DNA of 64,000 nt. It comes from Marinobacterium lutimaris (lineage in GTDB: Bacteria > Pseudomonadota > Gammaproteobacteria > Pseudomonadales > Balneatricaceae). The DNA is taken from assembly GCF_900108065.1 (NCBI RefSeq), contig NZ_FNVQ01000006.1, forward strand, positions 177,329 to 241,328. Reading direction: 5' to 3'. The notes under the pieces were generated by a model. The model saw only the letters and a list, made by a program, of their open reading frames with translations, made no database searches and was not told where the DNA came from. The position numbers were made by a program, and so were the translations under genes. Positions 1-64,000 of this stretch are shown here, one piece after another. The stretch's first letter is position 1; each line of letters starts with the position of its first letter.

Positions 1-1
1 C

Positions 2-340
2 CTGGGTGACCTGGGTATTTTCCCGGGTCACGCTCCGCTTCTGACGGAACTGAAACCAGGCCCTGTCGAGCTGCGCAAGCAGGGCGGTGAGGAAGACGTG
101 TTCTACGTGTCCGGTGGTTTCCTTGAAGTACAGCCGCACAAGATTACGGTACTGGCAGATACTGCTGCCCACGCCGCTGATCTGAGTGAGGCCGCTGCTA
201 TCGAGGCCAAGAAACACGCAGAGCATGCAATGGCTGACAAGTCTGGCGAGTTTGAATACTCCCGGGCCGCCGCTCAGCTGGCGGAAGCTGCCGCGCAGCT
301 CCGCACACTGCAGCAGATTCGTCGCAAATCGGGCAAATAA
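2..340 (+). CDS. atpC: F1F0 ATP synthase epsilon subunit, 5'-truncated by window edge
   Basis: The reading frame is open from base 2 and ends with TAA. The visible 112 residues hold the epsilon beta-sandwich signature [13 protein letters not shown], then [11 protein letters not shown], then the C-terminal two-helix arm rich in Ala and Glu ending in RRKSGK. The family is about 140 residues, so only about 25-30 N-terminal residues are missing. Epsilon joins the central stalk of the ATP synthase and regulates ATP hydrolysis. It is normally the last gene of the atp operon, which fits the strong terminator 20 bases downstream. The identification is secure. Confidence 0.95.
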
Positions 341-360
341 GCTCGTTGCAGCGATCAGGA

Positions 361-390
361 AAGGCAGCTTCGGCTGCCTTTTTTATTTTT
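361..390 (+). terminator. Rho-independent terminator of the atp operon
   Basis: Perfect 8-bp stem AAGGCAGC / GCTGCCTT around a stable TTCG tetraloop, followed by a T-rich tract. It sits 20 bases after the atpC stop codon and closes the operon. Confidence 0.9.
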
Positions 391-492
391 CCCTTCCGTT
401 AAACTTTCCCCAGCACATGAAAGGGATTACCCAGTTGAGGTAATCTGCACCTGAGGCTCCTCCGTTCGTTACCGGGTCAGGGAATTGTCGCC

Positions 493-1590
493 GTGCCAGC
501 AAAAGGGAAACTGCTCAAATTACTCACCTATGCCGTTATCGCCGTCGTTGCGCTGGTGTGGGTGCTTCGCTTCGATATCAAAGCCGCGCGGGACGATGCC
601 CCGCCTCAGCCCGAGACTGAAGCCGCCAGTCTGATCTCCGTGCAGTTCAGCGAAAGTCGCGCGCTACCCTACACCAAAACCCTGGAGATACAGGGCCAGG
701 TTGAACCTAACTACTCGGTTGATCTGCGTGCCGAAGTGGCAGCGCGCGTGCTGTCGCTGCCGGTAAGCAAGGGTGACCAGGTTGCCGAGGGGGACCTGCT
801 GTTGCAGCTGGATCAGGATGCACGCAAGGCCCAGTTGGCTCAGGCCGAAGCGGACCTGCACTACAAACAGCAGGACCTGAGCGCCAATCAGCGTCTGGTG
901 GATGCCGGTGGCAGTACGCGCAGTGATGTGCTGCGCCTGGCCAGCGAAGTAGCCGATGCAAAGCTGGTGCTGGAGGAGGCTCGTCTGGGGCTCTCCCGTA
1001 CCCGTCCCGTTGCGCCGTTCAGCGGTGTTGTCGACCGCCTCGATGTGGACCCCGGCGATTACCTGAGTATCGGTGACAGCTGGGGACGCCTGGTGGACAT
1101 CAGTACTCTGAAGGTTCGCGCCTGGGTGGCGCAGCAGGATGTGGCCGAACTGGCACTGGGCCAGAAGGTGAGGGTGCGTCTACTCGATGGCAGCCTTCTT
1201 GAGGGCGAGCTGAACTTTATCGCTTTCAGCGCCGACGAAGAGACTCGCAGCTACCAGATCGAAGCGATCGTACAGAACCCGGATGCCCGCCGTATCGCCG
1301 GTGCGAGTGCGTCGATGACTATCGATACCGGTGAGGTACAGGCACACCGGTTATCGGCGGCACTGCTGACGCTGGATGACCATAACCAGGTTGGCGTGAG
1401 AGTACTGGACGCCGACAACCGTGTTCATTTCCGCCCGGTGAAACTGCTCAGTGGCGAGATGACTCAGGCCTGGGTATCCGGGCTTGAGGAAGAGGAACGC
1501 CTGATTACCCTGGGTGCCGGTTTTGCCGAAGAGGGCCAGCAGGTCAATCCGGTCCCGCTTGAAGAGAGCGTGGAGCAGGGAAGCCGCTGA
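493..1590 (+). CDS. RND efflux periplasmic adaptor (membrane fusion protein)
   Basis: 365 residues from a GTG start preceded by AGGGAA about 10 bases upstream. Residues about 8-26 form one N-terminal membrane anchor. Then come the lipoyl/barrel-sandwich half (VEPNYSVDLRAEVAARV, VSKGDQVAEGDLLLQLD), an alpha-hairpin rich in Ala/Gln/Glu, the second lipoyl half (RPVAPFSGVVDRLDVDPGD) and a beta-barrel. This order is typical of MexA/AcrA-type adaptors that link an inner-membrane RND pump to an outer-membrane channel. The stop overlaps the start of the pump gene by one base (TGATG), so the two are co-translated. No outer-membrane factor is encoded nearby, so the pump probably borrows a TolC-like channel. 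The substrate is unknown. Confidence 0.9.
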   Translation: MPAKGKLLKLLTYAVIAVVALVWVLRFDIKAARDDAPPQPETEAASLISVQFSESRALPYTKTLEIQGQVEPNYSVDLRAEVAARVLSLPVSKGDQVAEGDLLLQLDQDARKAQLAQAEADLHYKQQDLSANQRLVDAGGSTRSDVLRLASEVADAKLVLEEARLGLSRTRPVAPFSGVVDRLDVDPGDYLSIGDSWGRLVDISTLKVRAWVAQQDVAELALGQKVRVRLLDGSLLEGELNFIAFSADEETRSYQIEAIVQNPDARRIAGASASMTIDTGEVQAHRLSAALLTLDDHNQVGVRVLDADNRVHFRPVKLLSGEMTQAWVSGLEEEERLITLGAGFAEEGQQVNPVPLEESVEQGSR

Positions 1591-4500
1591 TGAAAGCCCT
1601 GATCGAAGCCGCAATCGCCCGGGCCCGGGCGTCGGTACTGCTGCTGGTGCTGATTATCGCTGGCGGTCTGGTTGCCTTTCAGACCCTGCCGCGTGAGGCC
1701 AACCCCGATGTCACCATCCCCTATATCTATGTCTCGGTAACCCTGGATGGCGTCAGCCCCGAGGATGCCGAGCGTCTGCTGGTGCGGCCGCTGGAGCAGG
1801 AGCTGCGCTCGCTGGAGGGGATCAAGGAGATGACCTCCTTCGCCGCCGAGGGCCACGCCTCGGTGCTGCTGGAGTTCGATGCCGGCTTCGATCCGGACCT
1901 GGCGCTGCAGGATGTGCGCGACAAGGTGGACACGGTGAAAAGCGATCTGCCCTCGGAAGCGGACGAGCCCAGTGTCGATGAGATCAACATTTCCGAATTT
2001 CCTGTGCTGACTCTGGGGTTGTCGGGACCGATCGCGCCGGAGCAGATGGTCTATATCGCCCGGCAGCTACGCGACCATATCGAGGCGATTCCTGAGGTGC
2101 TCGAGGTCGATATCGGCGGTGATCGCGAGGATCTCCTGGAGATCACCGTGGATCCGCAGGTGCTGGCCGGCTACGGCGTCGATTACTCGAGCCTCTATTC
2201 GCTGGTCAGCAATAACAACCGCCTGGTGGCGGCTGGCAGCATCGACACCGGCTCCGGGCGACTGACGCTGAAGGTCCCCGGCGTGATCAGTGATCTTGAA
2301 GACCTGATGAGCATGCCGGTGAAGGTGGATGGCGATTCGGTGGTGACCTTTAACGAGGTGGCCAGCGTGCGCCGCACCTTCAAGGATCCCACCGGTTTCG
2401 CCCGCCTTAACGGCCAGCCGGCGCTGGTGCTTGAGGTATCAAAACGGGCAGGCGCCAATATTGTCGAGACCATCGATCAGGTAAAAGCCCTGCTGGCCGA
2501 GGCCGAGCCGTCGCTGCCGCAGGCGCTGAAGATCACCACGATCACCGATCAGTCCACCGAGGTGCAGGATCTGCTCACCGACCTGCTTAACAACGTGCTG
2601 ACGGCGGTGATCCTGGTGCTGCTGGTGATGCTGGTGGCGATGGGCCCAAGGCCTGCGCTGCTGGTGGGGCTGACGATCCCGGGAGCCTTCCTGGCCGGGC
2701 TGCTGATGATCCAGCTGCTCGGTTTCACGCTGAACATTATCGTGCTGTTCTCGTTGATCCTGGTGGCGGGGATGCTGGTGGATGGCGCTATCGTCGTCTC
2801 TGAACTGGCGGATCGTAATCGGGAGCAGGGGCTCAATCCCAGCGCTGCCTGGAGCCAGGCGGCTATCCGCATGTCCTGGCCGGTGATCGCCTCTACGGCC
2901 ACCACCCTGATGGTGTTCCTGCCGCTGCTGTTCTGGCCGGGTATCGTCGGTGAGTTTATGAAATACCTGCCGGCCACGGTGATCGTCTGCCTGCTGGCTT
3001 CGCTGGCGATGGCGCTGGTGTTTCTGCCGGTGCTGGGGAGTCTCGCCGGCGGCAAGGGCGCGGCGAAGCCACCGCAGCAGAACAGTCTGTCGCGTCGCTA
3101 CCGCGCCTTTCTCGCCGCTCTGCTAAAGCGTCCTGCGCTGGCACTGGCGGCCAGCCTGGTTGTGATGCTGCTGGTGTACCTCACCTATGTCCGTTTCAAT
3201 CACGGCGTGGAGTTCTTCCCGGAAACCGAGCCGGAATCCGCCCAGGTGCTGGTGCATGCCCGTGGGGATCTGTCGGTTTATGAGCGCGATGAACTGGTGC
3301 AGCGCGTGGAGCAGCGTCTGATGGGGATGCCGGAGATCGAGGCGCTTTACGCTCGCTCCCAGGTCAGCGCCGACAGCCAGCAGCAGGAGGATGTGATCGG
3401 AGTGTTGCAGTTCCAGTTTATCGACTGGGAGCAGCGCCGCCCGGCCACCCTGATTCTGCAGGATATGCAGCAGAGAACCGCGGATATGGCCGGTCTCAGT
3501 CTGGAGTTTCGCAAACAGGAGGATGGCCCCACCGAGGGCAAGCCGGTGCAGCTGCATTTTGTATCCAACGACAGCGAAGCCAGCTCCCGCGCCGTGGACC
3601 AGGTGCGCTTGCAGATGCAGCAGCTGGGCGGCTTTATCGATATCGAGGATGACCGCACCCTGCCGGGCATCGAATGGCGCCTGAACGTGGACCGCGAGGC
3701 GGCGGCGCGTTTCGGTGCCGACGTGGCCAGTATCGGCAACGCCATCCAGCTGGTGACCCAGGGACTGCTGCTGACCACCTACCGGCCGGCGGATGCCGAT
3801 GACGAGGTGGATATCCGCGTGCGCCTGCCGCGGGACAAGCGCACCCTGGATCAACTGCGGCAGCTGACGCTGAACACCAGCCGAGGCCAGGTGCCCCTGT
3901 CGCTGTTTGTCACCCTGGAAACGGCGCAGAAAACCGGCGTCATCAATCATCGCGATGGCTCCCGTACGCTGACCCTGGAAGCCGATCTGGCCGAAGGCTA
4001 CCGCCTGGATGAGCGCCTGGCGGCGCTGTCAGCGGCGGTAGATGATCTGCCGGAAGGTGTTGAGCTGGAGGTAGCCGGTGAGCAGGAGGATCAGCAGGAG
4101 GCGGCCACTTTCCTTGTTGGCGCTTTCCTGGTGGCGCTGCTTCTGATGACGCTGATCCTGGTGGTGCAGTTCAACAGCTTTTACCAGACGCTGCTGGTGC
4201 TGTCGGCGATCGTGTTCTCCACCGCCGGCGTGCTGATCGGGCTGCTGGTGAACCAGCAGTCGTTCGGCATCGTCATGGTGGGTATGGGCGTCATCGCCCT
4301 GGCGGGGATCGTGGTGAACAACAACATCGTCCTGATCGATACCTACAACCAGCATATCAACGACGGTTATTCACCCTTTGATGCGGCGCTGGAGACCGGC
4401 TGCCTGCGCCTGAGGCCAGTGCTGCTGACCGCACTGACCACGGTGCTCGGTTTGATGCCGATGGTACTGGGCATCAACGTGAACCTGCTGGAGCCCAGCC

Positions 4501-4661
4501 TGGGGCTGGGCGCTCCGTCGACGCAGTGGTGGACCCAGCTTTCCAGCGCTATCGCCGGTGGTCTCGCCTTTGCGACCTTCCTGACGCTGCTGCTGACTCC
4601 CTGCATGCTGGTGCTGGAGTCCAACCTGCGCCAGTGGCTGCGCCGTCGCCTGGCGGGTTAG
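1590..4661 (+). CDS. RND efflux transporter permease (AcrB family)
   Basis: 1023 residues, the usual size for the hydrophobe/amphiphile RND family. An N-terminal membrane helix is followed by a porter domain (about 40-330), a block of helices (about 335-540), a second porter domain and a final helix block. The TM4 signature reads AGMLVDGAIVV near residue 395, so one of the two acidic residues of the AcrB proton relay is Gly here. The TM10 region reads VVNNNIVLID near residue 910, with Asn in place of the AcrB relay Lys; that exchange is, from memory, also seen in other RND pumps. The gene overlaps the adaptor by one base. It should export hydrophobic compounds using proton-motive force, but the specific substrate cannot be read from the sequence. 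Confidence 0.92.
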   Translation: MKALIEAAIARARASVLLLVLIIAGGLVAFQTLPREANPDVTIPYIYVSVTLDGVSPEDAERLLVRPLEQELRSLEGIKEMTSFAAEGHASVLLEFDAGFDPDLALQDVRDKVDTVKSDLPSEADEPSVDEINISEFPVLTLGLSGPIAPEQMVYIARQLRDHIEAIPEVLEVDIGGDREDLLEITVDPQVLAGYGVDYSSLYSLVSNNNRLVAAGSIDTGSGRLTLKVPGVISDLEDLMSMPVKVDGDSVVTFNEVASVRRTFKDPTGFARLNGQPALVLEVSKRAGANIVETIDQVKALLAEAEPSLPQALKITTITDQSTEVQDLLTDLLNNVLTAVILVLLVMLVAMGPRPALLVGLTIPGAFLAGLLMIQLLGFTLNIIVLFSLILVAGMLVDGAIVVSELADRNREQGLNPSAAWSQAAIRMSWPVIASTATTLMVFLPLLFWPGIVGEFMKYLPATVIVCLLASLAMALVFLPVLGSLAGGKGAAKPPQQNSLSRRYRAFLAALLKRPALALAASLVVMLLVYLTYVRFNHGVEFFPETEPESAQVLVHARGDLSVYERDELVQRVEQRLMGMPEIEALYARSQVSADSQQQEDVIGVLQFQFIDWEQRRPATLILQDMQQRTADMAGLSLEFRKQEDGPTEGKPVQLHFVSNDSEASSRAVDQVRLQMQQLGGFIDIEDDRTLPGIEWRLNVDREAAARFGADVASIGNAIQLVTQGLLLTTYRPADADDEVDIRVRLPRDKRTLDQLRQLTLNTSRGQVPLSLFVTLETAQKTGVINHRDGSRTLTLEADLAEGYRLDERLAALSAAVDDLPEGVELEVAGEQEDQQEAATFLVGAFLVALLLMTLILVVQFNSFYQTLLVLSAIVFSTAGVLIGLLVNQQSFGIVMVGMGVIALAGIVVNNNIVLIDTYNQHINDGYSPFDAALETGCLRLRPVLLTALTTVLGLMPMVLGINVNLLEPSLGLGAPSTQWWTQLSSAIAGGLAFATFLTLLLTPCMLVLESNLRQWLRRRLAG

Positions 4662-4673
4662 TAAAACCAGCTA

Positions 4674-5285
4674 TCAGTAGCCAACGGTAAAGCGAGACTT
4701 CAGATTAGCCGGTTTTTCCAGCTCATCGACCAGGGCGATGGCGAAGTCCTCGAAGGAGATGCTGGAGCCGTTCTCGTTGACCAGCAGCTCGTCTTTGCCG
4801 AGGCGGAAGCTGCCGGTGCGCTCACCGGGCACGAACATCGCTGACGGCGACAGGAAGGTCCACTCCAGATCGTCCACCTGCTTCAACTGATCGAAGAAGA
4901 CCGCGCCGGCACTGGCTTCGGGTTTGTATTCTTCCGGGAAGTCCGGCTGATCGATAACGCGTTCGCCGTTGGGCACCAGCAGGGAACCTGCACCGCCGAC
5001 CACCAGGTAGCGCTTCACGCCGGATCCGCGCACCGCTGCGACCAGGGTGTCAAAGTCGGCATCGAGAAAACGTACGGCGCTGATCACCGCATCATGGTCG
5101 CGCAGAATATCTGCCAGGGCGGCGCTGTCATTGAGGTCAGCGGCAACGCTGCTGACGCCCTCAAGCGCCGGGATTTTGTCGATATGGCGGGCAATGGCAG
5201 TGACCTTATGGTGACGGTCGCTGAGTTCTTTCAGGAGGCGGCTGCCGACATTGCCGGAGGCGCCGATAAGAGCAACATTAGGCAT
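4674..5285 (-). CDS. NAD(P)-binding oxidoreductase-like protein (NmrA/atypical SDR)
   Basis: 203 residues from the ATG at 5285, which has GGAG seven bases upstream; the longer frame to 5300 lacks a ribosome site. The N-terminus MPNVALIGASGNVGSRLL carries the GxxGxxG dinucleotide-binding motif of Rossmann-fold atypical short-chain dehydrogenases. DAVISA and KRYLVVGGAGSLLV are also typical of the YwnB/NmrA-like group. No catalytic YxxxK is evident, so it may be a redox sensor or a reductase of unknown substrate. It is divergent from an HxlR regulator, a common arrangement in which HxlR represses the oxidoreductase in response to electrophile or redox stress. Confidence 0.85.
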   Translation of the reverse strand: MPNVALIGASGNVGSRLLKELSDRHHKVTAIARHIDKIPALEGVSSVAADLNDSAALADILRDHDAVISAVRFLDADFDTLVAAVRGSGVKRYLVVGGAGSLLVPNGERVIDQPDFPEEYKPEASAGAVFFDQLKQVDDLEWTFLSPSAMFVPGERTGSFRLGKDELLVNENGSSISFEDFAIALVDELEKPANLKSRFTVGY

Positions 5286-5319
5286 GGTATTTCTCCACAA
5301 AGGGCTAGGTTTTTTGGTA

Positions 5320-5334
5320 GTCTATTTTGTAGAC
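5320..5334. promoter_or_regulatory. Candidate HxlR operator (inverted repeat)
   Basis: GTCTA-N5-TAGAC is a perfect inverted repeat, extendable with mismatches (TAGTCTA / TAGACCTA). It lies between the divergent oxidoreductase (start 5285) and HxlR gene (start 5491), where an HxlR dimer would control both. Assignment rests on position and symmetry only. Confidence 0.5.
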
Positions 5335-5490
5335 CTATGGCTAACCTTAGGCCTGTAGAGATCAGCAAACAAGAAGTCACCCGAGCCTGACCAGGTCACT
5401 GCGCGCTGACCTGCTGTGTTGCTGGGATAAACCGCAATCGCGCGCAGGCCAGAGTAAGCCGTCAATAAATCTTTCTGAGGAGGTAGACGC

Positions 5491-5877
5491 ATGCCCCTTT
5501 CCAAGAGCCTGAACTTTGAGCAGCCCTGCCCGATACGCGATGTACTCGACCGTATCGGCGATCAATGGAGCCTGCTGGTGCTGCACTCGCTGCAGGGGGA
5601 GCCGCGCCGCTTTAACGAGTTGCTGCGCGAGATCGGTGATATCTCCAAGCAGATGCTGTCGAAAACACTGAAACGTCTGGAGCAGGATGGTTTTGTCACC
5701 CGCACACTCTATGCCGAGGTGCCGCCCAGGGTGGAATACGCGCTGACCGAGCTGGGCAGTTCTTTTCTGGTGCCTATGCAGCAGTTGGTGGACTGGGCGA
5801 AAGCGAACCATGGCGGCATCGTTGAGGCGCGCCAGACCTACACGCCCGCCGACAACAGCTGGCAGCAGCCGCGCTGA
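5491..5877 (+). CDS. HxlR-family winged-helix transcriptional regulator
   Basis: 128 residues with a strong ribosome site (GAGGAGG) upstream. The sequence shows the HxlR pattern: an N-terminal CPIRDVLDRIGDQWSLLVL with the conserved Cys near residue 12, then FNELLREIGDISKQMLSKTL as the recognition-helix region, then RVEYALTELG for the wing. HxlR proteins are dimeric repressors or activators, several of which sense aldehydes or oxidants through the N-terminal Cys. It is divergent from the NAD(P)-binding protein, its likely target, and probably autoregulates through the palindrome at 5320-5334. Confidence 0.9.
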   Translation: MPLSKSLNFEQPCPIRDVLDRIGDQWSLLVLHSLQGEPRRFNELLREIGDISKQMLSKTLKRLEQDGFVTRTLYAEVPPRVEYALTELGSSFLVPMQQLVDWAKANHGGIVEARQTYTPADNSWQQPR

Positions 5878-5895
5878 GACAGTCGCTGCGAAGTG

Positions 5896-6636
5896 CTAGA
5901 GCAGGCGCCAGAGAGTATCGAAGACGATCTGCTGCGCGGCGGCCACCTCCCGGGAGTCGATCACCACGGCGGTGGGGTAGTTGTCCGAGGCCAGCGAGAT
6001 GATCGCGCAGCGGGGCGGGTAGATTGCGATATAGGCGGCATCCACCGGCCCCTCGGTGCGGATCCATTTACGCTCCGACAGTTCGGCACTTTCACCGCCA
6101 TCGCCGATGGCGATAACGCGAACCCGGATATTGCGGGCGATCCGCTGGGCGGTAAAGGTGGGAAAGGGGCGGTAGAGGTGCGGCCGGATCGGCTTTGACG
6201 AGAATACCGAGTAGACCGGATTCTCTTCTGCGCTGACACGATTGAGGATATCGCGCAGTACCTGCTCGATACCGGCGTCGCCCTCGAAAAACTGTACGTT
6301 GGCGGCGCTGAAGTCGGGTTTGAGGTGATGCAGATCGGGAATGATCCGGTTTTTCAGCTGTCCCATCGCCAGCTCGAGCCGCTTCTGCTTCTCTTCGGCC
6401 AGCTGCAGCAGCACCTCCGGTTCGCGGGCGCTGAAGTAACGTCGTCGTCCTTTCGGCAGATAAGTGACAACGCCCTGTTGCTGCATCGCTTTCAGGCACT
6501 CGTAAGTGGTGCCGCGATTGACGCCGGCGCGTTCGGCTATAGTACGTATGGCGCTTGGCCCGAGGGCCAGCAGAGCACGGTAGATGGCGACGGAGCGCGC
6601 GTCGAGGCCAAGCTGGGAGAATATCTCCTGATCCAT
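5896..6636 (-). CDS. TrmB-family transcriptional regulator
   Basis: 246 residues. The first about 75 form a winged helix-turn-helix of the TrmB type (GPSAIRTIAERAGVNRGTTY, then YLPKGRRRYFSA). A coiled region rich in Lys/Glu/Leu follows (about 78-105), then a C-terminal effector-like domain with IRVRVIAIGDGG, CAIISLA and FDTLWRLL, matching the phospholipase-D-like C-terminus of many TrmB regulators. It is divergent from glmU with a clear palindrome at its own start codon. Characterised TrmB proteins are archaeal sugar-responsive regulators. Control of glmU by this protein is possible but not shown. Confidence 0.82.
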   Translation of the reverse strand: MDQEIFSQLGLDARSVAIYRALLALGPSAIRTIAERAGVNRGTTYECLKAMQQQGVVTYLPKGRRRYFSAREPEVLLQLAEEKQKRLELAMGQLKNRIIPDLHHLKPDFSAANVQFFEGDAGIEQVLRDILNRVSAEENPVYSVFSSKPIRPHLYRPFPTFTAQRIARNIRVRVIAIGDGGESAELSERKWIRTEGPVDAAYIAIYPPRCAIISLASDNYPTAVVIDSREVAAAQQIVFDTLWRLL

Positions 6637-6660
6637 TTTGTCAATTTTCCTATGACAAAA
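6636..6660. promoter_or_regulatory. Inverted repeat at the TrmB-type regulator start, candidate operator
   Basis: TTTTGTCA and TGACAAAA form perfect 8-bp arms separated by nine bases. The left arm abuts the regulator's start codon on the minus strand. The location would allow autorepression and control of the divergent glmU (start 6773). Confidence 0.5.
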
Positions 6661-6772
6661 GCTATTGGAACGATTCTGCGCATTCTGTAAATTGCGGTCA
6701 AATTGAGAATACCGGATCGATGTCCAGATTCAGGAGCGAATCTGTATATCGATCCACCACACGGGAAAACCG

Positions 6773-8140
6773 ATGAAGATTGATGTTGTGATTCTGGCGG
6801 CGGGCCAGGGCAGTCGAATGAAATCCTCCCTGCCGAAGGTGATGCACCCGGTCGGCGGCAAGCCGATGGTGCAGCACGTGATCGATGCCGCCCGCGCACT
6901 GGAAGGCGATGTACACCATCATGTGGTCGTCGGTCATGGCGCTGACCGGGTGCGCGAAGCCCTGGCGAGTCAGCCGCTTCACTTTGCTCTGCAGGCGGAA
7001 CAGCTCGGTACCGGCCATGCGGTGGCCCAGGCGATGCCTGAGATCGATGAAGAGAGCCAGGTACTGGTGCTGTACGGCGATGTGCCGCTGATCGCCGCTG
7101 AAACCCTGGATGCGCTGGCGCATATCTCCGCCCGCGGACACCTGGGGCTGCTCACCGTCACCCTGGACGACCCCACCGGCTATGGCCGCATCCTGCGCAA
7201 CGATGTGGGCGAGGTCACCGCCATTGTCGAGCATAAGGATGCCAGCGAAGCGCAGCGCGCGGTGCGCGAGGTGAATACCGGTATCCTGTCGCTGCCGGCG
7301 CGCTACCTGCATGAATGGCTGCCGCTGCTCTCCTCCGATAACGCCCAGGGCGAGTATTACCTCACCGACGTGATTGCCATGGCGGCGGAAAGCGGCGTGC
7401 GCATCGAGGCGATCCAGCCGCAGCATGAGCAGGAGGTGCAGGGCGTCAACAACCGTTCACAGCTGGCGGCTCTGGAGCGCTGGTATCAGCGTAACCTGGC
7501 GGAACAGCTGATGGCCGATGGCGCGACCCTGGCCGATCCCGCCCGTGTCGATATCCGTGGCTCAGTGACAGTGGGGCCGGACTGTTTTATCGATATCAAT
7601 ACCCTGTTCCAGGGCAAGGTCGAGCTGGCCGAGAACGTTCATATCGGCCCCAACTGCGTGATCATCGACAGCCGCATCGGCCCGGGCACCCGGATCGAGG
7701 CGAACTCCATTGTTGAGGGCACCGTTGTCAGTGCCGAGGCGAGCGTAGGGCCCTTTGCCCGCCTGCGTCCAGGCACAGAGCTGGCCGAGCGTACCAAGGT
7801 CGGCAACTTCGTCGAAACCAAGAAGGCGGTGATCGGCGAGGGCAGCAAGATCAACCACCTCAGCTATGTCGGCGATGCCAGGGTCGGCAGGGACGTTAAC
7901 GTGGGTGCGGGCACCATTACCTGCAACTACGATGGCGTCAATAAATCCCTGACAGAGATCGGCGATGGTGCCTTTATAGGCTCCAACACCGCGTTGGTGG
8001 CGCCGGTCAGCGTCGGCAAAGGTGCCACCGTGGGCGCTGGTTCAACGGTCACCAGGCCGGTGGATGATGAGGAGCTGGCCGTGGCCCGTGGCAAACAGAA
8101 GAACATTCAGGGCTGGAAACGGCCGCAGAAGCGCAGCTAA
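6773..8140 (+). CDS. glmU: Bifunctional N-acetylglucosamine-1-phosphate uridyltransferase / glucosamine-1-phosphate acetyltransferase
   Basis: 455 residues, the standard GlmU length. The N-terminal pyrophosphorylase domain (about 1-228) opens with LAAGQGSRMKSSLPKVMHP, the nucleotide-binding signature with its Lys. The C-terminal left-handed beta-helix (about 250-455) has hexapeptide repeats and the acetyltransferase segment KINHLSYVGD with the catalytic His. The enzyme acetylates glucosamine-1-P and joins it to UTP, making UDP-GlcNAc for peptidoglycan and lipopolysaccharide. glmS follows 12 bases later and supplies the pathway's first intermediate. Confidence 0.97.
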   Translation: MKIDVVILAAGQGSRMKSSLPKVMHPVGGKPMVQHVIDAARALEGDVHHHVVVGHGADRVREALASQPLHFALQAEQLGTGHAVAQAMPEIDEESQVLVLYGDVPLIAAETLDALAHISARGHLGLLTVTLDDPTGYGRILRNDVGEVTAIVEHKDASEAQRAVREVNTGILSLPARYLHEWLPLLSSDNAQGEYYLTDVIAMAAESGVRIEAIQPQHEQEVQGVNNRSQLAALERWYQRNLAEQLMADGATLADPARVDIRGSVTVGPDCFIDINTLFQGKVELAENVHIGPNCVIIDSRIGPGTRIEANSIVEGTVVSAEASVGPFARLRPGTELAERTKVGNFVETKKAVIGEGSKINHLSYVGDARVGRDVNVGAGTITCNYDGVNKSLTEIGDGAFIGSNTALVAPVSVGKGATVGAGSTVTRPVDDEELAVARGKQKNIQGWKRPQKRS

Positions 8141-8152
8141 GGAGCAGATCAG

Positions 8153-9979
<1,827 letters not shown>

Positions 9980-9989
9980 TCCAGCGCGC

Positions 9990-10035
9990 AGCTCTTCTGA
10001 ACACTGCCTTGAAAGGCAGGTTGTTCAGGAGGGCT
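9990..10035. terminator. Long imperfect hairpin between convergent glmS and LysR genes
   Basis: Stacked arms AGCTCT/AGGGCT, CTGAACA/TGTTCAG and TGCCT/AGGCA close on a TGAA loop. There is no clear T tract, and the right arm overlaps the last codons of the LysR gene. Position and size suggest a shared transcription end, but it is not a canonical terminator. Confidence 0.5.
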
Positions 10036-10978
10036 GTGTAGCTTCCTGTGTAGTTTCTTGTGTAGTTTCTGGCCGGATTCTCAGGCTGGCCTCCAGGTGA
10101 GTGATCAGCGCCTGCACTTTCACCGAATGTTCCCGGTTTTTCTGCCAGACGATATGCAGCGGCAATCCCTCAATGGCCAGCTGCGGCATTATCGGTACCA
10201 GGCTGCCGCTGCTGATCTGCGGCTCCACCAGCCAGGTGGCCAGTTGCGCAACTCCCATACCCGCCTCGACGGCCGCCACCTGCGCCTCGGCCTCGCCGAC
10301 GATTAAACGCCCTTCCACCTGTTGCCGCGATACCCGCGAATGCTCACCCCTGATCCGCCAGGGACCGACGCTGCCATCGCCCCTGGCGTAAAGCACGGCG
10401 TCGAGCTCAAGCAGCTGCTCGAGAGTCTCGGGCGTGCCATTGCGCGCAAGAAAGCCGGGCGATGCGCAGAAGATCAGCTCCTCATGGCCGAGATAGCTGT
10501 GTCCGACGGAGCTGGGCCAGGAGTCGCTGCCGCCTATTCTTACCGCCAGGTCCAGGCCATCCTCGGCCAAGTCGACAAAACGATCGGTAAAGGAGATCTG
10601 CGGCCTGACCTGGGGGAGCTGTTTGGCGAACTCCAGCAGTGCCGGCAGTGCCTGCAGCCGGCCGAAGGTGGAGGGGAGGCCGATGCTGAGGCGTCCCGAG
10701 GGGATCGGCTCTGCGGCTGCCAGGCGGTGTTCTATCTCTTCGACCTCATCCAGCACTCGCCGGCAGACCTGGTAAAAGGCATGGCCGGCATCGGTCAGCT
10801 CCAGGCGACGTGTGGTTCTGTCGAACAGCTGCTTTTGCAGCCGCTCCTCGAGCCTTGCCACCGCTTTGCCCACCGCAGAGTTGGTCAGGCTCAGCCGTTC
10901 GGCGGCAGCGGTAAAGCTGCCGGCATCCGCCACGGTGACAAAGGTATCCAGGCCTTTCAGGCGTTCAGAAGATCTCAT
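10025..10978 (-). CDS. LysR-family transcriptional regulator
   Basis: 317 residues. The N-terminal helix-turn-helix (LDTFVTVADAGSFTAAAERL, then AVGKAVARLEERLQKQLF) is followed by the two-lobed effector domain, including GRLSIGLPSTFGRL and GMGVAQLATWLV. The C-terminus carries an odd repetitive tail (ETTQETTQEATQ) encoded by three 12-bp repeats. It is divergent from an MFS exporter about 260 bp away, and LysR proteins often control the divergent gene. The effector is unknown. Confidence 0.92.
   Translation of the reverse strand: MRSSERLKGLDTFVTVADAGSFTAAAERLSLTNSAVGKAVARLEERLQKQLFDRTTRRLELTDAGHAFYQVCRRVLDEVEEIEHRLAAAEPIPSGRLSIGLPSTFGRLQALPALLEFAKQLPQVRPQISFTDRFVDLAEDGLDLAVRIGGSDSWPSSVGHSYLGHEELIFCASPGFLARNGTPETLEQLLELDAVLYARGDGSVGPWRIRGEHSRVSRQQVEGRLIVGEAEAQVAAVEAGMGVAQLATWLVEPQISSGSLVPIMPQLAIEGLPLHIVWQKNREHSVKVQALITHLEASLRIRPETTQETTQEATQPS
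10035..10070. repeat. Three 12-bp tandem repeats in the 3' end of the LysR gene
   Basis: Units TGTGTAGCTTCC, TGTGTAGTTTCT and TGTGTAGTTTCT lie in frame and encode the Glu/Thr/Gln tail of the regulator. The last two units are identical, so the expansion looks recent. Confidence 0.8.
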
Positions 10979-11071
10979 GGTCGATAGTAGGTGGAATTAA
11001 ATTCCAGAATAGTCAGGAAATAATATCGAAGAGTAGACGTTAGATCCAATATAGAATGGGCGCAAATTTTT

Positions 11072-11167
11072 AAGTCATTAAACTGCTAAGCCTTTAAACG
11101 CCTGGGCCTTCAAACCCCTCAGTTTTCAAAACGCTAAGCCTTCAAACCACTAAGTCATCAAATCAGC
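11072..11167. repeat. Six degenerate 16-bp tandem repeats in the LysR/MFS intergenic region
   Basis: Six consecutive 16-base units, consensus close to AAGCCTTCAAACCGCT, with the central TTNAAA/TCAAA core kept in all. They occupy the middle of the about 260-bp gap between the LysR start (10978) and the MFS start (11239). The unit length is not a multiple of three and no gene covers it. It may be an array of regulator sites or replication-slippage DNA. Confidence 0.85.
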
Positions 11168-11238
11168 GAGCCATATCGTTTCAGACGCTACGCATTAAGC
11201 GTCTCGTGTAAGGCCTTTCAATTAAGGAGTTTCGTACC

Positions 11239-12438
11239 ATGTCTACAAGTCGTGCGCTGGAGGGAGAAGTCCCGGCGCAGGGGGATGCCTCCCACGGCAA
11301 CGCGTTATCCATCGTTATTCTTGCGGTGGCGGCGTTCGTTATTGTCACCACGGAGTTTTTGATTGTCGGTCTCCTGCCGGCGTTGTCCCGGGATCTGGGT
11401 ATCTCCGTGGCCACCGCCGGGCAGCTGGTTACCCTGTTTGCCGTCGTGGTAATGCTCTGCGGCCCCTTTTTGACCGCCACGCTGGCGCACCTGAACCGCA
11501 AGAAGCTGTTTATCTCCATCCTGTTGCTGTTTACCGGCGCCAATGCGCTGGCGGCAGTCGCGCCCAATATCTGGGTGCTCTCTCTGGCGCGTCTGATCCC
11601 GGCGATGGCACTGCCGCTGTTCTGGGGGACGGCCAGTGAGACTGCGGCGCAGATCGCCGGCCCCGAGCGGGCGGGCAGGGCGGTGTCCCAGGTATATCTG
11701 GGTATCTCCGCGGCCATGCTGCTCGGTATTCCTCTGGGCACCCTGGCCGCCGATGCCATCGGCTGGCGTGGTGCCTTTGCGCTGCTTGCGGCGCTGTCGC
11801 TGCTGATTGCGCTGCTGATCTACCTGAGCATGCCGACGGTGAAGACCAACGAGCGCGTGGCTGCCTCGCACCAGGCGCGTATTCTCAAAGATCCCTATTT
11901 CCTCGGTAATGTGGCGCTGTCGGTGCTGGTATTTACCGCGATGTTTGCCGGCTATACCTACCTGGCCGAGGTGCTCGAGTCCTCCGCCGGCATCGCTTCC
12001 GGCCAGGTCGGCTGGTGGCTGATGGGGTTTGGTGCTGTGGGCCTGATCGGTAACTGGCTGGGCGGTCTCTGGGTAGACCAGAAGCCGCTGCTGAGCACCG
12101 CGCTATTCTGCCTGCTGCTGGCGCTGGGTATGGCCGGGAGCATGGCGCTGGTGGAAGCTCCCTTGTGGTTCGCGCTGGCGCTGGGTGTCTGGGGTATCGC
12201 CAACACGGCGCTCTATCCGCTCTGTCAGGTACGGGTAATGAAAGCGGCCTCGGGGGCTCAGGCGCTGGCGGGTACTATCAATGTTTCCGCGGCGAATGCC
12301 GGGATAGCGCTGGGCGCGATAATCGGTGGCGTGGCCATCTCTGTCTGGGGTGTGGCCAATATTGGCTACCTGTCTGCAGCGCTTGCTCTCGCGAGTGCCG
12401 TCGTCGCTCTGCTGGTATCCCGGCTTAAGCCGGCCTGA
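11239..12438 (+). CDS. MFS transporter, DHA1 family (AraJ/SotB-like exporter)
   Basis: 399 residues with about 12 predicted membrane helices. The first helix region contains TTEFLIVGLLPAL, the motif of the sugar-efflux/chloramphenicol-resistance branch of DHA1 carriers, followed by VATAGQLVTLFAVVVM. Loop 2-3 reads HLNRKKLF, the place of MFS motif A. The start has AAGGAG upstream (ATTAAGGAGTTTCGTACC then ATG). It probably exports a small molecule by proton antiport. The divergent LysR regulator may control it through the repeat region upstream. Confidence 0.88.
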   Translation: MSTSRALEGEVPAQGDASHGNALSIVILAVAAFVIVTTEFLIVGLLPALSRDLGISVATAGQLVTLFAVVVMLCGPFLTATLAHLNRKKLFISILLLFTGANALAAVAPNIWVLSLARLIPAMALPLFWGTASETAAQIAGPERAGRAVSQVYLGISAAMLLGIPLGTLAADAIGWRGAFALLAALSLLIALLIYLSMPTVKTNERVAASHQARILKDPYFLGNVALSVLVFTAMFAGYTYLAEVLESSAGIASGQVGWWLMGFGAVGLIGNWLGGLWVDQKPLLSTALFCLLLALGMAGSMALVEAPLWFALALGVWGIANTALYPLCQVRVMKAASGAQALAGTINVSAANAGIALGAIIGGVAISVWGVANIGYLSAALALASAVVALLVSRLKPA

Positions 12439-12468
12439 GCATAAGCCCGCGGGTTCTGGCCCGCGGCC

Positions 12469-14946
12469 TCAGGGTGTTGGCGGTAGCTCGAGCCATAGAT
12501 TCAGGGCTTCGCTGATACGTTGTACTGACAATGGTTTGGTCAGGAAGTCGTTCATTCCTGCGTCCATGCAGGCCTGGCGGTCCTCCTCCATGGCGTTGGC
12601 GGTCATGGCGACAATCGGGATCTGGCGATAGGCCTTGTCCCGCGCCGCCCGGATCGCGCGAGTCGCCTCGACGCCGCTCATCACCGGCATCTGCATATCC
12701 ATAAACACCAGGTCGTAGCGCTTCTGCTCCAGGGCATCGACGCCTTCCTGGCCGTTGTTCGCCACATCCACCTGGCAGCCCAGCTTTTTCAGCAGACCAA
12801 CGGCAACCTTCTGGTTGATCAGGTTGTCCTCCACCAGCAGTAGCTGCGGCGGCGATATCTGCTCTCCGGCCTCCGATATGGGACCGGTCTGCACGGCAGC
12901 ACTTCCCTGTGTGGGCCCTGATTGTGGTTCTGGATCGGGCTCTAAGTGCGGTTCTGCAGGCCGTTGAGGCGCTGTATCCAGGGTATCGGCAACAACCTGC
13001 TGGCTCAGGGTGAAGCGGGCGGTAAACCAGAAACGGGAGCCCTTGCCCTGCTCACTCTCAACGCCGATATCGCCGCCCATCATGTCGCTGAGTCGCTTGC
13101 AGATCGCAAGGCCCAGTCCGGTACCGCCGTGGGTGCGGGTGGTCGATGAGTCCACCTGGGAAAACTGCTGGAACAGGCGGTCGAACTTGGCGCGGGGAAT
13201 ACCGATTCCGCTGTCGCTGACGATAAATTTCAGCAGTACGCTGTCGCCGTTGCGCGCAAGTGTTTCGACCTCGACGCGCACCTGTCCTGCCTCGGTGAAC
13301 TTGATCGCGTTGCCGGTCAGATTGTTGAGTATCTGGCGCAGCCTGCCGGGATCACCGCACAGCAGTCGCGGCACATTGGCGGATATCGCAAAGCTGAACT
13401 CCAGCCCTTTTTGCTGTGCCGCCAGTGTCAGGGTCTGGGCAAAGTGGTCAAGCAGAGTGTAGAGGTCGAAATCGATCTGCTCTATATCCAGCTTGCCCGC
13501 CTCGATCTTGGAGATATCGAGGATATCGTTGAGCAGCACCAGCAGCGCGTCGGCACTGTGCTGAATCGTGTGCGCATAGTCCTGCTGCTCGCAGTTCAGG
13601 CCGCTTTGCAGCAACATCGTATTCATGCCGATGATGCCGTTCATCGGTGTGCGGATCTCGTGGCTCATGGTGGCGAGAAACTCGCTTTTCGCCCGGCTGG
13701 ACTGCTCGGCCGCCAGTTTGGCATCAACCAGCTCACGCTCCACCAGCTTGCGCTCGGTGATATCGCGCAGGATGGCGATGCACATCAGCCCGTCGGCGGT
13801 TTCATAGGGCGAGAGTGCCACCTCGATAGGAAACTCGCGCCCCTGTTTGTCCTCGGCAAACAGGGAGGAGGTCTGACTGCCCATCTGTCGTACCCTGGGA
13901 GCCGCAAAAAAGCTGGCCAGGTGCGCGGCGTGTCCGCTGCGCAGGCGCTCGGGCAGCAACATGCTGATATCCCGCCCGATAAACTCCTCCTTGGTGTAGC
14001 CGAACAGCTCGCTGGCGCGTCGGTTAACCACCTTTATGCGGCCGCTTCTGTCCACTGTGAACAGAGCATCGGGGGTCGATTCCACCAGGCCGGTCAGCAG
14101 CACCTCACGGCCTTTTATCTCCTCCAGCAGTTCAGTGATCCGGCCGGCACTCTCGAAGCGCGCCTGACTCTCACGGTGCACGGTAATCAGCATCATGCCG
14201 ATCATGATGAACACGGCCAGACCGATCACCAGCGACAGGGTGACCGGGTCGAAGCCGTTGCTTACCGTTTGGCTCAGGTTGCCGATCTCGAAATAGGCCG
14301 CGGTCATCGCTGTGTAGTGCATTCCGGACACGGCCAGGCCCAGCACCAGGGCGGAGAGCAGCAGGCTGATCTGCCCCGGCAAACGCAGCTGCCCGAGTAC
14401 CCCGGTACGCAGCCAGAAAGCGGAAATTGAGAGCAGCACTGCGACGAGGATGGAGAGGGTAAACAGACCCGGGTCGTAGCGCAGATAGGCGTCCATGCGC
14501 ATCGCTGCCATGCCAGTGAAGTGCATCAGCCCTATGCCGCCGCCGAACAGGGTGCCGCCCAGCAGCAGGTCGCGCTTGCGTGATTGACCGGCGGTGATAA
14601 AGCGCAGCGCGTAGATACCGGCGAGAACGCCGGGCACCATCGACAGGGCGGTGGCCCAGGGGCCGTAACTGATATTGCAGGGCAGGGAAAACCCCAGCAT
14701 ACCGATAAAATGCATCGACCAGATGCCGACACCAAAGCCGATGCCGCCCAGAATCAGCAGCATCCTGCGGCTGCGTCCCGGAGCGGCCTGTTCGGACAGT
14801 TGCACCACCAGCAGCGACACATAGGCGGCAAACACCGCGATGGCGATAGAAAGAGCCACCAGTCCGGGGTCGTATTGACCGACGTACAGACGGCTGGGGT
14901 CGGGTGTGCCGGTCAGAAAAGACAGAGGCTGAAAGTGTATGTCCAT
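12469..14946 (-). CDS. MHYT-PAS hybrid sensor histidine kinase/response regulator
   Basis: 825 residues from the ATG at 14946, just before the conserved part; an upstream in-frame ATG at 14997 is less likely. The N-terminus is an integral MHYT sensor (about 30-240) with the repeated motifs SMHFIGM, LMHFTGM and GMHYTAM, thought to bind a metal and sense diatomic gas or redox. A PAS domain follows (about 275-385, ESTPDALFTVDRSGRIKVVN). The HisKA box has FLATMSHEIRTPMNGIIG (His near 430). The ATPase domain has DSGIGIP and GGTGLGLAICKRL. A receiver domain has LLLVEDNLINQKVA and the phospho-acceptor Asp in DLVFMDMQMP near 750. There is no HPt domain and no partner gene nearby, so its output is unknown. 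Confidence 0.93.
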   Translation of the reverse strand: MDIHFQPLSFLTGTPDPSRLYVGQYDPGLVALSIAIAVFAAYVSLLVVQLSEQAAPGRSRRMLLILGGIGFGVGIWSMHFIGMLGFSLPCNISYGPWATALSMVPGVLAGIYALRFITAGQSRKRDLLLGGTLFGGGIGLMHFTGMAAMRMDAYLRYDPGLFTLSILVAVLLSISAFWLRTGVLGQLRLPGQISLLLSALVLGLAVSGMHYTAMTAAYFEIGNLSQTVSNGFDPVTLSLVIGLAVFIMIGMMLITVHRESQARFESAGRITELLEEIKGREVLLTGLVESTPDALFTVDRSGRIKVVNRRASELFGYTKEEFIGRDISMLLPERLRSGHAAHLASFFAAPRVRQMGSQTSSLFAEDKQGREFPIEVALSPYETADGLMCIAILRDITERKLVERELVDAKLAAEQSSRAKSEFLATMSHEIRTPMNGIIGMNTMLLQSGLNCEQQDYAHTIQHSADALLVLLNDILDISKIEAGKLDIEQIDFDLYTLLDHFAQTLTLAAQQKGLEFSFAISANVPRLLCGDPGRLRQILNNLTGNAIKFTEAGQVRVEVETLARNGDSVLLKFIVSDSGIGIPRAKFDRLFQQFSQVDSSTTRTHGGTGLGLAICKRLSDMMGGDIGVESEQGKGSRFWFTARFTLSQQVVADTLDTAPQRPAEPHLEPDPEPQSGPTQGSAAVQTGPISEAGEQISPPQLLLVEDNLINQKVAVGLLKKLGCQVDVANNGQEGVDALEQKRYDLVFMDMQMPVMSGVEATRAIRAARDKAYRQIPIVAMTANAMEEDRQACMDAGMNDFLTKPLSVQRISEALNLWLELPPTP

Positions 14947-15365
14947 GATGGTGTGTTCCCGCGAATCGTTCTCTCCCGCCTGCGCATGCAGCGCCATCGC
15001 CGGCTTAAAACATGCACGCAGCAGGCTAGTTTAAAAAGTTCGCTTGGTTCATCATGTGGAAATAGCGGATCTGAGCATATTTTTCTAATTATTCCTCGCT
15101 CTCAAAGACTGACACTGCGTTAGTTCAAGATAGACCTGTTCGGGCGAAGCTGGGTCTTGCGCTAAAAATATACAAATTCTCTTATAAAGTGTATCTGGAC
15201 GGTAACATTTATGATGAAATATTCATCAGAGGTTATCATTCATCCCCTGCCTCTTGGCGCTTTTGCCGTTTTGGCGGGGAACTTGCTTATCTTCATACCG
15301 CTCCTAATGGGACGGGTCCTCTATCGAGTCGACCACCGGCTGATCTTCTGCAAAAGGTTTTATAC
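14947..15365. other. Gene-free intergenic region
   Basis: About 420 bases between the divergent hybrid kinase and MarC gene. It is AT-richer than its surroundings and contains one short palindrome, GATGAA-ATA-TTCATC at 15213-15227, which could be a regulator site. An in-frame extension of MarC runs through it but has no conserved-looking protein. No RNA gene was recognised. Confidence 0.5.
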
Positions 15366-16001
15366 ATGACGGAAAAGTTTATACGCGACGCGCTGATTCT
15401 CTGGACCACCATCGATCCGATCGGCACGCTGGCGATCTTTTCCGCGCTGACAGCCCATATGACGGCCACCGCAAGGCGCCGTACGGCCATCAAGGCCACG
15501 ATCTATGCCACTGTTATCCTGTTCTTCTCCATCGTCGTGGGTCAGCTGCTGCTGTCCGCCATGGGCATCCGCCTGATCTCGCTGCAGCTCGCGGGTGGTC
15601 TGATCCTGTTCCTGTTCGGTCTGAAGATGATCTTTGGCGATATGAACAAGGATGCGCGCAAGGTGGAGGATGCGGGGCACGATATCGCGGTGTTCCCGCT
15701 GGCGGTGCCCTCCATCGCCACGCCGGGCGCGATCATGGCGGTGATCCTGATGACCGATAACCATGTCTACTCCATCCCCACCCAGATCGGCACCACGCTG
15801 ATCATGCTGGCGATCATGCTGGTGACCTTCCTGCTGATGCTGGCGGCGGGGCCGATTATCCGGGTGATCGGTAATAACGGTTCGGCGATCCTGGTGAAGG
15901 TGATGGGGATGATCCTGACCGCGCTTTCCATCGAGTTCGTGATGGAGGCGCTGAAAATTTCCCAGTGGATCGGCGGCGACTCAATTACATCCGCCGGTTG
16001 A
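15366..16001 (+). CDS. MarC-family integral membrane protein
   Basis: 211 residues from the ATG at 15366; the frame extends to 15189 but that segment is not MarC-like. Six hydrophobic helices fit the MarC/UPF0056 fold. MarC features seen include LWTTIDPIGTLAIF near the N-terminus, FPLAVPSIATPGAI in the middle and the hydrophobic C-terminal helix. The family is unrelated to drug export despite the name, and its transport role is unresolved. It is convergent with the haem oxygenase cluster. Confidence 0.88.
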   Translation: MTEKFIRDALILWTTIDPIGTLAIFSALTAHMTATARRRTAIKATIYATVILFFSIVVGQLLLSAMGIRLISLQLAGGLILFLFGLKMIFGDMNKDARKVEDAGHDIAVFPLAVPSIATPGAIMAVILMTDNHVYSIPTQIGTTLIMLAIMLVTFLLMLAAGPIIRVIGNNGSAILVKVMGMILTALSIEFVMEALKISQWIGGDSITSAG

Positions 16002-16053
16002 GCCAATAGAGCGACGTGCAAAGCGTCAGTGTCGTTCAGCCGGGTATCCGGGT

Positions 16054-16467
16054 TTACTCTGGGGTGAGGGTGGTGAACTTGGGCTCCGGGCGGCTCCAGA
16101 GCCAGCTGGCGACCAGGATCATGCTGCTCATTGCCAGGCAGACCCAGAGACCGAAGCCCAGCGTCAGGGCCAGAATCAGACCGCTGAGCGCCATGCTCAG
16201 GCTGGCGAGCCATTTGGCCCGGCGCGGTACTGCGCGCTGTTCCTGCCAGTTTCTCAGGTGTTCGCCGTAAACCGGATGGTTGAGCAGCCAGTCGTGCAGC
16301 TGTGGCCAGCCCCGGGCGGCGGCCCAGAGGGCCAGCAGCAGAAAAACGGTGGTGGGCATGCCGGGCAGCACCGCGCCGATCATCCCCAGGGCCACGAACA
16401 ACAGGGCGAGCAGTCGCCACGCCAGCCTGATCAGCATCGACTCAGGCGCCGGCCGTTTTAGTGGCAT
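16054..16467 (-). CDS. YbaN/DUF454 family membrane protein, last gene of haem locus
   Basis: 137 residues with three to four hydrophobic helices. The sequence has the DUF454 core: GMIGAVLPGMPTTVFLLLAL, the cytosolic segment HDWLLNHPVYGEHLRNW and the RRAKWLA turn. Function is unknown. It lies 15 bases after haem oxygenase on the same strand, which suggests a link to haem or iron handling in the membrane. Confidence 0.85.
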   Translation of the reverse strand: MPLKRPAPESMLIRLAWRLLALLFVALGMIGAVLPGMPTTVFLLLALWAAARGWPQLHDWLLNHPVYGEHLRNWQEQRAVPRRAKWLASLSMALSGLILALTLGFGLWVCLAMSSMILVASWLWSRPEPKFTTLTPE

Positions 16468-16482
16468 TCTGTTCCAGAGGCA

Positions 16483-17094
16483 TCAGAGTTCCAAAGGCAT
16501 TAAAGTTTCGGCGTTGGCGAATACAAAGGCGAGCGCATTTTCCGCACCCTTCATCGCTTCACCGCGCTGCTCGTCGCTCAATGGCAGAGCATCCAGCTGC
16601 TGTTTGAAATTGAGCCAGTGGCGACCGCGGCCGTCGGCGTGACCGGCCAGATGTCGTGCACCCTTCTCCTCCGAGAGTCCCAGATCCTTCTTGGCGTGAC
16701 GCAGCAGGATAGCAGCGCCCAGGGATGAGCCCTGGTGGGCGTAAAGCCAGCCGATCGCCTCTGCATCGCTAATCGGATGAGAGTCAGCCGCCTGCTGACG
16801 GTCGCACTCGATCTGCTCGTCGGGCAGGGATAGATCGGCGCAGTCCTGCAGAATTGGCTCCAGCCTGCCGCGCTGCTCAAGATCCGGCAGCCACTGCTTG
16901 AGCTGCTCGCGCTGATAGAGCGAAGCGGTGGCGTAGTTCAGCCGCAGCTGCATACGCAGGAAGGGCAGATAGCGCTCGATAGCGCCAAAGGGCTCAAACT
17001 CCATGATGCGGCGGTCCAGCCGTTCATGGGTGCCGGAGGTGTGTGATTTCAGTGCCTCGCTCAGCGGCGCCTGGGCGGTTTGTGTCTGTTCCAT
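16483..17094 (-). CDS. hemO: Biliverdin-producing haem oxygenase
   Basis: 203 residues. The proximal-ligand segment THERLDRRIM places the haem-binding His near residue 23. The distal-helix glycine motif appears as GSSLGAAIL near 122-130, preceded by IGWLYAHQ. This matches bacterial HemO/PigA enzymes, which cleave haem to biliverdin, CO and Fe2+ in the cytosol using an external reductase. Its place downstream of the hemophore, Slam and receptor genes makes it the iron-release step of the haem-uptake pathway. An upstream GAGGAT supports the start. Confidence 0.93.
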   Translation of the reverse strand: MEQTQTAQAPLSEALKSHTSGTHERLDRRIMEFEPFGAIERYLPFLRMQLRLNYATASLYQREQLKQWLPDLEQRGRLEPILQDCADLSLPDEQIECDRQQAADSHPISDAEAIGWLYAHQGSSLGAAILLRHAKKDLGLSEEKGARHLAGHADGRGRHWLNFKQQLDALPLSDEQRGEAMKGAENALAFVFANAETLMPLEL

Positions 17095-17163
17095 CGGGTG
17101 ATCCTCGATCCATATCCTTGGGGTCTATATCTGATTAACGAACGAGGCGGGTCATATCCGTAA

Positions 17164-18546
17164 TCAGCCGGCCCGGTTTTCATCGCGAAGCGCCCGCAGC
17201 TGCTTGCGGTAACGCGACTTTTCACTGGCCTTGCCCCAGGCGTCGTAGAGCGTTATCAGGTTATTCAGCACCGTCTCCAGCGCCGCCGTATCGGCATTTG
17301 CCCGGCGCAGTAGCTGCAGGGATTGGACGAAATGGGGTTCGGCGTCGCTGTAGGCTTTTTGCTGATAGAGCAGGGCGCCGATACGGCCCTCGGTATTGCC
17401 ACGCTGGATAAGATCGGCGTTGCCTGACGCCTGCGCAGCGTCCTGCTTAGAGTCCTGCTCTGGCCCCGGCATCAGTGCCAGGCTCTGGCGGAAGTAGTCC
17501 AGCGCTTCGTCCCGCTGCTTTCTTATCTCACTGACAACACCCAGGTTGCCGAGGATCGCGGCCCGGGCGCTTTGGCTTTGCGCCGTCTCGCTGGCCCCGG
17601 TGTCGCCCAGCCGCTCCAGCCGGGCCAGAGCGTCTTGCAGCAGTTGCTCGGCCTTGTCGATTTCATCCTCTTTCGCTTCACCGCCCTGCAACATCGATTG
17701 CGCCTGCACATAGAGGTTGATCACGCCGGCCAGCGACAACTCGCCGGAGCGTTCGCGGATCTGCTGGGCCTCGGCACGCAGCGCGACGCTGTCCTGCTGC
17801 GGCAGCTGCTCTTCGATGAGCTGGGCCATCCGCTCCAGGGTCTCGGCGCGGCGGGTATCCTCTTCCGACAGGGTGTGGGACTCCCTGTCGCGCTGTTGCT
17901 CCAGCACGGCGAGCGCCTCACTGGCGGCGCCTCGGGCGCTGTAAAGCTGCGCCAACTGGTAGCTCAGCTGGCGCCGGTTTTCCTGAAAAGAGTTATAGAA
18001 GTCGCTCTCTGCCGAGGTCTCCAGCGCGCTGCGTGCGACCTCGATGGCTGCCTCGGGTTGACCCTGCTGCAGCAGCGCGCTTAACCCCAGTGCGCCCTGT
18101 AGCCGGGCTGCCATCTGCTCTGGGTGTTGCCGGTAGATCGCCAGCGCCTGGCGGTAGGCATCGATCGCTTTGTCCGTCTGGCCCGCGCTTTCAGCCAGGC
18201 CCGCCAGGTTCAGCAGCAGCCGGGCCTGGGCCACACTATCGCTGCCGCGGGCGCGCCCGTTCAGCACGAGTGCCCGCTGTTGGGTTTCCAGGGCGCTGTC
18301 GCTCTGGCCCTGCGCCATCTGTACATAGGCCAGCAGGCTCAGGCTTGCGGCCTCAAAGGCGGCGCCATTATCGGCCCTGCGTGCCCGGGCGATGGCGCGT
18401 TGCAGCAGGGTCTCGGCCTTGGCGTAGTCGCCGCCCTGGTAGGCGGCCTGTGCCTGCTGCTGCAGTGGCTGCCAGTTATCCGCAGCGTCGGCGTTGAGGC
18501 ACAGCAGTATCAGTAATGCGGCGAAAAAAGAGGTGCGAATCATCAT
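17164..18546 (-). CDS. Exported tetratricopeptide-repeat protein in the haem/Slam operon
   Basis: 460 residues. Residues 1-21 form a signal peptide (FFAALLILLCLNADA then ADNW). The rest is helical repeats with the TPR pattern, for example AYQGGDYAKAETLLQRAIA, QGQSDSALETQQRALVLNG, AGQTDKAIDAYRQALAIY, QRDEALDYFRQSLALM and AYSDAEPHFVQSLQLL. It is therefore a periplasmic helical scaffold. The start is two bases after the Slam stop codon, so the two are probably co-translated. I do not recognise a specific function. A chaperone for the hemophore or a Slam partner is inferred from context only. Confidence 0.85.
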   Translation of the reverse strand: MMIRTSFFAALLILLCLNADAADNWQPLQQQAQAAYQGGDYAKAETLLQRAIARARRADNGAAFEAASLSLLAYVQMAQGQSDSALETQQRALVLNGRARGSDSVAQARLLLNLAGLAESAGQTDKAIDAYRQALAIYRQHPEQMAARLQGALGLSALLQQGQPEAAIEVARSALETSAESDFYNSFQENRRQLSYQLAQLYSARGAASEALAVLEQQRDRESHTLSEEDTRRAETLERMAQLIEEQLPQQDSVALRAEAQQIRERSGELSLAGVINLYVQAQSMLQGGEAKEDEIDKAEQLLQDALARLERLGDTGASETAQSQSARAAILGNLGVVSEIRKQRDEALDYFRQSLALMPGPEQDSKQDAAQASGNADLIQRGNTEGRIGALLYQQKAYSDAEPHFVQSLQLLRRANADTAALETVLNNLITLYDAWGKASEKSRYRKQLRALRDENRAG

Positions 18547-18548
18547 GG

Positions 18549-20051
18549 TCAGAAGCGTTTTTCCAGTTTCAGGCTGACGCGGTTCTGGTCGTAGTTGTAG
18601 AGCCAGTCCACGTTGCTGTCGTTACTGCGGTGGGTGAGGTTCAGGCTGGGGTAGAAGCCGGCCAACTCAAGCCGCGGCGCTTTCAGGATCAGGGTGTAGT
18701 TCTGCTCGGTGTCACTGCGCTTCTCGCCGAGGATGGGGCTGTAGCTGGCGTACTCGCGCTGGCGCCGGGAAACCAGCAGGGTGGCATCGATACCGACGTC
18801 AAACTGCTTGGAGGCACCGACCCTGAGCCCCGGCTGGCGGTAGGCGTAGATCGATTCACTGGCCTGGCGATAGAGCCAGTCGACCCCGGCGAACAGCACC
18901 CAGTTGTCCGGCAGCTGATGCCAGTAGGTGGCGTTGGCCGAATAGGAGGGGCCGTTGTAATGGCGGTAGCGCTCGCTGCGGTAGTCCAGGTATTGGTACT
19001 CGCCCTCCAGCTTGAAAAACTGCGTCGGCGAGAGGTGGCGCATCCACTCCGCATGCAGGCCCCAGGCGCCGTAAAGGCTGTCGTTGGCGTAGCGCGAAAA
19101 CTCGAACGAGGGGGCGATGCGGATCTGGTCATCCAGATCCTGGTAGCGATAACCGAACTCTGCGGTCAGGGTGCTCTCGTCGTAGTCGGGCGTTTCCTCG
19201 TAGCTCTGGCCGTAAAGCAGCGAGCGGAAATAGACGCCGTGGTGGCCCGACAACGGCATCTGTTTGTTGAGCGTGGCCTCGTAATCGATCCCTGTCGATG
19301 TGACCGCATCCGGTATCCGGCGCTCGTAGAAACATTGGCCGGCGTAGGAAAGCAGGCAGGTGCGGCTTTCGGATGACTGGTTGAGGTTGTCGTTCCAGGT
19401 CGGTCCGAACGCGATGGAGCCGTTCCAGGCACGGCGCTGCGTCAGCGCGGCGCGAAAGTGCCCGACGGTGCTGCGTACGCCGTCCTGGCGCCTGTCCAGC
19501 GGATCCAGGCTGAGCTCTATCTGTTTGAACAGCGTCTCGGCCTCTGCATCCTTGTGGTTTTCAAACAGTATCCGTGCAAGCTCCAGGCGGGCGGGCAGAA
19601 AGCCGGGGTTCAGCTCCAGCAGGCGGCGATACTGCTGCTCGGACTCTTCCATATCGCCGCGCACCCGCGCCAGGGCGCCACGGGCGTAGGCCAGCAGCAG
19701 CGGGTCGGCGTTGGGCAGGGTTTCATACTCCTGCATAAAGGCGAGTACGGCGCTCCACTGCTTGCGCTGCAGCGACAGATAGATGGCGCGGCCCAGGTCG
19801 CTGGCGTTTTTACCCACGGAGTAGCGCTTGCCATCGATCACAAGTTGGGGCCGTTTGCCGGGCAGGTAGTCCTCATCGGCCAGCAGCTCACGTTCGGTCT
19901 CGCGGTTCTGGCGCTCGATGGACTGGTTCAGCCGCAGCTGGGTATCGAGATCGTCGGCCCAGACCGGAGTCAGGGGGCAAACGGCGATAAGGGCGGCGAG
20001 AGTGGCCGGTTTGCAGCTGCGGCAGATTGAAACTGGGAGCATGTTGATCAT
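18549..20051 (-). CDS. Slam (surface lipoprotein assembly modifier / type XI secretion) outer-membrane protein
   Basis: 500 residues. A signal peptide ends near VWA (32). Residues about 80-200 are TPR-like (WSAVLAFMQEYETLPNADPL, MEESEQQYRRLLELNPGFLP, KDAEAETLFKQIELSLDPLD), as in the Slam N-terminal domain. The rest is a beta-barrel (DUF560/Slam) that starts ISAF-like with AWNGSIAFGPTWNDNLNQSS and ends with aromatic LKLEKRF. Slam proteins move TbpB-like lipoproteins or soluble hemophilins across the outer membrane. The hemophilin-like gene immediately upstream is the obvious client. Confidence 0.9.
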   Translation of the reverse strand: MINMLPVSICRSCKPATLAALIAVCPLTPVWADDLDTQLRLNQSIERQNRETERELLADEDYLPGKRPQLVIDGKRYSVGKNASDLGRAIYLSLQRKQWSAVLAFMQEYETLPNADPLLLAYARGALARVRGDMEESEQQYRRLLELNPGFLPARLELARILFENHKDAEAETLFKQIELSLDPLDRRQDGVRSTVGHFRAALTQRRAWNGSIAFGPTWNDNLNQSSESRTCLLSYAGQCFYERRIPDAVTSTGIDYEATLNKQMPLSGHHGVYFRSLLYGQSYEETPDYDESTLTAEFGYRYQDLDDQIRIAPSFEFSRYANDSLYGAWGLHAEWMRHLSPTQFFKLEGEYQYLDYRSERYRHYNGPSYSANATYWHQLPDNWVLFAGVDWLYRQASESIYAYRQPGLRVGASKQFDVGIDATLLVSRRQREYASYSPILGEKRSDTEQNYTLILKAPRLELAGFYPSLNLTHRSNDSNVDWLYNYDQNRVSLKLEKRF

Positions 20052-20067
20052 CTATGCCATAACGCGG

Positions 20068-20095
20068 AAAAAGCCGGGCAGCAACGCTGCCCGGC
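20068..20095 (-). terminator. Rho-independent (probably partial) terminator between hemophore and Slam genes
   Basis: On the minus strand a perfect 10-bp stem GCCGGGCAGC / GCTGCCCGGC with a three-base loop is followed by TTTTT. It lies directly after the hemophore stop codon and before Slam. It would let the secreted protein be made in excess over the secretion machinery. Confidence 0.88.
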
Positions 20096-20122
20096 CCGGG
20101 ACACTGCGGTATTCAGCCGCGC

Positions 20123-20875
20123 TTACTGCTGGGAGCCACCGAAGGCGGTGTCAAAGTCGGTACCGGCAAAGTCTACGATGCCGGCGAGGTCCGCCTGGCC
20201 GTTGTAGAACTGGGCGGAGACTTCGCCGCCAGTGACCAGGCTGCCGTTGAAGTTACCGAAGGCACCATTGCCGCTGACAGACGCATCGTTGTTGATTGTG
20301 GCCGTTCCAATGGAAACCTGGGTGTTAGCGTTGGCCAGGGTTCCGGTCAGGGTGCTGGCGCCGAAATCGGCGGTGAACTGGCCGGACAGCGCGTTGCTAC
20401 CGCTGAAGTTGTTAAGGCCGGTTACGGCATAGGTAGCGGTGCCGGCGCTTGGTACAGCGGTATCCGCATTGGAGCCGGAGTAGTAGACGGTACGGGTGGC
20501 GTCGCTGTTGCCGTAGGCGGACCACTCACCGAACCAGACATCGCTGCTGCCCACCTGGGCGAAGTTGAATACGCCGAGGCTGTCATGATCTTCCGGCGCG
20601 CCGGAGTAGGGGAAGTTCAGGGTATAGACGCCGTTGGTTGGAGTGCCTCCGTACGAGGTAAGCCCGCCAAAGTCGACAAATTGATTGATGCCCGTGGAGT
20701 TTACGGCGACACCCGCCATTCCTGCCGTATGAGGCCCAAAAGGAACGGTGGATGCACTGATCGCTACGTTCGATGTATTGGTCGATCCCCCGACCACATC
20801 CGCCTGAACGGCACCGGCCAGTGCCAGGGAAGCCAGGGTCAGTGCAACTGCGTTTGCCAGTTTTAGCTTATGCAT
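20123..20875 (-). CDS. Secreted hemophilin-like hemophore, Slam-dependent
   Basis: 250 residues. A clean signal peptidase I site (GAVQA then DVVGG, after residue 25) and no lipobox Cys indicate a soluble secreted protein. The mature part is rich in Gly, Asn, Ser and Thr. Its C-terminal half (about 140-250) resembles the small TbpB-type beta-barrel handle of Slam clients, with FTADFGASTLTGTL, ATINNDASVSGNGAFGNF and GEVSAQFYNGQADLAGIVDF. Such proteins (hemophilin, HphA) bind haem outside the cell and hand it to a partner TonB receptor. The mature protein has only two histidines (49 and 97), candidate haem ligands. It sits between the receptor gene and Slam. Confidence 0.85.
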   Translation of the reverse strand: MHKLKLANAVALTLASLALAGAVQADVVGGSTNTSNVAISASTVPFGPHTAGMAGVAVNSTGINQFVDFGGLTSYGGTPTNGVYTLNFPYSGAPEDHDSLGVFNFAQVGSSDVWFGEWSAYGNSDATRTVYYSGSNADTAVPSAGTATYAVTGLNNFSGSNALSGQFTADFGASTLTGTLANANTQVSIGTATINNDASVSGNGAFGNFNGSLVTGGEVSAQFYNGQADLAGIVDFAGTDFDTAFGGSQQ

Positions 20876-20983
20876 GGTGTTACTCCTTTCAATTCCATTT
20901 AAGGTGTTGGATTACCACGATTGGTGAGCATCCCTGCTCGTTGCGGGCGCCGTGGCCGAGGCCCGCTCCCTGTTGAGCGGTCG

Positions 20984-23900
20984 TCAGAAACGGCCGGTCA
21001 AACTCAGTTTGATATTGCGTCCCGGGGCGGCCATGGCGGAGCGGGTCGCCGGGTCGACGTAGTACTGGTCGGTCAGGTTGGTGCCGGTCAGCTCTATATC
21101 CAGGTGTTTGTTCAGGTTAAAGCGGGCGTAGGCATCGAGAATCAGCGTTTCGCCCCAGCTGAACGGGATATTGTAGAAATAGACATAGCCTTGTTGGTCG
21201 GAGGCCAAAACAGCATGGTCGGTGTACCACTCCAGGTCTTCGTTCTCGTACCCCTTGTAGTAGGTGGCGCGCCCACCCAGCTCCAGGCGTCGGTCCAGGA
21301 AGCGTCCGCCCAGCTCCCAGTTGGCGGAGAACTCCGGCGTGGCCTGGGCCAGCAGGTAACCGTTGGGGAAGCCGTAGTCAAAGCAGCGCGGCACCAGGTC
21401 GTTATTACCCCACCAGTTCATGTTGCCTGATGCCGATGCGGCGCTGTCCTCGTCGCAGACCTGGTTTTCCAGGTTGTAGTTAAGCCCCAGGCTGGTAAAG
21501 AAGCGGCCGTTGTCGTAGCGGCCGCTCAGCTCGATACCGCGGATCAGCTGCTTGTCGATATTGTTGAACCGGAAGCGGTCGTCCCGCTCGATCACGTCGC
21601 GGGTCAGGTTGTGGTAGTAGGCCAGCTTGATATCGGCGTACTCGGCGCTGGGCAGCCACTGGGTCAGGTCGTGCACATAGGCCAGCTCCCAGTTGTAGGC
21701 GTGTTCCGGCTCCACCCCCCAGGGGGTGAGCGAGGCGGAAAACGCCATGGTGCTCTCGAACATGCTGGGAAAGCGCAGGGTCTCGCTGTATTTCAGGTAG
21801 GCACGGCTGTAGTCGTTAAAGCGGTAGCTGACACCCCAGTGAGGCACCCAGCCGTGGTCCTTGCGCTTCTTGTCTTCGGCGGTCACGATTTCGCTTACTG
21901 CTTGGGTTTCGCAAGAGACCACATGCTCGCCGCTGACCTGGCCGTTGAGGCAGGGGTTACCGGCGTAGCTGTAGTTGCCGTCGGAATCGGGCTCCCAGGT
22001 GCCACCGTCGCTGGTGACCGTTCGTGAGGTTTCGATAGTTTCGGCGACTCTAGCCGCCTCCTGGTCGAACTGCTCCTGCGTAATCCAGCCCAGGTCTAGC
22101 ATTTGTTGGAGGCCGGTAAGGCCTCTATCGATCGCGCTTTGAATCTCCTCCTGACTGAGCGGAATCTCCTCCCGGTAGGTCACATTGGAGTATTTACTGT
22201 ATATCGAATTAAATTCGCCCGGGTTGTTGGCGATCAGATCATCGCGGGCCCAGTAGCCGGAGAAGGTCAGGCCGCCATTGAGGCGCAGCCTATCCGTGGG
22301 GCGCCAGGCGAAGTCGAAGTTGGTCTGCCACTCTTCGCGCCGGCCGGCGCGGGGCAGCATGCGCCAGTTGTCGTTGGCGTCGGGGTTATAGCGGTCATCG
22401 GAGCCCAGATCCTCATGCTGGAAGCGTCCGCCCAGGGTCAGGTCCAGGCTGTCGCTGAGCGTGATCTTGTTGCTGACCGTAACGCCGTCGCGGGTATGCT
22501 GGGCGTTAATCAGTGCGGTATTTCTCAGCAGCGGGTCGCCGTCATACTCAAAACTGGTGTAGTTGGGGTAGCCACCGGCACTGTAAGTGTCGCTGACGGT
22601 GTCGGTGCGCCAGAGGTTCAGGTGAAAGTCGAGCCAGTCGTTATCCTGGGGTTTGTAGCGGTACTCCAGGTTATACGCCTTGGCGTCCACCTTGCTCTCC
22701 GGCCACTGGATGGCGCCCTTGTCTTCTGAACGACTGATCCGCGAGGGCATGATCTCGCCGTAGTGGCTGGTGCTGTCGCGGTAGTTGAAGCTTAGCTCTT
22801 CATCATCGGCAATATGCCAGGTGGTCTTGAACAGCCAGGACTCCATGGTGCTGGAGGTATTCGCGACCTCATCGCCCGGTTTCCAGTACCGCGCCAGGTT
22901 GACGATGTAGTCCTTGTCTTCGGTTCGCTCGGGGTTGTCGTAGTAATCGGCGTTGTTGCGCCCGGAAAAGTAGTTGCCGCGTTCGCGGTAGGCGTAGGCG
23001 GCGAGTACGTCGAACTGCTCTCCCTTGCGGGCGGCGGCAAAGCGGTAGGCGTAATCCTCACCGTTAAGAGGGTTGGCATCGCGGGAGGACTTGGACTCCG
23101 GGTCGATCACCAGTGTCTGGTCATTGTAAGGGTTTGCCATTTCCCCCCATTCCTGCGGGTAGCCCTCCACGGTGCGATAATCCTCGCCGGTGTGCAGACT
23201 CGGCAGCCGCGGTGAGGTGGCGTTGCCGCTGCCCTCTACCATCAGCTCCACGCCAAACTCTTCGCCCTCCCGAATAATGTCGTCCGGCTGCAGGGTGGTT
23301 ACCGTCATGGCGCCGCCGACGCCGCTTTTTACGTCGCGTTCGTTGACGGCGCCCTGGTAGATGGTCATGCCGCCGATCAGGCTGGGGTCGATGTAGTTAC
23401 GGTTGGTGGCGCCGTTGTAGCCGCGGGAGACGGTGATCGCCTGTTCGGTACCGTCGATGGTGACCGGCACCCGGCCAGGGCCCTGGATACCGCGGATGTT
23501 CAGATCGATGGCGCCGCTGTTGCGTGCCTCGCCACTGAAGACGCCGGGCACGCCCTGCAACAGATCTGAGGGGTTGGTGCCCTTGTAACGCTCGATTTCA
23601 ACCTTGCCGAGGTAGCTGGTGGAGGTGTCCTTGTCATAAACATCGTTATGGCCCTGTACGTCGCGGCTGAAGCCGTTGGCGCCATAGTCGGTGATATTGA
23701 TGGTGGAGAGGTTGGCGGCGTCTTCGCTGAGCTGGGCGGTGACCATGTAGCTGCCATCAGCCTGGCGCTGGGCGATCAGCGCGGTACCGGCAAGCAGCTG
23801 GTTAAGGCCGCTGTCGATGCTGTAGTGCCCCAGCAGTGCGCTGCTTCTCAGCCCCTGGGTGGTGCTGGCGTCAAAGTAGATTTCGATGCCGGTTTGCAGG

Positions 23901-24151
23901 GCAAAGCGGTTCAGCGCTTCATCCAGCGCCCCCGCCGGGATGTCGATCTCGCGCTGCTGCACCGAAACAGGCTGGCTTGCGGCTTCGTCGGCGGCGAAAG
24001 CCGGGGCCGCCAGGCTCAGGGTGGCCAGGTGCACCGCGAGGATCAGCGGCTTGATCGCCGGCCGACGAGGCGCAATGGCCGGAACCGCCCGGCGGGTTGA
24101 AGACGGCGTCACAACGGTTTGTGGGTGAGAAGCTCTGTTTACCGACTGCAT
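20984..24151 (-). CDS. TonB-dependent haem/hemophore receptor with N-terminal STN signalling domain
   Basis: 1055 residues, large for a receptor. A signal peptide with a long n-region ends near APAFA (53). An STN domain (about 68-140, IDIPAGALDEALNRFALQTG) interacts with the anti-sigma factor FecR. The plug follows (QGVPGVFSGEARNSGAIDLN), then a 22-strand barrel ending IKLSLTGRF. The segment ETLRFPSMFE followed by EPEHAYNWELA is in the place of the FRAP-NPNL region of haem receptors. It is transcribed with the hemophore 108 bases downstream and resembles the HphR receptor layout. Import of haem from the hemophore into the periplasm is the likely role. Confidence 0.88.
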   Translation of the reverse strand: MQSVNRASHPQTVVTPSSTRRAVPAIAPRRPAIKPLILAVHLATLSLAAPAFAADEAASQPVSVQQREIDIPAGALDEALNRFALQTGIEIYFDASTTQGLRSSALLGHYSIDSGLNQLLAGTALIAQRQADGSYMVTAQLSEDAANLSTINITDYGANGFSRDVQGHNDVYDKDTSTSYLGKVEIERYKGTNPSDLLQGVPGVFSGEARNSGAIDLNIRGIQGPGRVPVTIDGTEQAITVSRGYNGATNRNYIDPSLIGGMTIYQGAVNERDVKSGVGGAMTVTTLQPDDIIREGEEFGVELMVEGSGNATSPRLPSLHTGEDYRTVEGYPQEWGEMANPYNDQTLVIDPESKSSRDANPLNGEDYAYRFAAARKGEQFDVLAAYAYRERGNYFSGRNNADYYDNPERTEDKDYIVNLARYWKPGDEVANTSSTMESWLFKTTWHIADDEELSFNYRDSTSHYGEIMPSRISRSEDKGAIQWPESKVDAKAYNLEYRYKPQDNDWLDFHLNLWRTDTVSDTYSAGGYPNYTSFEYDGDPLLRNTALINAQHTRDGVTVSNKITLSDSLDLTLGGRFQHEDLGSDDRYNPDANDNWRMLPRAGRREEWQTNFDFAWRPTDRLRLNGGLTFSGYWARDDLIANNPGEFNSIYSKYSNVTYREEIPLSQEEIQSAIDRGLTGLQQMLDLGWITQEQFDQEAARVAETIETSRTVTSDGGTWEPDSDGNYSYAGNPCLNGQVSGEHVVSCETQAVSEIVTAEDKKRKDHGWVPHWGVSYRFNDYSRAYLKYSETLRFPSMFESTMAFSASLTPWGVEPEHAYNWELAYVHDLTQWLPSAEYADIKLAYYHNLTRDVIERDDRFRFNNIDKQLIRGIELSGRYDNGRFFTSLGLNYNLENQVCDEDSAASASGNMNWWGNNDLVPRCFDYGFPNGYLLAQATPEFSANWELGGRFLDRRLELGGRATYYKGYENEDLEWYTDHAVLASDQQGYVYFYNIPFSWGETLILDAYARFNLNKHLDIELTGTNLTDQYYVDPATRSAMAAPGRNIKLSLTGRF

Positions 24152-24226
24152 AGGAAGCCCTTATTTCTTCGTCGCTGTTATCAGGTCTATACCCTTCACA
24201 CCGAACGAGCCGATAAGAACCGTAAT

Positions 24227-24245
24227 CTAAATGATAATTATTTTT
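24227..24245. promoter_or_regulatory. Candidate Fur box upstream of the haem receptor
   Basis: The 19-base segment CTAAATGATAATTATTTTT matches about 13 of 19 positions of the GATAATGATAATCATTATC consensus, with an intact AATGATAAT core. It lies about 75 bases upstream of the receptor start, where Fur-Fe2+ would repress it. Confidence 0.65.
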
Positions 24246-24401
24246 AAATGGGCGCTGGTTAGCGAATGAAACAGAGCGGAACAGATAGCGAAAGAGAGAG
24301 TTAAGCGGGTGCCGACGCTGTTATTGCGGCTGTCGCAGAAGGGGTAGGTAGCGTTACGTCTGTGAGCTCAGAGACCCCAGCCCACACCACCTGCAGGGGC
24401 G

Positions 24402-25340
24402 TCAGGCGTGGGAAACGTTGACCAGAAAAGGGGTCAGGTAGGTGATGCTGACCGGCAAAATACGGCTTAGCTGATCCAGGGCGCGGTCGGTATCCCGAAC
24501 CGAGAAAACGCCACTGACCTTGAGCTGGTTCAGCGCCGGGTCTACTCGCAATATGCCGCTGCGATAGCGCGCCAGTTCATGGATAAACCGGTCTACCGGC
24601 ATCTGCTCGGCCACCAGCCGGCCCTCTGTCCAGGCGCTGGTGTCGGCGCTGGCGGCAACGGGGGCAGTAATGCTGGTGCCGATCAGCCGGGTGCTCTGCC
24701 CCGGGGACAGCGCCAGGCTGCTGCCGGCCGCGGAAATCAGCCGGGCGGAGCCTTGATAAAGCTCGATTCGGGTCTGCTGTTCGCTACGGTAAAGATCAAG
24801 CCGCGCCGGCCCCGCGGTTTCCAGGGAGCCCTCGGCGGTGAGAATCCGGAACGGGGTCTGCGCCTGGTTTGCCACCAGCATGATCTGCCCCTGTTGCAGC
24901 CGGATCAGGCGTTGCCGGGCATCGATATCGAGATCCAGTTCGGTGGCGGTGTTGATATTCAGCTCGCTGCCGTCGCTGAGGAAGAGGTGGCGGATCTCGC
25001 CGGTGGCGGTGGCCAGGTGGTTATCGCCTGCCGAACGCGGCAGGTGACCGGTTCCGTCCAGGCCGAGTACACCGGCACCGAGCCCGAGCCCCGCCAGGCT
25101 GAGAAACTTGCGTCGTGACAGCCGGCGGCTGCGGCCCAGCACCCGTGCCCCGGCACCTGCCGGCAGGCCGTCAAACCTTGACTGCGCCTGCTGCAGGCAC
25201 TGCCAGGCGCGTTCATTCTCGGCGCTGGCCTGGCGCCATCGCAGGCAGGCCTGCTCGTCGGCGTCGGTGGCATCTTCCGACCAGAGTCGCGCCATCCAGT
25301 CGGCGGCCTGGGCGATCTGATCCCGGGAAAGGCGGCTCAT
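24402..25340 (-). CDS. FecR-family anti-sigma factor of the haem locus
   Basis: 312 residues from the ATG at 25340, with GAGGGAGG just upstream; a longer frame to 25370 is not needed. The N-terminal DUF4880 region (AADWMARLWSEDATDADEQA and WRQASAENERAWQ) binds the sigma factor. A Tat-like or membrane segment (RRKFLSLAGLGLGAGVLGL) crosses the inner membrane. The FecR domain (GEIRHLFLSDGSELNINTAT) is periplasmic. The C-terminal STN-like part (HELARYRSGILRVDP) meets the receptor's signalling domain. The start overlaps the sigma stop by four bases (ATGA), so the two are co-translated. Confidence 0.92.
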   Translation of the reverse strand: MSRLSRDQIAQAADWMARLWSEDATDADEQACLRWRQASAENERAWQCLQQAQSRFDGLPAGAGARVLGRSRRLSRRKFLSLAGLGLGAGVLGLDGTGHLPRSAGDNHLATATGEIRHLFLSDGSELNINTATELDLDIDARQRLIRLQQGQIMLVANQAQTPFRILTAEGSLETAGPARLDLYRSEQQTRIELYQGSARLISAAGSSLALSPGQSTRLIGTSITAPVAASADTSAWTEGRLVAEQMPVDRFIHELARYRSGILRVDPALNQLKVSGVFSVRDTDRALDQLSRILPVSITYLTPFLVNVSHA

Positions 25341-25870
25341 GGTTCCTCCCTCAGGCTGGCAGTGAGGCATACCTGCAGCGCCCGGGCGACATACTTCTCC
25401 ACCGATGAGACGGAAACACCCAGCTGTTCAGAGATCTCCCGGTAACTCAGGCCATCGACCCGGCGCAGCAGAAAGGCGCGACGCGCCTTGTCGGGCAGGC
25501 TGTGCAGCAGGGTATCGGCTTCAATCAGCGCATCGATCAGCTGCAGCTGATCTTCCGGTGACTGCACGAACTCCTCGGGCCTCAGCGCCAGTTCCTCGAG
25601 ATAGGCCTGTTCGATCCGCTTGCGGCGGAAATGATCCACCACCAGCCCCTTGGCGATGCGGGTCAGATAGGGGCGGGCGTAGTCGGAATCGGGCAGCCTG
25701 CCGCTGACCAGCAGGCGCAGATAGGTATCCTGCAGCAGATCCGCCGCCTGCTGGGAGCAGCCGAGGCGTTTGCGCAGGAAGCTCGACAGCCAGCCCTGGT
25801 GCTCCCGGTAGAGGTGCTCCAGCTGCTGTTCCTGGCGGAGGGTCAATGTTGAAGAACTCATTGCATCCAT
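25337..25870 (-). CDS. ECF sigma factor, FecI family, haem locus
   Basis: 177 residues from the ATG at 25870; 25861 (MSSS) is an equally good alternative. The longer frame to 25945 would run through the Fur box and is rejected. Region 2 is seen in YREHQGWLSSFLRKRLGCSQ and ADLLQDTYLRLL, and region 4 in YREISEQLGVSVSSVEKYV. FecI-type sigmas transcribe the receptor operon when the loaded receptor signals through FecR. A Fur box lies 12 bases upstream of the start. Confidence 0.92.
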   Translation of the reverse strand: MDAMSSSTLTLRQEQQLEHLYREHQGWLSSFLRKRLGCSQQAADLLQDTYLRLLVSGRLPDSDYARPYLTRIAKGLVVDHFRRKRIEQAYLEELALRPEEFVQSPEDQLQLIDALIEADTLLHSLPDKARRAFLLRRVDGLSYREISEQLGVSVSSVEKYVARALQVCLTASLREEP

Positions 25871-25881
25871 GCGAGAAGTCA

Positions 25882-25900
25882 AATGATAATGGTTATTATT
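25882..25900. promoter_or_regulatory. Fur box upstream of the haem-locus ECF sigma gene
   Basis: AATGATAATGGTTATTATT is a near-palindrome built from GATAAT-type hexamers, about 13-14 of 19 matching the Fur consensus in either register. It lies just before the sigma start, so iron limitation should induce the sigma/anti-sigma pair. Confidence 0.78.
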
Positions 25901-25993
25901 ACATTCTGTGGCTCTCGACATTGGCTTGTCAATGCATCGCTGCAAACTGGTAACAGTTTTTAATCAAGTTTAATGCTGGCTGGACGCCGGCTG

Positions 25994-26031
25994 GAAAACG
26001 CCAGCACCCGGCGATTGGCCGGGTGGGCGTT
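25994..26031 (-). terminator. Terminator of the PepSY-DUF3649-DUF3325 operon
   Basis: On the minus strand a strong stem (AACGCC plus CACCCGGC arms, with a 2-base bulge) is followed by TTTTCC. It lies about 40 bases after the DUF3325 stop codon and before the haem-locus sigma gene. Confidence 0.7.
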
Positions 26032-26068
26032 GGCTGAAGGGATAGGGGACGGGCGGGGCAAACAGGCG

Positions 26069-26887
26069 CTACATATTTTTGATATAAGCAGCCATTTCAG
26101 GTGAGATGCGTTCCATATCCAGCTTTTTCTGCACGATTTCACCGGTTTTTGTTTCCACCGTCAGCCACAGGCCATCGTCCAGCTTGGCCGAGGGGGGGAT
26201 CATGATATCCACCTCTTTCTCCGGGCCCCGACGGCCGAGGAAGACGTTACCGGCGGCCCTCAGTGAGCGCGGTTTGCGGATCTTCAGGTAGGCGTTGCGG
26301 ATCTCCGAGTCACATTCCGCGCAGAAGCGAATAACGAACTTTTTCATCGGCACATCGATGATATCGGTGCGCGGCGGTTCCTGGTAACGCTGCGCCAGGG
26401 AGAAACTCCAGGGTCCGATACTGTCGTGCAGCGCGTCCGCCCGCAGCAGTGGCCGGGTCGGCGTATCGAGCATCTGAACGGCGAACGCCGCCACCGGAAC
26501 CAGCAGCAGGATGCCTGCTATCAGGGCTTTCACTGGACTGCGCTTGTCCGCGCCGGCGGACTGGGATTCTCTGGCGGGTGCTTTAACGGCCGGGTGCGGC
26601 TCTCGCCTTGGCAGTGCCTCTCGTCTTGGCAGATAAAACGCCAGCAGCAGGCCGGCGACCATCAGCCAGGCGACCCAGGTAACGGCGCCCACATCGGCGC
26701 GCCACTGCCAGGCGCAGAAAGCGAACGCCAATAGCAGGGTGATCCAGCCGCCGCTGCGCACCAGCCGACTGGCTTTGCTGGACAGCGCGCGTCCAAACAG
26801 CTGGCGTTGGTGGTTCGGCATCGATGCGGCCAGCAGGGTAAAGGCGAGAATAACCAACAATGCGGTGATCAGATGGCCCCAGCTCAT
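26069..26887 (-). CDS. DUF3325-like membrane protein with an extra periplasmic CxxC domain
   Basis: 272 residues. The first about 90 form three hydrophobic helices matching DUF3325 (MSWGHLITALLVILAFTLLA, then NHQRQLFGR), a small iron-locus family. A charged linker and a fourth helix (about 118-138) lead to a C-terminal domain of about 130 residues with the motif CAEC (Cys189, Cys192). DUF3325 proteins are usually about 100 residues from memory, so this is a fusion or extension. It overlaps DUF3649 by four bases (ATGA). The context is an FpvG-like reductase operon, and the CxxC could bind metal or act in redox chemistry. That role is inferred. Confidence 0.75.
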   Translation of the reverse strand: MSWGHLITALLVILAFTLLAASMPNHQRQLFGRALSSKASRLVRSGGWITLLLAFAFCAWQWRADVGAVTWVAWLMVAGLLLAFYLPRREALPRREPHPAVKAPARESQSAGADKRSPVKALIAGILLLVPVAAFAVQMLDTPTRPLLRADALHDSIGPWSFSLAQRYQEPPRTDIIDVPMKKFVIRFCAECDSEIRNAYLKIRKPRSLRAAGNVFLGRRGPEKEVDIMIPPSAKLDDGLWLTVETKTGEIVQKKLDMERISPEMAAYIKNM

Positions 26888-27216
26888 GCGATACCTCCCA
26901 GCAGCCAGATCAGGCCGACGCAGAGCAAGGTAGAGATCAGCAGACCGGCGCAGACATTTCGCAGGCGCTTAACACTGAAGATCCAGATAACCACGGCGAC
27001 ATAGACCAGAAAGCTCAGCATGGTCGATGCTGCCAGCGCCTGGGCCTTGGGCAGCGGCCATACCAGTGCCAGCAGTATCAGAATGGCAGAGGTCAGAATG
27101 TAGCCGCCCACCAGGGCCAGCAGTACCCGGGCGGTAACCGCCAGCCGGTAACGGATACCACTGCTTGCAGTAGTGCGCGCAGTGGAAGAGCGTTGAGGGA
27201 TTGAGCTCGTCGGCAT
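26884..27216 (-). CDS. DUF3649 family small membrane protein
   Basis: 110 residues. A basic cytosolic N-terminus is followed by three hydrophobic helices (VLLALVGGYILTSAILILLAL, MLSFLVYVAVVIWIFSV, LLISTLLCVGLIWLL). The pattern fits DUF3649, a family found between PepSY proteins and DUF3325 in iron-transport operons. It overlaps both neighbours (one base with the PepSY stop, four with DUF3325), so all three are translationally coupled. It may form a complex with the PepSY protein, comparable to the small partners of Pseudomonas FpvG. Confidence 0.78.
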   Translation of the reverse strand: MPTSSIPQRSSTARTTASSGIRYRLAVTARVLLALVGGYILTSAILILLALVWPLPKAQALAASTMLSFLVYVAVVIWIFSVKRLRNVCAGLLISTLLCVGLIWLLGGIA

Positions 27217-28847
27217 CAGTGCGCCTCCCTGGCAGCTGCTGCCACCCGCGGTTGCTGTTCGACGGCGGTTGCCTTCTGCGGGCTTGGCAGCCAGCGCTTG
27301 CGTACCTTGATGCCCATGTAGGCAAACAGGGCGCCGAGACCTAAGAAGGTCAGGTCGACACCGGCCAGGGCCCAGTCGCCCCGGGCCAGGGTGTTACCCA
27401 GGTGAATGTCGGTGGTGAGCAGGTTCAGCAGCGGCAGCAGCGCGAAGGCGGCGCTGGCGAAAAACAGCAGCTCGACCCAGGCGCGACGGGTATCGCGCAG
27501 CAGACCGTAGAGCAAGGCCTCGCCAAAGATCAGGAACAGGCAGTGAACCTCCCAGGCGCTGCGATCCGCCATATCCAGCGGCAGCAGACGGTTGGCCCAG
27601 AAGTAGCCGGCAACCCCGGCGGGCAGGCCGACGATGGTGGCCAGGTTCAGCGCTTCCACCAGGCGATGACCCAGGTTGCTGTCGCCTTGATTGCGCTTGC
27701 GCCGCTTTACGCTCCACAACACCATGCCGGTGCCGATCATGGCGCAGCCGAGCAGGCCGGAGAAGAAGTAGAGCCAGCGCAGCCAGGGGCCGGCGAAGAT
27801 CCCTTCATGCAGGGCGCGCAGGGTTTCGTTGGTGAGCATGGTGGCGTTCAGGGGGGGATCGCTCGGCAGCGGCGAGCCATCGGCGGCATCGAAGCGCAGG
27901 ATCTGGCGCTCGTAACGCACCTTGTCACCGGCCACGCGTTCGATATCCACGTGCTGGGGCTGGCCCTGCAGATGCTCGACACGGATAGAGGCGACCTGGC
28001 CTTCACCCCAGCGCTCTTCCGCGGTGCTGAGCATGGTTTCGATATTGGCGGCGGGGCGGGTGACCGCCAGGTAGACATCGCCCTCGCGCTCGGTCAGCTC
28101 ATCGAAGAAGGCACGGGCGGCGGGACGGTCGGTGCCGTAGAGAGTGGCGATGCCGGCCGGCATGTACTGGGCGGCAAAGAACACCAGGCCGCTGTAGGTG
28201 ATCATCAGAAAGAACGGCAGCGCCATGACGCCACAGAGGTTGTGCGCGTCGAGCCAGCTGCGCCGGTTCTTGTTGGGCCTGAAGGTGAAGAAGTCCTTGA
28301 AGATCTTTTTGTGGATCACCACCCCGGTGATCAGCGCCAGCAGCATCAGCAGGGTGCAGAGCCCGACCAGGCGGATCCCCACCGGGTAGGGCATGTAGCT
28401 GAGTGCGTAGTGCATGCTGTAGAGCTGCAAACCGCCGCCGGTCTGGCGCACCTCCACCGGCGGCAGCGGCGCGGCGGTTTCGGTGCTGAGGGTTTCCCGG
28501 CCGCGCAGGCCAAACGCCTGGCCGCGCTTGGGCAGGTCCTGCCAGCCCAGGGTGAAGTCGTGCCAGCCGCGCGGCGTCAGCGAGGCGTGGGGCAGGGTGA
28601 CCACCCAGTTCTGCGCCTCGGGCGCCACCTTTTGCAGCCGGTCCAGGGCGGTGTTTATCAGCTGTTCGCGGTCGCCGCTGAGGCTCTGCTGCACCGGCAG
28701 CGGGCGTTCCGGCTCCATCCAGCGGGTGATCTCGTCATCGAAATAGCCGGAGGTGCCGGTCACGAAGACGAAAAAGAGGATCCAGCCAGCGATTAGGCCG
28801 GTCCAGGTGTGTAGCCAGGCCATGCTCTGTCGAAAGCTCTCTTTCAT
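27216..28847 (-). CDS. PepSY-domain inner-membrane protein, FpvG/PiuB-like iron reductase candidate
   Basis: 543 residues from the ATG at 28847, where MKESFRQSMAWLHTWTGLIAGW begins the classic PepSY_TM start; the frame to 29006 is an artefact of the upstream repeat. There are several membrane helices with histidines at their ends (LHTWTGL, DAHNLCGVMALPF, LHEGIFAG), the likely haem or metal ligands. Periplasmic PepSY loops lie between them. Pseudomonas FpvG of this family reduces siderophore-bound Fe3+ in the periplasm. Here it follows a siderophore receptor and precedes DUF3649 and DUF3325, consistent with that job. Confidence 0.88.
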   Translation of the reverse strand: MKESFRQSMAWLHTWTGLIAGWILFFVFVTGTSGYFDDEITRWMEPERPLPVQQSLSGDREQLINTALDRLQKVAPEAQNWVVTLPHASLTPRGWHDFTLGWQDLPKRGQAFGLRGRETLSTETAAPLPPVEVRQTGGGLQLYSMHYALSYMPYPVGIRLVGLCTLLMLLALITGVVIHKKIFKDFFTFRPNKNRRSWLDAHNLCGVMALPFFLMITYSGLVFFAAQYMPAGIATLYGTDRPAARAFFDELTEREGDVYLAVTRPAANIETMLSTAEERWGEGQVASIRVEHLQGQPQHVDIERVAGDKVRYERQILRFDAADGSPLPSDPPLNATMLTNETLRALHEGIFAGPWLRWLYFFSGLLGCAMIGTGMVLWSVKRRKRNQGDSNLGHRLVEALNLATIVGLPAGVAGYFWANRLLPLDMADRSAWEVHCLFLIFGEALLYGLLRDTRRAWVELLFFASAAFALLPLLNLLTTDIHLGNTLARGDWALAGVDLTFLGLGALFAYMGIKVRKRWLPSPQKATAVEQQPRVAAAAREAH

Positions 28848-28874
28848 GATCTGAATGACCGCCCTGGTTAAGTG

Positions 28875-28910
28875 ATGAGTCTGAATATGAGTTTGAATAT
28901 GAGCCTGAAA
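28875..28910. repeat. Three 12-bp tandem repeats upstream of the PepSY gene
   Basis: Units ATGAGTCTGAAT, ATGAGTTTGAAT and ATGAGCCTGAAA are contiguous in the leader between the TonB receptor and the PepSY gene. They produce the false His-Ile-Gln-Thr repeats of the longer frame. Confidence 0.8.
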
Positions 28911-28916
28911 CAGACG

Positions 28917-28956
28917 CAGACCAGCCGCCCGTGGACAGGCCCGGGCGGCTGGTCTG
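28917..28956. terminator. Strong hairpin between the TonB receptor and PepSY genes
   Basis: A perfect 15-bp stem (CAGACCAGCCGCCCG and its complement) with a 10-base loop. The T tract (ATCTTTTTATC) is on the plus-strand side, while both flanking genes are read on the minus strand, where only a weak T-rich stretch follows. It may terminate or attenuate receptor transcripts, stabilise their 3' ends, or stop antisense transcription. Confidence 0.6.
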
Positions 28957-29099
28957 GATCTTTTTATCAGTCCTGGGGAGATCGTTGAGCGGCCATAGCC
29001 GGCCAAAGATTCCGCTGTTCTCTATCTATGACGAACGAGAGGGACAAAAGGGGAAAGCCCGGCGGCAATTTTTTATCCCCTTGTGCTTATGCGTGCCGA

Positions 29100-31541
29100 T
29101 TAGAAGTCGATCTGGGCTCCCAGCTTGATGGTGCGCGGGGTGCCCTGGGCGATATAGCCGCTGCCGGCGGAGGTGAGCCAGTAATCTTCATCGGTCAGGT
29201 TGTCGATATTCAGGCGCAGGGTCAGCGGCAGGTTACTGACCGAGCCCTCGTAACGGGCGCCCAGGTCATAGAGGGTGACCGAACCTACGTAAATGTCGTT
29301 GTTGGCATCCAGCGGTCGCTTGCCGGTGTACTGGGCACCGCCGGTGATGACGAACGGGGAGTTCTTGACGTCATATTCGCCGTAGAGACGGAACTGCTTA
29401 CGCGCCACGCCCTGCACATGCTTGCCCTTGAGGCTGGCGTCGCTGACCTTTTCATTGCGTGGGTCCAGCCACATGGCGCTGGCCGCCAGCATCCACTGGC
29501 TGCCGAGGCGCGCCTTGCCGGACAGCTCAACGCCTTCGTACAGTGCTTCGCCATCCTGGCTGTAGACGTTATTGCTGTCGGTGTAGCCCTGGCCGCGATT
29601 GAGCTGAAAAACCGCCAGGTTGGCGGACCAGCGCTCGCGATCCAGCTTCAGCCCCAGCTCGCGCTGTTCGCTGATCATCGGCTCGAACACCTCGCCGGCG
29701 TTGGCGGCGGTGTTCGGTGCGGTATTGCCCTGCACAAAGGCTTCCACGTAGCTGGCGTAGAGCGACAGCCCATCGATGGGGCGGTATACCGCGGCCAGGG
29801 TCGGGGTGGTGGCGCTTTCATCGTAGTCGCCGTATTCATCCTCCAGCTGGCCGTGGCGCAGGCCCAGAATCAGGTCCAGGTTCTCGCCCAGGTGGGCCAC
29901 ATCGGAGGCGAAGAGTTCGCGGCGTTTCACCCGCGAGTACTCGGTGGCATCCGCATCGGAGCGGTGCACGGCGCTGCCGATCTCGTCGAACATGGTCGGG
30001 TTGGCGAGGTTGCCGGGGCCGTACATGCCGTCGCTGCCGATGCCGCGGCTGTTGGAGGAGACGGTCTCCAGCAGAGAGGTGCCAAGGGTGACCTCATGGT
30101 CGATAAAGCCGGTCTGCAGCTTACCCGCCAGCTTGATCTGTGCCTGGTCGCTCTCGAACTTGTTGACGTAGTTGTAGACGTAGGCGGAGTAGTCGCCATC
30201 GGCATTGGTAAACAGGTAGGGCGAGTAGAGCAGGCGGTAGTTGTTGGAGTAGCGGTAGGCCAGGTCCAGATCCCAGTCGTCGTTGATCTGCCAGTTAACG
30301 CGGGTGCCGACGATCTCGTGGCGCGAGCCATAGTAGGACCAGTCCGGGAACAGCGCCTTGCTGCCATCGATCGGCTTGAGCGGCTCGGCGATGGTGAAGT
30401 CGCCGATCATGCCGCTGGCGTTGGGAACGATGCCGCCTGCGGCGGCGGTGCGCTCGCTGTGCGCGGTGAGGGCGTCGAACTCCCAGGTGACCGCCGGCGT
30501 AATGCGCCAGTCCAGCGCGATAGAGGCGGAGGAGCGCTCGGCGCTGCCGTTATCCAGGTAGCTGTCGCCATCTTCACCCACCAGGTTGATGCGGTAGCCG
30601 AAGCGGTCGTCGCTGCCAAAGCGTCCGCCCAGATCGGTATGTACCAGCAACAGACCTGTATCCATCAGCTGGGTGCTGACGCTGCGCACCGGCTCGTCGG
30701 TGGGGCGTTTGAGGCGGTAGCTGATGATGCCGCCGGGTTCACCGAAACCATACAGGAAGCCGCTGGCGCCCTTGAGGATCTCGACCTGCTCCATGTGCTC
30801 CAGCGGCAGATCCTTGGCGCGACTGCGCAGGTTGAGGCCATCGAGCTTCTGCCCGGTATCGAAGTCCGGCGCTATGCCGCGGATCATAAAGGCGTTGTTC
30901 TCGGCGCCCAGGTCACCGGCGGAGAGGCCCACGGAGGCGTCCGTCTTGGTGATATCGGCCAGGGAGCGTGCCTGCAGGTTGTCCATCTGCTCACGGGAGT
31001 AGACCTCGATACTGTACGGGGTGTTCTGCAGGCTGAGGTTGCCCAGGCTGCCGATGGAAGCGGCTTCGACGCGGTAGGCGTTGGCGGCGGAGCCGGCCAG
31101 GGCGTCGGTATCGACAAACAGGGTTGGCAGGGTGGTTGCGGCGCTGTTGGCGCTCTGGCGGATCAGCGTCACCGTGCGATCGTCACTGAAGCGGTAGCTG
31201 ATGCCGGTGCCCTGCAGCAGCAGGCTGAGGCCTTCGCGCACCGAGTAGCTGCCGTTCAGGCCGCTGCTGTTCAGGTTGGCAGTGAGTTCGCCATTACCGG
31301 TCAGGTACAGCCCCGCCTGCTCCGAGAAGCGGTTAAGAGCGCTGGATAACTTACCGGCCGGTACGTTGAAGGCGATCTGTTCGATGGCGGCTTGAGCGGT
31401 CAGCGGCATGACCACCGAGCTGGTGGCGGCAAGGGCGATCCCTTTTATGGCCAGGTGCATCGCCAGCACAAGCGGGGCTTTGCGTGGACGGATTTTGTTC
31501 GAGCGGATAGCACCGGCGTTGGTATGAAATGATTGCAGCAT
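29100..31541 (-). CDS. TonB-dependent siderophore receptor with STN domain (FpvA/FoxA type)
   Basis: 813 residues. A long-n-region signal peptide ends near TAQA (51). An STN domain (about 57-110, FNVPAGKLSSALNRFSEQAG) follows. The plug shows NTPYSIEVYSREQMDN and HMEQVEILKGASGFLYGFGEPGG split over its usual sites. The barrel ends RTIKLGAQIDF with a terminal Phe. The pattern is that of hydroxamate/mixed ferri-siderophore receptors with transcriptional signalling. The FecI/FecR pair lies directly upstream on the same strand and the FpvG-like operon downstream. The ligand is unknown. Confidence 0.92.
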   Translation of the reverse strand: MLQSFHTNAGAIRSNKIRPRKAPLVLAMHLAIKGIALAATSSVVMPLTAQAAIEQIAFNVPAGKLSSALNRFSEQAGLYLTGNGELTANLNSSGLNGSYSVREGLSLLLQGTGISYRFSDDRTVTLIRQSANSAATTLPTLFVDTDALAGSAANAYRVEAASIGSLGNLSLQNTPYSIEVYSREQMDNLQARSLADITKTDASVGLSAGDLGAENNAFMIRGIAPDFDTGQKLDGLNLRSRAKDLPLEHMEQVEILKGASGFLYGFGEPGGIISYRLKRPTDEPVRSVSTQLMDTGLLLVHTDLGGRFGSDDRFGYRINLVGEDGDSYLDNGSAERSSASIALDWRITPAVTWEFDALTAHSERTAAAGGIVPNASGMIGDFTIAEPLKPIDGSKALFPDWSYYGSRHEIVGTRVNWQINDDWDLDLAYRYSNNYRLLYSPYLFTNADGDYSAYVYNYVNKFESDQAQIKLAGKLQTGFIDHEVTLGTSLLETVSSNSRGIGSDGMYGPGNLANPTMFDEIGSAVHRSDADATEYSRVKRRELFASDVAHLGENLDLILGLRHGQLEDEYGDYDESATTPTLAAVYRPIDGLSLYASYVEAFVQGNTAPNTAANAGEVFEPMISEQRELGLKLDRERWSANLAVFQLNRGQGYTDSNNVYSQDGEALYEGVELSGKARLGSQWMLAASAMWLDPRNEKVSDASLKGKHVQGVARKQFRLYGEYDVKNSPFVITGGAQYTGKRPLDANNDIYVGSVTLYDLGARYEGSVSNLPLTLRLNIDNLTDEDYWLTSAGSGYIAQGTPRTIKLGAQIDF

Positions 31542-31648
31542 GACTACTCCTGAGCTGTCACCGTTAGGTTTCTGGCAGATTTTGAAATCTGCTTTACAGC
31601 CTTAAACGGACAGCCGCCGGAAAGGGGAAGGCGTTCGGTAAAAAATCG

Positions 31649-32656
31649 TCAGTGAGTGTTTGCTTCGAGCCTAACCCACCAGGGCATGCGTCTGTTGATG
31701 CGCAGCGGCAGGCTGTCCGCCAGCATGGCCAGGGCGTGATCCGGGTTGTCCGCCGGGAAGGAGCCGACCACGCGCAGATCGGCGATGGCTGGATCCAGGC
31801 CCAAGTGGCCGTGACGATAGCGGCGCAGCTCCTCCACCAGCCGTGACAGCGGTATGTTGTCCGCCAGGATCAGGCCCGAGGCCCAGGCACGGTGAGCGGG
31901 GTTGGCTGCCTCGGGAGGGTCGATCTGCTGCGCTGAAAAGCGAGTCTGCTGGCCGGCATCGATGCGCTGCCGCTCGCCTTGCTCGGTAGTGATCTCAACC
32001 GCGCCTTCAAACACCGCCACATAGGTTTCATCCTCATTGCGGCGCACGCTGAAGCGGGTGCCCAGCGCCCGCAACTGGCCCTGCTCGGTGGTGATCAGGA
32101 AAGGACGGTTCAGGGTGTCGTGGTAGCCGGTCTGTACCTGGAGTTCGCCGCGCTGCAGATGGATCCTGCGAACCTCGGCCTGATAGTCGATCTTCAGAGC
32201 GCTGTCGGTATTGATCCAGAGAGTGCCGCCGTCGGTTAGCGCGAGTTTGCGGATCTCGCCGATGCCGCTGCTTTCATCGCTGTTGATCCGGGCGTAAAGC
32301 CGCTCGCTGTAGTCGGAGAGCGGCGAGTAGCGCCAGGCCAGCAGGGCGCCAAAAACCGCCAGCCCGGAGCCCAGTACCCGACGCCGGCTGCTGCTCTTGG
32401 AGCGAGAGGCACCGAGAATGCGGCGGGATTCTTCACTGCTGGTCTGCTCGGCAACCTGATGGAAGCGCTTACTAACCTGCTCTACATACTGCCATGCGAT
32501 GCGGTGCTGAGGGCTGCTATCGAACCATTGCTGCCAGGCCTGACGATCGCCGTTGCTGCACTGGTCATCACTGAGCAGCGCGAACCACTCGGCCGCCTCC
32601 TCCAGGGTTTGATGATCGGGCTTGGCGGTGCTGGGCGAGGGGGAATGTGCCGGCAT
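31649..32656 (-). CDS. FecR-family anti-sigma factor, second iron module
   Basis: 335 residues. DUF4880 region at the N-terminus (LEEAAEWFALLSDDQCSNGD, then RIAWQYVEQVSKRF), a membrane segment (RRRVLGSGLAVFGALLAW), the periplasmic FecR domain (GEIRKLALTDGGTLWINTDS; RALGTRFSVRRNEDETYVAV) and the C-terminal receptor-contact part (LVEELRRYRHGHLGLDP). It shares one base with the upstream sigma gene and lies 107 bases before the receptor gene, completing a FecI-FecR-receptor cassette. Confidence 0.93.
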   Translation of the reverse strand: MPAHSPSPSTAKPDHQTLEEAAEWFALLSDDQCSNGDRQAWQQWFDSSPQHRIAWQYVEQVSKRFHQVAEQTSSEESRRILGASRSKSSSRRRVLGSGLAVFGALLAWRYSPLSDYSERLYARINSDESSGIGEIRKLALTDGGTLWINTDSALKIDYQAEVRRIHLQRGELQVQTGYHDTLNRPFLITTEQGQLRALGTRFSVRRNEDETYVAVFEGAVEITTEQGERQRIDAGQQTRFSAQQIDPPEAANPAHRAWASGLILADNIPLSRLVEELRRYRHGHLGLDPAIADLRVVGSFPADNPDHALAMLADSLPLRINRRMPWWVRLEANTH

Positions 32657-33189
32657 CAGCAGAGCGCCGCATCGTTAAAGTTGGCTTCGATCAGTACGCA
32701 TTCGAGCATGGCACGCGCCATGTAGGATTTGACGCTGCGTTCGGATACGCCCAGATGCATGGCGATCTGGCGGTAGGTCAGCCCCTCAAGTTGGGACATC
32801 AGGAACGCCTGGCCCACCCGCTCCGGCAGGCGCTGCAGCATTGCATCGATCTCACAGAAGGTTTCCACGATCACCGCGTGCTCTTCCGGCGAGATATCGG
32901 TGGCTTCCGGGCGTGCGGACAGCACATCGAGCCAGGCCTGTTCCACCGCCTGACGACGCCACATGTCGGTACAGAGATTTTCCGCCACCACCTTGAGATA
33001 GCTGCGCGCCTGCCCCGGCGTCTGCAGATCCCGGGGTTTGCGCAGCAGGCGGATAAAGGTGTCGTGGGCCAGATCCGCCGCCAGCTCGCTACAGCTGACG
33101 CGGCGGCTTAGCCAGGCGTGCAGCCAGCCGTGGTGGCTGCGATAGATCTGCTCCTGAGCGCTTCTCTGTTCGGTGGTGAGTGTTGTCAT
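32656..33189 (-). CDS. ECF sigma factor, FecI family, second iron module
   Basis: 177 residues from the ATG at 33189; the frame to 33291 crosses the Fur boxes and is rejected. Region 2 (YRSHHGWLHAWLSRRVSCSE; ADLAHDTFIRLL) and region 4 (TYRQIAMHLGVSERSVKSYM) are intact. It should drive the receptor at 29100-31541 and perhaps the PepSY operon after a siderophore signal. The Fur-controlled promoter region upstream is shared with the divergent binding-protein operon. Confidence 0.93.
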   Translation of the reverse strand: MTTLTTEQRSAQEQIYRSHHGWLHAWLSRRVSCSELAADLAHDTFIRLLRKPRDLQTPGQARSYLKVVAENLCTDMWRRQAVEQAWLDVLSARPEATDISPEEHAVIVETFCEIDAMLQRLPERVGQAFLMSQLEGLTYRQIAMHLGVSERSVKSYMARAMLECVLIEANFNDAALC

Positions 33190-33239
33190 GATCGGTCTGG
33201 TCGCCTGGGGCGAGTTATTATTGTTTAAAGATACGAAAT

Positions 33240-33264
33240 GATAACCATTATCATAATCGTTATC
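33240..33264. promoter_or_regulatory. Overlapping Fur boxes in the divergent FecI / iron-ABC promoter
   Basis: A run of GATAAC-CATTATC-ATAATCG-TTATC hexamers gives at least two overlapping 19-base Fur sites within 25 bases. It lies 51 bases from the sigma start (33189) and about 210 bases before the FpvJ-like gene, so it can repress both directions when iron is plentiful. It is the best Fur site in the window. Confidence 0.85.
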
Positions 33265-33471
33265 AAATGATTGCGCTTTACGTAACACCATGATTCTTGA
33301 AGAATTTTTTGATCGGCCGAAATTTTCTTCGGATCGTATTTCCCTTTTTGCCTGCTTCGTTCGTCTTTAGAGGTAACAGCCTGTTGCGGAGTCTGCGGAT
33401 ATGTTCCGTCGATAACGGCCAGGGATTGCACACAGATCAACCGGCGAGATCCGGTGAAGCGAGGAGGCGTA

Positions 33472-33873
33472 ATGCAGCTGACAGTTCAGGGACCGGGGAA
33501 CCGGAGGGCGCAGAAAAACGGAATGGGTAGACGGGGGCTGTCCCGGATTTACCAGCTGGGGCTTCTCAAACTGGCTGTCGGAAGTATCGCGCTGCTGGCG
33601 GCGTCCCAGGCCAGTGCGCATTACCCGTTTTGCAGCTGTGAGCTTAACGAGGGCGAAATTCACTGTACCGGCGGTTTTTCCGATGGCAGCAGCGCCAGCG
33701 GTGTGACCGTGGATATGATCTCCTACGACGAGGAGATTCTGGCCAACGCGGAGTTCGACGGCGATTCTCGCATCCGCTTTGAACGCCCGGATGGGGAATT
33801 TTATATCCTGCTCGATGCGGGCCCCGGGCATGTGGTTGAGGTGGACTGGCACGACGTTGAAGGCCTGATGTAA
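33472..33873 (+). CDS. Small exported protein, FpvJ-like, mature N-terminal His and CxC motif
   Basis: 133 residues from the ATG at 33472, chosen for its strong GAGGAGG site. A signal peptide with an unusually long n-region ends SQASA before His50. The mature protein of about 84 residues begins HYPFCSCELNEGEIHCTGGF, with three Cys (54, 56, 65) and an N-terminal His, followed by a beta-rich domain. By position (first gene before an FpvK-like protein and a ZnuA-like ABC set) it corresponds to FpvJ of Pseudomonas, a periplasmic partner of the FpvC binding protein. Homology is inferred from gene order, not from a recognised domain. Confidence 0.7.
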   Translation: MQLTVQGPGNRRAQKNGMGRRGLSRIYQLGLLKLAVGSIALLAASQASAHYPFCSCELNEGEIHCTGGFSDGSSASGVTVDMISYDEEILANAEFDGDSRIRFERPDGEFYILLDAGPGHVVEVDWHDVEGLM

Positions 33874-34508
33874 TGGCCTCGGTTGTTGTCCGCCCTGCCG
33901 GAGCCCGGCAGGAGACCGCCTGGCTGCTGTTGCTCTGTGCGCTGATTCTGCTGGTATCTGCGGCGATCGTCGCCTGGCGGGTGGTGCCGGATGAGAGTCG
34001 CCAGATCGAAATCTGGCAGCTCGATGCCCGCGTCGATCTCAACGCGGCGGAGCAGGGCGTGAATGCCGACCTTCAGGCCGCGGCCGATGAGATTCTCTGG
34101 GCGCTGGAAGAGGGCAGTACGCCGACGCCGGAGCAGCTGGCTGCCGACTGGATTCCGCCGTTTATCGAGGATGTGGCCAGTGCCGAGCGCGGCGGTCACC
34201 ATTGGCAGTTGCACAGCCTTGGCGATGAGTTGGCCTATATCGGTTTGAGCGAACAGACCGCTACCGCCGGTCACTTTCTGCTGCGTGTTGAGGCACCCGA
34301 CGCTGGGCACAGCCATGAAGGTGAGGCGCCGACGAGCGTCTGGATCAAGCGTGATGGATCGGCTGCCGCGTCAGAGCGGCTGGCACTGAACAATATGGAA
34401 CTGAGCAATCTAGAGCTGAGCAATAACGCGTTGATCGCCGCGGGTTGGCAGCAGGTGGTCAGCCACTTCGACGCCAGCGTGACCCGTGGCACGGGAGGTG
34501 GCTCATGA
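33873..34508 (+). CDS. Single-pass membrane protein, FpvK-like (DUF6162-type)
   Basis: 211 residues. One membrane helix (TAWLLLLCALILLVSAAIVAW, about 20-40) anchors a periplasmic domain with GGHHWQLHSLGD and a His-containing VEAPDAGHSHEGEAP segment. The start overlaps the previous stop by one base and the stop overlaps the next start by four. It sits in the place of FpvK in the fpvJK-CDEF order. A C-terminal direct repeat encodes MELSN/LELSN. No enzyme motif is seen; a docking role at the permease is inferred. Confidence 0.7.
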   Translation: MASVVVRPAGARQETAWLLLLCALILLVSAAIVAWRVVPDESRQIEIWQLDARVDLNAAEQGVNADLQAAADEILWALEEGSTPTPEQLAADWIPPFIEDVASAERGGHHWQLHSLGDELAYIGLSEQTATAGHFLLRVEAPDAGHSHEGEAPTSVWIKRDGSAAASERLALNNMELSNLELSNNALIAAGWQQVVSHFDASVTRGTGGGS

Positions 34509-35479
34509 AGGCGCTTGTTTCTAAACCTCTCCGTTTTAACCCCCTCCGTTTTAAACCCCTGCGCTGCGCTCTGGCGGCGCTGCTCAGCTGCTTTAGTCTG
34601 GCTCTTTCCGTGAGCAGCGCCCAGGCCGATCCCCTGCGTATTGGTGTCACCCTGCACCCCTACTACAGCTATGTAGCGAATATCGTCGGCGATAAAGCCG
34701 AGGTTGTGCCGCTGATTCCTCAGGGTTTTAACCCCCATGCCTATGAACCCCGCGCCGAAGAGATCAAGCGGGTCGGCAGTCTGGATGTGGTGGTGCTTAA
34801 CGGCATCGGCCATGACGATTTCGCCGAGCGGATGATCGCGGCATCGGAGAACCCCTCGCTGCCGGTGATCGAAGCGAACCGCAATGTGCCGCTACTACCG
34901 GCGGTGGGCAGCATGTCCCAGGGACGCAACGGCAGCGGCAAGGTGGTCAATGCGCACACCTTTCTGGCGGTGACCGGCGCGATCCGCCAGATCCAGACCA
35001 TCGCTCGCGAGCTGGGTCAGCTCGACCCGGACAATGCCGACAGCTATCGCCGCAACGCCCGCGAATACTCGCGCAAGCTGCGCCGGATCCGTGCCGAGGC
35101 GCTGTCCCAGCTGGCCAGCATTGAAAACGTGGAGCTGCGCGTGGCCACTATCCACGGCGCCTATGACTACCTGCTGCGCGAATTCGGTCTGGAAGTGACC
35201 GCCGTGGTGGAACCCGCCCACGGCATAGAGCCAAGCCCTGCGCAGCTGGCGCGCACTATCGATGATATCCGTCGTCTCGATGTGCAGGTGATCTTCTCCG
35301 AGCTGCATTTCCCCTCCACCTATGTCGATACTATTCGTCGCGAGACCGGCGTGCGGCTCTATCCGCTCTCTCACGTGATCTCCGGTGATTACCGCGCCGA
35401 GAAGTTCGAGCAGGAGATGGCGGAAAACTTCGCCACCGTGGTGCGGGCGATCCTGGATACGCGGGAGGCCGGGCAATGA
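34505..35479 (+). CDS. Metal ABC transporter substrate-binding protein (ZnuA/TroA family, FpvC-like)
   Basis: 324 residues from the ATG at 34505 with GGGAGG upstream. The signal-peptide n-region contains a tandem PLRFN-PLRFK-PLR repeat; cleavage is likely near AQA (41). Cluster A-I binding-protein ligands are visible: His78 in GFNPHAYEP, His151 in VNAHTF and His217 in TIHGAYDY. The His-rich loop of true zinc ZnuA proteins is missing. In the Pseudomonas fpv system the related FpvC binds iron released from pyoverdine. Placement between FpvJK-like and ABC genes supports an iron role over zinc. Confidence 0.85.
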   Translation: MKALVSKPLRFNPLRFKPLRCALAALLSCFSLALSVSSAQADPLRIGVTLHPYYSYVANIVGDKAEVVPLIPQGFNPHAYEPRAEEIKRVGSLDVVVLNGIGHDDFAERMIAASENPSLPVIEANRNVPLLPAVGSMSQGRNGSGKVVNAHTFLAVTGAIRQIQTIARELGQLDPDNADSYRRNAREYSRKLRRIRAEALSQLASIENVELRVATIHGAYDYLLREFGLEVTAVVEPAHGIEPSPAQLARTIDDIRRLDVQVIFSELHFPSTYVDTIRRETGVRLYPLSHVISGDYRAEKFEQEMAENFATVVRAILDTREAGQ

Positions 35480-36282
35480 ATGCGATGAACGGATGGTTCA
35501 AGCGCGGTGCTGAGCCCATCGCCGCCGCGGGGCCGCAGGTGCAGTTCGACAATGTCTCGCTGCAGTATGGCCAGACCCGCGTGCTCGATGGGATCGACCT
35601 GACCCTGAGCGCCGCCGAAGTCCACGCCCTGGTGGGCCCCAATGGCGGTGGTAAATCCTCGCTGGTGCGCTGCCTGCTGGGGCTGGCGCCGCACCGCGGC
35701 ACGATAAAGCTGGCGTGGCCGGGCAGCCCGGGCCAGATCGGCTATGTGCCTCAGGCGCTGGAGTTCGATCGTTCGCTGCCGATGAGCGTGATCGACTTTC
35801 TCGCCGCGATGCAGACCCGTCGACCGGCGTTTCTGCGTCCGGCCCGGCGCCAGCGCCAGCAGATTGTCGATGCGCTGGAACGCGTCGGCCTTGGCAGCAA
35901 GGCGGAGCGGCGCATGGGCGATCTTTCCGGCGGCGAACGCCAGCGGGTGATGATGGCGCAGGGCCTGATGCCTGAGCCAAAACTGCTGATTCTGGATGAG
36001 CCGATGGCGGCGCTGGATGAGGCCGGCGTGGCTATCTTCGAGTCTCTGATCTGTGAGCTTAAGACTGAGGGCGTGACCCTGCTCTGGGTCGAGCACGATC
36101 TGGCCGCGGTGCGCCGGTTGGCCGACCGGGTTACCGGGCTGAATCGGCGCTTGCTGTTCAGTGGCGATCCCGCTGAGGAGCTGACGCCGGAACGGGTGCT
36201 GGATCTGTTCTCCAGCCATCCGACACAGCGGCCCAAGAAGATCCTGCAACGGAAAGATCAAAAGGAGATGATCAGTGACTGA
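35476..36282 (+). CDS. Metal ABC transporter ATP-binding protein (FpvD-like)
   Basis: 268 residues. Walker A GPNGGGKSS, Q-loop near YVPQALEFD, ABC signature LSGGERQR, Walker B LLILDEP and switch His in WVEHDL are all present. It overlaps the binding-protein gene by four bases and the permease by eight. It powers the inner-membrane permease encoded next. The family includes ZnuC, MntB and FpvD; context favours ferrous-iron import. Confidence 0.92.
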   Translation: MNAMNGWFKRGAEPIAAAGPQVQFDNVSLQYGQTRVLDGIDLTLSAAEVHALVGPNGGGKSSLVRCLLGLAPHRGTIKLAWPGSPGQIGYVPQALEFDRSLPMSVIDFLAAMQTRRPAFLRPARRQRQQIVDALERVGLGSKAERRMGDLSGGERQRVMMAQGLMPEPKLLILDEPMAALDEAGVAIFESLICELKTEGVTLLWVEHDLAAVRRLADRVTGLNRRLLFSGDPAEELTPERVLDLFSSHPTQRPKKILQRKDQKEMISD

Positions 36283-37180
36283 GCTGTTTGAAGCCTTCCG
36301 CGTTACGGTGCAGGGCTGGGCCGAAGCGGGTTTGCTGCCCTCATCGCTAGCCTACGGTTTCGCCGTTAATGCACTGCTGGCCGGGGTGATTATCGGCCCG
36401 GTGCTGGGGTTGCTCGGCACTCTGGTGGTGGTGAAGCGCCACGCCTTTTTCTCGGAAGCGGTGGGCCACTCGGCGATGACCGGCGTGGCTATCGGCATTC
36501 TGCTGGGCGAGCCCTACAGCGGCCCCTACGGCGCCCTGTTCGGTTACTGCCTGCTGTTCGGCCTGGGGCTTAACTACCTGCGCAACCGCACCGGCCTCTC
36601 GGCGGACACCCTGATCGGCGTGTTTCTCTCCATGTCGCTGGCGTTGGGCGCGGCGGTGCTGCTGGTGCTGGCCGGGCGTATCAACGTGCATATCCTGGAA
36701 AACGTGCTGTTCGGCTCGATTCTGACTGTCTCCGGCGTCGATATCGCACTGCTGGCGGTGGTGGCGCTGCTGGTCACGGTGCCGATGCTGCTGTTCTACA
36801 ACCGCTTTATGCTGGCCAGCTTCAACCCGGCGCTGGCGCAGGTGCGGCAGGTGCCGGTAAAGGCGCTGGATTATCTCTTTGTGGTGCTGGTGACGCTGGT
36901 CACCGTGGCCTCGGTGAAGGTGATCGGCGCCATTCTGGTCGGTGCGCTGCTGGTAATTCCCGCGGCGGCGGCGAAGATTCTCGCCACCAGCCTGTCCCGC
37001 TTTGTCGGTTTGAGCATGCTGTTCTCCTTGATCGCCACGCTGTGCGGCATCCTGATCCCCATGGAGATGGAGCTGCCGATCCCCTCGGGTGCGGCCATTA
37101 TCCTGGTGGCCGGTTCTCTGTTTTTGTTGTCTGTGCTGGCGCGTTCACTGCTGCCGGGACTTCGTGGAGCGGTTACATGA
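36275..37180 (+). CDS. Metal ABC transporter permease (ZnuB/FpvE-like)
   Basis: 301 residues, GTG start with AAGGAG seven bases upstream. Eight or nine hydrophobic helices. The ABC-3 family motifs HAFFSEAVGHSAMTGVA near the N-terminus and GAILVGALLVIPAAAA near the C-terminus are intact. It forms the membrane channel for the metal delivered by the binding proteins on either side of it in the operon. Confidence 0.92.
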   Translation: MTELFEAFRVTVQGWAEAGLLPSSLAYGFAVNALLAGVIIGPVLGLLGTLVVVKRHAFFSEAVGHSAMTGVAIGILLGEPYSGPYGALFGYCLLFGLGLNYLRNRTGLSADTLIGVFLSMSLALGAAVLLVLAGRINVHILENVLFGSILTVSGVDIALLAVVALLVTVPMLLFYNRFMLASFNPALAQVRQVPVKALDYLFVVLVTLVTVASVKVIGAILVGALLVIPAAAAKILATSLSRFVGLSMLFSLIATLCGILIPMEMELPIPSGAAIILVAGSLFLLSVLARSLLPGLRGAVT

Positions 37181-38142
37181 AACGCCAATCTCTTATCTGT
37201 CTGTTGCTGGCGCTGTTCAGCCTGAATGTTTCTGCCGCAGCGCAGGATGAACCCCTGAGCGTGATGGTGGCGCATCCGGCGCTGCAGGCGATCAGCGAGC
37301 GGCTGGTGCAGCAGACCGGTATCCAGATCCTGCCGGTGCAGCCGGCAAAACTGCCGCCTTCCCGGTTACGCTCCTATCTGGGGGGCCGTGGTGAGAATCG
37401 CCTGGCAGAGGTTAGCCAGCAGGCCGATGCGGTGATTACCCTGGGATCGCTCTGGCAGCAGGACCCGATCTACCCCTTTGCGCGGCGCTTCAATATCCGT
37501 ATCGCCGAGATCGATGCGACCGAGCCACTGGATCAGGCGCTGCCCGGTATAGCACGACTGCGGCATGAGGCGCCCAGCGCGCTTTATGCGACTCTGGGGC
37601 TGGAGCCGATGCCCGCCAATGGCGAGGAGTCCGCACCCTGGCTCTCTCCCACGGCGCTGGGCAGCATCGCCGATATCCTGGTGCATGATCTGGCGCGCTT
37701 CTCACCGGCCGATGCGCAGCAGCTGGAGACTAACCTGGCGGCGTTCAAGCGCGAGCTGATCAAGACCAAAAGTGAGGCGGACCTGGAGCTGGCGCTGGCC
37801 TATAACCTGACCACCCTGTCGCTGTCGCCCCATTTCGATTACCTGGCATCGGACCTGGGGCTGGATCTGCTGGCCTCGCTTTATGCCGCTCCCAATGAGT
37901 GGACCGCAGAGCGACTTGCTCAGCTGGCCGACTATATTCGCGATAACGAGGTCGCCGTGGTGCTGGTGGATCATCCGCTGGACGAACAGGGGCAGCAACG
38001 GCTTGAAGAGGCCGGGGCACGGGTTATCCAGCTGAATCAGCTGAAACCGGTTTCGCGGCAGGAGATCGCCGCGCCACTGGAGGTGATCCAGGCAAATCTG
38101 GCCAAACTGGTAGAGGCTTACATGGCGGACGCCGACAGCTGA
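37177..38142 (+). CDS. Second metal-binding periplasmic protein (FpvF-like)
   Basis: 321 residues from the ATG at 37177, overlapping the permease stop by four bases. Signal peptide ends near VSAAA (20). The remainder follows the ZnuA-type two-lobe plan but is divergent: PHFDYLASDLGLDLLASLYA is the counterpart of the helix-backbone region, and the His ligands are only partly kept (Ala-His-Pro near residue 30). In P. aeruginosa a second binding protein, FpvF, occupies the same place after the permease gene and works with FpvC. That parallel is the main reason for the call. Confidence 0.78.
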   Translation: MKRQSLICLLLALFSLNVSAAAQDEPLSVMVAHPALQAISERLVQQTGIQILPVQPAKLPPSRLRSYLGGRGENRLAEVSQQADAVITLGSLWQQDPIYPFARRFNIRIAEIDATEPLDQALPGIARLRHEAPSALYATLGLEPMPANGEESAPWLSPTALGSIADILVHDLARFSPADAQQLETNLAAFKRELIKTKSEADLELALAYNLTTLSLSPHFDYLASDLGLDLLASLYAAPNEWTAERLAQLADYIRDNEVAVVLVDHPLDEQGQQRLEEAGARVIQLNQLKPVSRQEIAAPLEVIQANLAKLVEAYMADADS

Positions 38143-38168
38143 AGATAAAACCAACTAACGATATTTGT

Positions 38169-38187
38169 AATAATAACGATTCGCATT
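38169..38187. promoter_or_regulatory. Possible Fur box upstream of the third ECF sigma gene
   Basis: AATAATAACGATTCGCATT has the hexamer feel of a Fur site but matches only about 10 of 19 consensus positions. It lies about 45 bases before the sigma start (38233) in a short AT-rich gap. Confidence 0.45.
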
Positions 38188-38232
38188 TAGTATCTGTGCT
38201 CATTGGAACATCGTCATATCAAGGACGCGCCG

Positions 38233-38772
38233 ATGAGCGGGAACCATTCAAGCAGTAACTCAGCCAGCTGTGCGGCAACGAATCTCGGCAGCATGTACGC
38301 TGAGCACAGCAGTTGGCTGCGCAGCTGGCTGTATAAAAAGCTCGGTTGCAGCAGCCAGGCGGCGGATATCGCCCAGGATGCCTTCGTGCGCCTGCTTCAG
38401 GTGCGTGAAAAAGAGGGCGCGCTACCGGAGATTCAGCAGCCGCGCGCTTACCTGACCCGGGTGGCGGGGCGGTTGGTGCATGATCACTTTCGGCGTCAGT
38501 CGCTGGAGCGAGCCTATCTGGAGGCGCTGGCGCAGATTCCGGAGGATCTGGCCTGTTCAGAACTGGACCGGCTGCTGCTGCGCGATGCGTTGGAAGAGCT
38601 GGATCGGATGCTCGACAGCCTGAAGCCTGCGGTGAAAAGCGCGTTTCTTCTGTCTCAGCTTGAGGGGCTCACCTACGCCCAGATCGGTGAGCGCCTGTCG
38701 GTGACCGAACGTTCGGTAAAGCGTTATATGGCGCAGGCGTTCGAGCACTGCCTGCTGACTATTTCGCTGTAA
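38233..38772 (+). CDS. ECF sigma factor, FecI family, third iron module
   Basis: 179 residues from the ATG at 38233, which has AAGGA seven bases upstream; a TTG at 38203 is less likely. Region 2 is AEHSSWLRSWLYKKLGCSSQ with DIAQDAFVRLL, and region 4 is TYAQIGERLSVTERSVKRYM. It is followed 75 bases later by a FecR gene and then a siderophore receptor, all in one direction. Confidence 0.92.
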   Translation: MSGNHSSSNSASCAATNLGSMYAEHSSWLRSWLYKKLGCSSQAADIAQDAFVRLLQVREKEGALPEIQQPRAYLTRVAGRLVHDHFRRQSLERAYLEALAQIPEDLACSELDRLLLRDALEELDRMLDSLKPAVKSAFLLSQLEGLTYAQIGERLSVTERSVKRYMAQAFEHCLLTISL

Positions 38773-38847
38773 GCATCTCGTTATAAGTATCCGCTCATAT
38801 GCACCTCCCTCTGACTACGACCCTATGAATCCGGGCTGACGATAGAT

Positions 38848-39819
38848 ATGACCGCTTCCAACCAAGAACCTGAACGTATCGCAATCAGACAGGCGGCGCG
38901 CTGGCTGACAGAGCTGCATGACGAGGGGCTGGATGCGGCCGGTGAGGCGGAACTGGATCGCTGGCGTAGCGCCTGTGCCGAAAACGAGGCCGCCTGGCAG
39001 AAGGCGCTGCATCTGCAGGCACAGTTTGAACGCGTTCCCGCGAATATCGGCCACAAAACCCTGAACCGGCGCCCGGATGCCGGCCGACGGGCACTGCTGC
39101 GTTCCCTGGCGGTGGCGGCGGTTGTGCTGCCCAGCGGTTATCTGGGCCTGACTCAGGAGCCCTGGAAAGAGTGGCTGGCGGATTACCATACCCAGGTGGG
39201 CGAGCAGCGTCGGGTGTCACTGGCCGACGGCGGCTTTGTTCTGCTCAATACGGATACCCGTATCGATCTGGCCAGCGACCGGGATAAGCAGCTGATCCGT
39301 CACTACAGTGGTGAAATTCTGGTGCAGAGCAGTGCGGAGCTGGGCAGCAATGCCAGCACGCCGCTGCGTGTGGCTACCGAACAGGGCGAGCTGGAAACCC
39401 GCAACGCCCGCTTCCTGGTCAAGCAGGAGCCGGATAAGGATCAGGCGCGGCTGGCGGTACTGGATGGCAGCGTACGGGTGCGTAGCCGCTCTGGTCGCTA
39501 TCAGGAGATTAACGCCGGCAGCACGGCACGCCTGTTCGCTGGCCAGGCCTATGACCTGCGGCCAGTGGGCGAGCGGCAGCTGGATAGCTGGAGCCAGGGG
39601 GTGATTCTGGCCAGCGATATGCCGCTGAAACAGTTTCTCGCAGAGCTCAGCCGCTACCGCAACGGTTGGCTGCGCTGTGATCCGGCGGTGACGGACCTGC
39701 GCATCAGCGGGGTTTTCCAGCTGCGCGATATCGAAGTGATCCTTGATGGCCTGCCGGTTACGCTGCCGGTGCGCGTCAATCGCCGCACTGACTTTTGGGT
39801 AACCGTGGCCCCGGCTTAG
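38848..39819 (+). CDS. FecR-family anti-sigma factor, third iron module
   Basis: 323 residues. DUF4880 N-terminus (RQAARWLTELHDEGLDAAGE; WRSACAENEAAWQKALHLQ), membrane segment (RALLRSLAVAAVVLPSGYLGL), periplasmic FecR domain (GEQRRVSLADGGFVLLNTDT) and C-terminal STN-contact part (FLAELSRYRNGWLRCDP). It should hold the sigma gene product at the membrane until the receptor at 39901 is loaded. Confidence 0.92.
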   Translation: MTASNQEPERIAIRQAARWLTELHDEGLDAAGEAELDRWRSACAENEAAWQKALHLQAQFERVPANIGHKTLNRRPDAGRRALLRSLAVAAVVLPSGYLGLTQEPWKEWLADYHTQVGEQRRVSLADGGFVLLNTDTRIDLASDRDKQLIRHYSGEILVQSSAELGSNASTPLRVATEQGELETRNARFLVKQEPDKDQARLAVLDGSVRVRSRSGRYQEINAGSTARLFAGQAYDLRPVGERQLDSWSQGVILASDMPLKQFLAELSRYRNGWLRCDPAVTDLRISGVFQLRDIEVILDGLPVTLPVRVNRRTDFWVTVAPA

Positions 39820-39900
39820 ATAAGAAGGAGTATTGTCCCCTTGGGGCAGCCCCATCCGTCATAGGCATAGACAGATTTAAAAAAACGAAGGTTCTATGCC

Positions 39901-42351
39901 ATGACTAACTCATTCAACAAAGCGCGCCGCATGCGTGCTGTCTCCGCTTATCCGGGTATGCGCAACGCCCTGTTTGTCTCGATGCTGGCGCTGGGTGCAG
40001 TCAGCGCGCCAGTGTCTGTGGCCGCTGCGGAAATCACCAGCCCGGTCAGCTACGACATCCCCTCGGGGGCGCTGGACCGGGTGCTGAGCCGGTTTGCGAC
40101 CTCCACCGGGATGACGCTGCAGTTTAATCCCAGCCTGACTCAGGGACTGCAAAGTGCCGGGCTGCAGGGCAGCTATTCTCCGGAGCAGGGGCTGGACCAG
40201 CTGCTCAGCGGTACCGGGCTGATGGCCACCCGCAGGGCGCCGGGAGTGTATATCCTGGAAAAGATCGCCGCCGGTGATGAGATGGTGATGGGGCCGATCC
40301 GTATCGGCGCGGAATCACTGGCATCGACCCAGGATGGGATAGGCGCAGTCACCGAGGGTACCGGCAGCTATAAAACTGAGGCGATGGGAACCGCAACCCG
40401 CCTGAGCCTGAGCGAGAAGGAAACCCCGCAGTCGGTCACCGTAGTCAGCCGTCAGCTGATCGACGATATGGGTCTCGAGACAATTACCGATGTGGTTAAC
40501 CACGTGCCGGGCGTGACCGCACGCTCTTATGATGGACGCGGCGCCGGCTTTTCAGCCCGCGGTTTCGATATCGACAACCTGCAGGTGGATGGCGTGCCGA
40601 CGACCTGGACCGCCGGCTGGTCCGCCGGTGAAACCCGCGCCAACACCCAGCTGTATGACCGCGTCGAGGTGGTGCGTGGCGCCTCCGGTCTGGTTTCCGG
40701 TGCCGGCAACCCGGCAGCGGCGATCAACCTGGTGCGCAAGCGGGCCAACAGCAAGGAGTTTACCGGCAAGACCTCCATCAGCGGCAGCCGCTGGGATACC
40801 TATAGCGGCAGCTTCGACGTTTCCGGCGGGTTGAATGAGACTGGCTCACTGCGTGGCCGTGTTGTGGGCAGCTTCCAGCAGGGCGACTCCTTTATGGATC
40901 TGGCCAGCGACGAGGAGACGCTGTTCCTGGGCACCATCGGTGCCGATCTGACCCCGAATACCGAGTTCAACGCCGGCATCAGCTACCAGCAGAACAAACC
41001 GGAAGGCAGCGCCTGGGGTGGTCTGCCCACCTGGTTCAGCGATGGCAGCAAAACCGACTGGGATCGGTCCAAAACCACGGCGGCGGACTGGAGTGAATGG
41101 AGCTCCGAGAACACCAACTACTACGCCAACCTGGAGCACCGTTTCGATTCCGGCGTACGCCTTTATGGTGCTCTGAGCCGCAGCGTCAGCGATGCCGACC
41201 TGCGCCTGATCTATCTCTACGGCTCGCCGGACAAGGCGACGGGTCTGGGGATGGGCGCCAGCCCCTCCTGGTACGATGTGGAACGCACCCAGGATAATGT
41301 CGACCTTTATGCGTCGATCCCCTTCGATACCGGTGCTCAGTCCCATGAGCTGGTGGTCGGTGTGATGCACAGCGAACAGGAGCTGACCACCTACAGCCGC
41401 GCCGCCCTGTCACTGGACGACGTGGGTAACTTCTACGACTGGGACGGCTCCTTCGCAGAACCCGAATGGGGCGAGAAAAGCCTCAATAGCAAGGAGCGCA
41501 CCACACAGCTGGGCGGCTACGCGGTGGCGAGGTTGAGTCTGGCCGACCCGCTGAAGCTGATCATCGGCAGCCGTATCACCGACTGGAAGAAAGAGGGGAT
41601 GAGCGTCGGCGATCCGATCGAGCATGATGGCGTGGTCACTCCCTACGCCGGGCTGATCTACGATATCAACGACACCTACTCCACCTATGTCAGCTACACC
41701 GATATCTTCAACCCGCAGAACCAGAAGGACCGTAACGGCAACTACCTGGATCCGCTGGAGGGCAAGAACTATGAAGCCGGTCTGAAAGCCAGCTTCCTGC
41801 AGGATCGTCTGGACGCCTCGCTGGCGGTCTATCGCATCGAGCAGGACAACCTGGCTCAGACAGATGACGGCTACTTTGTCCCGGGCACCACCGACAGCGC
41901 CTACTACGCCGCCCAGGGCACCGTCAGCGAGGGTTACGAGATCCAGGTGACCGGTGCGATCACCGATAACTGGAACCTGACCGCCGGTTGGTCTGAGTTC
42001 AGCGCAAAGGATGCCAACGGTGATGCGGTCAACACCCGCCACGCCCGTCGCACCGCCAGCCTGTTCACCACCTATAACCGCGATAAATGGACCCTGGGTG
42101 GCGGCATCAACTGGCAGAGCGAGTCCTACACCCTGGCGACCAACCCGGCCGGCGACGCCGACAAGATCAAGCAGGGCGCCTACACCCTGGTGAATCTGAT
42201 GGGCCGTTACCAGTTCAGCCCGAACCTGTCGGCTCAGCTGAATATCGATAACCTGTTCGATGAGGAGTACTACTCCAACGTGGGCTTCTACAACCAGCTG
42301 GCCTATGGTGAGCCGCGTAACGCGAAGATCTCGCTGACCTATAAGTTCTGA
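39901..42351 (+). CDS. TonB-dependent siderophore receptor with STN domain (FhuE/FpvA type)
   Basis: 816 residues. Signal peptide ending near VAAA (43), STN domain (about 48-120, YDIPSGALDRVLSRFATSTG), plug (KETPQSVTVVSRQLIDDMGL, YDRVEVVRGASGLVSGAGNP) and a 22-strand barrel whose final strand ends AKISLTYKF. The plug motifs are those of FpvA/FhuE/FoxA receptors for hydroxamate and mixed siderophores. With FecI and FecR upstream it forms a self-signalling cassette. It directly follows the FpvCDEF-like operon, which would process the imported complex. A strong terminator follows. Confidence 0.93.
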   Translation: MTNSFNKARRMRAVSAYPGMRNALFVSMLALGAVSAPVSVAAAEITSPVSYDIPSGALDRVLSRFATSTGMTLQFNPSLTQGLQSAGLQGSYSPEQGLDQLLSGTGLMATRRAPGVYILEKIAAGDEMVMGPIRIGAESLASTQDGIGAVTEGTGSYKTEAMGTATRLSLSEKETPQSVTVVSRQLIDDMGLETITDVVNHVPGVTARSYDGRGAGFSARGFDIDNLQVDGVPTTWTAGWSAGETRANTQLYDRVEVVRGASGLVSGAGNPAAAINLVRKRANSKEFTGKTSISGSRWDTYSGSFDVSGGLNETGSLRGRVVGSFQQGDSFMDLASDEETLFLGTIGADLTPNTEFNAGISYQQNKPEGSAWGGLPTWFSDGSKTDWDRSKTTAADWSEWSSENTNYYANLEHRFDSGVRLYGALSRSVSDADLRLIYLYGSPDKATGLGMGASPSWYDVERTQDNVDLYASIPFDTGAQSHELVVGVMHSEQELTTYSRAALSLDDVGNFYDWDGSFAEPEWGEKSLNSKERTTQLGGYAVARLSLADPLKLIIGSRITDWKKEGMSVGDPIEHDGVVTPYAGLIYDINDTYSTYVSYTDIFNPQNQKDRNGNYLDPLEGKNYEAGLKASFLQDRLDASLAVYRIEQDNLAQTDDGYFVPGTTDSAYYAAQGTVSEGYEIQVTGAITDNWNLTAGWSEFSAKDANGDAVNTRHARRTASLFTTYNRDKWTLGGGINWQSESYTLATNPAGDADKIKQGAYTLVNLMGRYQFSPNLSAQLNIDNLFDEEYYSNVGFYNQLAYGEPRNAKISLTYKF

Positions 42352-42358
42352 TATGGCT

Positions 42359-42386
42359 AGCCCGGCTGTCAGGCCGGGCTTATTTT
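42359..42386 (+). terminator. Rho-independent terminator after the siderophore receptor
   Basis: Perfect 8-bp stem AGCCCGGC / GCCGGGCT with a 6-base loop, followed by TATTTTA. It starts seven bases after the receptor stop codon. Confidence 0.93.
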
Positions 42387-42492
42387 AGAATTCTTAGGGA
42401 TTTACTTGTTCCAAGAGGCTCTGCATCTGACTCACTTTGTGGGAGTTGGGCAGTACCTAAGTACCGATATTTGAATCATCCCATTTCAGTGT

Positions 42493-42722
42493 TCTTTTTG
42501 AGGCCGGTTTCGCCTGCTGGCGAGATAAGGTACTTGTGCGGACAAGTACCTTATCAATCCCAAACCGCCCCTACGGCTTGGTCGGCTGCGCCGACTGCCC
42601 TGTGTTTCTCGTCTGAAAGAGCGGGACAGGAAACTCGCTCCTGCGTCGCTCAAACAGCCTGTCCCTTTATTCTCTTTCAGCCTGCGATGCTCGGCTGCGC
42701 CGAAGGGGATCGGCGGATGCGC
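42493..42722. repeat. Stem-loop-rich structured segment of unknown nature
   Basis: Part of a 530-base gene-free interval (42352-42881). It holds a perfect 14-bp inverted repeat with a GCGG loop (42524-42555), a long broken stem pairing 42613-42630 with 42658-42680 (CTGAAAGAG and GGGACAGG with their complements) and two copies of TCGGCTGCGCCGA (42582-42594, 42691-42703), itself a small hairpin. A 105-codon frame crosses it, but the peptide looks non-natural. The pattern suggests a mobile palindromic element or a structured RNA. Boundaries are approximate. Confidence 0.6.
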
Positions 42723-42830
42723 TCAGACGGCTATGAGACATTGAGCCTTGTTAACCGTTTGGCACAAGAACGTCTTCGTTTCGATTAGACGATCACCACC
42801 TTTATAAAATGTGCTTGGAGAGCGGCAATA

Positions 42831-42861
42831 AAAAAAGAGGTGCGCAATGGCACCTCTTTTT
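42831..42861 (-). terminator. Rho-independent terminator of the flavodoxin gene
   Basis: The stem GAGGTGC / GCACCTC with a 6-base loop is flanked by A and T runs on both sides, so it can work in both directions. It lies 20 bases past the flavodoxin stop codon. Confidence 0.9.
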
Positions 42862-42881
42862 CGTTAACCGGGGCTGACTTA

Positions 42882-43391
42882 TCAGGCAGCCTGCAGCATT
42901 TCCCGCTTTAGCTGCTCGCACCAGGTGGCGATGCGGTCGTCGGTCATATCGCGCTGGGAATCTTCATCCAGGGCCAGGCCGACAAAGTATTTGCCATCCG
43001 GGGTCAGCGCCTTGGATTCATCGAACTCGTAGCCTTCAACCGGCCAGTGGCCGATAACGCTGGCGCCGCGGGCGACCACCTGGTCGTGCAGCATGCCCAT
43101 GGCATCGAGGAACCATTCGGCGTAGCCGTACTGATCGCCGAGGCCGACGAATGCGCAGACTTTGCCGCTCAGGTCGAAGAACTCGAAGGTTTCCCAAAGC
43201 TCGAGCCAGTCTTCCTGGACTTCGCCGTAATCCCAGGTGGGGATGGCAAAAATGATCTGGTCATACTCTTCGGTAATCTCCAGTCCGATCTCCTGGACGT
43301 CGAACAGATCGCCTTCGCCCAGCTGCTGCTGAATTTTAACGGCCACGTCGGAAGTGTTACCGGTGGTTGAGCCATACAGTATTGCCAGCAT
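42882..43391 (-). CDS. Long-chain flavodoxin, probably iron-starvation induced
   Basis: 169 residues, the length of long-chain flavodoxins. The phosphate loop ILYGSTTGNTSDVA (about 4-17) and the FMN-stacking segments PTWDYGE and GDQYGYAEWFLDAMG are clear. It is a cytosolic one-electron carrier that can replace ferredoxin when iron is scarce. The start has GGAGG upstream, and a good Fur box lies about 25 bases before the start. The neighbouring iron-uptake loci fit this regulation. Confidence 0.93.
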   Translation of the reverse strand: MLAILYGSTTGNTSDVAVKIQQQLGEGDLFDVQEIGLEITEEYDQIIFAIPTWDYGEVQEDWLELWETFEFFDLSGKVCAFVGLGDQYGYAEWFLDAMGMLHDQVVARGASVIGHWPVEGYEFDESKALTPDGKYFVGLALDEDSQRDMTDDRIATWCEQLKREMLQAA

Positions 43392-43414
43392 CTCTATCCT
43401 CCTTCTCTATCTAT

Positions 43415-43433
43415 GAGAATGAAAATAATTATT
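43415..43433. promoter_or_regulatory. Fur box upstream of flavodoxin
   Basis: GAGAATGAAAATAATTATT matches 15 of 19 positions of the Fur consensus GATAATGATAATCATTATC. It lies 24 bases upstream of the flavodoxin start codon, where it would cover the promoter. Confidence 0.82.
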
Positions 43434-43588
43434 AATTAGATTACTGGCAAGTGTATCAGCTTTTTTAGGGTATAACCTAGTATTAGAGTCGGTTATTTTT
43501 AGAATAAGCTGTTGCGCCGTTCCGGGAGGCTCTCTATGAACTTTCCGTCGCGATACCGGGTCTACTTTTGGCGACAGGGAGAAAAACT

Positions 43589-44044
43589 ATGTTCAACAAA
43601 ATTAAAGCTGCGCTGGAGGACCTGTTCGAGACGGACAGGGTGGCCGGGGCGGAAGACAGCCAGGAAACTTTCGCGCTCACCGCCGCGGCACTGATGGTAG
43701 AGGTGATCGCTGCCGATTATGAACGCAAGCCGGAAGAGCGCGAGGCGCTGCTGGCGGTGGTGCGCGACAGCTTTGGGCTGGATCCCGCCGCGGCGGAAGC
43801 GTTGCTGGAGAAAGCGGAAGAGAAGCATCAGCAGTCCACCGACTATTTCCGCTTCACCTCAGAGATCAACCGTATCTGCTCCCAGGAGGAGAAAGTCCGC
43901 CTGATCGAAAATCTCTGGCGCGTGGCCTATTCCGATGGCGAACTTCAGGATGTCGAGGATCATGTGATTCGCCGCATCGCCGACCTGATCCATGTTCCCC
44001 ACATGGAGTTCATCGCCGCCAAGCACCGGGTACAGCCCTCTTAA
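43589..44044 (+). CDS. TerB-family (tellurite resistance/DjlA-like) protein
   Basis: 151 residues from the ATG at 43589 with AGGGAG upstream; an upstream TTG at 43568 is not favoured. The all-helical sequence has the TerB features ALMVEVIAADYERKPEEREAL, FGLDPAAAEALLEKAEEK and VAYSDGELQDVEDHVIRRIADL with its acidic DGE/EDH pair. Single-domain TerB-like proteins are common in gammaproteobacteria and mostly uncharacterised; no ter operon is present. Its TAA stop overlaps the convergent EmrB stop on the other strand in a shared TTAA. Confidence 0.85.
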   Translation: MFNKIKAALEDLFETDRVAGAEDSQETFALTAAALMVEVIAADYERKPEEREALLAVVRDSFGLDPAAAEALLEKAEEKHQQSTDYFRFTSEINRICSQEEKVRLIENLWRVAYSDGELQDVEDHVIRRIADLIHVPHMEFIAAKHRVQPS

Positions 44045-45564
44045 GCCTTCGCCTCTGCCTTACGTCCGAAGAAGGGTGGTTTGGTAATCCAGATCACCGT
44101 AATCAGCGCGAGAAATATCCATCCCAGCAGGGTCATGATTTCGGTAAACGAGATCATGAATGCCTGGCTGGTGATTACCTCATTGATCCGCGCATAATTC
44201 TGCACCGAATCGCCTCCCAGCAGGTTCAGATACTCCCGGGTTTGCTGGCTGTATGCAGTGACATGCTCAGTCAGCAGGGCGTGCTGTACCGATGCCTCCC
44301 GGTGCCACCACCAGGTGGTCAGCGATGAGGCGAAGCTGCCGCCCAGGACGCGCAGGAAGGTAGCCAGACCTGAGCCATCGGCGATCTCGTTGGGCGCCAG
44401 GCTCGACAGCAGGATGGTGGTGGCCGGCATGAAGAACAGTGCGACCCCCAGACCCATCGCCAGCTGCACCAAGGCGACATGCTCGAAATCCACGAAGATA
44501 TTGAAGCCCGCGCGCAGGAAGCAGGTGGCGCCCATCGTCATAAAGGCGATGGTGGCGAGCATGCGCATATCCACGTGATGGCCGAAGCGACCAACGATCG
44601 GTGACAGAAACAGCGGTATCAGGCCGATAGGCGCTGCGGCGAGCCCCGCCCAGATCGGTGTGTAGTCCAGCCTTGTCTGCAACCAGACCGGCAACAGCAG
44701 GTTGATAGAGAAGAAAGCTGCAAACGCCAGCACCAATGCCAGGGTGCCGAAGGTGAAGTTGCGGTAGCGGAACAGGCGCAGGTTGATCACCGGATGCTCT
44801 TCGGTCAGCTCCCAGATCACCAGCGCGATCAGAGATACCACCGCAATGGCAGCGCCGTAAAGAATGAAGCTGGACTCGAACCAGTCCAGGTCATTGCCCT
44901 TGTCGAGCACCACCTGCAGCGTACCCACGCCCAATACCAGCAGCCCCAGGCCGACGTAATCAATCGGCTGGCGCACGGTTTGCTCGGGGCGATCCTTCAT
45001 CTGGTTCCAGACCACGGCGGCGGCAAAGGCGCCGATCGGCAGGTTGATAAAGAAGATCCAGGGCCAGGAGAAGTTATCCGTTAGCCAGCCGCCGGCGATG
45101 GGGCCGGTGATCGGCGCCACCACGGCCACCATCGCCAGCAGCGCCAGCGCCATACCGCGCCTTGCCGGTGGATAGATGGCGATCAGCAGGGTCTGGGTGA
45201 TCGGGTAGAGCGGGCCGGCCACAAACCCCTGCAGGGCGCGAAAGGCCACCAGTTCCGGCATGGAACTGGCGATGCCGCAGAGCAGGGAGGAGGCCATGAA
45301 CAGCACCACCGCCAGCATATACAGGCGGACCTCGCCGATACGCCGCGCCATCCAGCCGGTAATCGGCAGGGCGATGGCGTTGGCGACGGCGAACGAGGTG
45401 ATCACCCAGGTGCCCTGTTCGGAACTGGCGCCCAGGTTACCGGCGATGGAGGGCAGCGCCACGTTGGCGATGGTGGTATCCAGCACCTGCATGAAGGTAC
45501 CCAGTGCCAGCGCTATGGTCGCAAGTACCCGGCTCTTCGGCGTGAATTGGGCCGCTTCACTCAT
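44041..45564 (-). CDS. emrB: DHA2-family MFS multidrug transporter (EmrB)
   Basis: 507 residues with about 14 predicted helices. EmrB/QacA motifs include FMQVLDTTIANVALPSIAG in helix 1, WVITSFAVANAIALPITGW and GPIAGGWLTDNFSWPWIFFINLPIG in the TM5-6 region. It is the inner-membrane drug/proton antiporter of an EmrAB-TolC-type pump. It is transcribed after emrA and the MarR regulator, with ten bases between emrA and emrB. Confidence 0.95.
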   Translation of the reverse strand: MSEAAQFTPKSRVLATIALALGTFMQVLDTTIANVALPSIAGNLGASSEQGTWVITSFAVANAIALPITGWMARRIGEVRLYMLAVVLFMASSLLCGIASSMPELVAFRALQGFVAGPLYPITQTLLIAIYPPARRGMALALLAMVAVVAPITGPIAGGWLTDNFSWPWIFFINLPIGAFAAAVVWNQMKDRPEQTVRQPIDYVGLGLLVLGVGTLQVVLDKGNDLDWFESSFILYGAAIAVVSLIALVIWELTEEHPVINLRLFRYRNFTFGTLALVLAFAAFFSINLLLPVWLQTRLDYTPIWAGLAAAPIGLIPLFLSPIVGRFGHHVDMRMLATIAFMTMGATCFLRAGFNIFVDFEHVALVQLAMGLGVALFFMPATTILLSSLAPNEIADGSGLATFLRVLGGSFASSLTTWWWHREASVQHALLTEHVTAYSQQTREYLNLLGGDSVQNYARINEVITSQAFMISFTEIMTLLGWIFLALITVIWITKPPFFGRKAEAKA

Positions 45565-45574
45565 GGTTCAACTC

Positions 45575-46792
45575 TCATGGTTCAACTTTGGCGATTGAGG
45601 CGTGGATGTCGCCCGCAGCGTTGGCGGCGATCACCTGATGTACCAGGGCGTCGGCATCGGCGAGCAGGCTGTCGTAGATATCGGTGCTGTAACGGGCTTC
45701 CTTATGGGGCTGCTGCGGCAGGGTATCGCCCTGCTGCTGATGCAGGTCGACGCTCACCTGGGTGGAGAGCCCGATCCGCAGCGGATGGCTCTGCAGCTCC
45801 TGCGGGTCCAGCTGGATCCGCACCGGCACTCGCTGGACGATCTTGATCCAGTTACCGCTGGCGTTCTGTGCCGGCAGCAGTGAAAACGCGCTGCCGGTGC
45901 CCATGCCTAGGCTTTCGATCTGGCCGTGGTAGGTGACATCGTCGCCGTAGAGGTCGGCGTGGACCTCAACTGGCTGGCCGATACGCATCTGGCCGAGCTG
46001 GGTTTCCTTGAAGTTGGCGTCGATCCAGACCTGGTCCAGCGGGATTACTGCCATCAGCGGCTCGCCGGAAGCGATATGGGCGCCCGGGTGAACGCTGCGC
46101 TTGGCGACATAGCCGCTGACCGGCGACTGGATAGTAGCGCGGGCGTGGTTGATGTAGGCCTTGCGCAGGGTGGCGGCGGCGGCTTTAACCTCTGGATGGC
46201 TATCCAGCGTCGTGCCTTCAACCAGCGCCAGGGTGCTGTTGAGCTGCTGCTTGGCACTGGTGAGCGCGTTTTCTGCCGATTCCAGGGTGTCACGGGCGTG
46301 GGTGACCTCTTCCCGGGCCACGGCACCGCTGCGGCCGAGCTCGACACGGCGCTGGTAATCGTCACGGGCCTGTTTCACGTCCAGTTCACGGGTGGAAACC
46401 TGGGCGCGGTAGTGGCTGACGTCGGCATAGAGGCCGCGCACGCGGCGTACCGTGGCGGCGAGATCGGCCTGGGCTTCCTCAAGGGCGACTTCGGTATCGC
46501 TGGGGTCCAGCTGGACCAGCGTCTGCCCCTGCTCGACATAATCGCCATCGTCCACGTTGATGCGGGTGACGGTGCCGGCGATGCCAGCGGCGATCTGCAC
46601 CTGGTTACCATCGACATAGGCGTCTTCGGTGTCTTCGAAGTGACGGCCGTAAAGTTCGTAATAGGCGAAGGAGGTGGAGGCTACGCCGAGCACGGCCAGG
46701 GCCAGTGCGCCCAGCAGCAGCTTGCGGCGTGAGCGCCGGCTGCCTGTGCTGGCTTCGGTGGCGCTGGTTTCAGTGTCTGTTGGATTACTCAT
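45575..46792 (-). CDS. emrA: EmrA-type membrane fusion protein
   Basis: 405 residues. One N-terminal helix (LLLGALALAVLGVASTSFAYY) and the EmrA signature FEDTEDAYVDGNQVQIAAGIAG split around it. A lipoyl half with VDDGDYVEQGQTLVQLD precedes a long coiled-coil hairpin (about 100-205). The second half has ATIQSPVSGYVAKRSVHPGA. It bridges EmrB to an outer-membrane channel. It overlaps the MarR gene by four bases, so regulator, adaptor and pump form one operon. Confidence 0.95.
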   Translation of the reverse strand: MSNPTDTETSATEASTGSRRSRRKLLLGALALAVLGVASTSFAYYELYGRHFEDTEDAYVDGNQVQIAAGIAGTVTRINVDDGDYVEQGQTLVQLDPSDTEVALEEAQADLAATVRRVRGLYADVSHYRAQVSTRELDVKQARDDYQRRVELGRSGAVAREEVTHARDTLESAENALTSAKQQLNSTLALVEGTTLDSHPEVKAAAATLRKAYINHARATIQSPVSGYVAKRSVHPGAHIASGEPLMAVIPLDQVWIDANFKETQLGQMRIGQPVEVHADLYGDDVTYHGQIESLGMGTGSAFSLLPAQNASGNWIKIVQRVPVRIQLDPQELQSHPLRIGLSTQVSVDLHQQQGDTLPQQPHKEARYSTDIYDSLLADADALVHQVIAANAAGDIHASIAKVEP

Positions 46793-47304
46793 TTGGACTC
46801 TCTATCTGTTTCTGCCTGTTTGCCGGCGTTAGCGAGGGTGCCGCAGCAGCTCTCCTGCAGCAGGCCGGGGGCATCGAGTATCTTGCGCATCAGCCTCTCC
46901 AGTTCGCTCAGCTCGTCGCTTTCCAGGTCGCCGGTCAGCTCATTCAGCAGGTCGGCGGCGATGGTGCGGATCTTTTGGTAGAGAGTGATCCCCTCTTCGG
47001 TGGGCTGCACACGGATCTGGCGGCGGTCTTCGGGATTACGCTCGCGACATAGCAGATTGCGTTGTTCCAGCTTGTCCAGCATGCGGGTCATGGCGCCGGC
47101 ATCGATCGACAGGGCCTGACTCAGGGCCGATGGTGTATTGGCGATTTCGCCGACCACCAGGCGCAGAACTCTGAATTGAGCGCCGGTGATATTGAACGGC
47201 TGCAGATGCTTCTCCAGCAGCCGATCCTTGTGCTGATTCAGCAGGTGGATCAGATGCGCAATGTTGAGATGCGTCGGCACGTTGTCTTCGGTGTAGTGAA
47301 TCAT
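46789..47304 (-). CDS. MarR-family regulator of the EmrAB pump
   Basis: 171 residues. The winged helix is seen in TGAQFRVLRLVVGEIANTP, SALSQALSIDAGAMTRMLDK and the wing RERNPEDRRQIRVQPTEEG. It heads the emrAB operon as EmrR/MprA does in E. coli, where drug binding releases repression. Two palindromic sites lie in the promoter region just upstream. Confidence 0.92.
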   Translation of the reverse strand: MIHYTEDNVPTHLNIAHLIHLLNQHKDRLLEKHLQPFNITGAQFRVLRLVVGEIANTPSALSQALSIDAGAMTRMLDKLEQRNLLCRERNPEDRRQIRVQPTEEGITLYQKIRTIAADLLNELTGDLESDELSELERLMRKILDAPGLLQESCCGTLANAGKQAETDRESK

Positions 47305-47347
47305 GGCTCAGGCTGTCGTTAGCGGGACGTTTAGTGGGAAGGCTTAA

Positions 47348-47390
47348 TTGCTTAGGCAAGTAATCTAACATTATTTGCCAGGGCAAGTAA
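47348..47390. promoter_or_regulatory. Two direct copies of a palindromic MarR-type operator
   Basis: TTGCTTAGGCAAGTAA (47348-47363) and TTGCCAGGGCAAGTAA (47375-47390) are 14 of 16 identical and 27 bases apart. Each contains an imperfect palindrome TTGC-N4-GCAA. They lie 44-86 bases before the MarR start and also upstream of the divergent glutamate-synthase-like gene. Confidence 0.7.
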
Positions 47391-47484
47391 ATATCCGAGT
47401 TGATTTGTCGGATTTTTGCCGGCTGTGCTCGGGGTGGCTGGATCGGGTAGGATAGGCGCGAATAGACTGCAGGGATTCATCTCT

Positions 47485-48975
47485 ATGAACGATACGATCT
47501 CGTCCCTGGCGATCAACTTTATCGCCGTTATCGGACTGCTGTTGCTGTTGGTGATTTTGGGCGCGGTGATTGCCGCTATCGTCATGTACCAGGTCGACAA
47601 ACGTCAGACGGTGCATACCATCCGGCGCAACTACCCGCTGCTCGGGCGTTTCCGCTATCTCTTCGAGGAGCTGGGCGAGTTCTTCCGGCAGTATTTCTTT
47701 GCCATGGACCGGGAGGAGATGCCGTTCAACCGGGCGCAACGTTCCTGGGTGTATCGTGCATCCAAGAACATCGATAACACCGTGGCTTTTGGTTCCACCC
47801 GCGATCTGCGTCGTCCCGGCACCTACTATTTCCTTAATTGTCCGTTTCCGACGCTGAGTGAGGATGCGGTGACGACCCAGTCCATGCGGATCGGGCCATA
47901 CTGCCGTGAGCCCTATGACGCGCCGTCATTCCTCAATATCTCCGGCATGAGCTTCGGCGCGCTGTCGCGGCCGGCGGTGCGGGCGCTTTCCAACGGCGCA
48001 AAAAAGGCGGGCTGCTGGATGAACACCGGTGAGGGCGGCCTTTCCCCCTATCACCTGGAAGGTGGCTGCGACATCGTTTACCAGATTGGCACCGCCAAGT
48101 ACGGCCTGCGCGATGAGCACGGCAAACTCGATGACGCCAAGCTGATCCGCGCCGCGGCGATTCCGCAGGTGCGGATGTTCGAGATCAAGCTGAGTCAGGG
48201 TGCCAAGCCCGGCAAGGGCGGTATTCTGCCGGGCGACAAGGTGAATGAAGAGATCGCCGAGATCCGCGGTATTCCGGTGGGTCAGGCGTCGATCAGCCCG
48301 AACCGCCACCCGGAGATCGCTTCGATCGACGATCTGCTCGACTTTATCCATCACGTGCGCGAAGTCTCCGGCAAGCCGGTGGGGTTCAAGATGGTGTTGG
48401 GCACCACCAGCTGGCTGGACAGCTTCTGTGAGGCGGTGAACAAGCGCGGCAGCGACAGTGCGCCGGACTTTATCACCCTGGATAGCGCCGATGGCGGCAC
48501 CGGTGCGGCGCCGCTACCGCTGATAGACAGCGTTGGTCTGCCGTTGAAGGAGAGCCTGCCAGTACTGGTGAACAAGCTGACCCAGCATGGCCTGCGCAAC
48601 CGGGTGCGGATTATCGCTTCAGGCAAGCTGATCAATCCCACGGATGTGGCGGCGGCGATCTGCATGGGCGCAGACTTTGTCGTCACCGCGCGCGGCTTCA
48701 TGTTCGCGCTGGGCTGTATTCAGGCGTTGCAGTGCAACAAGAATACCTGTCCGACCGGGATCACCACCCACGATCCTAAACTTCAGCAGGGGCTGGTGCC
48801 CGAGGTGAAGTCGGAGCGTGTGGCGCATTTCCACCACAACCTCGTGCATGAGGTTGAGACGATTGCCCACTCCTGTGGCGTGGCCGAGCCGCGCCAGCTG
48901 CGTCGCGAGCACGCGGCGATGGTCGTGGATGGCGGCAGTTCAGTGCCGCTCAACATCCTCTATCCCGACGACTGA
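47485..48975 (+). CDS. FMN-binding glutamate-synthase-family protein (stand-alone GltB-like domain)
   Basis: 496 residues from the ATG at 47485. An N-terminal membrane helix (about 8-36) is unlike biosynthetic GltB. The catalytic FMN domain shows NISGMSFGALSRPAVRALS, GAKKAGCWMNTGEGGLSPYH, KPGKGGILPGDKV and LDSADGGTGAAPLPL. The 3Fe-4S cysteines appear in GCIQALQCNKNTCPTGI. The glutaminase (class II amidotransferase) domain is absent, so it cannot use glutamine as full GltB does. Its membrane anchor and lone position suggest an oxidoreductase of unknown substrate. Confidence 0.88.
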   Translation: MNDTISSLAINFIAVIGLLLLLVILGAVIAAIVMYQVDKRQTVHTIRRNYPLLGRFRYLFEELGEFFRQYFFAMDREEMPFNRAQRSWVYRASKNIDNTVAFGSTRDLRRPGTYYFLNCPFPTLSEDAVTTQSMRIGPYCREPYDAPSFLNISGMSFGALSRPAVRALSNGAKKAGCWMNTGEGGLSPYHLEGGCDIVYQIGTAKYGLRDEHGKLDDAKLIRAAAIPQVRMFEIKLSQGAKPGKGGILPGDKVNEEIAEIRGIPVGQASISPNRHPEIASIDDLLDFIHHVREVSGKPVGFKMVLGTTSWLDSFCEAVNKRGSDSAPDFITLDSADGGTGAAPLPLIDSVGLPLKESLPVLVNKLTQHGLRNRVRIIASGKLINPTDVAAAICMGADFVVTARGFMFALGCIQALQCNKNTCPTGITTHDPKLQQGLVPEVKSERVAHFHHNLVHEVETIAHSCGVAEPRQLRREHAAMVVDGGSSVPLNILYPDD

Positions 48976-49015
48976 TTCCTGGAATCAGTTCGGCGCAACG
49001 ACTGCCTGAAAACGC

Positions 49016-49049
49016 GAAAGGCCAGCATGTTGATGCTGGCCTTTCTGTA
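49016..49049. terminator. Bidirectional terminator
   Basis: Perfect 13-bp stem GAAAGGCCAGCAT / ATGCTGGCCTTTC with a GTTG loop between the converging glutamate-synthase-like gene and the small PA3496-like gene. Confidence 0.88.
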
Positions 49050-49054
49050 TCTGG

Positions 49055-49258
49055 CTATTTTTCGTCGTCGAACCAGGAATCCTCGCCGATAAAGGTCGAG
49101 AGCTCCTTCTCCTCCCGGTGGCGCTCTATGGCGCGGCGCGCATCGAGAAGTCGCTTGGATGCGTGTTGCTTGCGGCGGTTCTTCTCCTCGACATCGTAGC
49201 TGACAAGGATATCGAACACTTCGGTCTGAATTTCGTTCAGTTCCTGCTCTTTCAGCAT
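49055..49258 (-). CDS. Small PA3496-like protein of unknown function
   Basis: 67 residues from the ATG at 49258, preceded by GGAGCAGG; a TTG at 49276 is not needed. The sequence is highly charged with a basic helix (KRLLDARRAIERHREEKEL) and an acidic C-terminus (WFDDEK). The RRAIE...E..L pattern resembles the PA3496 family, described as putative envelope-integrity proteins, but the match is from memory. It stands alone between two convergent or distant genes. Confidence 0.65.
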   Translation of the reverse strand: MLKEQELNEIQTEVFDILVSYDVEEKNRRKQHASKRLLDARRAIERHREEKELSTFIGEDSWFDDEK

Positions 49259-49482
49259 AATACCTGCTCCGATCAACCAGTCTGAGCGGCGACCAACAGG
49301 GCGTTCCCTTCAGGGCGTTCTATTCCCCGCTGGTTCCCGCGAAGACAAACGACATTTCTGTTTTACCGCAACACTGTTCAGATTTCAAACAGAGAGGGTT
49401 GGCAGTGAGGATGCTAAAGAGGAGCTGTTTCAGTCAGGTGACAGGCGCAAACAGTTGAGAGAAAGACAGGGCGGGCGCCCTG

Positions 49483-50376
49483 TCAGTCGTTATCGGCTTC
49501 GCCGGGACGGCGCGTCGGCAGGCGTTTGTCGTTCTGACGCAGGCTGCGCAGGCTGCGTTTGATCGTTTTCAGGTGATCAAACAGGCCCGGGCCCAGTTTC
49601 ATAGCCACGCCCACGGCGAGGACATCAATCACCACCAGGTGCACGACGCGTGAGGACATCAGCGTGCTCAGATCCTTGTCCTCTTCCACATCGATATGGA
49701 TCGGGATGGTGGCCAGGTCCGCCAGCGGTGTACCGCCGGGGCAGAGCGCGATCACCGTGGCGCCGGTATCGCGAACCAGGCGCACGGTGTGCAGCAGATC
49801 CTTGGTGCGGCCGGTCTGGGAGATGGCTACGACCACGTCGCCTTCGCCAAGGGTAACGGCGGAGATGGTCTGCATATGCGGGTCGGAGTAGGCCGCCGCA
49901 GACACCATCAGGCGATAGAACTTGTGCTGGGCGTCGGCGCAGACCGGAGCCGAGGCGCCAAAGCCATAGAATTCCACGCGCTTGGCCTTGGCCAGGGCGT
50001 CGATCGCCTCTTCCAGCGTGGTAGGGTCCAGCTGTTCGCGGATGTTGATCAGGTTGCCAATCATCGAGTCGAAGATCTTTTGCTTGAACTCGATCACCGT
50101 GTCGGTGGAGTTCAGCGCGAACTGCTCAAAGCTGGTATTGCTGGCCAGCCCCTGGGCCAGGGTCAGTTTGAAGTCCTGAAAGCCGTCATAATCCAGGGCG
50201 CGGCAGAAACGCACCACCGTGGGCTCGCTGACACTGGCCTCGGAGGCGAGATCGACGATACGCATATGGATAACTTCGCTGGCGTTGGCCAGCACATAGT
50301 CCGCCACTTTCTGCTCTGATTTACGCAGTCGAGGGCGGGCGTCGGCGATCGATTTGAGCAGATTGAAGGAGTTCAA
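49483..50376 (-). CDS. hexR: HexR, RpiR-family regulator of central carbon metabolism
   Basis: 297 residues from a TTG at 50376 with AGGGA upstream; an ATG at 50412 gives 309 residues but sits about five bases after a TATACT -10-like box and has no ribosome site. The N-terminal HTH (LRKSEQKVADYVL; EASVSEPTVVRFCRALDYDGF) and the SIS domain (VEFYGFGASAPVCADAQHKF; VVVAISQTGRTKDLLHTV) are those of HexR. It binds a sugar phosphate (KDPG in Pseudomonas) and controls Entner-Doudoroff and related genes. Confidence 0.9.
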   Translation of the reverse strand: MNSFNLLKSIADARPRLRKSEQKVADYVLANASEVIHMRIVDLASEASVSEPTVVRFCRALDYDGFQDFKLTLAQGLASNTSFEQFALNSTDTVIEFKQKIFDSMIGNLINIREQLDPTTLEEAIDALAKAKRVEFYGFGASAPVCADAQHKFYRLMVSAAAYSDPHMQTISAVTLGEGDVVVAISQTGRTKDLLHTVRLVRDTGATVIALCPGGTPLADLATIPIHIDVEEDKDLSTLMSSRVVHLVVIDVLAVGVAMKLGPGLFDHLKTIKRSLRSLRQNDKRLPTRRPGEADND

Positions 50377-50621
50377 TGTCTTTCCCTGCCGGATCAGAAA
50401 ATTGCGTTGCATTTGAGTATAACAAGGCTGTTTGGCCTCGCCTAACTTTCTGCTTAATTAGCTAAATGTCTGAGGAATAACGATTTTCAAGGATAACCCG
50501 GATCACATTGCCGAGGGAGTGTGCGAAGGTAATGGCTTGCTTTATACTTTGGTCCGATAGGCCGAAGCCTCTGGAAGGTGTTTTCGGTAACGCGCCACCG
50601 ATCCATAAAAAAGACCGAATC

Positions 50622-51539
50622 ATGTTGTACCGTATTCGACTGACACTGACATTTATCCTTCTCCTGTGGTCCGGTCTGGTTTCCGCCCGGCAGGAACCCG
50701 ATGCCGCCAACCTGCAACTTGCATCGGTCAACGCCCTGGTCGTTAATCTCGACACCGGACGGGTGCTCTACCAGAAAAATCCCGATGCAGTGGTACCCAT
50801 CGCCTCCGTCAGCAAGCTGATGACAGCGCTGGTTGCCCTGGAGGCGGACCAGCCGATGGATGAACCGATTCCGATCCAGGTGCGCGATTCGATCCAGATG
50901 CAGAATGTGATCTCACGCATCCGCATCGGCAGCGAGCTGCCCCGCGAGGATGTGCTGCAGCTGGCGATCATGTCCTCGGAAAACCGCGCTGCCACAGCGC
51001 TGGCCCACGCTTATCCCGGTGGTTACTTCGCCTTTGTCCGGGCGATGAATCTCAAAGCGGAAGAGCTGGGCATGAGCAGCACCCGTTTCGTCGAACCGAC
51101 GGGCCTGTCGTACTTTAATGTCTCCACCGCCAATGATCTGGTGAAGCTGATCCGGGCCGCGCGCAAGCATCCTGAAATCCGCAAGATGACCACCAGCTCG
51201 AAAATGGATGCGCGTTTCCGAGAGCCGCGCTACGTGCTGGCTTTCTATAACACCAACCGCCTGGTCAACAGTGACGACTGGGACATAGAACTGAGCAAGA
51301 CCGGTTATAACGACGCCGCCGGCCGCTGTCTGGTGATGGTCAGTGAGATTGAGGGGCAGGATATCGCCATGGTGTTTCTCGATTCTTTTGGCAAACGTTC
51401 CCATATCGGGGATGCCGGACGTGTAAAACGCTGGCTGGAAACCGGGGATGGCGGTGATGTGCCAAGAGCCGCAGCCCGTTACGAGCGGGACAAAAACAAG
51501 GTAGGGCGCAGAACCCTGCTGGCGGAAAAGAACCGCTAA
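50622..51539 (+). CDS. pbpG: D-alanyl-D-alanine endopeptidase (penicillin-binding protein 7)
   Basis: 305 residues from the ATG at 50622; the frame upstream to 50508 is not signal-like. A signal peptide (FILLLWSGLVSA) precedes the peptidase S11 domain with all three active motifs: SVSK (Ser62-Lys65), SEN (119-121) and KTG in LSKTGYNDAAG. It cleaves D-Ala-meso-DAP cross-links in peptidoglycan. The length fits PbpG. It is convergent with thiC across a strong terminator. Confidence 0.92.
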   Translation: MLYRIRLTLTFILLLWSGLVSARQEPDAANLQLASVNALVVNLDTGRVLYQKNPDAVVPIASVSKLMTALVALEADQPMDEPIPIQVRDSIQMQNVISRIRIGSELPREDVLQLAIMSSENRAATALAHAYPGGYFAFVRAMNLKAEELGMSSTRFVEPTGLSYFNVSTANDLVKLIRAARKHPEIRKMTTSSKMDARFREPRYVLAFYNTNRLVNSDDWDIELSKTGYNDAAGRCLVMVSEIEGQDIAMVFLDSFGKRSHIGDAGRVKRWLETGDGGDVPRAAARYERDKNKVGRRTLLAEKNR

Positions 51540-51556
51540 GCTGTGCAGGCTTAACT

Positions 51557-51595
51557 AAAAATGCCCCGGACCGAAAGGCCGGGGCATTTTTAATG
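51557..51595. terminator. Bidirectional terminator between pbpG and thiC
   Basis: A 13-bp stem AAAAATGCCCCGG / CCGGGGCATTTTT with a 9-base loop; A and T runs on each side allow use by both converging operons. Confidence 0.93.
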
Positions 51596-51624
51596 CGCTT
51601 TTTTAAAGCCTGGAGCTTGGTGTG

Positions 51625-53538
<1,914 letters not shown>

Positions 53539-53560
53539 TCATTTGAGGGGCTGGCGATCA

Positions 53561-54223
53561 TTATTCGGTCAGGTCGAGGCCCATCTGCCAGAAGCTGACC
53601 TCCATCCGGGTGGCGGTACGGAAGCGGTTCTGCAGCTGGCGCAGGCGCGGTTCGGGCAGGTCGGCACCGAGTTTTTCCAGCAGCTCCAGTTCTGTCTGTG
53701 CCACCTCGCGGTACTCCTCGCTCAAGTACATCTCTATCCAGTCGTTGTAGGGGTTACCCTCACGCACCGTATCCGGCTGCGCGGCAAGCCACTGGGCGAT
53801 CTCGGCGTAACCGAGGATGCAGGGTGCGAGCGTCACATGCAGGTCGAGCAGATCACCAGCCATACCGGTATCCAGCACATAGCGGGTGTAGGCCACAGTC
53901 GCGGCGGCTTCCGGCAGGTGATTCAGGGTTTTCTCATCGATGCCCCAGTCGCGGCAGTACTGCACATGCATGCCGATCTCGGTATCAAGCATGGCGTTGA
54001 GGCCTGACTGGGCGTAGCGCATGGAATCCAGATCATCGCTTTTGTAGATCGCCAGGCCCCAGGCGCGGCTGAACTGGATCAGAAACAGGTAGTCCTGCTT
54101 CAGGTAGTGCTGGAAACATTCCTTAGGCAATGTTCCCTGACCCAGCTGACGCACGAAGTCGTGTTCGATGTACTGGCGCCATTCTTCGCTGCAGCCGGCT
54201 TTCAGTGATTCAAACAGGGACAT
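53561..54223 (-). CDS. tenA: Aminopyrimidine aminohydrolase / thiaminase II (TenA, Cys type)
   Basis: 220 residues, all-helical TenA fold. The catalytic Cys is in VTLAPCILGYAEI near residue 135, as in Bacillus TenA; YLKQDYLFLIQFSRAWGLAI holds the substrate-binding acidic and aromatic residues. It releases HMP from aminomethyl-HMP formed when thiamin degrades. Its start lies inside the last 14 bases of the other TenA-like gene, so the two are co-translated. Confidence 0.93.
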   Translation of the reverse strand: MSLFESLKAGCSEEWRQYIEHDFVRQLGQGTLPKECFQHYLKQDYLFLIQFSRAWGLAIYKSDDLDSMRYAQSGLNAMLDTEIGMHVQYCRDWGIDEKTLNHLPEAAATVAYTRYVLDTGMAGDLLDLHVTLAPCILGYAEIAQWLAAQPDTVREGNPYNDWIEMYLSEEYREVAQTELELLEKLGADLPEPRLRQLQNRFRTATRMEVSFWQMGLDLTE

Positions 54224-54929
54224 GGGGGCAGCTCCTTAATACGTTAATCGATGTAGGGTCCAGGCTGGCACTGAAGAACTGGTGCTCCAGCCTGGCCATG
54301 CGGCAGAACAGTTCGGCGAGCTGCTCCAGTGTTTCATTGTCGCGGTCGTCAAAGCTGTCTACCTGGCCACGCAGCCAGGCGACGAACTGCTCAAACTCGG
54401 GCAATACGTGGATATCGATCCACTCCTGCAGGTAAAAACGGCTGCCACGGGGTTTCGCTGCCTGGGTTTTGGACCAGCTCAGATAGGACCACTCGGCCAC
54501 GCAGAGGCAGATAATCGCCTGCTCATAGCTCTGTTCAGAGGCTTGCATGGTATCGATGATCGCCTGGCTGACCGGATGCAGCTCCGGGTTTAGATACTGC
54601 TCCTCGGACAGGCCCAGCGCTTCGAAGGAGCGCAGGAAGTAGGTGTTCTCGTCACTGGTCAGCGCAGCGAGAAATCCCGCGAGCACGGTTTTCGGCGGCA
54701 TCGCCGGCGCATTGGCGATGGTGCGCGCCACCAGGTTCACCAGGGTGTCGATAAAGGCGTAGTCCTGCACCAGGTAGCGGGCGTACACCGCATCGTCGAG
54801 CTGGTCTTGTCCCAGCGCTTCGGTGAACGGATGGCTTACGGCCTGCTGCCAGTCGCTGCCGGCATAGCCGCGCAGCTGCTCGCTGAGCGGCAGGGATGGA
54901 TGTTGCTGTTGGTAATCGCTGAAGCTCAT
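54210..54929 (-). CDS. TenA-family protein, Glu type (TenA_E)
   Basis: 239 residues. The helical TenA fold is recognisable (FTEALGQDQLDDAVYARYLV, QDYAFIDTLVNLVARTIANA), but the catalytic-Cys region reads CLCVAEWSYLSW, with Glu-x-x-Tyr/Trp instead of the Ala-Pro-Cys motif. This matches the TenA_E class, which can hydrolyse formylamino- or amino-HMP intermediates. It directly follows the thiXYZ transporter in the operon, so it probably acts on the imported pyrimidine before TenA. Confidence 0.85.
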   Translation of the reverse strand: MSFSDYQQQHPSLPLSEQLRGYAGSDWQQAVSHPFTEALGQDQLDDAVYARYLVQDYAFIDTLVNLVARTIANAPAMPPKTVLAGFLAALTSDENTYFLRSFEALGLSEEQYLNPELHPVSQAIIDTMQASEQSYEQAIICLCVAEWSYLSWSKTQAAKPRGSRFYLQEWIDIHVLPEFEQFVAWLRGQVDSFDDRDNETLEQLAELFCRMARLEHQFFSASLDPTSINVLRSCPHVPV

Positions 54930-54966
54930 TGCGTCTCCTCAAAGCACGTAAATCAGGGAACCCGGT

Positions 54967-55899
54967 TCAAGGGACAATCGCGTAGTCCGCAACCGGCGGG
55001 TTGCTCTTGGTCAGCCCCTGTGCCTGCATAAAGGCGCCGACGCGCTGGTAGCGGGCTTCGTCCAGGGCGGCCGGGCGCAGTGCGAAACGGCTCAGGGTGT
55101 CGGCCCAGGCGCGACGGTTGAGCTCGGTGTCCAGCTCGTCGGGCTTGTAGCTGACGAAGGATTTCCAGGCGGCATCGGGATGGTTAACGATGTACTGGGT
55201 GGCTTTTTCCAGTGCGGCGACAAAGCGGGCGAAGCGGTCATCGCCGCGATCCTTGTTGTTGATCACCAGTACCAGCTCGTCATAGGCGGGTACGCCTTCC
55301 TCTTCGATGTAAAACGCGCGACCCGGATGACCTTCCAGATCCATCTGGTTCAGTTCAAAGTTGCGGTAAGCGCCGATCACCGCGTCCACCTTGCCGGCGA
55401 TTAATGAAGGAGACAGTGACCAGTTCACGTTGATCATCTCAATATCGTCCAGCGACAGATCGTGCGGGGCGAGCATGGCGCGCATCAACGCCTCCTCGTA
55501 TCCGCCGACGGAGTAACCCACCTTGCGGCCCTTCAGGTCAGCGATACTTTTCACCGGGCCATCTTCCAGCACCACGAGGGAGTTCAGCGGTGTGGCGATC
55601 AGCGTACCGATACGGGTCAGCGGCAGTTCCTCATCGACCATGACGTGCAGCTGCGGCTGATAGGTCAGTGCCAGGTCGGCCTTGCCGGCGGCCACCAGTT
55701 TGGGCGGCATGGAAGGATCGGCTGGTTCCACCATGGAAACATCCAGATCCTGTTCGGCGAAGTAACCCTGCTGCTGGGCGACGATCAGCGGGGCGTGGTC
55801 CGGGTTGATGAACCAGTCGAGCAGCAGCTCGACCTTGTCGGCGGCCATGGCCTGTGCCGACAGCAGTGAGGCGGCGATCAGTGTGGTCAGACGTTTCAT
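54967..55899 (-). CDS. thiY: ABC transporter binding protein for thiamin pyrimidine precursor (ThiY-like)
   Basis: 310 residues with a signal peptide ending QAMA (19). The NMT1/THI5-like fold begins VELLLDWFINPDHAPLIVAQ, and GRKVGYSVGGYEEALMRAML and NVNWSLSPSLIAGKVDAVIG follow. ThiY binds N-formyl-4-amino-5-aminomethyl-2-methylpyrimidine in the periplasm. It is adjacent to its permease and ATPase, and to two TenA proteins that process the same compound. Confidence 0.9.
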   Translation of the reverse strand: MKRLTTLIAASLLSAQAMAADKVELLLDWFINPDHAPLIVAQQQGYFAEQDLDVSMVEPADPSMPPKLVAAGKADLALTYQPQLHVMVDEELPLTRIGTLIATPLNSLVVLEDGPVKSIADLKGRKVGYSVGGYEEALMRAMLAPHDLSLDDIEMINVNWSLSPSLIAGKVDAVIGAYRNFELNQMDLEGHPGRAFYIEEEGVPAYDELVLVINNKDRGDDRFARFVAALEKATQYIVNHPDAAWKSFVSYKPDELDTELNRRAWADTLSRFALRPAALDEARYQRVGAFMQAQGLTKSNPPVADYAIVP

Positions 55900-55915
55900 G
55901 ATGTCCTCTTCTTAT

Positions 55916-56692
55916 TTAATGCCCAGCGATGCTGGTGTTGGCTTTGTTCAGGGAGTCCGCCTGCCAGGGCATCAGCCGGCGGGCGAGGAAATCGATCAGG
56001 AAATAGAGCGTTACGGCAATCAGGGCCAGTACCAGCAGAGCCGCGAACATCAGGTCCACCTGCATACGGGCGTTGGCATTGAGCATCAGGTAACCGAGGC
56101 CGGTGGAGGAGCCGACCCATTCGCCGACTACGGCGCCGATGGGTGCCACCGAAGCTGCAACCCTGAGGCCCGAGGCAAAGGCGGGCAGGGCGGCGGGCAG
56201 GCGGATCTGCAGTAACTGGGCGCGTTTGCTGGCACCAAGGGTGCGGGCCAGCTTCAGGTAGCCAGTGGGAGTCTGGCGCAGGCCATCGAAGCAGGCGGCG
56301 GTCACCGGGAAGTAGATAATTAACGTGGCCATGGCAATCTTTGAGGCCATGCCGTAGCCGAGCCAGAGCATCAGCACCGGTGCCAGCGCGAATACCGGAA
56401 TCGCCTGGCTGATCACCAATACCGGCATTAACCAGCGCCTTAACGGACCCCAGGTGGCCAGTGACAGCGCACTTATCAGCCCGAGCATCACGCCGAACAC
56501 CAGGCCCAGCAGAATCTCTGCGAGGGTCACAGCCCCGTGCTTGGCGAGCAGCGGGGCCTGCTCGAACAGGGTGCTAAACACCTGCACAGGGCCCGGCAGG
56601 ATGAACTTCGGCGCGCCGGTGATCCAGACGATAGATTGCCAAAGCAATGTAAGACCCAGGGCGATGATCAGGGGGCGCAGCAGGCGCATCAT
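55916..56692 (-). CDS. thiX: ABC transporter permease (ThiX-like)
   Basis: 258 residues with six hydrophobic helices. The BPD-type permease cytoplasmic loop is EAA-like around TLGASKRAQLLQIRLPAALP, followed by SGLRVAASVAPIGAVVGEW. It overlaps the ATPase gene by four bases. It forms the channel for the pyrimidine captured by ThiY. Confidence 0.9.
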   Translation of the reverse strand: MMRLLRPLIIALGLTLLWQSIVWITGAPKFILPGPVQVFSTLFEQAPLLAKHGAVTLAEILLGLVFGVMLGLISALSLATWGPLRRWLMPVLVISQAIPVFALAPVLMLWLGYGMASKIAMATLIIYFPVTAACFDGLRQTPTGYLKLARTLGASKRAQLLQIRLPAALPAFASGLRVAASVAPIGAVVGEWVGSSTGLGYLMLNANARMQVDLMFAALLVLALIAVTLYFLIDFLARRLMPWQADSLNKANTSIAGH

Positions 56693-57426
56693 GAGGCTTC
56701 TCCCGCCAGCATCTCCAGCAGCTCACCCTGTAGTCTGAGTACCTCGCTGTCGCTGACCTGACGCGGAGCCAGGCCGGGCGGAGTGATCGGCGAGGAAAGC
56801 TTCGCAGGCGAGCCACCTAGCACCAGGATCTGATCGGACAGGCGCAACGCTTCAAGCGGATCGTGGGTGATCATCAGCACGGTGCGGTCATGCAGCAGGC
56901 TTGCCGCCAGGTCCTGCAACCTGAGCCGGTTGATCGCGTCCAGGGCAGAGAAGGGCTCATCCATGCAGACCAGGGGGCAGTCCTGGAACAGAGTGCGGGC
57001 CAGGGCAACGCGCTGGCGCTGTCCGCCCGAGAGCTGTGCCGGCAATACCTTAGCGCGCTCGCTCAGGCCCACCTGGCTCAGCAGGTAGCGGGCGCGTTCG
57101 ATCTGTTCAGGCTTTGGCCTGCGCTGCTGCGTCAGCCGGGTGCCGAGCAGCACGTTATCGAGTACGGACAGCCAGGGCAGCAGCAGGTCATCCTGCGCCA
57201 TCCAGGCCACGCGTCCGGTGAGCGGTTTGCCATCGGAACAGGCTATCTCTCCCTGCACATCGGCCTCGTCGGCGATGCCGCAGAGCAGCTGGATCAGCGA
57301 GCTTTTACCGACCCCTGACTGGCCAAGAATACTGGTCCACTGGCCGCCGGGCAGTGTCAGATTCAGCTGACTGAAGACGCAGTGATGCTGCCAGTGCAGG
57401 CTGGCGTTACTGAGATGGATATCCAC
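56689..57426 (-). CDS. thiZ: ABC transporter ATP-binding protein (ThiZ-like)
   Basis: 245 residues. Walker A GQSGVGKSS, Q-loop in AWMAQDDLLLPW, signature LSGGQRQRVALAR, Walker B CPLVCMDEPFSALD and switch His in MITHDP are all visible. It belongs to the nitrate/sulfonate/taurine-type subfamily that ThiZ also joins. It starts three bases after the thiD stop codon. Confidence 0.92.
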   Translation of the reverse strand: MDIHLSNASLHWQHHCVFSQLNLTLPGGQWTSILGQSGVGKSSLIQLLCGIADEADVQGEIACSDGKPLTGRVAWMAQDDLLLPWLSVLDNVLLGTRLTQQRRPKPEQIERARYLLSQVGLSERAKVLPAQLSGGQRQRVALARTLFQDCPLVCMDEPFSALDAINRLRLQDLAASLLHDRTVLMITHDPLEALRLSDQILVLGGSPAKLSSPITPPGLAPRQVSDSEVLRLQGELLEMLAGEAS

Positions 57427-57429
57427 GGC

Positions 57430-58245
57430 TTACCACCAGCGGTGGAAGTGATGGGTCGGGCCGTGCCCGCTTCCTATCTGCAGGCGGTCGGCAGCCTCAA
57501 TGGCGCCGGTAATGTAGGCCTTGGCCTCATCGACCGCCTGACCGATCTCCAGACCTCTGGCGAGGCCTGCGGCGATCGCCGATGACAGGGTGCAGCCGGT
57601 GCCGTGGGTGTTGCGGGTGTTGATCCGCTTGGCGGGCAGCCAGCGCTCTGTAGCAGCATCAAGCAGCAGATCGGCGCTGTCATCGCTGGCGGAGGCTGCC
57701 AGGTGGCCACCCTTGATCAATACCGCTCTGGGGCCGAAGCGCAGCAGTGCGGCGGCATGCTCGCGCATCTCCTGTTCGCTGCCGGCTTCAGGCTGGTCGA
57801 GCAGTACCGAGGCTTCCGGCAGGTTCGGTGTAATCAGTGTTGCCAGTGGCAGCAGCTCGCTGCGCAGGGCATCCACCGATTCATCGGCCAGCAGCTTGTC
57901 GCCGCTTTTTGCGACCATGACTGGGTCGAGCACGATATTGCTCAACTCTCGCTCTTTAAGAATGCGGGCGATGGTCTGAATGGTTTCGGGTCGGCTCAGC
58001 ATGCCGATCTTGACCGCATTCACCGCCAGATCATCGAACACGGTGTTCAACTGGTCGGCGATAAATGCGGCGGGCACGTCGTGGATAGCACGGACTTCAC
58101 GGGTGTTCTGGGCGGTGAGCGCGGTAATGACCGAGGCGCCATAGACACCGAGTGCGGAAAAAGCCTTCAGGTCAGCCTGAATACCGGCACCGCCGCCGCT
58201 GTCAGAGCCGGCTATAGTTAGGGCTATGGGGGTTGAATCTGTCAT
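57430..58245 (-). CDS. thiD: Hydroxymethylpyrimidine/phosphomethylpyrimidine kinase
   Basis: 271 residues from the ATG at 58245, with GAGGAG upstream; the longer frame to 58293 is in the riboswitch leader. The N-terminus ALTIAGSDSGGGAGIQADLK is the ThiD signature, and the C-terminal NTHGTGCTLSSAIAAGLARG holds the catalytic Cys/anion hole. It phosphorylates HMP and HMP-P, linking salvage (TenA) and de novo (ThiC) routes to thiamin phosphate synthase. It is the first gene of the operon. Confidence 0.96.
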   Translation of the reverse strand: MTDSTPIALTIAGSDSGGGAGIQADLKAFSALGVYGASVITALTAQNTREVRAIHDVPAAFIADQLNTVFDDLAVNAVKIGMLSRPETIQTIARILKERELSNIVLDPVMVAKSGDKLLADESVDALRSELLPLATLITPNLPEASVLLDQPEAGSEQEMREHAAALLRFGPRAVLIKGGHLAASASDDSADLLLDAATERWLPAKRINTRNTHGTGCTLSSAIAAGLARGLEIGQAVDEAKAYITGAIEAADRLQIGSGHGPTHHFHRWW

Positions 58246-58323
58246 GCCAGGCTCCTCTGTAACGGACGAACCGTACAGCCAGCCTGACAACAAGCATGGA
58301 TGTGTCGCATAGGTGTATCTCGA

Positions 58324-58416
58324 TTTCCTACGCCGGTTCGAGCCGGATCAGGTTCTGCGGGTTTAATCTCAGCCCTATAATGTGATCTCGCAAGAAATCA
58401 GCGTTGGGCACCCCGA
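58324..58416 (-). ncRNA. TPP riboswitch (thi box) controlling the thiamin operon
   Basis: Read on the minus strand it shows TCGGGGTGCCC, then GGGCTGAGA, then CCGCAGAACCTGATC, then CGGCGTAGGAAA, which are the conserved thi-box elements in the right order. It lies about 80 bases before the thiD start. Thiamin pyrophosphate binding should reduce expression of thiD-thiZXY-tenA-thiC, probably by hiding the GAGGAG site. Confidence 0.96.
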
Positions 58417-58559
58417 CCAAGATAAAAAGTAGCGCTAGTCTAGGGTGCCGCAGGCAGGCTGTCCACCGGGTGCACAGCAAAGTTTTGCCCCTCTGCTATA
58501 AATGCCTGTGGCTTGGAGGTTTATGCATCGCCCGATAATAAAAATGCCAAGGAGTTGTT

Positions 58560-58751
58560 ATGAACCCACAGGAAACTATAGATACCCAGTGCCCCTGGTG
58601 CAGCGAATCCATCGAGTTACTGATCGAATGCATTGAACCGGAACAGGAATACACCGAAGACTGTCCGGTGTGCTGTGCGCCAATGGTGGTGAGTGTCAAT
58701 GTGCCGCCCGGTGGAGCGCCAGAGGTCAGCGTGGAACGCGAAGGTGGCTAG
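58560..58751 (+). CDS. CPXCG-motif cysteine-rich protein
   Basis: 63 residues with AAGGAG upstream. Two Cys pairs, CPWC (11-14) and CPVC (35-38, followed by CAP), form a predicted zinc ribbon. QEYTEDCPVCCAPM and VSV are typical of this small uncharacterised family found across gammaproteobacteria. It precedes a CHAD-domain gene by 29 bases and may share a transcript. Confidence 0.88.
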   Translation: MNPQETIDTQCPWCSESIELLIECIEPEQEYTEDCPVCCAPMVVSVNVPPGGAPEVSVEREGG

Positions 58752-58780
58752 ATGGGCAGGTTAAGACAAGAAAGGATCTC

Positions 58781-59692
58781 ATGAGCAATAAAAAGGATGT
58801 AACTGCCGTTGTGACTAAAGCCGGTACCAACGCTGGAGCTAGAGTTGAGACGACCGCATTGGACCGGCGGGTGTTGGAGGCCGCGGACGACATACTCGAT
58901 ACCTCGCTGCAGTCTCTTGGCCAACGCGATGCATTGGGACCGGTGGAAACCATTCACCATGTTCGTGTGGGGATGAAGCAGCTTAGGGCGTTTTTGCGCC
59001 TGGCGCGTCCCGCGCTTGCCGATGAACACTATGTCGAGCTGAATGGCCTTTGCCGGCAGCTGGCCGCCGATCTGTCCGGGCAGCGGGATGCAGATGTCGC
59101 ACTGGAGACCCTTAAAAGCCTGGCACCCGATGAAAAAGCACTGATAAACAGACTGGAAAATCTGCTGCATTGCTCGGCGGCCACCAGTGTCAGTCAGCCA
59201 CCGGACTGGCAGCAGATAGAAACCCGACTGCTCGCGCTAAAACAGCAGGTTCATGCGGACCTGCGCCCGGGGATGCAGTGCCGTACCCTGGAGAAAACGG
59301 TCAGCAGGAGCTTTCGCCAGAGCATCCAGATGTGGAAACAGGCGCAGAACGATGGTTCTGAAGAGGTGCTCCATGAGTGGCGCAAGCTGGTTAAACGCGC
59401 CTATTACCAGTCGCTGTTGCTATGCAGTGATAAAAAGGTAAAGCGGCTACGCCGGTTGAAACAGCTGAGTGACTATCTTGGTGACCTGCACGATCTGGAT
59501 ATGTTGGCGCAGCGTCTTGAGTCGGAGCGCCGCTATTTCTGGCTCGATGAGCTTGTAAGGGTCTGCAAGCGGATCGATACAGAGCGGGCGAACCTGCACA
59601 GGAAGTCTGTGCAGGAAGGCAAGGCTCTGTTCCGAGGAAAGAGCGGCAAAACCTTGGCCAAACGCTTGGTTCGGAAATCCAGTTGGTGCTAA
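58781..59692 (+). CDS. CHAD-domain protein
   Basis: 303 residues from the ATG at 58781 with AAAGGA upstream. The helical CHAD domain carries the conserved His residues and basic surface: ETIHHVRVGMKQLRAFLRLA and VLHEWRKLVKRAYYQSLLL, each with the HxxR/K repeat, and YLGDLHDLDML near the C-terminus. CHAD proteins bind inorganic polyphosphate through these residues. No CYTH domain is fused, so it is a stand-alone binder rather than a triphosphatase. Confidence 0.9.
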   Translation: MSNKKDVTAVVTKAGTNAGARVETTALDRRVLEAADDILDTSLQSLGQRDALGPVETIHHVRVGMKQLRAFLRLARPALADEHYVELNGLCRQLAADLSGQRDADVALETLKSLAPDEKALINRLENLLHCSAATSVSQPPDWQQIETRLLALKQQVHADLRPGMQCRTLEKTVSRSFRQSIQMWKQAQNDGSEEVLHEWRKLVKRAYYQSLLLCSDKKVKRLRRLKQLSDYLGDLHDLDMLAQRLESERRYFWLDELVRVCKRIDTERANLHRKSVQEGKALFRGKSGKTLAKRLVRKSSWC

Positions 59693-59775
59693 TCTCCCAC
59701 AAAACGTAACGTCTTTCTTTAGCTACATTAACCCAATATCGGATGGCACTCTGCCAAACGGGAAAGGAACTCGCC

Positions 59776-61404
59776 ATGAAACTGGCCGATTTGAGCGTTC
59801 GTGCGAAACTGTGGACCATTATTCTGCTTGCTGGCCTTTCGCTGGCGGTGTTATCGGTGCTGTCGCTGCTGGACATGCGCGCATCTCTCTACCAGGAACG
59901 TCAGCATCAGCTGGATGCGCTGGTCCAGAATGTGGACTCGATGCTGGAGGCCGAGCAGAGCCGGGTTAGCAGTGGCGAGGCGACGTTGGAGCAAGCGCAG
60001 GCGAATGCCAAAGAGCTGATCGCGTCGATGAAATACGGCGATGACGGCTACTTCTTTGTGCTTGATGCCAGTTCCCGGGTGCTGGTGCACGGCGCAGACA
60101 GTTCACTGGTCGGGCAGTCCCTGGCCCAGACCCGCACCAGCGATGGCGTCGCCGTATTCCAGCAGATGGCTGCTCTTCTTAACTCAGGGCAGCCGTCAGC
60201 GTTTTTCGAATACACCTGGCCTAAAACCGGAGAGCCAGAACCCCATGCCAAACTCAGCTTTGCCAGTGCTTTTCCCGACTGGGGCTGGGTGGTCGCGACC
60301 GGTGTTTATATCGAAGACATTAACGACACCTTTATCGACAGCATTATTCATGTGGGGATTCAACTGCTGATCGTCCTGGTGATTTTGGCTGCGGTAGCTA
60401 TCTGGGTGGCCCGCGCTATCTGCGGCCCGCTTGATGTGGTCAGCCAGGTAATGGTTAAGGTGGCTGACGGAGATCTGAGAGCCCGCACCGGGCTGAAAAC
60501 ACGCGATGAACTGGGTCGGGTGGGTGTACAGATCGATAACACCCTGGAGGTGTTCCAGGGGTTGATCCAGAGCATCGCAGCAAGCACTACCCAGCTCACC
60601 GGTAGTGCTGTTGAGCTGGCGGCCAGTGCCGAGGAGACCAGCCACTCGCTTGACCGCCAGGCGCAGGAAGCAGAGCTTCTTTCCACTGCCATGAACGAGA
60701 TGGCCGCCAGTATTCATGAGGTTGCCCGCAGCGCCGGTGAAACAGCCAGCGCTATCGATCACGCCGACCATGAGGCGGATGAAGGTAGCCATGATGTGGA
60801 TGATACGGTGACTCGTATTCAACAGCTGGCCAGCGAGGTTGAGGAAGCCGCCGGGGTTATTCGCCAGTTGCAGGGCGATACCGTGCAGATCGGCGAGGTG
60901 CTGGAGCAGATCGAGGCGATATCCGAACAGACCAACCTGTTGGCGCTCAACGCGGCCATTGAAGCGGCCCGTGCCGGTGACTCAGGCAGAGGCTTTGCGG
61001 TGGTAGCCGACGAGGTGCGGCAACTGGCGCAGCGCACCCGTGCATCCACCGAAGAGATTCGCGATATGAACGAGCGGCTGGGCAAAGTGGCTTCACGTGC
61101 CGTGGAGGTGATGGATCGCTCGCGGACCCGCGCCGAGGAAAGCGTTGAAAAGGCGTTGCTGGCCGGTAACGAGCTAAAGCGAATCGTTGCTGATATGACC
61201 TCGGTGCGCGATATGGGACTGCAGGTGGCGTCCGCTGCCGAAGAGCAGAGCACTGTATCCGAAGAGATGAACAACAACCTGCTGTCTATCTCCCAGGCCT
61301 CAGAAGCCACTGTGGCTGCCGCCAACAGCGTGGCGGCCCAGGGTGAGCAGCTGCGTGGTCTGGCCGATGATCTTGAGCAGCAGATCGCCCGCTTCAAGGT
61401 CTGA
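59776..61404 (+). CDS. Methyl-accepting chemotaxis protein with single Cache domain
   Basis: 542 residues from the ATG at 59776 with AAGGAA upstream. TM1 at about 12-32, a periplasmic sCache-type sensor (about 33-190, with [19 protein letters not shown] and [18 protein letters not shown]), TM2 at about 193-215, a HAMP linker, and the cytoplasmic signalling region. The kinase-contact tip reads [20 protein letters not shown]. Cache sensors of this type bind small carboxylates or amines, but the ligand is unknown. It ends without a CheR-binding pentapeptide. Confidence 0.94.
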
Positions 61405-61416
61405 TTGGGTTTGAAA

Positions 61417-61445
61417 AACGCCCCGCGTATACTGGGGCGTTCATT
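61417..61445 (+). terminator. Probable terminator after the chemotaxis gene
   Basis: An 8-bp stem AACGCCCC / GGGGCGTT with a 9-base loop; the T tract is short, so efficiency may be modest. Confidence 0.6.
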
Positions 61446-61465
61446 CACTTGCTGATGGCCTGACT

Positions 61466-62107
61466 ATGAAATATCGCATTATTCCGGTGACCCCTTTCCA
61501 GCAGAACTGCACCCTGCTCTGGTGCGAGCAGACCATGGAAGCGGCGGTGGTAGACCCCGGCGGCGATATCGAGCGTATTAAGGCAGCCATCGAGGAAGAG
61601 GGGGTCAAGCTGACCCAGGTGCTGCTGACCCATGGCCATCTGGATCATGTTGGCGGCACTGCGCCGCTGGCGCGGGAAGCGGGTGTTCCCATCATCGGTC
61701 CGCACAAAGAGGACGCTTTCTGGATCGATGCACTGGATCAGCAAAGCGCCATGTTTGGCTTCGGCAAGGTCGAGGCCTTTACCCCGGATCGCTGGCTGGA
61801 GCAGGGCGATACCGTCAGTGTTGGCCAGGAACAGCTGGAAGTGCTGTTCTGCCCGGGTCATACACCTGGCCATGTGGTGTTTTTCCACCGTGCAAGTCAG
61901 CTGGCTCAGGTAGGCGATGTGCTGTTTCAGGGCTCTATTGGTCGCACCGATTTCCCCCGGGGAGACCATGCCACGCTGATCAAGTCGATCCGCGAAGGGC
62001 TATTTCCGCTGGGGGATGATGTCAGTTTCATCCCCGGGCATGGTCCCATGTCCACCTTTGGCGAAGAGCGGCGTACTAATCCGTTTGTAGCTGATCATCG
62101 GGGTTGA
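61466..62107 (+). CDS. Metallo-beta-lactamase-fold hydrolase (YcbL/glyoxalase-II-like)
   Basis: 213 residues. The metal site [11 protein letters not shown] (HxHxDH) is intact, with the further ligands in [23 protein letters not shown] and the final FIPGHGP. It is the size of the short YcbL-type glyoxalase II enzymes, which hydrolyse thioesters in the cytosol, rather than the longer GloB. Its last 32 bases overlap the end of the convergent DUF502 gene. Confidence 0.92.
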
Positions 62108-62723
62108 GCACGCCGTTGTTCTTGCGTTCGCTGCTGGTGGATACGCCGCCACTGACGATAAAGGTGGTCACCTGGCTGGCCTTGGCGTCGATAGGCGTTA
62201 TCCGGTCGGCAGCGACGATGAGAACATTACCGGCGAAGTTGTAAGACTGCGGCAGATAAACCGCAACGTCATCGTTAAGGCCGAGCATCGACAGGTCGTC
62301 GCGGGTGATAAACCCAGCCACCCGAATGCCGGGGTCGGCTGTCAGCTGTACCAGCACAGGGCGATCAAAGCCGCGATGATCCCCGAGGAACGCCTTGAAC
62401 AGATCGCTCAATGAGGTGTAGAGCAGCCGTACCAGCGGGATGCGCTGCAGCAGTTGGTCGAACCACTCCAGCATGAAGCGGCCAAGATACATGGAAGCCA
62501 GGATCCCGGTAGCAGTGATCAAACTGATCACCAGCAGGAAACCGAGTATCGAGGCCAGCCAGCCTGGCAGCTCCAGGCCGATCACAGATTCCAGAAAGTG
62601 GCCGATCATGGAAAAGATGAGGTCGTTCAGGGTATGCCCGATCAGCCACACCAGGTAGATAGTGATAATCGCCGGCAGGAGTACCAGTAATCCCTGGAAG
62701 AAAAAGCGTATCAGCAACTTCAT
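62076..62723 (-). CDS. DUF502-family membrane protein
   Basis: 215 residues. Two N-terminal hydrophobic helices ([40 protein letters not shown]) are followed by the DUF502 signature [21 protein letters not shown] and [19 protein letters not shown]. Function unknown; homologues are often described as envelope proteins. It lies 13 bases after pfkA on the same strand and so is probably co-transcribed with it. Confidence 0.9.
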
Positions 62724-62736
62724 GTTGCCTCCTCTG

Positions 62737-63741
62737 TCATCGGTGTACCTGTAAGGCCATATCCAGCAGGCTGGGATCTAGCCCCTTACGGAATCGGATG
62801 ACATCATCCAGCGGTACATCGATGATACTGCCATCCCTGACACCCACCATAATATCGGAGTAGCCGGCGCACAAATAGCGCACCGCCATGGCTCCCATGC
62901 AGGTTGCGAGCACTCGGTCATGACCAGAGGGGCTGCCACCACGCTGAATGTGTCCCAATATGCAGACCCTGGGATCCTGCCCCTGTTCCCTTAATTGCTC
63001 CGCCAGTCGTGAAGTCAGCCCCGGGGTGGGCCCTTCAGCAACCACGATAATGCCGCTGGAGCCGGTGCCGGCGCGACGACTCGCCGCCAGTTCGCTACTG
63101 ATGGCTGCTACGTCGATGGCGCGCTCCGGCACCAGAATCATCTCCGCGCCTGCCGCCATGCCAACATTGATGGCAATGGAACCGGACGCCCGACCCATTA
63201 CTTCAACCAGGAAGTGGCGTTCGTGGGAGGTGGCGGTATCGCGGATGCGGTCGATCGCCTCCAGAGCGGTGTTAACAGCCGTATCAAAACCTATGGTGTC
63301 TTCGGTGCCGAAGATATCGTTGTCGATGGTACCGGGGATGCCGATCACCGGGATGCCAGTCTCCTGTTGCAGCAGGTGTGCTCCGGTAAGAGAGCCGTCA
63401 CCGCCAATCACGACCAGGGCGCCAATGCCCCTGCGTCGCAAAATCTCCGCGGCGGCGGCCCGAACCGCGGGATCCTTAAAGGCGGTACAACGATCAGTTT
63501 TTAATACGGTGCCCCCGCGCTGGACGATATTGCTCACCGACCCGGACTGGAGCGTACTCATATCGTCGGCAATCAGGCCGCTGTAGCCTCGCTGGATTCC
63601 GTAAACCTTGATGCCCTGGCTCAGCGCGGCACGGACGACGCCTCGTATGGCCGGGTTCATGCCTGGGGCGTCGCCGCCACTGGTCATGATAGCGATCGAG
63701 TCGAAGTCTTTATCCTGTTTCAGTTCCGGCAGCGTATACAT
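62737..63741 (-). CDS. pfkA: 6-phosphofructokinase, ATP-dependent type
   Basis: 334 residues from the ATG at 63741 with AAGGAG seven bases upstream. PfkA features: MTSGGDAPGMNPAIRGVV, VIGGDGSLTGA (the Gly after GGD marks ATP rather than pyrophosphate use), the catalytic PGTIDNDI, MGRASGSIAI and HIQRGGSPSGHDR. It commits fructose-6-P to glycolysis. The presence of PfkA is notable because many relatives that carry HexR use only the Entner-Doudoroff route. Confidence 0.94.
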   Translation of the reverse strand: MYTLPELKQDKDFDSIAIMTSGGDAPGMNPAIRGVVRAALSQGIKVYGIQRGYSGLIADDMSTLQSGSVSNIVQRGGTVLKTDRCTAFKDPAVRAAAAEILRRRGIGALVVIGGDGSLTGAHLLQQETGIPVIGIPGTIDNDIFGTEDTIGFDTAVNTALEAIDRIRDTATSHERHFLVEVMGRASGSIAINVGMAAGAEMILVPERAIDVAAISSELAASRRAGTGSSGIIVVAEGPTPGLTSRLAEQLREQGQDPRVCILGHIQRGGSPSGHDRVLATCMGAMAVRYLCAGYSDIMVGVRDGSIIDVPLDDVIRFRKGLDPSLLDMALQVHR

Positions 63742-63915
63742 CACTCGCTCCTTATAGTGAAAGCGGCAAACCCATAGTGGTGTAGCCAAGATATAGCTGA
63801 TCTATGACAGCGGATCCTCGTGCTGTGGATCCAGTTGTTCTGTCTATAAATTAACCGTAAATATCCGTGCTGCAGATAGTGGAAAGGTATTTTTAAAATA
63901 AATTGAAAAAGGCTG

Positions 63916-63943
63916 TTGACTCCCTCCGGCAGGTCTGTAGAAT
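63916..63943 (+). promoter_or_regulatory. Strong rRNA-type promoter at window end
   Basis: TTGACT (-35) and TAGAAT (-10) are separated by 16 bases, followed by a GC-rich discriminator. An AT-rich stretch directly upstream (63886-63910) resembles an UP element. This is the usual look of gammaproteobacterial rrn promoters. The downstream sequence to 64000 begins a leader-like hairpin; the gene itself lies outside the window. Confidence 0.7.
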
Positions 63944-64000
63944 GCGCCTCCTCGCTTGAGACGACACGCCCTTCGGGGTTGCAGACGACCAGCGAGGCGG

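What the first reader, a model, noticed from the sequence alone, without database searches (positions are those of the whole stretch)
16054..25900. Complete hemophilin/Slam (type XI) haem-acquisition locus in one operon-like block
The order FecI, FecR, STN TonB receptor, soluble hemophore, Slam, TPR protein, haem oxygenase, YbaN covers sensing, capture, secretion, import and haem breakdown. The layout resembles the Acinetobacter hphA/hphR/Slam/hemO region (established knowledge, recalled). Here it carries an added TPR protein and a DUF454 membrane protein. Signal peptide type, DUF560 barrel and haem oxygenase motifs are visible.
Basis: partly seen in the sequence, partly recalled or inferred. 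Interest (0 to 1): 0.8.

Follow-up and report, generated by a model that had tools for sequence, protein, structure and literature searches.

The report
Marine haem-scavenging locus with TPR partner
A bacterium of the genus Marinobacterium carries one gene block encoding a close relative of known secreted haem-grabbing proteins, its predicted exporter, a receptor and a haem-degrading enzyme, which likely lets it take iron from haem; a predicted periplasmic repeat protein sits where Acinetobacter carries the energy protein TonB, and a natural hybrid in a related bacterium suggests which half of the haem-grabber the exporter reads.

Summary
Confirmed: eight minus-strand genes, FecI-FecR-receptor-HphA-Slam-TPR-haem oxygenase-DUF454, at 16054-25870. 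The hemophore carries both hemophilin domains, no cysteine, and only two mature histidines (H49, H97), aligned with the haem ligands of A. baumannii HphA; its model best matches solved hemophilins. It is a new member of a known kind, with two corrections. DUF454 is not added: annotated A. baumannii loci have the same order. TPR is not simply added: it fills the slot that holds TonB in Acinetobacter and ExbB/ExbD/TonB in Vibrio. The TPR family is conserved: in 116 family genomes the same 7 carry HphA and TPR. Its role is open and the evidence split: a receptor/TonB-side adaptor is my first choice, a Slam-side chaperone nearly equal. The most useful result came from relatives: a Marinomonas locus is a natural mosaic, with HphA barrel and most of Slam foreign while haem-binding handle, receptor and TPR are Marinomonas-type. 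Across 16 loci, and without the mosaic, barrel distances follow Slam and handle distances follow the receptor. No haem binding, secretion or uptake was tested.

The parts
25337..25870 (-). FecI-type ECF sigma factor (start at 25870 or 25861 inferred; listed frame opens at TTG 25945)
   Evidence: FecI-type models match below their cut-offs; start inferred from Fur-like site
25885..25903 (.). Fur-like site upstream of fecI, 15 of 19 to the consensus
   Evidence: best score in 500 shuffles of a 250-bp stretch: 95th percentile 12, maximum 14
24402..25370 (-). FecR-type anti-sigma/sensor, twin-arginine-like segment at residues 84-104
   Evidence: TAT model 15.9 bits, below its 16.7 cut-off
24227..24245 (.). 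weaker Fur-like site upstream of the receptor gene, 13 of 19
   Evidence: 13 is the 99th percentile of the shuffles
20984..24151 (-). TonB-dependent haem-type receptor with N-terminal STN signalling domain, nearest solved relative HasR
20123..20875 (-). hemophilin (HphA) hemophore, 250 aa, signal peptide (by eye), no cysteine
20489..20809 (-). HphA_N handle domain, residues 23-129 (haem binding by homology)
20129..20461 (-). HphA_C barrel domain, residues 139-249 (predicted Slam-recognition part)
20729..20731 (-). codon of His49, predicted axial haem ligand
   Evidence: His in 22 of 22 aligned homologues; 27 of 28 rows
20585..20587 (-). codon of His97, predicted axial haem ligand
   Evidence: His in 22 of 22 aligned homologues; 28 of 28 rows
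18549..20051 (-). Slam (T11SS outer-membrane translocon family), N-terminal TPR_Slam plus SlipAM barrel
17164..18546 (-). predicted periplasmic TPR superhelix protein, 460 aa, starts 2 nt after the Slam stop; in the TonB slot
16483..17094 (-). haem oxygenase, nearest solved relative HemO 1j77 (Neisseria, recalled)
16054..16467 (-). DUF454/YbaN membrane protein, last gene also in annotated A. baumannii hemO loci

Best explanation
The block encodes a hemophilin-family hemophore, a Slam-family translocon, a HasR-like signalling receptor with FecI/FecR, a TPR protein, a haem oxygenase and DUF454, and it likely works as an iron-regulated haem-scavenging system in which the hemophore would be exported by Slam, bind haem with His49 and His97, and hand it to the receptor. 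Inferred steps: Fur would release fecI when iron is short; the STN domain of a loaded receptor would signal through FecR to FecI; Slam would recognise the C-terminal barrel of the hemophore and the receptor its N-terminal handle; the receptor would be powered from elsewhere by the genome's ExbB-ExbD-ExbD-TonB set; haem oxygenase would free the iron. The TPR protein is most likely a periplasmic protein-binding adaptor on the receptor/TonB side (about 0.38 for that role alone, hardly above the Slam-side rival; the locus reading itself is about 0.9). Shown here: gene content, domains, conserved ligand positions, predicted folds, synteny, co-occurrence and the mosaic locus. Not shown: any binding, secretion, signalling or uptake.
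For: Domains. Hemophilins are the top solved relatives by sequence (8gmm 6.1e-39) and by fold (8gmm, 8gm3, 7re4 first; model pLDDT 87.9). The only mature His residues, 49 and 97, are His in 22 of 22 aligned homologues and align with A. baumannii residues 42 and 105 of L110; PMC8560813 names H43 and H106 as the ligands, the same spacing of 63 (passages). No Cys, so not a lipoprotein. Receptor nearest HasR. Same order in two annotated A. baumannii records with TonB in place of TPR. TPR family and HphA in the same 7 of 116 family genomes. Barrel distances follow Slam, handle distances follow the receptor, in 16 loci and without the mosaic. Mosaic locus L033. For the receptor side of TPR: TonB slot; L081, with receptor, TPR and DUF454 but no HphA or Slam; TPR of L033 stayed Marinomonas-type while Slam did not; TtpD2, a TPR protein essential for TonB2 iron uptake in Vibrio vulnificus, as a functional precedent (PMC6957404, passages).
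Against: No haem-binding, secretion or growth data. Against the TPR role chosen: its gene starts 1-2 nt after Slam in 12 of 14 measured loci; without the mosaic locus its distances follow Slam more than the receptor (partial r 0.74 against 0.48); in L081 and L020 the TPR proteins are sisters while the receptors are not (L081's receptor groups with L016), so TPR and receptor do not always travel together; it is not closer to TtpD2 than to an unrelated TPR protein (E 2.3e-9 against 9.4e-21); Methylophaga has both TPR and a TonB set at its locus, so TPR is not a strict replacement. The genome with L081 also holds HphA and Slam on another contig (L015), so TPR could act on them in trans.
Confidence: 0.8

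Rival explanations
1. The TPR protein is a periplasmic holdase or docking chaperone that keeps the hemophore unfolded and presents it to Slam.
For: Gene starts 1-2 nt after the Slam stop in 12 of 14 measured loci. Slam transport of TbpB needs the periplasmic holdase Skp (PMC9090332, passages). Without the mosaic locus, TPR distances follow Slam more than the receptor (0.74 against 0.48); in L020 both TPR and Slam, but not the receptor, group with L016. Model is a superhelix like the peptide-binding domains of LGN and OGT (their peptide binding is recalled).
Against: In mosaic L033 a Marinomonas-type TPR stands beside a foreign barrel and Slam. L081 has receptor-TPR-DUF454 without HphA or Slam at that locus. 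TPR fills the TonB slot.
Confidence: 0.36
2. The TPR protein is a periplasmic haem or porphyrin carrier, like the TPR-like hemophore HusA, bridging the receptor and the inner membrane.
For: [quoted passage not shown] No other periplasmic haem carrier is among the eight genes. Three Tyr (36, 394, 434) are invariant in the 12-row family alignment.
Against: No His, Met or Cys is invariant in that alignment; HusA does not appear among the 50 listed fold rows of either search, which is not decisive.
Confidence: 0.1
3. The secreted protein has moved to another ligand (other porphyrin or metal) while keeping the hemophilin fold.
For: Ligand never tested; no host is known to me for this strain.
Against: Both axial His kept in 22 of 22, haem oxygenase in the same block, HasR-like receptor.
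Confidence: 0.05

Closest known systems
Acinetobacter baumannii hemO cluster (ECF sigma, anti-sigma, hphR, hphA, hsmA, TonB-related, haem oxygenase, YbaN)
   Same: Seven of eight genes of the same kind in the same order and strand (PMC10483418 table passage, which calls the last gene hypothetical)
   Different: TPR protein in place of TonB; HphA about 40% identical
Hemophilins with solved structures: S. maltophilia 8gmm, V. harveyi 8gm3, A. baumannii 7re4
   Same: Handle plus barrel, both axial His aligned to A. baumannii, top sequence and fold matches
   Different: 37-45% identity over the structural alignment; ligand binding untested here
Vibrio TonB2 accessory protein TtpD2 (TPR, 425 aa)
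   Same: TPR protein of similar size in an iron-uptake operon; essential there (PMC6957404, passages)
   Different: Not specifically related by sequence; no TonB among the genes here
HasR/HasI/HasS hemophore signalling
   Same: STN-type HasR-like receptor with FecI/FecR beside a hemophore
   Different: Hemophore is HphA-type with a Slam gene instead of type I secretion (Has details recalled)

Membership tests
Hemophilin (HphA) | HphA_N and HphA_C domains | tested here: met
   139.5 and 166.5 bits, cut-offs 22 and 31
Hemophilin (HphA) | two axial His at the A. baumannii ligand positions | tested here: met
   ligand identity from PMC8560813 (passages)
Hemophilin (HphA) | soluble, not lipidated | tested here: met
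   no Cys in the protein; signal peptide read by eye
Hemophilin (HphA) | hemophilin fold | tested here: met
   the first eight rows are hemophilins
Hemophilin (HphA) | haem binding and hand-over | not testable with these tools
   needs purified protein
Slam / type XI secretion | SlipAM (DUF560) barrel with N-terminal Slam TPR | tested here: met
Slam / type XI secretion | secretes its neighbouring cargo | not testable with these tools
   needs secretion assay
Acinetobacter hemO-type locus | FecI-FecR-receptor-HphA-Slam, then haem oxygenase-DUF454 | tested here: met
Acinetobacter hemO-type locus | TonB between Slam and haem oxygenase | tested here: not met
   TPR there; the three TonB_C matches of the genome lie on other contigs
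HasR-type signalling receptor | STN domain and HasR as nearest solved relative | tested here: met
   STN 27.8 bits, cut-off 28.4, just below; signalling domain also matches 2m5j
TtpD2 (TonB2 accessory) | closer to TtpD than to unrelated TPR proteins | tested here: not met
   hhalign 2.3e-9 against 9.4e-21 for control P0007; one control only
HusA (TPR-like hemophore) | porphyrin binding in a TPR-like fold | tested here: inconclusive
   HusA not in the listed fold rows; binding not testable

The most novel reading that the evidence does not exclude
Hemophilins are two-part keys: the C-terminal barrel is the Slam export pass and the N-terminal handle the receptor key, and marine bacteria recombine the parts naturally; in one branch of these loci a dedicated periplasmic TPR protein has taken TonB's place as a required component that couples the receptor to housekeeping TonB.
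Probability: 0.3. Interest if true: 0.72.

Novelty: new variant of a known kind. Interest (0 to 1): 0.5.

Why it matters
Slam substrates have been predicted to be recognised through the barrel, with the authors asking for further experiments (PMC5449769, passages). The mosaic locus L033 and the barrel/Slam versus handle/receptor pattern are natural evidence for that, with a junction to copy in a bench test on hemophilins of these marine genera. The TPR family adds an untested, conserved partner gene to a haem-uptake system that the papers I saw studied in host-associated bacteria, and asks how such receptors are energised where no TonB is encoded beside them.

Tried and rejected
DUF454 and TPR as 'additions': rejected for DUF454, reworded for TPR. 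TPR as a member of TtpD2: not supported by the control comparison. TPR as a strict TonB replacement: weakened by Methylophaga, which has both, and by G203 and G015, which have no TPR after Slam and no TonB_C match on the hph contig. TPR tied to one TonB type: rejected; of the TPR genomes looked at, G000, G364, G146, G767, G768, G769 and G770 have an ExbB-ExbD-ExbD-TonB set, G390 and G771 a TtpB/TtpC-type set (not every TonB place was fetched). TPR always travelling with the receptor: rejected by L081/L020. TPR on plasmids: no match at 1e-10. Protein search with A1: 10 proteins at E<=1e-20, of which 4 (415-619 bits) stand apart; only 7998 candidates were scored, and the Marinomonas members were not listed, so this is no count of the family. 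Tandem hemophilins of G667 as a test of handle/barrel divergence: uninformative, 52% and 53%. Two 2024 J. Bacteriol. papers on hemophilins (PMC11332172, PMC11332152; titles seen in a reference list) are not held, so they may already describe Slam-cargo specificity or the TPR gene.
Full report
OBSERVATION. The window belongs to a 5.57 Mb, 21-contig genome. A genome of the same genus (G328) has its hemophilin on a 258,106-base contig, the size of the Marinobacterium mangrovicola DSM 27697 contig that carries the closest named relative, 92% identical; so the window is Marinobacterium (marine habitat recalled). Eight genes run head to tail on the minus strand from about 25870 to 16054, with the family assignments. 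This genome has one Slam and one HphA_N match.

THE HEMOPHORE. The 250-residue protein matches HphA_N and HphA_C over nearly their full lengths. Its best solved relatives are hemophilins, by sequence and by AlphaFold2 model: pLDDT 87.9, first eight Foldseek rows all hemophilins, TM 0.73-0.77 by query length. It has three His, at 2, 49 and 97, and no Cys. H49 and H97 are His in 22 of 22 aligned homologues; in an earlier set they were kept in 27 of 28 and 28 of 28 rows, duplicates included. They align with residues 42 and 105 of the A. baumannii protein in L110; PMC8560813 (passages) names H43 and H106, the same spacing with an offset of one.

REGULATION AND UPTAKE. The receptor's nearest solved relative is HasR (5e-35), with the HasR signalling domain also matched; its STN match is just below Pfam's cut-off (27.8 against 28.4 bits). 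Fur-like sites lie before fecI (15 of 19) and before the receptor (13 of 19). Of 11 other loci scanned before their listed fecI start, 8 have a site of 15-16 of 19, L033 only 12, L023 and L031 none of 12 or more; L023's listed start is extended like the window's. Haem oxygenase is closest to HemO 1j77. TonB_C matches in this genome are three, none on the window's contig: an orphan TonB, an ExbB-ExbD-ExbD-TonB set, and a TolA-like gene near TolQ- and TolB-like genes (names read by eye). The ExbB-ExbD-ExbD-TonB set is the likely energiser.

THE TonB SLOT. Two annotated A. baumannii records read sigma factor, FecR/DUF4880, receptor, hemophore, Slam, TonB, haem oxygenase, YbaN/DUF454 (in one the Slam is called porin family protein); a published table agrees but calls the last gene hypothetical (PMC10483418, passage). 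In PMC8560813 (passages) the TonB-related protein was among four genes used to rebuild uptake in E. coli. In the window the TPR gene stands in that slot. Among the distinct hemophilin loci collected, TPR follows Slam in 15: window, L016, L018, L020, L022-L029 and L031-L033 (L013, L019 and L021 are second copies of L028, L023 and L029). Four Vibrio loci (L036-L039) have ExbB/ExbD-like genes and TonB there, the TonB confirmed by PF03544 at matching places. Pseudoalteromonas L034, L035 and KG3 have FecI-FecR after Slam, and in KG3 a convergent YbaN-haem oxygenase-TonB-ExbD-ExbB group follows. No TPR was seen after Slam at L015 (G156), G203, G015, G667 or G544; L030 is cut before the slot. The family has no match at E<=1e-10 anywhere in the four Vibrio and two Pseudoalteromonas genomes, G203, G667 or G544; G015 has weak ones to 51 bits. 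Of nine TPR genomes searched for TonB_C, one (Methylophaga) has a TonB at the locus.

THE TPR FAMILY. A 12-row alignment (A1) shows one family with 49 invariant columns. In the window's family, 7 of 116 genomes have HphA and 7 of 116 have the TPR family, the same seven. In an order sample of 293, HphA is in 6 and TPR at E<=1e-20 in 5 (at most 5 candidates scored in most genomes): four strong matches, all in HphA genomes, and one weak (79 bits) in G182, which lacks HphA but has this short TPR frame near a FecI-FecR-receptor set. Two of the six HphA genomes (G203, G015) have no TPR match there. Fisher values (2e-11; 5e-8 using the four strong) treat related genomes as independent and overstate the case. 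In the class sample, 12 of 369 genomes match at E<=1e-15, but outside the window the best is 122 bits, against 541 for the window; at most 4 candidates were scored per genome. The model (pLDDT 87.5) is a TPR superhelix nearest LGN, Pins and OGT domains; the fold shows no function.

SLAM SIDE OR RECEPTOR SIDE? For Slam: TPR starts 1-2 nt after Slam in 12 of 14 measured loci, 9 and 25 nt in L016 and L020 (L018 counted, L022 not, as its frames are broken). In L020 both TPR and Slam group with L016 while the receptor does not. For the receptor: the TonB slot; L081, where receptor-TPR-DUF454 stand without HphA or Slam while another contig of that genome has receptor-HphA-Slam without TPR; and mosaic L033. 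But L081's TPR is sister to L020's while its receptor is sister to L016's, so there TPR and receptor have different histories. Distance matrices are split: with ten TPR loci TPR follows the receptor (partial r 0.87 against 0.28 for Slam), without L033 it follows Slam (0.74 against 0.48 for the receptor). On the Slam tree (23 rows) and the receptor tree (21 labelled rows) the TPR label needs two changes each. I put the receptor side at 0.38 and the Slam side at 0.36.

A NATURAL DOMAIN SWAP. In Marinomonas sp. TW1 (L033), FecI, FecR, receptor and TPR are 94, 85, 87 and 83% identical to the best other Marinomonas locus; the HphA handle is 97% identical to M. profundimaris (L028). The best breakpoint falls at window residue 137, between HphA_N (ends 129) and HphA_C (starts 139). 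In 200-column DNA windows identity returns to Marinomonas near the end of slam; in the first part of slam identity to both donors is similar, so the fine structure is unresolved. Trees agree: for Slam, one Marinomonas clade with L033 is rejected (AU p 8e-61) and L033 groups with L020 and L016 (100/100); for TPR and receptor that grouping is rejected (8.6e-9, 3.9e-52) and L033 sits with Marinomonas (87/98, not starred, and 100/99.9). The groups were chosen after seeing the identities. The hybrid frame is intact on one 77 kb contig; I could not check reads.

COVARIATION. Sixteen loci with readable HphA, Slam and receptor were used. Left out: near-copies (L013, L019, L021, L023, L026, L035, L037, L039, L111, L112), loci with a missing, cut or broken gene (L014, L015, L018, L022, L030, L032), the upstream hemophilin of L083, and the most distant ones (L084, L085). 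Barrel distances follow Slam once the receptor is held (0.64; the receptor given Slam -0.24) and handle distances follow the receptor (0.67; Slam given the receptor -0.08), with the same sign in all 16 leave-one-out runs. Without L033 the pattern stays: 15 loci, barrel 0.53-0.56 against -0.15 to -0.16, handle 0.62-0.63 against -0.20 to -0.26, 0 of 2000 permutations as large; thinned to 12 and 11 loci, 0.33-0.43 and 0.63-0.64, 1 to 5 of 2000 (two printed labels there understate the set sizes by one). Permutations do not remove shared ancestry. M. rhizomae (L032) looks like the opposite case: handle 40%, barrel 72% to L024; its receptor is off the contig.

KNOWN OR NEW. The locus is a new member of the hemO-type hemophilin/Slam kind, in a variant with TPR in TonB's slot. 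Barrel recognition by Slam was predicted in PMC5449769 and called putative in PMC12282271 (passages). In the papers I searched or saw in passages I met no mention of this TPR gene, but the two most relevant 2024 papers are not held.

Noticed in passing
window 26069-33264: A second FecR (31649-32656) plus STN-type TonB receptor (29100-31541) with PepSY_TM (27216-29006) and DUF3325 (26069-26887) proteins next door, and three overlapping Fur-like sites at 33234-33264 (best 16 of 19).
   Followed up: partly
window 34445-42351: A ZnuABC-type zinc importer with a second ZnuA-like frame (37042-38142), then a third FecR-receptor pair (38848-42351): this stretch looks like an iron/zinc uptake island.
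   Followed up: no
L033 10001-12377: Natural mosaic: Marinomonas handle fused to a foreign hemophilin barrel with foreign Slam.
   Followed up: yes
L032 98-949: M. rhizomae hemophilin with divergent handle (about 40%) on a Marinomonas-type barrel (about 72%); receptor not on the contig.
   Followed up: partly
L081 8104-14811: FecI, FecR, receptor, TPR and DUF454 without HphA or Slam, in a genome whose HphA-Slam pair lies on another contig; its TPR is L020-like but its receptor L016-like.
   Followed up: partly
L083 9536-11115: Two tandem hemophilin genes are followed by one Slam.
   Followed up: partly
L016 15978-17558: A second, distant Slam lies about 6 kb from the hemophilin gene of G146.
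   Followed up: no
L110, L111 and hit H7: hemO loci sit on records labelled A. baumannii plasmids of 288 kb to 4.09 Mb; the largest is chromosome-sized, so some of these labels may be wrong.
   Followed up: no
P0001: A TPR-family protein (619 bits) is named in a source as from an Osedax symbiont genome.
   Followed up: no
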